Below, one piece after another: positions 1 through 32,959 of a stretch of 32,959 nt of DNA. A model generated the notes under the pieces. It saw nothing but the letters and a program-made list of their open reading frames with translations, was not told the origin of the DNA and did no database searches. Made by a program: the position numbers and the translations under genes. The stretch comes from Christensenellaceae bacterium (GTDB lineage Bacteria > Bacillota > Clostridia > Christensenellales > Borkfalkiaceae): assembly GCA_022768945.1 (NCBI GenBank), contig JALEKY010000029.1, forward strand, positions 1-32,959, given 5' to 3'. How positions within the stretch are numbered: the stretch's first letter is position 1; each line of letters opens with the position of its first letter.

Positions 1-23
1 CAAATTTAATGTTTTAAAGGTTT

Positions 24-46
24 TGTTAAATATGATATCGTTAACA
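24..46 (-). promoter_or_regulatory. Operator-like inverted repeat downstream of the outgoing promoter
   Basis: The arms TGTTAA (24-29) and TTAACA (41-46) form an inverted repeat with an 11-base spacer that is itself partly symmetric. It lies about 10 to 32 bases downstream of the predicted start site of the promoter at 62-90, where a bound repressor would block transcription. The regulator and the regulated gene are outside the window. The symmetry is seen directly; the operator role is inference. Confidence 0.4.
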
Positions 47-61
47 TTTTTGTTTTTGTTT

Positions 62-90
62 ATTATATCATACAAAATACCTTTTGTCAA
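62..90 (-). promoter_or_regulatory. Consensus sigma-70 promoter firing leftward out of the window
   Basis: On the minus strand TTGACA (90-85) is followed by a 17-base spacer and TATAAT (67-62). A TG one base before the -10 box makes it an extended -10. Both hexamers match the consensus of the housekeeping sigma factor. Transcription would start near 55 and leave the window, so the gene it serves is not visible. Confidence 0.8.
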
Positions 91-189
91 TATTTTTTCA
101 AAAAATTTCTATTTTTATAAATTAAATAATTTGCATTTCACTTGTTTGCTTCACATTTCGCAATTAATATATTCGGTAAACCTTTTTCC

Positions 190-215
190 AACCACGCGAC
201 TATCGCGTGGTTTTT
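190..215 (+). terminator. Hairpin with T tract on the plus strand
   Basis: AACCACGCGA (190-199) pairs perfectly with TCGCGTGGTT (203-212) across a 3-base loop, and TTTTT covers 211-215. This has the form of an intrinsic terminator reading rightward. No plus-strand gene is visible to its left in the window, so it may end a gene from outside, or serve as a barrier between the tRNA unit and the outgoing promoter. Confidence 0.45.
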
Positions 216-224
216 CTTTATATC

Positions 225-253
225 AAAAAGCCGAGCGATTTTATTCGCCCGGC
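225..253 (-). terminator. Intrinsic terminator, probably for the tRNA-Ser transcript
   Basis: On the minus strand GCCGGGCGA pairs with TCGCTCGGC through 9 base pairs, including one G-T, with a 6-base loop. TTTTT follows at 229-225. It lies about 110 bases beyond the 3' end of the tRNA and before the next promoter, so it most likely closes that transcript. Confidence 0.7.
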
Positions 254-316
254 AATGTGTTGCGTGTGTATTCATCTGTTGATAATTATCCCGAAATATT
301 CGTGAGAAAAGAAATA

Positions 317-350
317 TACGCACCTAAACTTTTTATCGTTAGGGTGCGTA
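317..350 (-). terminator. Hairpin just downstream of tRNA-Ser, possible terminator
   Basis: TACGCACC on the minus strand pairs with GGTGCGTA. The stem is extended by CTAA/TTAG after a one-base bulge and has a loop of about 11 bases. A moderately T-rich stretch (TATTTCTTTTC) follows. It starts 12 bases after the tRNA 3' end, so it could be the first of two tandem terminators or a processing signal. Confidence 0.5.
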
Positions 351-361
351 CAGTTCTCTTG

Positions 362-454
362 TGGCGGAGCAAGAGGGATTCGAACCCTCGCTACGGTAAC
401 TCCCGTACTACACCCTTAGCAGGGGCGCCCCTTGAGCCTCTTGGGTATTGCTCC
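362..454 (-). tRNA. tRNA-Ser, anticodon GCT
   Basis: The minus strand folds into a complete class II tRNA of 93 bases with an encoded CCA end. The acceptor stem is GGAGCAA/TTGCTCC, the D arm CCC...GGG, and the anticodon stem CGCCC/GGGTG with loop CTGCTAA. The anticodon GCT is at 420-418 and reads AGC and AGU serine codons. The variable arm is 21 bases long and contains a 5-base-pair stem (TACGG/CCGTA), as expected for tRNA-Ser. The T arm is GAGGG/CCCTC with loop TTCGAAT. A perfect promoter lies upstream and hairpins follow. Confidence 0.97.
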
Positions 455-472
455 AGTTTTGCAAATTTTTTA

Positions 473-488
473 AAGTGTTGCGACACTT
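473..488 (-). other. Small hairpin in the tRNA-Ser leader
   Basis: AAGTGT and ACACTT form a 6-base-pair stem with a 4-base loop, between the promoter and the mature 5' end of the tRNA. It lies in the roughly 50-base leader that RNase P would remove. A role in processing is possible but not shown. Confidence 0.4.
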
Positions 489-509
489 CTTATTAAAATC
501 AGCCTATAC

Positions 510-538
510 ATAATAACACATTTTTCCGCTTGTGTCAA
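510..538 (-). promoter_or_regulatory. Promoter of the tRNA-Ser gene
   Basis: TTGACA (538-533) is followed by a 17-base spacer and TATTAT (515-510) on the minus strand. The -35 box is perfect and the -10 box differs from consensus at one base. The predicted start near 503 gives a leader of about 50 bases before the tRNA. Confidence 0.85.
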
Positions 539-589
539 AATATTTTTAAAGACTTTTAAATGTTTTTTTATTTTTTTGCCTTTTCGGCT

Positions 590-632
590 AAAAAGGCAAC
601 CCGACCGAACGAATATTCGCACAATCGGGCTG
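590..632 (-). terminator. Intrinsic terminator of the VWA lipoprotein gene
   Basis: On the minus strand CAGCCCGA (632-625) pairs with TCGGGTTG (604-597) through 8 base pairs, with a palindromic CGAATATTCG in the loop. CC and TTTTT follow. The complementary strand also ends in GTTTTTG, so the hairpin could work in both directions. It lies about 130 bases past the stop codon of the gene at 765-2126. Confidence 0.7.
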
Positions 633-764
633 TTTTTGTTAGAAATTTCGGTTAGCCGGTGGTGATAGCGTTAGAACCCACCGAAAAGGCGGCTTTTCAG
701 CCCTTTTTCTCGAGCGTTCGCTTGCAGTGCGTAAAGCGCATTTCGTTTTAACCGAACGTCGGCT

Positions 765-2126
765 TTAATTCATAGGCGCGGTATCGAGCTTCCAAAAAAC
801 CGCCTTTTCGAAAGTACCCGTATGATACCCTCTTATCAGTCTTACCATAAGGCTGTCCAGACGTTCGACGATGGTAACGGGAAGTTTGGGATCGTAATGA
901 GCGTTGCCGTTTCCGCTGTCGTCCGTTACGTACACGAACGTGCCGCCCGTCAAAATCGCTTCCTGACGGGTTAGGTATTCGGTGAGCATATCCGCCCCGC
1001 TCGCGAGTATCGGGCAAATTCTTATTCCCTTTTCCGCCGCCTTAAACACCGATTTTTTAAAAATCGTCTGATAGCTCTGTCCTTCGTGCGGAGGAGCGTC
1101 TAAAACGTGGAATATAAGCTTTGTCGAATTAGAACCCGACCACTGCTTGTTTACGGCGATTTCGAGCGCTTCCGCAACGGATTCCGGATAATCTCCGCCG
1201 CCGTCCGCATATTGCTTTTTAAGAGCGGCAAGCTGAGCGTTGCGCCCCGTTTCGTCGGTTACTTCTTTAAAATCGTAATACGAGAATTCCTTATCGTCGC
1301 AAGAATCGCGGTAAAACAGCATAGAGAGCATGATTTTCGTTTGCTTGTCGAATGCGGATACTCTTGTTATAACGCTGCTAAGCTGATTCTTTAAGAAGTT
1401 TATTTCGTCGCCCATCGAGCCGGTAACGTCTACGACGAGCATAATTTCTATTAAATTACTCTTTGCTTTAAAGCCGGAAACGTCCGAAAACACAATGTTC
1501 CTGTTTTCTTTATCGAAGTTTTCAGAGAACTTTCCCTGCTCGTTAGCTATTTCCGCTCTGCCCTCGTCGTCGGACGGGAAAAGATACGCCACGCCGTTTG
1601 CGTTGGTTTTTGCCGCATATACGGCGTTTCCTTCGCCGTCGTAACAAATTACGGCTACGCCCGAAACTCCGCTTGTGCCGTCGTTTACAGTGACGACAAC
1701 CCTGTTTTCGGAATCGAGTCCCCACGCTTTTTTATAATTATAGAGTTTCCCGGCTGTGCTGTACTGTTTTTCGTCGGCGTCCGGCGTGGTTTCGCCCGAG
1801 CCGTCGGTCGGCTCTTTTTTCAAGCTCTCTCTTTCTTCGTCCACGGAAGAATTATCGTCGATAATTTCTGAGTTTTTTTGAGCGACTTCTTCAAACATCG
1901 AAAGCCAATATTCGTAGTTTTCGTTATCGTCCCACGCGCAGGCGGTCATACCGTCGAAACGATTTCCTTCCGTATCTTTCTCTTCTTCTCTGCTCGTTTC
2001 GTCCCTGTAGTCCGCGCCGTGATCGTACCCTCCCGCCGCGCCGTCCGCTCCCGCGCAGCCGAACGAGCCGCAAGCAAACGTTAAAACTAACGCCAGAACG
2101 AGCGATATTCTTTTCAGTAATTTCAT
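765..2126 (-). CDS. VWA-domain lipoprotein
   Basis: A 453-residue protein with an N-terminal signal peptide and two cysteines in a lipobox-like setting (C19 or C24, neither fully canonical), so it is probably a surface lipoprotein. Residues 25 to 120 are acidic and low in complexity. Residues about 130-210 contain VVTVNDGTSGVSGVAV and NANGVAYLF, like the beta-sandwich carboxypeptidase-regulatory type. From about residue 225 comes a von Willebrand factor A domain with MIDAS DVTGSM near 232, GGGDYPESVAEAL near 312 and DAPPHEG near 344. That combination resembles the VWA type of Dictyostelium alpha-kinase vwkA and related bacterial proteins, which bind a divalent metal and a protein partner. The ATG follows AGGAGGG by 5 bases. 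It is a single-gene unit with its own promoter and terminator. The ligand is unknown. Confidence 0.9.
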   Translation of the reverse strand: MKLLKRISLVLALVLTFACGSFGCAGADGAAGGYDHGADYRDETSREEEKDTEGNRFDGMTACAWDDNENYEYWLSMFEEVAQKNSEIIDDNSSVDEERESLKKEPTDGSGETTPDADEKQYSTAGKLYNYKKAWGLDSENRVVVTVNDGTSGVSGVAVICYDGEGNAVYAAKTNANGVAYLFPSDDEGRAEIANEQGKFSENFDKENRNIVFSDVSGFKAKSNLIEIMLVVDVTGSMGDEINFLKNQLSSVITRVSAFDKQTKIMLSMLFYRDSCDDKEFSYYDFKEVTDETGRNAQLAALKKQYADGGGDYPESVAEALEIAVNKQWSGSNSTKLIFHVLDAPPHEGQSYQTIFKKSVFKAAEKGIRICPILASGADMLTEYLTRQEAILTGGTFVYVTDDSGNGNAHYDPKLPVTIVERLDSLMVRLIRGYHTGTFEKAVFWKLDTAPMN

Positions 2127-2159
2127 AATTACCCTCCTATGGATTCCCTACTTATTTTT

Positions 2160-2188
2160 ATTATACGGCGGCGGCTCCGTTTTGTCAA
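2160..2188 (-). promoter_or_regulatory. Perfect consensus promoter of the VWA lipoprotein gene
   Basis: TTGACA (2188-2183), a 17-base GC-rich spacer and TATAAT (2165-2160) on the minus strand match the sigma-70 consensus at every position. The leader before the ATG at 2126 would be about 27 bases and contains the AGGAGGG site. This suggests strong constitutive transcription. Confidence 0.9.
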
Positions 2189-2203
2189 TAGCGGCGATGT
2201 AAA

Positions 2204-2234
2204 AAACTCACCCGAAAAAAACACGAGTGAGTTT
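2204..2234 (-). terminator. Terminator at the end of the opp operon
   Basis: On the minus strand AAACTCACTCG (2234-2224) pairs with CGGGTGAGTTT (2214-2204) through 11 base pairs, one of them T-G. The loop is T-rich and TTTAC follows, giving six T in a row counting the stem end. It begins 10 bases after the oppF stop codon and precedes the next promoter. Confidence 0.85.
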
Positions 2235-2244
2235 ATTTTTGTTT

Positions 2245-3345
2245 TTAGTCTTTATCATCGAACAAATGGCACGCTACGAAATGACCCGGTTCGATCGCCT
2301 TGTATTCGGGATCGATGTGCTTGCATATTTCCATGCACTGCGGACATCTTGTGTGGAATTTACAGCCCATAGGCGGATTTGCGGGCGACGGAATATCGCC
2401 TTTCAGTACTACTCTTTCGGATTTTTCGTCCGGATCGGGGTTTGGAACCGCGGAGAACAACGCGTTGGTGTACGGGTGCAAAGGATTATCGAATATATCC
2501 TTTTTCGAACCGAACTCAACCATCGAGCCGAGATACATTACGCCGATTTTATCCGAAATGAATTTTACTACGGACAAATCGTGCGAAATAAACAAATAAG
2601 TAAGCTTGCGTTCCTTCTGCAACTTGATAAGCAGGTTTATTATCTGCGCCTGAATGGATACGTCGAGCGCGGAAACAGGCTCGTCGCAAACGACGAAAGC
2701 GGGGTTAACCGAAAGCGCGCGAGCTATACATATACGCTGACGCTGACCGCCGGAAAACTCATGCGGATATCTTTCGTAATAGTAATCGCGAAGACCGCAT
2801 TTTTCCATAAGGTCGAGAACGTAGTCCTTCATCTCGTCGCGAGGTACGACGTTGTGTACCTTTACGGGCTCGGAAAGAATGTCACCGACCGTGCTTCTCG
2901 GAGGAAGGGACGAATACGGATCCTGAAAGACGATTTGCATATCCGTACGCAAAGCGTTCATCTGTTTTTGCGTGTAGTTCGCAATATCTACGCCCTTAAA
3001 GAAAATCTGCCCCCCCGTAGGTTGATGAAGCTTTAAAATCGTTCTGCCCATCGTGGTTTTACCACAGCCGGACTCTCCTACTATACCGAGCGTTTCGCCG
3101 GGCATAATCTTGAACGATACGTCGTCCACCGCGCGGAGCTGACTTAAAGGTTTGCCGGTTATCGTCTTTTTCAGCGTGAAGTATTTCTTTAAGTGTCTTA
3201 CCTCCAAAATGGCGTCGGGATCGGGAGGAAGAAGTAAATCCTCCTCGATTTTCGCCTGTTTTGCGGCAAGTTCTTTTTCCTTTTCCTGCTCATCGTCAAA
3301 CGAGGAAAAATCCGTTTCAGCAGCGGAAATCTTATTTTCTTCCAT
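2245..3345 (-). CDS. oppF: Oligopeptide/dipeptide ABC transporter ATP-binding protein OppF
   Basis: A 366-residue ATPase that would power peptide import together with OppD on the inner face of the membrane. Walker A GESGCGKT is near residue 91, the signature SGGQRQR near 198, Walker B VVCDEPVSALD near 218 and the H-loop HDLS near 255. The C-terminal oligopeptide-type extension contains GCKFHTRCPQCMEIC and HFVACHLF. Such cysteines hold an iron-sulfur cluster in the M. tuberculosis Opp system. The first 45 residues are a charged, acidic extension. Its ATG directly follows the oppD stop (TAAATG), and its site AAGGAGG lies inside oppD, so translation is probably coupled. Opp, Dpp and App cannot be told apart by sequence alone. 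Confidence 0.95.
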   Translation of the reverse strand: MEENKISAAETDFSSFDDEQEKEKELAAKQAKIEEDLLLPPDPDAILEVRHLKKYFTLKKTITGKPLSQLRAVDDVSFKIMPGETLGIVGESGCGKTTMGRTILKLHQPTGGQIFFKGVDIANYTQKQMNALRTDMQIVFQDPYSSLPPRSTVGDILSEPVKVHNVVPRDEMKDYVLDLMEKCGLRDYYYERYPHEFSGGQRQRICIARALSVNPAFVVCDEPVSALDVSIQAQIINLLIKLQKERKLTYLFISHDLSVVKFISDKIGVMYLGSMVEFGSKKDIFDNPLHPYTNALFSAVPNPDPDEKSERVVLKGDIPSPANPPMGCKFHTRCPQCMEICKHIDPEYKAIEPGHFVACHLFDDKD

Positions 3346-4692
3346 TTATTTTTCCTCCTTCGAATAAAGATGGCAAGCGACGAAATGCGTGGGAGTTATC
3401 TGAACCATTCCGGGATACGGCCCCGAGCATTTGCCTATGCAATTCGAGCATCTTTCTTTAAAATAGCAGTAATCGGGCATATCTATCGGGTTAGGAACGT
3501 TGCCCGGAATATTGAACAGCGTGTTGCCGCTCGATTTCATCGTGGGTTTGGACTTCTGCAAACCTTGCGTATACGGGTGGCAGGGATTGTGGAATATTTC
3601 CGAAGCGGTGCCCATTTCTATAATTCTGCCGGCGTACATTACGACGACGAAATCCGCCATCTCGGCAATTACGCCGAGGTCGTGCGTGATAAGAAGAATA
3701 GAACCGTTGATTTTCTTCTTCAAATCATTGAACAACTCCAAAATCTGAGCCTGAATGGTAACGTCGAGCGCGGTCGTCGGCTCGTCCGCAATGATAAGGC
3801 GGGGTTCGCACGCAAGAGCCATAGCTATCATAACGCGCTGACGCATACCGCCGGAAAGTTCGTGCGGGTAGGAAGCGTAAACACGCTCCGCCATAGCGAT
3901 ACCTACGGTGTTGAGCATATCTATCGAACGCTTTTTCGCGTATTCTTTATCCGCGCCGGGAACGTGAAGAAGCGTTACTTCGTCAAGCTGATTACCGATA
4001 GTAAAGACGGGGTTTAACGACGTCATCGGTTCCTGGAAAACCATCGACATCTGTCTGCCGCGAAGTCTGTACATTTCGTTCATCGGCATCTTGGCGATGT
4101 CGTAAACCTTCTCTTCCTTTTCATAAACGCCGAGTCCGTTCTCGTCTTTAAGCTGAACGGGTTGCGTTGCCTGCGTGCCGTCCTTTTTCAGAACGGGATT
4201 GCCTTTTTTATCGAAAACGGGCTCGGTTTTAACGTTGCCGTTTTCGTCTTTTTCGTATACGGGTACGAAATTACCCTCTTCGTCTTTCGTGTAGTCGTAA
4301 GCTTTAAATCTTATCGAACCTTCGACAATCTGACCGGAAGGACCTTGCAAAAGTCTCATAACGGACATCGAAGTAACCGATTTTCCGCAACCGGATTCTC
4401 CTACGACGCCGACGGTCGCGTTAAGCGGAACGTTAAACGTAACGCCGTTTACGGCCTTGACTACGCCCTGATCGGTAAAGAAATACGAATGAAGATTTTC
4501 TATTTCGAGAATATTTCCTTCGTCTTTCATCGTCGTAGTGAAAGCGGATTCGGGTAGTTTTGCGCGCTTTGCTTTTTCAAGGCGGCGCATTTCCTTATTG
4601 TTCGCTTTGGCTATCGCGCGGATTTCTTTACCCGATAAATAGTGATTTTTAGCTTTTCCGGAGGGTTGTGTGTTTTTAACTTCTTCGCTCAT
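3346..4692 (-). CDS. oppD: Oligopeptide/dipeptide ABC transporter ATP-binding protein OppD, with an internal insertion
   Basis: A 448-residue ATPase subunit, against roughly 320-360 usually. Walker A GESGCGKS is near residue 98, the Q-loop VFQEPMTSLNP near 210, the signature SGGMRQR near 281, Walker B LIIADEPTTALD near 300 and the H-loop HDLG near 337. The C-terminal part has CYFKERCSNCIGKC and HFVACHLY. The first 55 residues are a basic extension. Residues about 129-200, between Walker A and the Q-loop, are an added segment with repeated turns DEEGN, DENGN, DKKGN, KKDG and DENG, which suggests short beta hairpins. The stop codon of oppC overlaps its ribosome site (GATAAGGAGGG). The catalytic motifs are intact, so the subunit should be active. 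Confidence 0.95.
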   Translation of the reverse strand: MSEEVKNTQPSGKAKNHYLSGKEIRAIAKANNKEMRRLEKAKRAKLPESAFTTTMKDEGNILEIENLHSYFFTDQGVVKAVNGVTFNVPLNATVGVVGESGCGKSVTSMSVMRLLQGPSGQIVEGSIRFKAYDYTKDEEGNFVPVYEKDENGNVKTEPVFDKKGNPVLKKDGTQATQPVQLKDENGLGVYEKEEKVYDIAKMPMNEMYRLRGRQMSMVFQEPMTSLNPVFTIGNQLDEVTLLHVPGADKEYAKKRSIDMLNTVGIAMAERVYASYPHELSGGMRQRVMIAMALACEPRLIIADEPTTALDVTIQAQILELFNDLKKKINGSILLITHDLGVIAEMADFVVVMYAGRIIEMGTASEIFHNPCHPYTQGLQKSKPTMKSSGNTLFNIPGNVPNPIDMPDYCYFKERCSNCIGKCSGPYPGMVQITPTHFVACHLYSKEEK

Positions 4693-4705
4693 TTGTTGTC
4701 CCTCC

Positions 4706-5836
4706 TTATCTCCTCTGTTTAGGATCGAGCGCGTCTCTGAGTCCGTCGCCTATAAAGTTGAAGCCCAGAACGGCTATAACGATACATATGCCGGCGGGTA
4801 CCCAAACGTTGAGGTGGTCTGTTAAAACTTCTTTATTCTTTGATATTATCTCTATCATCGTACCCCAGGAAGCGTAAGGTATCTTAACGCCGAGGTTGAG
4901 GTAAGACAACGTGGATTCGTAAAGTATCATACTGCCGAGAGAAAGAGTCATCGAAACGAGTATCTGCGGCAGAATGTTCGGAATTAAGTGTTTGAAAATC
5001 TTTCTCGTGGTGGAATAGCCCATCGCTTCTGCGGCGACCATGTATTCCTGCTCTCTGAGGAACAAAATCTGCCCTCTTACGAGTCTTGCCATGCCCGGCC
5101 ATGAGAACAGCGACAAAACGCCCATAAGGAAGTATATGTAGTAATCCTGAGGAACGCCGTTCGCTTCGAGAACGGTACCTATTATAAGCATCAAAGGAAG
5201 GGTAGGCAAACACATCAGAACGTCGCATATACGCATTATGATGTTATCTACCACTCCGCCGTAATACCCGGCTATACCGCCCATAATGATACCGAGAACG
5301 GAAATGAGTATAACGGTGAAGAACGAAAGCGAAAGCGACAATCTTCCGCCCCACATAAGACGGGTAAATACGTCCATACCCTGCTCGTCCGTACCTAAAA
5401 GGTGCGATCCGGAAGGATCGGCAAGTCTGTTGATTTCCTTACCTTCTTTTCTGAGCTGAACGAAAGTATAAGTCGTTCCGTCTTCATTAGTGACTTCTAT
5501 CGTGGTGTAAGTAAACGTACTTGCGCCCGTTCTGTCCGTTTCGGTTTCGCCCCAGCGATTGTACACGAGCGGTCCCGCCCAGCTGAACAAAAACAACGCG
5601 GCGAGCATTATTATGCCGGCAAGCGAAAGTTTCGAGCGGAAGAACCTGCGCATAACCATGCGCGTGGGCGACATAAGCCTTATGTTTTTATCGAGCGGAG
5701 CGTCCGTATCGGCGGTTTCGCCGTTTTCTACGGTAGCCGTCTGCGCGACGTTTATTTCTTCTATCGCTTCCTTAGTAGCTTCCCTTTCGATAAGCTCTTT
5801 TTCGGAAAGCGGAGTATTCATATCTTTTTCATCCAT
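4706..5836 (-). CDS. oppC: Oligopeptide/dipeptide ABC transporter permease OppC
   Basis: A 376-residue inner-membrane permease, longer than the usual 290-320. After an acidic N-terminus of about 55 residues comes MRRFFRSKLSLAGIIML, the typical OppC start of the first membrane helix. The segment after that helix, about residues 92-145, carries an added hydrophilic loop (TFTYTTIEVTNEDGTTYTFV) before the conserved HLLGTDEQGMDVFTRLMWG. The EAA loop that contacts the ATPases is at about 262-285 (AAEAMGYSTTRKIFKHLIPN). The C-terminal GDGLRDALDPKQRR is the family ending. It starts 14 bases after oppB behind TTAAGGAGG. Together with OppB it forms the channel. Confidence 0.95.
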   Translation of the reverse strand: MDEKDMNTPLSEKELIEREATKEAIEEINVAQTATVENGETADTDAPLDKNIRLMSPTRMVMRRFFRSKLSLAGIIMLAALFLFSWAGPLVYNRWGETETDRTGASTFTYTTIEVTNEDGTTYTFVQLRKEGKEINRLADPSGSHLLGTDEQGMDVFTRLMWGGRLSLSLSFFTVILISVLGIIMGGIAGYYGGVVDNIIMRICDVLMCLPTLPLMLIIGTVLEANGVPQDYYIYFLMGVLSLFSWPGMARLVRGQILFLREQEYMVAAEAMGYSTTRKIFKHLIPNILPQILVSMTLSLGSMILYESTLSYLNLGVKIPYASWGTMIEIISKNKEVLTDHLNVWVPAGICIVIAVLGFNFIGDGLRDALDPKQRR

Positions 5837-5850
5837 CGTAATCCGCCTCC

Positions 5851-6840
5851 TTAAGCTAATTTGACTCTCGGGTCAACTACCGCGTACATTAAGTCGGAGA
5901 GCAAAACGCCCGTGACCGAAAGTACCGCGAGGAACATGTTATAAGTCATAATAACGGGGATATCGCCCATCTGCATCGCTTCGAGCGCGTATTTACCTAT
6001 ACCGGAGAGCTGGAAGACAGACTCGGTAATCATCGCGCCGGAGAAAAGCGACGGGATAAGCCCTGCAAGACCGGTTACGAGCGGGATAAGAGTGTTTCTG
6101 AAAGCGTGTTTGTAAATAACCTTTCTTTCGGAAAGACCTTTCGCTCTCGCCGTACGAATGTAATCGGAATTCAATACTTCGAGCATATTCGTTCTCGTCA
6201 TTCTCATTCTTCCGCCGATGCTGAGTATTACTACCGTGAGAACGGGCAGGAACATATGAGCTATGTAATCTCCGAGTTTTTCGAAAAGATTCGCATACGT
6301 TACGCCTGCGGTAAGCATACCTTCGGACGGGAACCAGCCGAGCTTGTCGGCAAAAATTCCTTTAAGTATCTGTCCGAAGAAGAACGACGGCAGAGAAATA
6401 CCGATAAGAACGAGCACTGTTACGAGGTAATCGCGGAAGGAGTACTGATGAGTTGCCGCGGTTATTCCGAGAGGGATAGCGATAAGAAACTCGAATATCG
6501 TAGCGATTGCAGCAACTACGAAAGAGGTACCCATTCTGTCCGCAGCGAAAATCTCTTTTATAACGGGGCGTTGGCTTTTGAAGCTGTTGCCGAAATCAAG
6601 ACGGCAAAGGTTTCCGAGCCAGCTGAAATAACCCTCGACTATGTTTCCGTTAAGACCGTAAGTCGCGTATAGCTGTTCTTTGAATTCGTCGCTGACGCTG
6701 TTGCCGCTCGCCGCGAGGTTGTTTATTTTTGTTTCAACGAAGTCTACCGGCATGCACCGCAACAACGTGTAAAGAATAAAAGATACTCCGAGTAACAACA
6801 GTATGGAAATCCCTATTCTTTTAAGAATGTATTTAAGCAT
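5851..6840 (-). CDS. oppB: Oligopeptide/dipeptide ABC transporter permease OppB
   Basis: A 329-residue permease of typical length. It opens with MLKYILKRIGISILLLLGVS, the standard OppB N-terminal helix, and has a periplasm-side segment with YGLNGNIVEGYFSWLGN and FGNSF. The EAA loop is near residue 236 (TARAKGLSERKVIYKHAFRN). It ends with VDPRVKLA, the usual family ending. The ATG follows CGGAG by 5 bases, a weaker site than those of its neighbours. The 100-base gap upstream holds a long hairpin, so its expression relative to the binding protein is probably adjusted there. Confidence 0.95.
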   Translation of the reverse strand: MLKYILKRIGISILLLLGVSFILYTLLRCMPVDFVETKINNLAASGNSVSDEFKEQLYATYGLNGNIVEGYFSWLGNLCRLDFGNSFKSQRPVIKEIFAADRMGTSFVVAAIATIFEFLIAIPLGITAATHQYSFRDYLVTVLVLIGISLPSFFFGQILKGIFADKLGWFPSEGMLTAGVTYANLFEKLGDYIAHMFLPVLTVVILSIGGRMRMTRTNMLEVLNSDYIRTARAKGLSERKVIYKHAFRNTLIPLVTGLAGLIPSLFSGAMITESVFQLSGIGKYALEAMQMGDIPVIMTYNMFLAVLSVTGVLLSDLMYAVVDPRVKLA

Positions 6841-6870
6841 TATAACTCCGATTATGCAGATAGGAGGAAC

Positions 6871-6902
6871 GTCCTTTTCCCTTTTTTATCGGGGAAAAGA
6901 AC
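6871..6902 (-). other. Intercistronic hairpin between the binding-protein gene and oppB
   Basis: On the minus strand GTTCTTTTCCC (6902-6892) pairs with GGGAAAAGGAC (6881-6871) through 11 base pairs, one of them T-G, with a 10-base loop. No T tract follows, so it is unlikely to be a terminator. Stable stems after the binding-protein gene are known to protect its upstream mRNA in ABC importer operons such as malEFG, which gives more binding protein than permease. Here that role is inference. Confidence 0.6.
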
Positions 6903-6940
6903 ATTACTCCTTCTTGTTTCATTTGTTTACTTGTTTTTTA

Positions 6941-9676
6941 TTATACGAGTTCGAGGTTCCACATTTCGTTAAGAGGCGAGCAGTACGAGTTAACTTCTTC
7001 ATAGTAGCCCTTAACGCTCTTTACGTTGTAAGCGTACAAAGTCGAACGCTGATAAACGGGAAGCTCTACGGCAAGTTCGAGAACCTCTTCCATAGCTTCT
7101 TCGTAAATCGCCTTTCTTTCTTCTCTGTCCATAATGGAACGGCCTTTTTCGATTAAGGTTTTAAGTTTGCCGTTTATAAGCTTGTAGTCCTCGCTCGTCG
7201 GATCCTGTTTGATTTCGGGATAGCCCCAAGCGCGTACGGAAGTTGCAGACGAGTTAACGTGGTATACCTGATACATATCGGGATCTACCGTAGAACCCCA
7301 AGCAGCCGCCCAAACCTGAAGCGAACCGGTGGAAAGCTTTGTAAGCGCCTGAGAGTCGGCTTTTACTTCAACGTTCCATTCGTAAGTGCCGTCCGGGCTG
7401 TCCGTCAATTCATTGAGGTTGTTGAGAACTTCGGCAGCCTGCTTGAATACGTCGTACGTGGGGTGTTCGGTTATCGAAGCGCCCGCTATCGTCATAGTAA
7501 TCTTGAAGTCGTTTTTGGTTGCGCCTTGCGATTTAGCCAAATCGGTATAATGCTTAACTATATCGATCGCGTCGTAATCCAACCCGGTGTTATCGTCTAC
7601 GTTCGACCAGCCGTTTGCGTAGTCCGTAGGACCAATGCTGAACGAGCCGTCCGGATTCTTAGGATAAGCCCAGCTTACCGTAGACATCGGCCAGTTAATC
7701 GGGTAACAAGTTTCGCCTATCTCGTTGTCGCTGTAATAATACTTGGAAGCGAGGTCGATATTCATTGCCGCCATTATGGCTTTACGGAGATTTCTGTTAG
7801 TAACTTTGCCCGCGTTGATACCGATATAACCGTAACCGAGCTGCAACGGGGTAGCTATTTTAATATCGCTTCCTAATTTCTTAAGGTCTTTAAAGTTCTT
7901 TTCGGTAAGTTGCGGCGTTATGTAGTCAACCTTGCCTTGCTTCAATACTTCGATTGCGCCGGAAGAGGTAACTACCTGCATGCACATTTTTTCATGCTTT
8001 ACTTCGAATTGGAAGTTTTTGTTAGCCTTGAAGTAAACGATACCGCTGTTCCAGAAAGCCATACCGCTCGGGTTGTCGTTATTGTTTGCGTCGGTTGCCG
8101 CGTAAACGCCCGCGCCCATAGGAACGGATACGTTCTTTTCGGACTGAATTACTTTGGACTGGAATTCGGAATCGCCCCATTTAACGCCGAACTTGTTGTT
8201 TTTAATATCGATTTCTTCGCCCTTGTCTCCGAGTTTTGCAGCCGTATAATAGTGAGCGGGAGCAACGGAGAAGCCGAAGTTGTAAATTGCCTTAGGATCG
8301 GGCTGTTCGAGGGTTATCTGAAGAACGTCGAAGTAAGCGTCGTTTGAGTTGTCCGTCAGACTGTCGTAAGTTTTATCTCCGTTTACCGGAACGCCCTTTT
8401 CGTTATGATTGTAAGCTATTTTGTATTCCTTGTCGTTAACGGTTACCGTAGCGGGGTTAGTAGCCTGCGCGAGGTGACCGAGAGAAACAACGCCGGAAAT
8501 ATTCTCGAATTTATTCGAACCTACGTTCTCTTTATTCTGCTGTAAAAGAATGGACTTAGCGTCCGCGGTAAACTTAGTATATAATACGGAAGCCGAAGCG
8601 CTGTAATTCAAAACTTCTCTGAACTTACCTTCCAATCCGTCTTCATAAACGAAATTTATAGCCGCTTCCTCTGTTTTATATGTTTTCAACAGATCTTCGC
8701 CTACAAACTTCTCGATTTTCGTCTTATCCTCTTTACCCTTGTTGTCCGCATATTCGGGGGTAATATAACCTTCGTAAAGGAAGAACGTAAAGAGGTTGTT
8801 TTTAAGTTTATCTGCCCATTCTTCGTAAGGAGCCGTTGTAATATCGAAAGCTTCCTTAGAAGATCTGTAGTCGTTGGTAAGTTCTTTTTTGTATTCCGTA
8901 GCAAGGAAGTTGTAGTCTTCTTTAACTTTATCGCGGAACCACTCGTCGTTATAGGTCGACGTATCTTTTGCGTTGGTTTCGCTTACGTATACTAATTTTT
9001 GATCCTCGGTCGGAGTCCATTCGTCGATTTTCGCGAAAACTTCTTCTTTTGTGGCACTGCTGATACGATCGGGATCGGAAGCGTCTTTCCTAGCCGCATC
9101 AACATAGAAATCTCTCAGAATACTTACTCTCTGGCTTGCGTACTGGCTTGCCGTGGTATTAAGGTTTTCTTCTACTTCTTCGGAATTTCCGTTCGTCTGA
9201 GTTCTGTATTCGTTAAGACCTTTGATTTTAATCGAATACATAGTGGAAGAACCGGTGTAAACGGGATCGAGATATTCGTAAATGTTGAACATTACGTCGT
9301 TCATCGTAAGGGGTTCGCCGTCCGAGAACTTCAAACCGTTTTTAATGACGAAAGTGTAAACGGGTTTGTCTCCCTCGGATATTTCGTAATCGAGAACAAC
9401 GCAAGCCTTATCCATACCGGCTTTTACGCTAACGCCGTCTTTATCGTTATAATCGGTGCTGAGCATTCCGATCTGAGTCATACCGACAACGTCCATATCC
9501 GTTCCGCTCGTAGCGTAGAACGGGCTGAACAAGCCGCTGAGCTCGTCCGTCATAATAACTATCGCGTCTTTTTTCTTTCCTCCGACATTGACTATTATTA
9601 TCGGCAGAGCGATAGCCAATATAAGCACTACGCTCACTACCGGAATAAGAATCTTCATCAGCTTTTTCTTCTTCAT
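6941..9676 (-). CDS. Oligopeptide ABC transporter substrate-binding protein (SBP_bac_5 family), membrane-anchored, enlarged
   Basis: A 911-residue binding protein that would present peptides to OppBC on the outer face of the membrane. Family motifs are FVIKNGLKFSDGEPLTMNDV near residue 110-130, RNLRKAIMAAMNID near 625-640, and AWGSTVDPDMYQVYH followed by the C-terminal lobe. The usual length is 520-620. The excess is mostly residues about 165-455, a lysine- and glutamate-rich segment. The N-terminus is basic with one hydrophobic helix (about 7-30) and no lipobox cysteine, so a signal anchor is likely rather than a lipid. The start chosen is ATG at 9676, 10 bases after AGGAGG. A TTG at 9682 in the same frame lies only 4 bases from that site. 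Four transporter genes follow. Confidence 0.93.
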   Translation of the reverse strand: MKKKKLMKILIPVVSVVLILAIALPIIIVNVGGKKKDAIVIMTDELSGLFSPFYATSGTDMDVVGMTQIGMLSTDYNDKDGVSVKAGMDKACVVLDYEISEGDKPVYTFVIKNGLKFSDGEPLTMNDVMFNIYEYLDPVYTGSSTMYSIKIKGLNEYRTQTNGNSEEVEENLNTTASQYASQRVSILRDFYVDAARKDASDPDRISSATKEEVFAKIDEWTPTEDQKLVYVSETNAKDTSTYNDEWFRDKVKEDYNFLATEYKKELTNDYRSSKEAFDITTAPYEEWADKLKNNLFTFFLYEGYITPEYADNKGKEDKTKIEKFVGEDLLKTYKTEEAAINFVYEDGLEGKFREVLNYSASASVLYTKFTADAKSILLQQNKENVGSNKFENISGVVSLGHLAQATNPATVTVNDKEYKIAYNHNEKGVPVNGDKTYDSLTDNSNDAYFDVLQITLEQPDPKAIYNFGFSVAPAHYYTAAKLGDKGEEIDIKNNKFGVKWGDSEFQSKVIQSEKNVSVPMGAGVYAATDANNNDNPSGMAFWNSGIVYFKANKNFQFEVKHEKMCMQVVTSSGAIEVLKQGKVDYITPQLTEKNFKDLKKLGSDIKIATPLQLGYGYIGINAGKVTNRNLRKAIMAAMNIDLASKYYYSDNEIGETCYPINWPMSTVSWAYPKNPDGSFSIGPTDYANGWSNVDDNTGLDYDAIDIVKHYTDLAKSQGATKNDFKITMTIAGASITEHPTYDVFKQAAEVLNNLNELTDSPDGTYEWNVEVKADSQALTKLSTGSLQVWAAAWGSTVDPDMYQVYHVNSSATSVRAWGYPEIKQDPTSEDYKLINGKLKTLIEKGRSIMDREERKAIYEEAMEEVLELAVELPVYQRSTLYAYNVKSVKGYYEEVNSYCSPLNEMWNLELV

Positions 9677-9732
9677 TATCAAACAGCCTCCTGTATTTTT
9701 TCGTGGTAATTAACTTTTAAAACGAGTTTGCC

Positions 9733-11412
9733 TTACGCTTTGGGGTACTCAAGGCTTTTTTCCAACTCTTTGCTTTCGGTACCGATGCTCCAATCGTAAG
9801 TGAAACCGTAGTTCTCGTTTACCGAAACAGTCCCCGTTTTTATGTTATATCTGTAAGTGTTGCCGACGTTTTTCGCGCCGCATACGTAAAGTTTTACTTC
9901 TCCTTTGGTAAGCCCGTCAAGGTCGCTGAGTCTTTCCGCGTTAGCGTACAAATTGAACGTAGCCGCGTTTGCGCCCGTAGTTACCGTTTCAGTTTCGCCG
10001 TTAAGACTGAAAGAGCCGGATACGGTTACGGAGGTAAGTTTAGCCCCCTCCGCCACAACGCCCGCGAACATTCCGTATTTGCCTTTACCTGCGGTCTTTG
10101 AGAGATATACGTTTACGTTATTAAAGTCAACGCCGTTGATTTCCGCGTTTGCGCCGAGTTTTCCGAACAAACCGCCGTTTTCGGTAGAGCTTACCGTTAC
10201 GTCTATTCCGTTAAACGTTACTCCGTCACCTTTAAGAGAGATTATCTTGCCGTTGAACTCGCCCGAAGTAAAAATAGTCGGCCAGCCGTTAGCTTTCGTA
10301 AACGTTAAGTCGTTTCTTACGTAGTAATTCGCGTTGAGCGAAGCGTTTTCGGTAAGTTGCTCGAGCGTATCGACGTAATAATCCTCGCCCGAGGTGGTCT
10401 TTACGTAAATCTTTTCAATGCCGTTTACCGCCGTTGCCGTTGCGAAATCGACCGAGCCGGAGTGAATTATTTTCTCGCTCGTAATCTCGTCGGTACAAGC
10501 TTCGTCTTTATATGCTTTGTAGAACGTGGTTCCTATCTTTTTGGAAATGGTTTGTTTTGCGTCGTTTTTGCTCGAATACACCATTCCGCCGGTCCTTTCG
10601 CCCGCCTCGTTGGTATTCCAGTAAGGGAGATATACTTCGTCTGCGTTTTCGTAGCCCTCTTTTCCGCCTTTTACCGAAACGTAATCGAAGCCGTTGCTCG
10701 TTCCGCCTTTAACCCACTTGGTTTCGCTTCCGGACGTTTCTTCGTAGTAGTACTCGAAAGTGAAATTCTTAAGCCACGCCGCGTAAAGAGTTATTTCAAA
10801 CTTGTTTGCGCCGTCTGTGTACTGAGTTTCGCCCGTTGCGCCGTTGTAAATACCGAGTTTCTTAGAGTTCCCCTCGTAAACGAGTTCGTCCTTATCGAAG
10901 TCCCAACGGTCGCTGTAAGTGTACAGCGGCGTGGAAGTCCTTTCTTTACCCGTAGCGTCGGCGTACGTTCCGTCCTCTTTTATCGTCTTAGCGATTACGT
11001 ATTCTTCGTCTGCATTCAGCGTAAGAAGGTTACCTGCCTCGTCAACGACGTATTCTACGTCTTCAACGATCTTCGTCACGGGCGTACGGGTTCTGTACCA
11101 ACCCGCGCAGAAATAACCGGAAACCGACGGCATAATATTCTGTTTGGAACGAAGAGGGCTGTCCATAGCGAGCAACTTGATGTGAATGCTTCCGTCCGCA
11201 CTCGTTTTGAGCGTTTCGGGATTGAACATATCTATATAAGATATACCCTTCTTCGTCGAAATTCTTCCGCCGTTAGGATTATACGTAACGGTTATGAAAT
11301 TGCCTTCGTCTCTCAGTTTGTCGTATTCCGTTTTGTCTTCGCACGAGGCGAAAGCAAAACAGATACATACAAAACATAAAAGCGACAGTACTTTAACGAC
11401 TAAACTTTTCAT
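9733..11412 (-). CDS. Lipoprotein with InlB-repeat-like and GLUG/beta-helix-like regions
   Basis: A 559-residue surface lipoprotein. The signal peptide ends in FAFASC, with the cysteine at about 24. Residues about 40-225 resemble InlB B-repeat (Listeria-Bacteroides) modules, with VTYNPNGGRIS at the start and LYAAWLKN at the end. Residues about 355-480 match the pattern of GLUG/beta-helix proteins: a DTLEQL segment, YYVRNDLTF, then GEFNGKIISLKGDGVTFNGI and GGLFGKLGANAEINGVDFNN. No catalytic residues were recognised. The ATG is one base after the stop codon of the protease gene, behind a weak AAGG, so translation is probably coupled to the protease. A binding or adhesion role is inference. Confidence 0.9.
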   Translation of the reverse strand: MKSLVVKVLSLLCFVCICFAFASCEDKTEYDKLRDEGNFITVTYNPNGGRISTKKGISYIDMFNPETLKTSADGSIHIKLLAMDSPLRSKQNIMPSVSGYFCAGWYRTRTPVTKIVEDVEYVVDEAGNLLTLNADEEYVIAKTIKEDGTYADATGKERTSTPLYTYSDRWDFDKDELVYEGNSKKLGIYNGATGETQYTDGANKFEITLYAAWLKNFTFEYYYEETSGSETKWVKGGTSNGFDYVSVKGGKEGYENADEVYLPYWNTNEAGERTGGMVYSSKNDAKQTISKKIGTTFYKAYKDEACTDEITSEKIIHSGSVDFATATAVNGIEKIYVKTTSGEDYYVDTLEQLTENASLNANYYVRNDLTFTKANGWPTIFTSGEFNGKIISLKGDGVTFNGIDVTVSSTENGGLFGKLGANAEINGVDFNNVNVYLSKTAGKGKYGMFAGVVAEGAKLTSVTVSGSFSLNGETETVTTGANAATFNLYANAERLSDLDGLTKGEVKLYVCGAKNVGNTYRYNIKTGTVSVNENYGFTYDWSIGTESKELEKSLEYPKA

Positions 11413-11413
11413 T

Positions 11414-14400
11414 TTATTCGTTTACCTTATTATTGTTTTTCTTCTTTAAAACGCAGCATACCGCTGCCGCCGCTCCGGCAAGTACTACTACTCCGCCTAC
11501 GGATATGAGCACTATGGCAAGTACGTTTGATTGAGTTTCTTCGCTCGAAGACGACGAACCGGAAGAACTGTCTCTCGCTTTGAGAGTCTTAATCATCGAT
11601 TCTGCTTTTTCGAGTACCGAAATATTCGATACAAGCGCCTGCTGCTCTATCGAGGGAAGCGCGGCGTATGCCTTTCTTGCGGCTACTACGGCTTCTTCGT
11701 CGGCAAGAGATATTCTCTTATCGAGCGCGGCAATCAAGCCTATTACTTTGAGGGTGTCCTGAGAAGCCGCCGTGTGTCCGTTCACTACCGTGTCGAAGTA
11801 TTGACCGAAGATAAACGTGTCGTAATTCTTGCCGTTTTGCGGCTTGATCATTACGAGTCCGTCTTTTACCTTACCTACGTAGTTAACGAAGTTCGCGCCG
11901 AAATAGAAGTTGTTGTATCTGCTTGTAACGTTCCACATATAGAACGGAGCGATGCCGAGACCTTCGTATACGACGGAGTTGTTTGCAATAACGCCCGTGT
12001 AAGGCAAGTTAGTGAAAGACAGATACGACGTGTCGTACGCTTCTTCGAGTATCGGAGCTTCGAGACTCAGGAAGGTTACGGTCGAAAGATTATTGCATTC
12101 GTAGAACGCTTTATCGCCTATCGCGGAAAGGGTGGAAGCAAGTACCAAGCTGTACAATCCCGAACCGGTGAATGCGTTAGCGGAAATTCTTACCGTTCCC
12201 TCTTCTACAGTGTAAGTAGTTTCTTCGCTGTTCTTCGGGTAGGAAACAAGAACTTTTCCGTTTGTTACCGTTTTGTAAAGAACGCCTTCCGAAACGTATA
12301 CGCTGTCGGAAATCGAATAGCTGTCTTCGAACGTGTTAACCGTGCCGTTGCCGAACGCGACTTCCACAATTCTTCCGAACGAGTCGATATCGCAGTCGTA
12401 GAACGGGTTTTCGCCTATTTCCGTAAGCTTATCCCCGAACGTGACGGACGTTACGTTCGTCTTTGCGAACGCGAAATCCCCGACCTTTTCGGCGTTTGTA
12501 AGCGCGAGGGAGGAAATCTGCGTTCTCATAAACGCATAGTCGCCTATGGAAACCGCGCTTTCGAGATTCTCTACGGTAGCAAGCTTATTGCAGTTTGCAA
12601 ACGCGGCGTCACCGATAATCGAATCGTCCGCAAGTTTAACGCTTGTCAAAGGAGCCCTCGTAAACGCGTACGAACCGACGTTCGCGGTGTTTGCGAGATC
12701 GAGCGTTTGCATCGAAGTGAACGCGAACGCGTAAGAGCCTATACCGATGACGTTTGTAAAGTCTGCCGCAGACAGCTTGGTGCTGTATGCGAACGTGTAT
12801 GCGGGAATATAATTCTGCTCGAAAGTTTCTATGCCGTCTTCCGTTTCGCTTACCTTTCCGGTGAAGTTCGAGGGGAGCGTTACGTTTGCAAGTTTTTCGG
12901 TGAACGCGAATACGCCCATACCGAGTTTAACGCCATCCGCAAGGTTGGATTCGGTTATGCCGGAAGCGAGCGAAGAGTAAAGGTAATCTGTTGCGACGAG
13001 TTCGCCGTTTACGATTTCCCATTTATAAGCGTAACCGTAACGGCTCTCTCTCTTGGAATATACTCTCGTTCTTATTCCGGAGAAAGCATAATCACCTATC
13101 GATTTTACCTTACTTAGGTCGATTTTGTCAAGGTTTTTACAGGTAGAAAACGCATAATCTCCGATTTTTGCCCCGCCACCGAGGTTAACTTCTTTAAGAT
13201 TTGCGTTATAGAGGAACGCGTAGTCGCCTATTTCGACGTTTTCGCCCATCGTTACCTGCGCAAGGTTGGAGTTAGTTCCGTTTTCAACCTGATAGTAGAG
13301 ATAGTAGAAAACGTTCTCGTTGCCGTCGGCGTCTTTAACGATTACTTTCTCTTCTTTGTAGTATCTCGTGTCCTCGAAAACTCTTGTGTTCTGTACGTTT
13401 TCGAATGTGTTGAGCGACATCGTGCATGCAAATGCATGGCTACCGATTTTTGCGTCGTTGCCTATCGTGAGGCTTGTGAGGTTCGTGCACTGAACGAACG
13501 CGTAGTCGCCTATTACAAGACCGTCGCCGTAAACAGAAAGGTCGAGAGTCTGAAGTTTGCTTGCAAAAGCAAACGCGTAATCGCCTATCGTTTTAAGAGC
13601 GTAATCTCCGCCGTTCGCGTTGAATACCGGGAACGCTTCGAGATTGCTGGAAGCGAACGCGTATGCGCCTATTTCGGAAACGTTGCCGAATTCCGCTTTG
13701 GAAACCGTGCTGTTATAGAACGCGTAATCGCCTATTTCTGTTACGCCCTTAGCGGTAACTTTAGATATTCTCTTTACTCCGCTGAACGCACCGTTGCCTA
13801 TCTTTGTTACCGTTTCGGGAAGAGTTAAGTCGGTAGTAGCTTTGTAGCGGGGTACCAATACGACTTCCGTTTTGTCTTTGCTGTAAAGGATGCCGTTGTC
13901 CGAAGTAATGTTCGGGTTCTTTGCGTCTACTTTGATTTCGGTAAGTCTGTCGCAGTTTGCAAAAGCGTTTTCGCCTATTACCGCAACGTCTTTGCCTAAT
14001 ACGATCGTTTTAATATTATCGCAACCCGTGAACAGGTTTGCCGAAACTACGGGAGCGTTAAGTTTGATTTCTTCAAGCGAAGTACAGCCGTAGAACGCGC
14101 CTACGCCCGCTTTAATCTTAGTTGCGCTTATTTCGGCGGTAAGCATATTCTTGTTGCCGCTGAACGAGCCGATACCTATCGACTGCGCCGTCTTGGGAAG
14201 CGTAAGATTGCCGATATTGCAGTTCATAAACGAATAATCGCCTATCGCGACTACGCCGCTCAAATCGATACTGCTGAGCTTCGTACAATTTTTAAACGCG
14301 TCTTTATTTATAAATCTGATAGCGGTTTTGCCGCTTGCGTCTTTTGCAAACGTTACTCTTTCAAGACTCGTACAACCTTCGAAAGCGCCCACGCCGATGT

Positions 14401-17400
14401 TGATACCCTTTTCGTTTTCCTCGAATACGACTTCTTTAAGAGCGGTAAGCCCCGCGAAAGCGTACTGCTGAATATCGGTTACTCCTTTAGGAATAATTAC
14501 TTTCGTTATCGTGTTTTCACCGATATACACGGGCTTGATATAGTAAGGATCTTCTTTGTCTATAACGTCGCCCGCGGACAAATCTTTTTCCACGTATTCG
14601 TAGTTGGAGAACGCATACTGATATATCGTGGTAATACCCTTGTTACCGGGAATTGTAACCTCTCCGCCCAAGCCCTTATAGCTCATAAGGTAAATGCTTT
14701 GAGTGGTGAACGGTTCCTTAACGGTAATGTTGATTTGCTTCTGATATGAGGTAGCGTACTCTCTGTCGTTGACGGGATCGTAATATCTTACTCTAAACGT
14801 AACGCTCGTGCTGCCCTTCTTTACCGCCTCTATTTCGTCGCCGTTTTCGCCGGTAATTACTACGTTGTCACCGAGCGCGCTGATAGTCACTCTCGTTCTT
14901 TCGGGGAAGTAAGATTCGAGGAGGTAATTTATCTTTACTCTTTCGGACGGATACATCGAAAGACTGTAAGTCGAACTCGTTCCGCTGAATTCGTACGAAC
15001 CGCCGGTAATGCCGATTTCTCTTTCGTCGCTGCTGAGAGCGTAATACGCTTTAATCGTATCGTATCCCTGAAGCTCGAACTTGTTGGCTTCTTTTACGGT
15101 CAACTTTCTGTAACCTTCTTCGTCCTCCGCGTAAACGTGAACGTTAAGCGAAGCCTCGAAGCGACTTCCGTCTTCGTCGTAACCGACAGCCTTGAGTACC
15201 GCGTCTCCGCTCGCTTTAGCAACTACTATGTTGTTAACTACGGAGATGACTTCGTTTCCGTCCGGATTGGTTACTTCGTAATTCAAAGCCTGTACCCAGC
15301 TTTCGTCGGGATACGTGGAGAGAATTCTCGCAAGGTCTTTGGTTTCGTTTATGTTGAGCGAAAGAGTTTCAATCGGATTTTCCGGTTTGTCTTCCTCGTG
15401 GAAGTACATCGAAACGATTTCGTCCGGAAGTTTAAGCTCGTAGGTAGCGGCGTTCATCGCGTAGTCGTAAACGTTAACGACGAACGTGTTGCTGTTTTCG
15501 ATAACGTAGCTTTGACCGTCTTCCCTATACCCTATGCCGACCGAATTCTTGATTTGCTGAACGTAGTCTGTAAGATTTATCGTTACAGTCGTCGTCGAAT
15601 TGTACGAAGAGTATATAGGAGTCATATACTGACCGAACATCGAAAGCGAGTAGGTATACTGCGGATCGGTGCTTCTTGCGATCATACCCGGTTGCAAAGC
15701 CATCGCATAATGGTTGTCGTATACGGACAAATCTGCGTAAAGCGTGGTCTTCTTGGTGCTTTCGTCATATTCGGAACGATAGACGACGTCGGATATAACC
15801 GGAGCTTCGAAGTCAACGTAGAACGGGAATTCGAATACGTTTCTCTCATTGTTCTGAGAAGCGAACTCGCCGTTTGCGCCTTCGTCGATATATGTTTCGA
15901 GCCTTACGGTGTATTTTGTGTTATTCTTTAAATCCTGTTCGAGAACGGAGAAGTCCACGTCGAAACTCGAAGCGCGTATAGATCCGCCGTTATTGAACGA
16001 TTTACGCTGATTGTGATAGGTCTTGCTCCAAACCACTTCGCCGGTCGAGTCCTCGGTAATCATAAGATAAGCGGTTTTTACGTTTCTTAAAAGTCCCGCG
16101 TTTATCGAATTGATACCTTTTACGGTGTAGTTCGAAGTGTTGCTCGTAGCTTCCTGATTGGAAAGAGCAATATGGTCCTTGCTTGCCGCGATTACGGGCA
16201 TGGACGGGTTCTGAATGAAGTAGTAATTTCCGAGTGTGGAAATATAATCGCTGTAAAGAGAACCGATTACCCTCGTAGCGTATGCGTCCGGCATAAGCTT
16301 ATCGTCCTGGCTGATGCCTGCGTTAAGCTCGTCTTTATTGGTGTCGTAATATTCTTCGTCGAAGATAGGAGCTTTCGTCCAATCGCCGTAGAAGCCGAGG
16401 AACGGAACGCTGAGATCGGATTTCGTCTTATCCTCGTTGCCGGGTTTGTTAAGGGTTATGAAGCCCTCGATATACATACCGTTTTCGAACGATTCGTCGA
16501 GATACTGCTTGTCTGCGTCCGAAAGAGTAATTTTTACGGTTACCGTAGCGGTTTTGCCTTTTTCTACGGTTACGCGGTTACCGGTTACGCTGCCGTTTTC
16601 GACCTTCGTTACGGTAACGGACTTTTCGCCGCCTTCGAGAGTGTAGCCGTCCTGAGTTACCGTTCTCTCTCCGCGCTTGGTGTAAGTGGTGCTTACGCCC
16701 TCGGTATTAACGATTGCGTTTACGTCGTAAGTGACGCTCTGTTTGTCAAGAGCCGTGATACCGAAAGTCATCTCATAGACGCCGATTTTTTCCTTATCGT
16801 CGCCTATTTCGAGCTTTGTGGTACTCATAAGCTTGGTCTTATCGAGTTCCTTACCGTTTTTGTCGTAAGTAACGAGATAAGCTTCGGTGTTTGTCGCTTT
16901 GGTTATGTTTACAAGACCTGCGCCCTGCTTTCTTACCGCGTAAGCAACGCCGTTCTTGTTCATGATAATATCCGCGGTGGACATCATCAAACGGTTTACT
17001 ATAGCCGTTATTTCCGTAGGCGTGGAACCTGCTGGAGCTACTTCGTCTTTAACGTACTGACGAATGAGAGCGGTTACGCCCGAAACGTTCGGAGCCGCCA
17101 TCGAAGTACCCGAAAGACTGTCGTATTCCTGACCGGGAACAGCCGAGTAAATCTCGCCGCCGTGACCGGTTATTTCGGGTTTGATTTTAAGGTCGGAGGT
17201 CGGTCCCCAGCTGGAGAAGTCGGACATAAACGGTCCCGCTTCCTGCGATTTGGAAATGCGGATTATACCTTCCGACTGAGCGGCGAGAATTTCGCCGTCG
17301 TCCTGCGTGAGCGAACATACCGCGCCCATATTGTTTCCGACGGACATCGAAATCGAACCGGAAACGTTGTTGTAAATGATTATACCGAGACAGCCTTGTT

Positions 17401-19006
17401 CGAAAGCCGTTCTTACTTTATCTTCAAAGGTCGTTACGCCGCGCCTTACAAGCGCGATTTTGCCTTTGTAATATTCTTTTTCGTGTATTTTGTAATAAGA
17501 AGCTTCGCCGTTACCGCCGATCGTTACGTATGAGAAATCGTAGCTGTCGTAAGTAGTTCCGTCGAGTTCTCCCCTTGCCGTAAGAATTTCGTTAACGAAG
17601 TCCTTATCGACGTTATCAGCGGTGCTCGCCTCGTTGAAGTAAATAATGTCGTCGTTATACATCAGGTAGGGAGTCATAACGCCGTCTACCGAAGCTATGG
17701 ACAACGCGCCCTCGTAAGTGGAAGGCGAACCTACGGTACCGGAATCCGGGTTGGAAGTAAGACCGTTGCTACCGTTCTTTTCCGAGTTCATCGTAGCGTT
17801 GTAGCTGTTTGCAGCGGAAGCGATGAGCGAAATGCCGGCATCCTTTACCTTGTCGTAAATTTCGGCAACGTTCTTTTCGTCTTCTTCTCTCGTGAAGCCG
17901 CAGCCCGAGCCGAGGGACATATTGATAACGTCTACGCCTATGTTCACGCAGTCTTCGAGCGCCGCTATAAGCCAGGAAGTTTTAGCGCCGTCCTGCGCGT
18001 CTGAGAAAACTTTCATTATCGCGAGCTGCGCGCCGGTAGCTACGCCGGTGATAACGTCGTCTTCGCCGGCTATAATACCTGCAACGTGCGTGCCGTGTTC
18101 GGAGTTAATCGGGAAAACGTCAGAGTCCTTATCCGCATAGTCGTACGTATAAGGTACTTTTCTGTTTACGTATACGTCCGACGCGGTAAGGCCTTTGGTG
18201 GTTTTAGCCGCGCTGAGCTTTTTGCCGGACATATTGAAAAGGTCGGTTTTCGTTCCGTCTTCGGAGTACTTGTACAGTCTTCCGTTTTCGCGTTTGAGAA
18301 GGTCGCCGTCGTTTGCGTCTTCGGACGCCGCGAATGCGGTATGCGTGTAATCTAGACCGGTATCGAGAATAGCGACTATAACGCCTTCGCCTGTATAAGA
18401 AGTGGTATTGGTGAAAATACCCGTGTTCTTATCGACGTCGACCGTGTTTATGACTTTCTGATATTTACTCTCTTCGTACACTTCACCGACGATTGCGGTA
18501 GCCTGATTCTGTTTGAGCAAATCTTCTACGTCGTAGAAGTCTTTAGCCTTTACGGTAATCTCGAAACCGCTGACGACGTTGTCGTAAGTTTCCCCCATTT
18601 TGTAGGAAATACCCGACTTATCGAGCTTGCGCGTAAGAATTTTTCTTTCCGTTTCGGCTTTGTTTTTTATCGCCTGAGCTTCCGCGCCGTAAGCGTATTC
18701 GCTGACGTCGTTATATCCCGTAGAAGCGAGGTATCCGTCTACAACCCCGTCGGTCTTCATCGAAACGATTACGGAAATTTCCGTGTCATCTTCAACCGAA
18801 TCGGGAAGCGCGGAAACCGCCGTGCCGTCGAAATACGTACCGAGGTCGTTTTGAAGGCTTTCTTTAAGCTTTGTGATCGCGGCGAGCGGCGAAACGTTGC
18901 TTGCGCTTACTCCGCCGGTAAAGTCCCCGGATAAAATTCCGAGGCTAACCGAAATCATTATCAAAACGGATAATAATCTAATAAATAATTTCTTTTTCTT
19001 TGTCAT
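11414..19006 (-). CDS. Giant cell-surface subtilisin-like serine protease (S8) with LRR_5 repeats and C-terminal membrane anchor
   Basis: A 2530-residue secreted protease. A signal peptide (about 1-35) and a propeptide of the inhibitor I9 type (about 75-180) come first. The catalytic Asp is D215 (AILDTGLDY), His H304 (EHGTHVAG) and Ser S635 (SGTSMAAP), with the oxyanion Asn at about 400 (SAAN). A protease-associated domain lies inside the catalytic domain (about 455-580), as in lactocepin and C5a peptidase. Fn3-like domains follow (VDFEAPVISDV near 1065), then a BIG2-like domain (about 1210-1300). About 28 BspA-type LRR_5 repeats with IGDYAF-type cores cover about 1455-2310. Near the end are a short helical module (AARKAYAALPSIEQQALV), a Ser-rich linker and a membrane helix (about 2495-2519) with a basic tail. 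There is no LPXTG. All catalytic residues are intact. The ribosome site (AGTAGGA) is weak. Confidence 0.95.
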   Translation of the reverse strand: MTKKKKLFIRLLSVLIMISVSLGILSGDFTGGVSASNVSPLAAITKLKESLQNDLGTYFDGTAVSALPDSVEDDTEISVIVSMKTDGVVDGYLASTGYNDVSEYAYGAEAQAIKNKAETERKILTRKLDKSGISYKMGETYDNVVSGFEITVKAKDFYDVEDLLKQNQATAIVGEVYEESKYQKVINTVDVDKNTGIFTNTTSYTGEGVIVAILDTGLDYTHTAFAASEDANDGDLLKRENGRLYKYSEDGTKTDLFNMSGKKLSAAKTTKGLTASDVYVNRKVPYTYDYADKDSDVFPINSEHGTHVAGIIAGEDDVITGVATGAQLAIMKVFSDAQDGAKTSWLIAALEDCVNIGVDVINMSLGSGCGFTREEDEKNVAEIYDKVKDAGISLIASAANSYNATMNSEKNGSNGLTSNPDSGTVGSPSTYEGALSIASVDGVMTPYLMYNDDIIYFNEASTADNVDKDFVNEILTARGELDGTTYDSYDFSYVTIGGNGEASYYKIHEKEYYKGKIALVRRGVTTFEDKVRTAFEQGCLGIIIYNNVSGSISMSVGNNMGAVCSLTQDDGEILAAQSEGIIRISKSQEAGPFMSDFSSWGPTSDLKIKPEITGHGGEIYSAVPGQEYDSLSGTSMAAPNVSGVTALIRQYVKDEVAPAGSTPTEITAIVNRLMMSTADIIMNKNGVAYAVRKQGAGLVNITKATNTEAYLVTYDKNGKELDKTKLMSTTKLEIGDDKEKIGVYEMTFGITALDKQSVTYDVNAIVNTEGVSTTYTKRGERTVTQDGYTLEGGEKSVTVTKVENGSVTGNRVTVEKGKTATVTVKITLSDADKQYLDESFENGMYIEGFITLNKPGNEDKTKSDLSVPFLGFYGDWTKAPIFDEEYYDTNKDELNAGISQDDKLMPDAYATRVIGSLYSDYISTLGNYYFIQNPSMPVIAASKDHIALSNQEATSNTSNYTVKGINSINAGLLRNVKTAYLMITEDSTGEVVWSKTYHNQRKSFNNGGSIRASSFDVDFSVLEQDLKNNTKYTVRLETYIDEGANGEFASQNNERNVFEFPFYVDFEAPVISDVVYRSEYDESTKKTTLYADLSVYDNHYAMALQPGMIARSTDPQYTYSLSMFGQYMTPIYSSYNSTTTVTINLTDYVQQIKNSVGIGYREDGQSYVIENSNTFVVNVYDYAMNAATYELKLPDEIVSMYFHEEDKPENPIETLSLNINETKDLARILSTYPDESWVQALNYEVTNPDGNEVISVVNNIVVAKASGDAVLKAVGYDEDGSRFEASLNVHVYAEDEEGYRKLTVKEANKFELQGYDTIKAYYALSSDEREIGITGGSYEFSGTSSTYSLSMYPSERVKINYLLESYFPERTRVTISALGDNVVITGENGDEIEAVKKGSTSVTFRVRYYDPVNDREYATSYQKQINITVKEPFTTQSIYLMSYKGLGGEVTIPGNKGITTIYQYAFSNYEYVEKDLSAGDVIDKEDPYYIKPVYIGENTITKVIIPKGVTDIQQYAFAGLTALKEVVFEENEKGINIGVGAFEGCTSLERVTFAKDASGKTAIRFINKDAFKNCTKLSSIDLSGVVAIGDYSFMNCNIGNLTLPKTAQSIGIGSFSGNKNMLTAEISATKIKAGVGAFYGCTSLEEIKLNAPVVSANLFTGCDNIKTIVLGKDVAVIGENAFANCDRLTEIKVDAKNPNITSDNGILYSKDKTEVVLVPRYKATTDLTLPETVTKIGNGAFSGVKRISKVTAKGVTEIGDYAFYNSTVSKAEFGNVSEIGAYAFASSNLEAFPVFNANGGDYALKTIGDYAFAFASKLQTLDLSVYGDGLVIGDYAFVQCTNLTSLTIGNDAKIGSHAFACTMSLNTFENVQNTRVFEDTRYYKEEKVIVKDADGNENVFYYLYYQVENGTNSNLAQVTMGENVEIGDYAFLYNANLKEVNLGGGAKIGDYAFSTCKNLDKIDLSKVKSIGDYAFSGIRTRVYSKRESRYGYAYKWEIVNGELVATDYLYSSLASGITESNLADGVKLGMGVFAFTEKLANVTLPSNFTGKVSETEDGIETFEQNYIPAYTFAYSTKLSAADFTNVIGIGSYAFAFTSMQTLDLANTANVGSYAFTRAPLTSVKLADDSIIGDAAFANCNKLATVENLESAVSIGDYAFMRTQISSLALTNAEKVGDFAFAKTNVTSVTFGDKLTEIGENPFYDCDIDSFGRIVEVAFGNGTVNTFEDSYSISDSVYVSEGVLYKTVTNGKVLVSYPKNSEETTYTVEEGTVRISANAFTGSGLYSLVLASTLSAIGDKAFYECNNLSTVTFLSLEAPILEEAYDTSYLSFTNLPYTGVIANNSVVYEGLGIAPFYMWNVTSRYNNFYFGANFVNYVGKVKDGLVMIKPQNGKNYDTFIFGQYFDTVVNGHTAASQDTLKVIGLIAALDKRISLADEEAVVAARKAYAALPSIEQQALVSNISVLEKAESMIKTLKARDSSSGSSSSSEETQSNVLAIVLISVGGVVVLAGAAAAVCCVLKKKNNNKVNE

Positions 19007-19057
19007 AATTTTTTCCTACTTGGTTTTGTGAGCGAAAATTCGCTTTTCTCGGAGTAA

Positions 19058-22000
19058 TTAGTTTAACTGGGTAAACTTGCCTTCATTTACGGTGAACCTG
19101 ATTGCCGCGGTATTGCCGTTAAGTTCCCATGCGATCGTGTAAACGCCGGTTTCCGCGTCGTAAGTGCTGGAGGCTACGAGATAAGCCGAGCCGCCGTCGA
19201 ACGCGTAAACGATTACGTTGTGGTCTTTATCGATTTCAACGTATCTGCCCGCGGAAGTGCCCTGTCCGTTTGCGTCGTAATAAACGTTCATTTCCTTCGT
19301 TTCGAACGAAACTAATTCGTAAGCTTTAACGTATGTAACGGTACCGGAGGAGCTTGTAACGGGGTACTGAACGGAGCCTTCGTCGTCCGCAAGGTGAATT
19401 ACATAATGCGTGGAAGTAAGTATTTTTCCGTCTTCCCCTCTCGTTCTCGCTATAAACGCGTATTTAACGCCCGTTTCGCCCTCGGCAAGTTCGGGAGCGT
19501 AATATACTTCCGTTTTGATTTCGGTATCGACGCCGCCCTTCGTGGAGTAAATGGTTACGGTATTGAACAAGTCGCCCGCTTTAAATCTCGAATCCGCAAC
19601 AAGCGTTCTTTCGATGACGAGTTTTATGTCCGCTCCCTCGATAACCTCGGTTTGGACTCTCGTAAACGCGTTCATCGTGTAACCGACGGCGTTCGAGTAA
19701 GTCGCGCCGAACGAGAAGTTCATTCTGTAATCGACTCCGTCCTTACCTGTGATTCCGATCGTGTAGTAAGAGCCGTTGTAAGTGTAATCGGAAGCGTTTT
19801 CGAAGCTGAGGTTGTTACCTTCGGCGTCGGCATATTTCGTTCCGCTGCCGAACTTGCCGGAAGCGGCTTTATTTACGACTTCGCCGTTTTCGTCCAACGT
19901 TTCGATTACGCTCATTTCACCGTAAGCTTCTTCGTTTTCTTCTATAAACGCGGTAGCGTCCATACCGAACATCTGCATGTAAACAGCCGTATTGATAACG
20001 TACGCCGATTTACCGCTCTTAACCATTCTCGCGCCCTGAACGGAGAACGTAGCCTTGCCGTCGCCGTTGGTCTGCGCAGCGAACGAAAGATCGAGGTCGA
20101 ACTCGAAGTAGCCTATTCTCAAATAGGTTGCGGTCTTTTCGGTGTAATCCGTTTCGGTGGTGTCGTCGGGGAGCGTTACGCCGTCTTTGACCTTTACGGT
20201 CTTTCTGACAACGGTAGCCGATACCGATTGTTCTTTCTTGGAGGTATCCGTTTCGTCTCTGTTCGACAACGTAACCGTAGCGGTTACTTCGAACGTCTTG
20301 CCTGTAGGTCTGAACGAGAAGTCTTTTACGTCATAGAGAACTTTGCCCTCGTTGTATCTGAACGGGTACTTGTTCTGCTCGTCCGCATTTCTCGTAGCGA
20401 CGAGGTTTCTTCCCTCGTATTTTATATACTGCTTGGAGTTAAGCTCGATTGTGCTGCCGAACCCGTACGTGCCCTTGTTTACGAAGCCGTATGCGTTTGC
20501 GGAGCTGTCCGAAGGATCCTGTTTGAAGAGCGTTACCGTTTCGCTTCCTTCGTTATATTCGAAGAAGTAGTTGCTTTCGCCCTCTATCTGAGCGATGCCG
20601 TAAGGAGTGAAGAACAACGATTCGAACTCTTCGGTGAAGTAGCTGACGCCTGCCGCGGCAATGCCCGCTTCCTGATATGCTACCGTATGGTTTACTCTGT
20701 CGTACTTATAAACGCCTACGCCGCTCGAAGAGCCGTCGGACGTCATAAAGAACAGAATGCTGTCGCTTATAAGCGTGTAGTAGCCCGTTTTAGCCGTTCC
20801 CTTTTCTCCGAAGAATACCGCGTTGCCCGCGCTGTCGAGAACGAGTACGTTAAACGAATCCGCTTCGACGTAAGTTTCCGCCATTTCTTCGTGAATTATA
20901 GCGAATACGGGAATTGTGTTGTTCCCGCTCTTTACGGTACCGAGCATACCTTCGTACGTGATTTCTGCCGCACCGTCGTTAAACGTAAGCACAACCTTGC
21001 CTGTTTCCGAGTTTAAGGTGTATGTAGCCGAATCGGAAATAGTCTTTCTTTTAGCAGTTCCCTTTTCGTAAACGACGTTGCCGTTTTCGTCCGTTTCGTA
21101 TACGAATACGGTCGCGGTGCCAACGCCGTTATTGATATCGCCGTTGAGCGTTACCCAGTAACCCTTTTTTGAAGCCTGGTTTTCTATTACGTAGTAAGTG
21201 CCGTATTCTATTCCTTTAACGACAAGTCTGTCGCCGTCTACGACAAAGTAATAGTTTCTGTTGTTTCCGTAGAACGTTATTTCGTCGCCGAGTTTTCTGT
21301 AAATACCGGTGGATTCGTTACCCTCTTCGTCCGTATACGTAGCGACGAGGTATCCGTCGAGCACGAGTTTTTCAAGCGTGCTGCCCGTTTCGTACGTTGC
21401 GCCGCTTTCTTCCGCTCTATAGAAAATCGCGAAGTAGTAATTGTTGAGTATTATACGAGCGAACTTGATTTCCTTATGAGAATTCTCTTCGCCCATATAT
21501 TCGTTCGTTTCGAAAATATATACGGGGTACTGATTGTTGCCCGCGGTAAGTTTTTCGGTAGTAACTTCTCTGTACGTTCCTTTGAACGTGTATTCGACGT
21601 AATTGCCCTTTGCGTCCTTTTCGTACTGACCGTCAATCTCTTTGAGATAATGGTAGGTCGCGCCGCCCATTCCGTCGAACTCGATATAGAAATACTGGTT
21701 AGCCGAACCGTATCTTTCCATTACGTACGCGCCGAACGGTCTGGAAGCTGCGGTAAACGTGCCTTTTTCTTCGTTAAGTACGCAGTAATAATACGTGCTG
21801 CCCGCTATCGTGGTGAGCTTAGTCTTTTCGTCCGTGCTTACCGAACCTACGATTCTCGTCGAACCGACCGTAACTATCGCTACGGCTCCGTCTATTATCT
21901 GAATCGTTCCGCCCGTTTCGGTATCCGTATTTGTGTATTTCTTCATATTCTCGATCTTTTCGGTATCGAGAGTGTAGCTGTACCAATAAGCGACTGCCTT

Positions 22001-24364
22001 GCTCGAAACGGAAGCTTCGTCATAAACGACCGATTTAAGCTTTTCGAAGTCGAACGAGAACGGAACGCCGGTTATTTCGCCGTCTGCCGCGTTGTAACCC
22101 GTAAGAGTCAATTCGTACAGGTTGTCCGCGTTCAACGCGTAAGTACCGTAGTTGATTTTTTCGTAAACGGTGAAAGAAGTTTCACCGACCGTCTTTGTAA
22201 CTTTTACGTAAATAGCGGCTTCGCCCTTTTCGTTTTCGTTGAGAACGATTACGAGGTTGGAGTTTACTGCCGTTCTGTTTCTGCTGTCTTTACCGTAGTA
22301 AGAACGTTCGGTATAATCGACGTTCTTTACGTCGAGATAATACTTGGTAATCTGTACTGCCGTGGGCTTTCCGTCTACAATGTCAATCTTTGTTTCCGTC
22401 TTAACGCTTATGATAAGCGAAGCTTCGAGCGAGCTTGAGGAAAACTTAACGATCGTTCCGCCGAATACGACCGAAGTGCCGGAAACGGTGTAAGTACCTT
22501 CAGTGGTTTTGCCGTTCTCGTCAGTGTATTCTGCTTTATATACGCCGTCCGTCTTAAGCGAGCCTTTTCCGTCTTCGAAGGAGAAAGTCGCGTCGAGAGA
22601 CGAGTTGTACGCTACGAAGCCCTTGGAGCCGTCGGTCGCGTCGAGAAGTTTGAACGTGCCTATGCTCTGACCTGCGCTCGATTGGAGCGTTAAAATTTCA
22701 TTTTGTATCGAATAATAAACGTAAGAAGTCGAGCCGCCGCTGTAGAACAAGCCCATACCGAAACCGGAAAGAAGCAATCTTGTGGGAGAGCTCGTTTGTT
22801 CGGACGAAACGAGCTGTCCGTTGTAAGCATAATAATAATGCATTACGCCGTAACCCGCTTCTTCTTCGTTTCTGAGCTGGAATGCCGAACGATTGCTTGC
22901 CGTACCTATATTGAAAGTAATCGTTTTTCCGTTCAGTTCTCCGTCCGTAAACGTAGCTACGTAATATCCGTTTTCGTTTACTTCGTAAGTGCCGTGAGAA
23001 GTCTTTTCGCTGATAATCGCGCCGTTTTCGTCCTTGAAATAGTACGTTACTTCGTTGTATTTGCCGAACTGCATTATTTCGCTTTCGTCAAATCCGACGC
23101 CGGAAACGAACTTGGTGGGAGCATATTGGCTTCTCACCGAGCTGCTGTACGCGAAATACAGGTCGCCTTCGAAAATCTTTCCTTCTTCGAGTATGCCTTT
23201 TTCGGTTTCGATAAGGAATATGCGTTCGCCCTCGTCTTCTTCCAAAGTACATTCAAAGAAGACGTCCCCTCTCTGTACGTAAACTTTGTTGTCCTTCGTA
23301 AGGAAAAGCGTATCGTATCCGCCGTACATATCGGGGATACCCTTGGACCATACCGCTCTGAGGTCGGTATTCTGATCTAAATCTATTTTAACGATTTCCG
23401 CGGAAGCGCCGATTTTCTGAGTTTCGGGATCGAAAAGCTTTTCGGAAACGGAGTTAACCGTATAAATTACGTCGTTTTCGACGTCCCTCCAACCGGAAAG
23501 CATATATCCGCTGCAAACGAAGTCCTTAACAGGCAATTCTAATTTCGCACCGAACAAAACGTCCTTGGTTACGATTTTCTCGGTAAGACTCGATTCGGGA
23601 TATTCCGAGAAAAATCTTACTTTCAGAGTTCTTCTGTCGTAATATACTTTGAATACGTTTTCGGAAGCGTTTTCGGAAATAACCGCTTCGGTCTTCTGAT
23701 CGTCGTGAGTAGCTTCGGAAACGTAGAAACCTGCAAATACGTGGTTTTCGGTAACGTCGAAATCGGTTCCCGCAAACGCGTATCCGGTAACTACTTCGGG
23801 AGCTTCGTAATCGCCCGCTTTACCGTCGTCGGTAATTCCCTGTTTGAGTATATTGACCTCGTACTTAACCTTATACTTTGCCGTAAGCGTTACTCCGCTC
23901 GCGCTCGCCGTAAGATTTTTGGAAAGTTCTTTTCCGTTTACCGTCCAGTAAGCGAACTGATTGTCCGTTTTTGTCGGTATCAAATCTTTAACCGCCTGAT
24001 AAACGTTATCGCCCTCTTTTACTTTAACGGAAGTAGCGGAAACGCTCCCGCCGTTTGCGTTAAGCGTGATTGTGGCTACGTTTGCCCATTTCGCATAAAC
24101 GGTAACGTCCGCCGCGGGTTCTATTGAGGTAATCGCGCTGCCGGTTAACTCTTTGTTGAGATACCAGCCGTCGAATATACAATTCTCTTTTACCGCTTCG
24201 GGCAGAACGTAAGTTTCGTTCTCTTTGACTTTTACCGCAGCTATCGCCTGACCGCCGTTCGTTTCGAACGAAACGTTGTAAGATTTAGTGCATGCGGTAA
24301 GCGAGAATATCGACATACATGCAAGCACTGCCAGCGCGAAAACAATTATTGTCCTTTTTTTCAT
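19058..24364 (-). CDS. Giant lipoprotein with InlB B-repeat-like domains and many degenerate beta-rich repeats
   Basis: A 1768-residue lipoprotein with canonical lipobox LTAC (cysteine at about 25). Residues about 28-105, 95-170 and 245-340 are InlB B-repeat-like: VSFETNGGQAIAAV, FDGWYLNKELTGS, VYAKW; ITLNANGGSVSATSV; LRAVWSKG. The remainder is a long run of degenerate modules of about 50-100 residues. Each has a core like LVLDGYLVATYTDEEGN, then G-x-Y and a further pair of strands; examples are IEFDGMGGATYHY, LVLDSAGNAVFFGEKG and YKAEYTDENGKTTEGTY. I do not recognise a named family for these. No catalytic motif was seen. It is the first gene after the promoter at 24459-24488, and the ATG follows TTGGAG by 9 bases. 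The protease gene starts 51 bases downstream. Confidence 0.92.
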   Translation of the reverse strand: MKKRTIIVFALAVLACMSIFSLTACTKSYNVSFETNGGQAIAAVKVKENETYVLPEAVKENCIFDGWYLNKELTGSAITSIEPAADVTVYAKWANVATITLNANGGSVSATSVKVKEGDNVYQAVKDLIPTKTDNQFAYWTVNGKELSKNLTASASGVTLTAKYKVKYEVNILKQGITDDGKAGDYEAPEVVTGYAFAGTDFDVTENHVFAGFYVSEATHDDQKTEAVISENASENVFKVYYDRRTLKVRFFSEYPESSLTEKIVTKDVLFGAKLELPVKDFVCSGYMLSGWRDVENDVIYTVNSVSEKLFDPETQKIGASAEIVKIDLDQNTDLRAVWSKGIPDMYGGYDTLFLTKDNKVYVQRGDVFFECTLEEDEGERIFLIETEKGILEEGKIFEGDLYFAYSSSVRSQYAPTKFVSGVGFDESEIMQFGKYNEVTYYFKDENGAIISEKTSHGTYEVNENGYYVATFTDGELNGKTITFNIGTASNRSAFQLRNEEEAGYGVMHYYYAYNGQLVSSEQTSSPTRLLLSGFGMGLFYSGGSTSYVYYSIQNEILTLQSSAGQSIGTFKLLDATDGSKGFVAYNSSLDATFSFEDGKGSLKTDGVYKAEYTDENGKTTEGTYTVSGTSVVFGGTIVKFSSSSLEASLIISVKTETKIDIVDGKPTAVQITKYYLDVKNVDYTERSYYGKDSRNRTAVNSNLVIVLNENEKGEAAIYVKVTKTVGETSFTVYEKINYGTYALNADNLYELTLTGYNAADGEITGVPFSFDFEKLKSVVYDEASVSSKAVAYWYSYTLDTEKIENMKKYTNTDTETGGTIQIIDGAVAIVTVGSTRIVGSVSTDEKTKLTTIAGSTYYYCVLNEEKGTFTAASRPFGAYVMERYGSANQYFYIEFDGMGGATYHYLKEIDGQYEKDAKGNYVEYTFKGTYREVTTEKLTAGNNQYPVYIFETNEYMGEENSHKEIKFARIILNNYYFAIFYRAEESGATYETGSTLEKLVLDGYLVATYTDEEGNESTGIYRKLGDEITFYGNNRNYYFVVDGDRLVVKGIEYGTYYVIENQASKKGYWVTLNGDINNGVGTATVFVYETDENGNVVYEKGTAKRKTISDSATYTLNSETGKVVLTFNDGAAEITYEGMLGTVKSGNNTIPVFAIIHEEMAETYVEADSFNVLVLDSAGNAVFFGEKGTAKTGYYTLISDSILFFMTSDGSSSGVGVYKYDRVNHTVAYQEAGIAAAGVSYFTEEFESLFFTPYGIAQIEGESNYFFEYNEGSETVTLFKQDPSDSSANAYGFVNKGTYGFGSTIELNSKQYIKYEGRNLVATRNADEQNKYPFRYNEGKVLYDVKDFSFRPTGKTFEVTATVTLSNRDETDTSKKEQSVSATVVRKTVKVKDGVTLPDDTTETDYTEKTATYLRIGYFEFDLDLSFAAQTNGDGKATFSVQGARMVKSGKSAYVINTAVYMQMFGMDATAFIEENEEAYGEMSVIETLDENGEVVNKAASGKFGSGTKYADAEGNNLSFENASDYTYNGSYYTIGITGKDGVDYRMNFSFGATYSNAVGYTMNAFTRVQTEVIEGADIKLVIERTLVADSRFKAGDLFNTVTIYSTKGGVDTEIKTEVYYAPELAEGETGVKYAFIARTRGEDGKILTSTHYVIHLADDEGSVQYPVTSSSGTVTYVKAYELVSFETKEMNVYYDANGQGTSAGRYVEIDKDHNVIVYAFDGGSAYLVASSTYDAETGVYTIAWELNGNTAAIRFTVNEGKFTQLN

Positions 24365-24387
24365 TTCGCATTCTCCAATATAAGGTT

Positions 24388-24418
24388 TATTCGAAAGAAT
24401 TGTATATTTTTTCGAATA
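24388..24418 (-). promoter_or_regulatory. Inverted repeat in the leader of the protease/opp operon
   Basis: TATTCGAA (24388-24395) and TTCGAATA (24411-24418) are perfect 8-base arms with a 15-base spacer. The repeat lies in the untranslated leader between the promoter and the ribosome site of the 1768-residue lipoprotein gene. It could be an operator or an RNA stem. The symmetry is seen directly; the function is inference. Confidence 0.4.
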
Positions 24419-24458
24419 GATGAATATTTATTCATAATCCGTAAAAATACATTCTTTT

Positions 24459-24488
24459 ATTTTATCATTTTTGTTATTATTCCGTCAA
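24459..24488 (-). promoter_or_regulatory. Promoter of the surface-protease/opp gene cluster
   Basis: TTGACG (24488-24483), an 18-base spacer and TAAAAT (24464-24459) on the minus strand lie in AT-rich sequence. Each hexamer differs from consensus at one base. The predicted start near 24452 gives a leader of about 88 bases. It is the only convincing promoter seen for the eight genes down to oppF. Confidence 0.65.
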
Positions 24489-24724
24489 GTAAATACAACT
24501 TGCGTCATGGTTTACCCGAGCCGTTTTTCTACCCGGCTATCGGTTTTAATCGATTAAAAACGTCAGGTTGGTTGTGTTTTTATGCTTTCGTATTCGAATT
24601 CATTACACTCAAAATCATTTTATATACGAAAAGCTGACCGCACTCTGTATCGTATTATCATTTTTCGTCCCATTTTTCTTCTCCTGATATTCATTTATTA
24701 TAGTCAAACTGATAAAACTGAATT

Positions 24725-27688
24725 TTACGCGGCGTTGGCTCTCCATATTGCGTACACGGTGCGCCCCGGTCTTACTTCGGAAAGTTTTTCCGCGCTAATC
24801 TCCGCTTCGCCGTTTTCGCTATAAGACCAACCGACAAATTCGTATCCGTCTCTTAACGGAGCTTTAATTCCGCCTTCGGCAAGCGTATTAGCAAACGTTT
24901 TATCCGTAACTGTAACGGAAACCACGTAAGACTTATCTTCGCTCAATGTGCAGCCGTAAACGACGGGACGGAACAACGAGTTCCATTTTTCAGACCAACC
25001 GTCGCCGGCAGCGGCGCCTTCAATGTATATCGTAGCGTTTTCGTTACCGAAGAAAAGGTGATCGCCCGCTTCGGTTATTCCGTTGCTTAATACAAACGAC
25101 ATAGCGGTAGTGTTTCTGAACGCGTAACTGCCGATTTTAGTTACGTTCGACGGTATAACTATCTTTTCCGCCAAAATGCCCGAGAACGCATAGTCGCCTA
25201 TTTCGGTAACGCCTTTGCCTATCATAATATCGCTAAGTCCTGTGCAATCGAGGAAAGCTCCCTCTCCTATGTTAGTTATATTGTCGGGGATAGTTATTGC
25301 GGAAATGCCCGTGCAACCGTAGAACGCATACGCGGGGATTTCGGTTAATGAACCCTTTATATTAACCGTTTCGATAGAAGTACATTTTGCAAAAGCGTAA
25401 TCTCCGAGGTCTTCGAGCGTACCGGGGAGCGTAATCGAAGTCAAACCCGAGTTATCGCAACCGTAGAACGCGTACTCGCCTATTTTCTTAATCGAAGACG
25501 TTCCGGAAGAATTTTCGAACCTTACGTTCGTAAGCGAAATGCAACCCTGAAAAGCATAATCGCCTATTTCGGTAAGTCTCGTAGACCTTGCAAAGTTAAC
25601 CTCCGTAAGCGTTTTGCAACCGTAGAAAGCCGATACGCCTATTTTTTCGAGTCTTCTCGGTATATCGAAAGAGGTAATGCTTTCGCACCCGTAGAATGTA
25701 TGGTCTTTTATCTCGGCTGTGTTGTCGTTCAGAGAAACGCCCGAAAGCTTTCTGCATTTATAAAACGCGCCCTGACCGATTTTTATGTTTCTGTCCGCAA
25801 GACCGGAAACAGTCTGAGTGTACAGATGATAGAACGCGAAATCGGAAATACCTTTCGTCGTTTCCTTAACTTTCACTTCTGCAGGAGCGCTTTCGCAAAC
25901 GGTGATGAAATGATCGAACTGAACTTTCAGCGTGTCCAACTGTTCTTTCGACAGAGCGGACTTCTGTTCTTCCGTCAGATTTTCGTACTGTTCGTACTCC
26001 GCGCCGAGCTGGTTTTTCCAACCGACTATCCAGTTATCGAAGTAAACCATATCGCTTTCGTCGCTGTTCGTCCAGGTAAGCGTATTCTTAAACGCGAACG
26101 AACCGACGTTCTCCACGCTGTCCGGAATAAAACCGCCTTTCACCTCTTCGAGAAGCGAACAGCCGTAAAACGCGTACGAAGCGATCGTTTCAAGCGAGCC
26201 GCGCATATCGAGCTGAACATTGTCGAGCTTTTCGCACTGAGAGAACGCAGAACTTCCGATGCTAACGAGAGCGGAGCGCATTCCCGTTTCGCTGCTTGAC
26301 GGACGAGCATTGAATTTTTGCAACGCTTTCGCGCCGGCAAACGCGCCCGAACCGATATATTTAACAGAAAGCGGAAGCATAACATCCTTTAAAACTTCGA
26401 ATCCTTTGAACGTTGCCGAAGCAATGCCTTCTATTTTCAGGTTGTTTTCCGTTTCGTAAGCTTCGAACGAGTTTCTGCCTATCGTCTCGATCGTTTTAGC
26501 CTTGTCTTCCCCGCAGGAAATCAGCCACTTACCTATATATATAAAGTCGTTTTGCTTCTGACTATCGAAAATCTCCGTGTTGTAGAACGCGTTTTCGCCT
26601 ATATCTGTAACGGAAGACGGAACGTTCACCTCTTTAAGAGCGGTGCAACCGTAAAACATTCCCGTATTGATATAAGCCATTCCCTCGGGAAGAACTATTT
26701 TTTCGAGAGAAGTGCAATTCCCGAACAAATGCGTTCCGCTGTAGGTGAAATTGGAATTTTCCGGGAAAGTAACCTCTTTAAGCAACGGGTTCTGAGCGAA
26801 AGCCATCGTACCGATAAAATACAGTTCGCTGCCGAACGTTACTTTCTCGAGCGCGGTATCCATCGCGAAAGCCCCCTCTCCTATCATATACAGCTTTTCG
26901 GGCAGTTTGACTTCTTTGAGGCTTTCGGCTCTCGAGAAAGAAGACTCGCCGATTGCCGTGATATTGTCGTGGAAGTTTACCGTTTTAAGCGATTTGCAGT
27001 AAGCGAACAACTTATCGGCTATTTCCGTTACGCCGGCAGGTATCGTTACGCTTTCAAGGGAAGTGCACGACTGAAACGCGGCTTCGCCTATACTCGTTAT
27101 ATTATCGGGGAGAGTTACGGATTTAAGCTTCGTGCAGTTATAGAACGCGAATTTACCTATTTCGTTTACCGAAGAAGGAACGACTACGCTCGTCACGCCT
27201 ATGGCGTTTCTGAACGCGCTCTCGCCTATTTTAAGTACCGGCTTACCGAGATACTCTTCCTCTATTACGATATCGCCTTCCGCTCTGCCTACTTTGGAAA
27301 TCTCGTAAGAATTTCCGTTCGCCGCAAGTTTGTAAAGAAGCCCTATTTCGTTTTGCGAGCGGAACTCCTGCGTTTCCGACCAATCGGAATCGATAGTCTT
27401 TCTTCCGTCTCCGACAGCTTTTACTTTTATGCGGTAACTGCCGTATTCGAGGTTCGAGAGATTTGTTTTGTTGGTTTTTTCCGTCCGAACGGTTTCCTTT
27501 CCGTCTTCGCTCGTTATGCTTACGGAGTATCTCTTCGCGCTCGGAACGATTGTCCATAACAATTCGTTATCGGCGTTTATATCGAAATATTTCGGAGCGT
27601 TCAGTTTGTTGCTTACCGAGCAACCCGCAAAGGAAAACATCAGAAGCATCGATATGAACGCGGCTATCGTCTTTTTTAGTATTTTCAT
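24725..27688 (-). CDS. BspA-like leucine-rich repeat surface lipoprotein
   Basis: A 987-residue lipoprotein with signal peptide and lipobox FAGC (cysteine at about 23). Residues about 30-110 form an Fn3-like domain (LLWTIVPSAKRYSVSI, YRIKVKAVGDG). Residues about 125-920 hold about 28 LRR_5 repeats of the BspA type, with cores such as IGEYAFYGC, IGDYAFSG and ITLPGTLEDLGDYAF. The last 55 residues form one InlB B-repeat-like module (LRDGYEFVGWSYSENGEAEI, VYAIWRANAA). BspA family proteins bind host matrix proteins or other bacteria; no enzyme motif is visible here. The ATG follows CGGAG by 5 bases, 52 bases after the VWA membrane protein gene, and no promoter was seen in that gap, so it probably belongs to the same operon. 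Confidence 0.94.
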   Translation of the reverse strand: MKILKKTIAAFISMLLMFSFAGCSVSNKLNAPKYFDINADNELLWTIVPSAKRYSVSITSEDGKETVRTEKTNKTNLSNLEYGSYRIKVKAVGDGRKTIDSDWSETQEFRSQNEIGLLYKLAANGNSYEISKVGRAEGDIVIEEEYLGKPVLKIGESAFRNAIGVTSVVVPSSVNEIGKFAFYNCTKLKSVTLPDNITSIGEAAFQSCTSLESVTIPAGVTEIADKLFAYCKSLKTVNFHDNITAIGESSFSRAESLKEVKLPEKLYMIGEGAFAMDTALEKVTFGSELYFIGTMAFAQNPLLKEVTFPENSNFTYSGTHLFGNCTSLEKIVLPEGMAYINTGMFYGCTALKEVNVPSSVTDIGENAFYNTEIFDSQKQNDFIYIGKWLISCGEDKAKTIETIGRNSFEAYETENNLKIEGIASATFKGFEVLKDVMLPLSVKYIGSGAFAGAKALQKFNARPSSSETGMRSALVSIGSSAFSQCEKLDNVQLDMRGSLETIASYAFYGCSLLEEVKGGFIPDSVENVGSFAFKNTLTWTNSDESDMVYFDNWIVGWKNQLGAEYEQYENLTEEQKSALSKEQLDTLKVQFDHFITVCESAPAEVKVKETTKGISDFAFYHLYTQTVSGLADRNIKIGQGAFYKCRKLSGVSLNDNTAEIKDHTFYGCESITSFDIPRRLEKIGVSAFYGCKTLTEVNFARSTRLTEIGDYAFQGCISLTNVRFENSSGTSSIKKIGEYAFYGCDNSGLTSITLPGTLEDLGDYAFAKCTSIETVNIKGSLTEIPAYAFYGCTGISAITIPDNITNIGEGAFLDCTGLSDIMIGKGVTEIGDYAFSGILAEKIVIPSNVTKIGSYAFRNTTAMSFVLSNGITEAGDHLFFGNENATIYIEGAAAGDGWSEKWNSLFRPVVYGCTLSEDKSYVVSVTVTDKTFANTLAEGGIKAPLRDGYEFVGWSYSENGEAEISAEKLSEVRPGRTVYAIWRANAA

Positions 27689-27740
27689 TTTAACTCCGTT
27701 TTTCAGTGTAACTGTACTGTCGATTTCCTAAAAAAAGAAA

Positions 27741-30608
27741 TCATTGTTGTTCTTTATCTTGTTTTATCTTTCTTATTATCTCGTGAGGCCACTTGAATTT
27801 GAACTTTCTTACGGCTACTTCAATGAGGAACAGCACGAGCGAAAGTATCATAAACAGGTATCTCGGATCGTAATTGAAGGATTCTTCCGTTACGAACGTG
27901 GCGAACACCTTGGAAACGTCCTCGTCGTCGATCATCACGCCGCCCGTTCTTGCAGACGCCGTTGTCAGCCTTCCTTTAACTTCCGCGGTATCGTATTTAA
28001 ACTCGTCGTACTCGGCGGAATAAGAGAACGATCTGTATATTTCGGCCGAATACTCTTTTCCGTCTTTAGTCTTTTTCGTAACCTCTATACGATATACGCC
28101 CGGCTTTTTGATTACGAATTCCGCGCTCGTGGAAGCATTCGAATTCTTGTCGTTCAACCCTTTTGTAACGTAAATCATAGCGTCTTCCTCCAAAGAGGAA
28201 GCTTTGTTGATAGAAACGCGTACGTTTTCGTCCGCAGTATCGGTGATTACCGCCGTCAGCGTATCACCTTCCTTAATATCGGTGAATACTTCGAGAGTCG
28301 TCACGTAATTGGAGCCGGAAAGAGTAACGGATACTTCTTTGTTCTTTATATCCTTACTCGGCATCAGGCTGTAAAGCATCTTGTACACGAAAAGCTGTCC
28401 GTATACGGTATCGTACAATCCGCCCTCGGTCTTGCCGTCCGTTTCAAACGGTCCTTTAGACCAATTGCCCTTTAAATCGCACATAAACGAGCCTACTTTG
28501 CCTTTTCCGTAATCGCGCAGAGCGTAAATGGGAACTTCATATTTGCCGGTTATAGCGAGGTAAGAATTGGAGTCGTCTTCGTCGCGTTTAAGTTCGCCGC
28601 CGTAGAAGCCGCTGATCATAAACCCGAGTTCGTTCGAACTCGACGAGCCCGTGGGAACGAGGTCGCCGCCTACGTATATACCGTTTGCCGTAGCCGCATA
28701 TTTCGGATGAACAAGCCCGGTATTCGAGTTAAGTATTTTATCCCTTTTAACGTCCTCGCGAAGGAGGTTGGATATATCTTCGTAATTACCGCTTATCGGA
28801 TAAAGCTTTCCGCCGTATTTCTTGCAAATCGGAGCGAAATCGTTGTATTCGTTCGAGCCTTCCGTTACGCCTATACCGATTATAGACAACGTGATTTCGG
28901 AATCCTTATAATAGCCTTTCATCATACTGTCTACCGCGCCGGGTTCGCTTTGCGCTACCTGACAGTCGGAAATTATTACGATGTGTCTTCTGTCTATGCT
29001 CGTGTCGGCAAGAAGGGTTGAAGCCGCGGTCGCTACCGACTCGGTATACGACGTTCCGCCGTTGCCGCCGAGGTTGTCTACCGCTTTTATAATCTTATCT
29101 TTTTCGCTTGCGGAAGTAAGAGGAAGTATCTTTTCGTAAGTGGACGCAAGCGTCATAACACCTACTTTATCGCTCGGTTCGAGCGTGTCTATTACGGTTT
29201 TTACCGCGGATTTCGCTCTTGTTATCGAGTCGCCCTGCATCGAGCCGGAAACGTCGATAATGTACATTATACCGATTTTAGGCGAGTAATTATTGATTGT
29301 TACGGGCATCATTCTTTGAAGAACGCTTCCGCTTAAGTCCGAAGTCCTGTACAAATTCACTACGCCGTTTTCGTCGTTGCCGCCCACGGTAAACAATCCG
29401 CCGCCGTATTCTTTTACGTACGATTCGAGCTGCGTCTGGAACCCCTCTATTTCGTTCATCGATTCGACCGAAACATTGTTGATTATGATTTCGTCATACA
29501 TCAAAAACTCCGTAACGGTTTTCGGAACGTCGGCGTCCGTTATCTTTTTGCGCGTTACCTCGAAATTCTCCGTAGACTCACCGAGAAGATAATCGAATTT
29601 ACCGTCTGCGTTTTTCCCTTCGAGAAGAGGGACGAGATAATCGGAGTCGTCATCGAAAGTTTCGATAATCAAAATCTTGTTGTAGTTTTCTATATTGACG
29701 TACGTATTGTACGTATCGTTGACTTTTACGACGTTTTCAGAGGTTATCGTAGCCGAGAGTTTATGAATTCCTCTCGTTTCGAAAGTATATGAGAAGTCGA
29801 AACGCTGTTCGCCGTCGCTGAGCTCCAGTCTTACGTCCTGCACTCCTTCGATATCTTTATCGTTATCCTTTAAAGACAATAAAACGGTGTCTTTATTGGT
29901 CGAGTTGAGAGTAACCGTAACGGATACCTTTTCTTTCTCTCTGAAATATCTTTCGGGAAGAGAAATACCCGAAATCTGAACGTCTGCCACCGTGCTTTCC
30001 TCGTCGAAATACACGCTGTCGAGCAAAATGCCTTTCGACGTAACGAGTCGAGCTGCCGCGTACAAATCGTTATCGGTTTCTTTTCCGTCCGTAACGACTA
30101 TAATCTTAGCCGACTTAGGGTGTTCGAACAACGCCGCGGAGAAATTCACCGCCGACGCTATATCCGTAGCCGTGATGTCTTTCGGCTGGGAAGCGTTTTT
30201 GTATTCTTCGAAAACTTTGTCCGTGTCGTAAGTGAGCGGAACCGCAAGCGAACAATCGAAACCGAAAGTTACTATGCCTATTTTATAGTTGTCGCCCTCG
30301 GCTTGTTCTATAATGGAATTTACGAGTTCGTCTCTCTTATTTCTGCTTTTATCGGTAGTTAACGACATATCCACCGCGATTATAATTTCGTTTTCGAAAT
30401 TAGGAACGTAATATGTGAACGTTATGCCGGCAAGCAAGCTTACCGCAAACACCGCGATAATAAGATGGCAAACTATCGGGATAATGCGGTTTCTTGTTCT
30501 TCTATATTTTTTACTAAGCAAAAAGTGCGGGATAAGCACCAATGCCGCTATCGCCACAAGGAGCAATAAATACCAAGGGCGAGAAAATGTTATAGATAAA
30601 CCTGTCAT
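27741..30608 (-). CDS. Membrane protein with two VWA domains flanking a glutamine-amidotransferase-like domain
   Basis: A 955-residue membrane protein. Two helices (about 11-30 and 43-63) lead into a first VWA domain from about 74. Its MIDAS is DMSLT at residue 80, a variant of DxSxS. After a beta-sandwich segment, residues about 310-430 resemble a class I glutamine amidotransferase-like (ThuA-type) fold: ILIIETFDDDSDYLVPLLEG, YDEIIINNVS, YGGGLFTVGG. No catalytic Cys-His pair was recognised there. The second VWA domain (about 445-620) has a complete MIDAS: DVSGSM near 453, GGTSYTES and IISDCQ. A helix near 916-933 and a basic tail close the protein. It starts 11 bases after the BatA-like gene behind AAGGAGGAG. 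Such proteins accompany MoxR AAA+ ATPases and DUF58 proteins; the client is unknown. Confidence 0.92.
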   Translation of the reverse strand: MTGLSITFSRPWYLLLLVAIAALVLIPHFLLSKKYRRTRNRIIPIVCHLIIAVFAVSLLAGITFTYYVPNFENEIIIAVDMSLTTDKSRNKRDELVNSIIEQAEGDNYKIGIVTFGFDCSLAVPLTYDTDKVFEEYKNASQPKDITATDIASAVNFSAALFEHPKSAKIIVVTDGKETDNDLYAAARLVTSKGILLDSVYFDEESTVADVQISGISLPERYFREKEKVSVTVTLNSTNKDTVLLSLKDNDKDIEGVQDVRLELSDGEQRFDFSYTFETRGIHKLSATITSENVVKVNDTYNTYVNIENYNKILIIETFDDDSDYLVPLLEGKNADGKFDYLLGESTENFEVTRKKITDADVPKTVTEFLMYDEIIINNVSVESMNEIEGFQTQLESYVKEYGGGLFTVGGNDENGVVNLYRTSDLSGSVLQRMMPVTINNYSPKIGIMYIIDVSGSMQGDSITRAKSAVKTVIDTLEPSDKVGVMTLASTYEKILPLTSASEKDKIIKAVDNLGGNGGTSYTESVATAASTLLADTSIDRRHIVIISDCQVAQSEPGAVDSMMKGYYKDSEITLSIIGIGVTEGSNEYNDFAPICKKYGGKLYPISGNYEDISNLLREDVKRDKILNSNTGLVHPKYAATANGIYVGGDLVPTGSSSSNELGFMISGFYGGELKRDEDDSNSYLAITGKYEVPIYALRDYGKGKVGSFMCDLKGNWSKGPFETDGKTEGGLYDTVYGQLFVYKMLYSLMPSKDIKNKEVSVTLSGSNYVTTLEVFTDIKEGDTLTAVITDTADENVRVSINKASSLEEDAMIYVTKGLNDKNSNASTSAEFVIKKPGVYRIEVTKKTKDGKEYSAEIYRSFSYSAEYDEFKYDTAEVKGRLTTASARTGGVMIDDEDVSKVFATFVTEESFNYDPRYLFMILSLVLFLIEVAVRKFKFKWPHEIIRKIKQDKEQQ

Positions 30609-30619
30609 TTACTCCTCCT

Positions 30620-32683
30620 TTATGCGCCTTGCCACAGATTGAGCAACCATTCAAAGAACAGCAACGCCACGAGAGCCGCCGCAAAATAAACGGTGTAATC
30701 TGTTATCGTATCTTCGTAATTTGCTCCGTCAAACGGAGAAGTAATAGTAATTTCTTCGTTAAATATGTTGCTTTCCGCCGAAGACGCTCTGACAAAGAGC
30801 AATTCGGTTTCAGTTTTTTCCGCGCCTTCCGTTCCTCCGTAAAGAACGGTTGTTATAACGTATACGTTCGGAATATAGAATTTCTTCGTCACGGGGAATT
30901 CTGCAAATTCCTCAGCCTCCGTCGAAGACGGCGATTGTATCGTTACGGATTTGCCGCGACAGTTTATTTTCACCTCTTCACCGACTTCGCAATCGTTGGA
31001 GTCAAGCGTTGCGGGAAGGAAATAATCAATCGAATTAAAGAAGATCGTTACGAATTCCGGATTGAGCGCGATCGTCGAGTTTTCGATGGGGAAAGACACA
31101 AACATCAATTTCGTCGCTCCCGAACTCTTAACCGCAACCACGTTTTTCGACTGACAGGAAAGCAATACCGAATAGTCTTCGGCATCCACAAATTGTATCG
31201 GACAAAAACTCGTAACGAAAATTTTATCCGCGGAAACGTTCGACATTATCGGATGAGACATGGTTTCGCCCGTCAACGAAGCTCCCGTTCCGTTTTCGGT
31301 TTCGACCGTTTCGATAGACCCTATCGATACGCCTAAAGCGTCAAGCCTGTCTGTCGTCGGAGGGTTGATAAATACCACCGCGCCGTCGTTAGGAACGACT
31401 CCCGGAATGTGATTTTCGAAAATATAATAATCGAATCCTTCCGTCTTATAAGCGTTTGCTTCGCGAACGGTGCTTATATCGAGTTCCCATACGCCTTCGT
31501 AATACCCCCTCGCTATTTCGAGGAACGTTTCGATAAAGAACGAACGGCTTGCGCTGAAATACTGAATTCTGAGAGTCTTTTTTGTCGGTCCGCCGATATA
31601 ATAAGAATCGTCTACGTCGTAGTTATCCGAGTTGTTGCCGACAGTTACTGTCGCGTCTTCATAGATTAAAAGATTGTTATTGCCGCCGCTGCTCGTTTCC
31701 CAGCCGCATTCGGCATAGGATTTATAGTATATGCCCGTTTCAGGATTCGAAGTAAGATCGTCCGAAAGAGTGCCGCTGTAAAGGATAAGCGACGTTTCTC
31801 TGCCGGCAATACAGTCAACAGTGGTTTGCAAAGAAACGGTTATGCCTTCCGAAGTGCTTCCGCTGCTGCCGCTTCCGTCCGAAATGGTTGAGTTTCTTAC
31901 TCCGTTCACGACGATAGAAACGGGAACGGTTCTGTTTTCGCTGCCGTACAAACCTATCGTCACGTACGTATTATAGAAGCCGTCGACCTTTCTCATTTCG
32001 GCGGAAAGAATACCCGCGTTCCATTCGCCTTCAGACTTAACGTCAACTATAGACACTCCTTCGGGAACGGAAAGGTAAGAATTATCCGTCACTACGTAAA
32101 CGGTAGCGCCGGGATTTATATCGGTTACTTCTTTCGCAACGCTCATCGCGGCTTCGAGGTCGGCTTGCCCGTAAGTGCAGGAGCCTTCTTCTCTGAGCGC
32201 TAAAATAGCGTCGTTATACAAATTCGCCGAGGACAAATCCGCGCGCAAGAAAAGAGTTTTAGGCGTGTCTTCCGCCTTGATAATAGTTACTTTACCGCCT
32301 TTTTCAAGCGTTTCCTTACAGATTGCGTCTGTTTTGTCGACAGCTTTTTCGTATCTCGATAAATCCTCGGACACGGTCATCATACTGCCGGACGCGTCTA
32401 CTATAACAATAGCTTCGTTATTCGTTTCCTTTTGAAACGATTCAAGTGCGGGATATGCAAGTATTATCGCACAAGACGAAATGAGAAGTACCTGACAGAG
32501 TATAAGGAGCAGTTCCTTAAACCTGCCGGACGGCAATCTCCTCTTTCTGTAATTCAAACTCTTTTTCCAAACGTACGTGCTGGATATGAATTTTTGTTGG
32601 AAATTGGGCTTTATTATATAGATAATTATCAGAATAATTATTCCTATAAGTCCTAAAAGCCCGAGTGGTGTTAATAGCGTCAT
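30620..32683 (-). CDS. BatA-like VWA-domain membrane protein
   Basis: A 687-residue membrane protein. The N-terminal 80 residues match the BatA (aerotolerance regulator N-terminal) pattern: a first helix beginning LLTPLGLLGLIGIIILI, then KRRLPSGRFKELLLILCQVL and a second helix. A VWA domain follows directly with MIDAS DASGSM at residue 96, TYGQADLEAA near 170 and VVTDNS near 190. The long C-terminal part is presumably extracytoplasmic, and one helix (about 662-680) ends the protein. Its ATG overlaps the stop codon of the DUF58 gene by 4 bp (ATGA), a sign of coupled translation. In MoxR operons such proteins are thought to help in complex assembly or envelope stress tolerance; a metal-dependent contact through the MIDAS is expected from the family. 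Confidence 0.92.
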   Translation of the reverse strand: MTLLTPLGLLGLIGIIILIIIYIIKPNFQQKFISSTYVWKKSLNYRKRRLPSGRFKELLLILCQVLLISSCAIILAYPALESFQKETNNEAIVIVDASGSMMTVSEDLSRYEKAVDKTDAICKETLEKGGKVTIIKAEDTPKTLFLRADLSSANLYNDAILALREEGSCTYGQADLEAAMSVAKEVTDINPGATVYVVTDNSYLSVPEGVSIVDVKSEGEWNAGILSAEMRKVDGFYNTYVTIGLYGSENRTVPVSIVVNGVRNSTISDGSGSSGSTSEGITVSLQTTVDCIAGRETSLILYSGTLSDDLTSNPETGIYYKSYAECGWETSSGGNNNLLIYEDATVTVGNNSDNYDVDDSYYIGGPTKKTLRIQYFSASRSFFIETFLEIARGYYEGVWELDISTVREANAYKTEGFDYYIFENHIPGVVPNDGAVVFINPPTTDRLDALGVSIGSIETVETENGTGASLTGETMSHPIMSNVSADKIFVTSFCPIQFVDAEDYSVLLSCQSKNVVAVKSSGATKLMFVSFPIENSTIALNPEFVTIFFNSIDYFLPATLDSNDCEVGEEVKINCRGKSVTIQSPSSTEAEEFAEFPVTKKFYIPNVYVITTVLYGGTEGAEKTETELLFVRASSAESNIFNEEITITSPFDGANYEDTITDYTVYFAAALVALLFFEWLLNLWQGA

Positions 32684-32959
32684 GACATAATACCTTTCTT
32701 TAACAAATCACCGAATAGTACGCGCTCTATCGCTTCGTCCGTTCTTATCGTTATAAAGCCCGCTTCTCTCTTCGCGCAATAATCGCTTAACTCTTTTTTA
32801 AAGTCTCTCATCGCTTCTGCGTATGCTTTCAGCATCCCGCGCGTTATCTTTATCTTCATATTCTTTACGTCGGATATGTCTACCGACTCCGAGTCTATCA
32901 AGTTTACTCGTCCGTCGTAATACGGATCCGCTTCGTCGGGCGTCATTACCTGTATAAGC
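32680..32959 (-). CDS. DUF58 family protein, C-terminal part (gene continues outside the window)
   Basis: The frame is open to the window edge, so only about the last 92 residues are visible. The visible part matches the C-terminal end of DUF58 proteins. A VMTPDEADP segment is followed by the strand GRVNLIDSESVD, then a helix with MLKAYAEAMRDFKKELSDYCAKR, and finally the GFITIRTDEAIERVLFGDLLKK tail. DUF58 proteins lie between MoxR and BatA in many operons, exactly as here. The ATG at 32946 is an internal methionine, not the start. The function of DUF58 is not established. The assignment rests on the short tail plus the neighbouring genes. Confidence 0.75.
   Translation of the reverse strand, partial: LIQVMTPDEADPYYDGRVNLIDSESVDISDVKNMKIKITRGMLKAYAEAMRDFKKELSDYCAKREAGFITIRTDEAIERVLFGDLLKKGIMS

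Follow-up and report, generated by a model that had tools for sequence, protein, structure and literature searches.

The window, which is the whole contig C14 (32,959 nucleotides) of a 1.66-Mb genome in 76 contigs that is 79.6% complete, encodes a protein in which a subtilisin-like (S8) protease and an array of BspA-type leucine-rich repeats (LRRs) are joined in one chain that ends in a membrane helix. The gene lies in one run with a lipoprotein gene (lp559) and the genes of an oligopeptide importer (oppABCDF). Judged from sequence and gene neighbourhood, the protein is most likely a membrane-tethered cell-envelope proteinase that would degrade extracellular protein and thereby supply its own importer with peptides, in the manner of lactocepin and Opp. 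Every part is of a known kind; what appears new is an LRR array and a membrane helix replacing LPXTG or SlpA attachment, in a fixed gene run with Opp. No description of an LRR_5–S8 fusion with a fixed Opp run was found in the literature searched, outside which most subscription journals lie.

Domain architecture of the S8-LRR protease

The gene is one intact open frame of 2,530 amino acids with an ATG start, and its features are given below.

11414..19006, minus strand: S8-LRR protease gene; single open frame, Pfam matches, 84 near-full-length homologs aligned
18902..19006, minus strand: putative secretion signal, residues ~1–35; Lys-rich start, hydrophobic stretch, ASA-like site
18476..18781, minus strand: probable I9-like propeptide, residues ~76–177
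16916..18391, minus strand: Peptidase_S8, residues 206–697; Pfam E 2.7e-47
17333..17491, minus strand: PA insert, residues 506–558; Pfam 8.9e-11
16397..16777, minus strand: fn3_5, residues 744–870; Pfam 4e-11
14687..16354, minus strand: Fn/Ig-like tail with a Big_2-type domain, residues 885–1440; family-specific region
12047..14689, minus strand: 28 BspA-type LRR units, residues ~1440–2320
11687..12049, minus strand: conserved post-LRR region, residues ~2320–2440; invariant alignment columns, 127 ± 8 residues long in the 84 homologs
11447..11524, minus strand: C-terminal membrane helix, residues ~2495–2520, followed by a Lys/Asn-rich tail

Homologs came from two sources. Near-full-length homologs were present in more than a dozen of 61 related genomes (31–53% identity over the whole alignment), and a scan of the named genome collection returned 519 relatives, the best 80 of which were analysed. 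Among the 84 near-full-length proteins, at least five are one contig present in two collections (e.g., G024:C4 and L061), leaving ~79 distinct proteins. A simple pattern found an N-terminal lipobox in four of the 84. Homologs at L049:429–7962, L081 and L092 are split into two frames and represent either assembly frameshifts or decaying genes.

The initial annotation had described a subtilisin-like protease with about 28 BspA-type repeats in one chain, and this was borne out by the single frame, by Pfam matches to both S8 and LRR_5, and by a count of 28 units. The S8 catalytic residues D215, H304, N400 (the oxyanion Asn) and S635 are invariant in all 84 homologs. Two features of cell-envelope proteinases were detected with Pfam, a PA insert inside S8, which most members possess, and an fn3_5 domain directly after S8. 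The proposed layout of the catalytic half therefore stands for S8, the PA insert and fn3_5; its I9 propeptide is held less firmly. Pfam I9 gave no match in the window protein and weak matches in 5 of 15 homologs (best E 0.0014), and residues ~76–177 of the predicted model follow the order β-α-β-β-α-β expected of an I9 propeptide. Big_2 was likewise undetected by Pfam in the window protein itself, though it is present in 14 of 15 homologs. The same layout had omitted the ~550-residue Fn/Ig-like tail preceding the repeats and the conserved region after them.

Structure prediction gave low confidence for the catalytic half (mean pLDDT 62.7), and the assignment of this half thus rests on sequence homology. 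C5a peptidase is the best solved relative by sequence (1.8e-56). C5a peptidase (ScpA/ScpB) and chemokine protease C are the closest solved structures both by sequence and by fold, as Foldseek with the low-confidence model returned C5a peptidase and ScpC-type entries over ~950–1020 columns at TM 0.35–0.43, which may hint at further Fn2/Fn3 domains. The best plasmid matches, to Lactococcus PrtP, show 28% identity over residues 102–1079. By homology, the catalytic half belongs to the lactocepin/C5a peptidase group of S8. The best NCBIfam model, NF040553 (SGO_0316/SGO_0317 LPXTG-anchored serine peptidase), aligned over residues 51–893 with 225.7 bits against a cut-off of 1400. The whole protein lacks LPXTG and therefore falls outside the LPXTG-anchored families. 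One S8 match only was found in the protein's own, incomplete genome.

The LRR half consists of tandem LRR_5 repeats (E 1.5e-104), with 28 units on A–F anchors at residues 1466–2301; a loose automatic pattern gives 24. The array was modelled as a solenoid (mean pLDDT 84), and Foldseek matched it to the LRR proteins 4gt6, 4cp6 and 4h09. In repeat type and solenoid fold it resembles BspA-type LRR surface proteins (LRR_5; HupY/LrrG; 4gt6, 4h09, 4fs7, PcpA 4cp6), but those records carry no description as proteases, whereas in the present protein an enzyme bears the array as its C-terminal arm. Two further giant LRR_5 proteins are encoded in the same genome (L050:9781–17751, 2,656 aa; L052:3189–13301, 3,370 aa), and the S8 domain is absent from both.

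A gene run with an oligopeptide importer

The initial annotation did not mention the genes next to the protease. The protease gene is followed on the same strand by lp559, oppA, oppB, oppC, oppD and oppF, with gaps of 1 bp to lp559 and then 50 bp to oppA.

24459..24488, minus strand: promoter-like site TTGACG-18-TAAAAT with TG before it, upstream of lp1768; candidate transcript start by consensus match
19058..24364, minus strand: lp1768, lipoprotein carrying InlB-type Flg_new repeats; 51-bp gap to the protease gene downstream
9733..11412, minus strand: lp559, lipoprotein with lipobox FASC; no domain above the Pfam cut-off
6941..9682, minus strand: OppA-type binding protein; an insertion of ~290 aa interrupts SBP_bac_5
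5851..6840, minus strand: OppB permease; profile matches
4706..5836, minus strand: OppC permease; Opp4C best (E 4.4e-94), below its cut-off
3346..4692, minus strand: OppD ATPase; profile matches
2245..3345, minus strand: OppF ATPase; PRK11308 (dipeptide ATPase) passes its cut-off

The feature set of an Opp/Dpp importer is present (SBP_bac_5, two BPD permeases and two ATPases with oligo_HPY), and, as in OppABCDF/AppA importers, all five components occur in order. NCBIfam scores point to the Opp/Dpp group; the OppA, OppB, OppC and OppD models fall below their cut-offs and OppF alone passes one. When an OppA profile was compared with solved proteins, AppA (1xoc) matched best and other peptide-binding proteins also matched; the OppA sequence on its own had no match in the PDB. 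Unlike typical OppA, the protein has 913 aa with the ~290-aa insertion, and the window copy carries an N-terminal membrane helix instead of a lipobox, at the place where the alignment consensus of its relatives has Cys. A second SBP (an 834-aa frame) on contig C17 has a smaller insertion.

The linkage is constant. All 67 named relatives with enough sequence have oppA behind the protease and in the same orientation; the remaining 13 of the 80 named loci end at a contig edge within 932 bases of the protease end. Median gaps in these loci are 22 bp from protease to lp559 and 26 bp on to OppA. Three other genomes (G004, G023 and G018) have the reversed order, opp first, with the linkage kept, and it also holds in G054, from another family. 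The upstream neighbour lp1768 adjoins the protease mainly in the closer relatives of the window.

Protease and lp559 form one protein of 2,922–2,994 aa in five loci (L096, L102, L116, L131 and L134). The join consists of a helix, a charged or Ala/Pro-rich linker and a second helix, a predicted topology that would keep the protease and lp559 parts both on the outer face. On a tree of the catalytic region, which includes the broken genes L081 and L092 on artefactual long branches, four changes are required to explain the fused state, and strong branches force at least three of these. The fusion thus arose or was lost repeatedly, a classical sign of cooperating partners.

Several other genes and sites were observed around the run. 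Behind oppF (~2160–2240), a hairpin and a T-run are followed by a perfect TTGACA-17-TATAAT promoter-like site, which precedes a lipoprotein-like VWA gene (765–2126). At the oppF end of the run, several relatives encode a small Lys-rich protein of ~90–105 aa whose N-terminal part bears a Y-x-D-D-like motif (L030:2541–2855, L032:3474–3764, L040:10127–10423 and L043:18435–18710); it was not found in the window. Upstream, a module at 19058–32683 of the window contains BatA/VWA, VWA, an LRR_5 protein (987 aa) and the Flg_new lipoprotein (1768 aa), and the same module occurs a second time in this genome, on contig C46 of G000 (L050:19051 to L051:11649), there without protease or opp.

Probable membrane anchor and LRR arm

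The initial annotation had proposed that the chain ends in a membrane helix in place of an LPXTG signal, and the homologs agree with it. A hydrophobic 19-mer forming the C-terminal helix is present in 83 of 84, LPXTG is found in none of the 84 within the last 150 residues, and inspection of the C-terminus of the window protein revealed no LPXTG-like motif. Across 25 genomes of the family, the protein's own and 24 more, no sortase was detected, while in other families of the order 9 of the 16 genomes have one. Because LPXTG is absent, the helix is conserved and sortase was undetected in the family, the helix is most likely the anchor of this lineage rather than a degraded sorting signal. The arrangement shows how so large a cell-envelope proteinase can be kept at the cell in a sortase-independent manner.

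The LRR arm would most likely form a rigid stalk through the wall and may also hold protein substrates, which is the least certain part of our proposal. The array length is nearly fixed in the 84 homologs (820 ± 32 residues), and mean column identity is 34% in the array versus 47% in the catalytic part. This near-constant length, kept while the sequence diverges more than that of the catalytic part, favours a pure stalk, in which the solenoid would only span the wall and set the distance between protease and membrane like the H and W regions of lactocepin. The array also occupies the position of the lactocepin spacer regions (PMC10535647), with the enzyme on one side and the membrane helix on the other. 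However, a constant length suits a binding scaffold equally well, and an LRR solenoid exceeds what a spacer requires; we consider the pure stalk a tenable possibility, somewhat short of an even chance.

The array could instead, in line with the binding arm suggested in the initial annotation, capture one particular host or dietary protein and hold it for the protease, much as C5a peptidase acts on a single target. The likeness of the array to BspA-type surface proteins and to the model of the adhesin HupY/LrrG speaks for such binding, as does the catalytic half, whose nearest relatives are C5a peptidase and chemokine protease C, but the resemblance to C5a peptidase lies in the part shared by lactocepins. 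Moreover, the Opp linkage in every testable relative fits bulk nutrition better, and the relatives are MAGs whose record titles name a wide range of hosts, among them deer, sheep, cattle and goat, with no sign of a single host target. Dedicated target binding is accordingly somewhat unlikely.

A further idea is that the LRR arm, lp559 and the enlarged OppA make up one surface machine, in which the protease would be docked to the importer and peptides handed over directly, with no diffusion; the recurring lp559 fusion would then be a trace of the docked assembly. The conserved linkage indicates functional association, not direct hand-over of peptides, and we regard docking as unlikely. Stalk, binding scaffold and docking are compatible with one another, and sequence does not separate them. 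Because the array here belongs to an enzyme whose output can be measured, it makes the function of BspA-type repeats testable.

Proposed function and distribution in Christensenellales

In the proposed pathway of the tethered proteinase, the propeptide would be removed outside the cell, and the presumed enzyme would then cut proteins near the cell surface. The resulting oligopeptides, the presumed ligands of OppA, would be captured by it and imported by OppBCDF, with lp559 acting as an outer-face partner of the protease; the genes may share a common transcript. The constant linkage to OppABCDF argues for nutrition, in which protein is turned into peptides for import, and less for an attack on a single host factor. 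OppA-like proteins can also bind non-peptide ligands, which counts against the peptide-import reading.

Compared with known systems, the protein shares the propeptide–S8/PA–Fn layout of lactocepin (PrtP), the propeptide being probable here. The peptides that surface proteinases of the PrtP type release in lactic acid bacteria enter the cell through Opp (PMC8037685). For attachment, lactocepins carry a terminal LPXTG or SlpA region or have no such region (PMC10535647), whereas this protein has 28 LRRs and a membrane helix at its C-terminal end. The gene table of plasmid pLP712, which is incomplete, shows no opp gene near prtP; unlike there, protease and opp form one gene run here. The protein also differs from streptococcal C5a peptidase in its peptide-import context. 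Streptococcal C5a peptidase and chemokine protease C are cell-wall-anchored and are not known to have LRRs.

The protease might also serve in processing or signalling, maturing surface proteins of its own cell or making a peptide signal that Opp imports. Several large lipoproteins and VWA proteins are among its neighbours, and Opp importers in other Firmicutes take up signal peptides. Yet no signal-peptide or regulator gene was seen adjoining opp, and the protease–opp core persists where the lp1768 and VWA neighbours are missing, making this role very unlikely.

The best 80 of the 519 relatives are gut MAGs titled Clostridia, Oscillospiraceae, Christensenella and similar. Candidatus Borkfalkia faecipullorum, placed by NCBI in Christensenellales, is one of the named relatives, and judged by these the order is Christensenellales. 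A probe for the family (region 885–1500, which covers the Fn/Ig-like tail) had matches in 91 of 396 genomes sampled from the order, spread over 26 genera and several families. In a class-wide sample, three genomes outside the order matched it, weakly and partially. At nine loci of S8 relatives in other orders, neither the LRR part (by BLAST) nor an adjacent Opp set was present; four of these, scanned with Pfam, have FIVAR, Big_2 or CHB_HEX tails. Within the sample searched, LRR fusion and Opp linkage thus coincide and are confined to this order. The idea that the architecture is common across Clostridia was rejected for the same sample, given the three weak partial matches outside the order and the nine S8 relatives without LRR or Opp. 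A plasmid origin was also rejected, as plasmid matches cover the catalytic half only and none reaches 80% of the protein. An assembly error joining a protease gene to an adhesin gene, conceivable in a fragmented assembly with error-prone repeats, is ruled out by 84 near-full-length homologs from many assemblies that share the one-chain architecture and the catalytic residues.

The reduced-genome Christensenellales family UBA1242 has been reported to lack secreted proteases and peptide transporters (PMC12306168). The protease studied here belongs to a family seen in 91 of the 396 Christensenellales genomes sampled. Bacteria of this order are common in the gut, and most of what is known of them comes from assembled genomes. 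If our proposal is true, a protease with its own peptide importer would explain how many of them acquire amino nitrogen.
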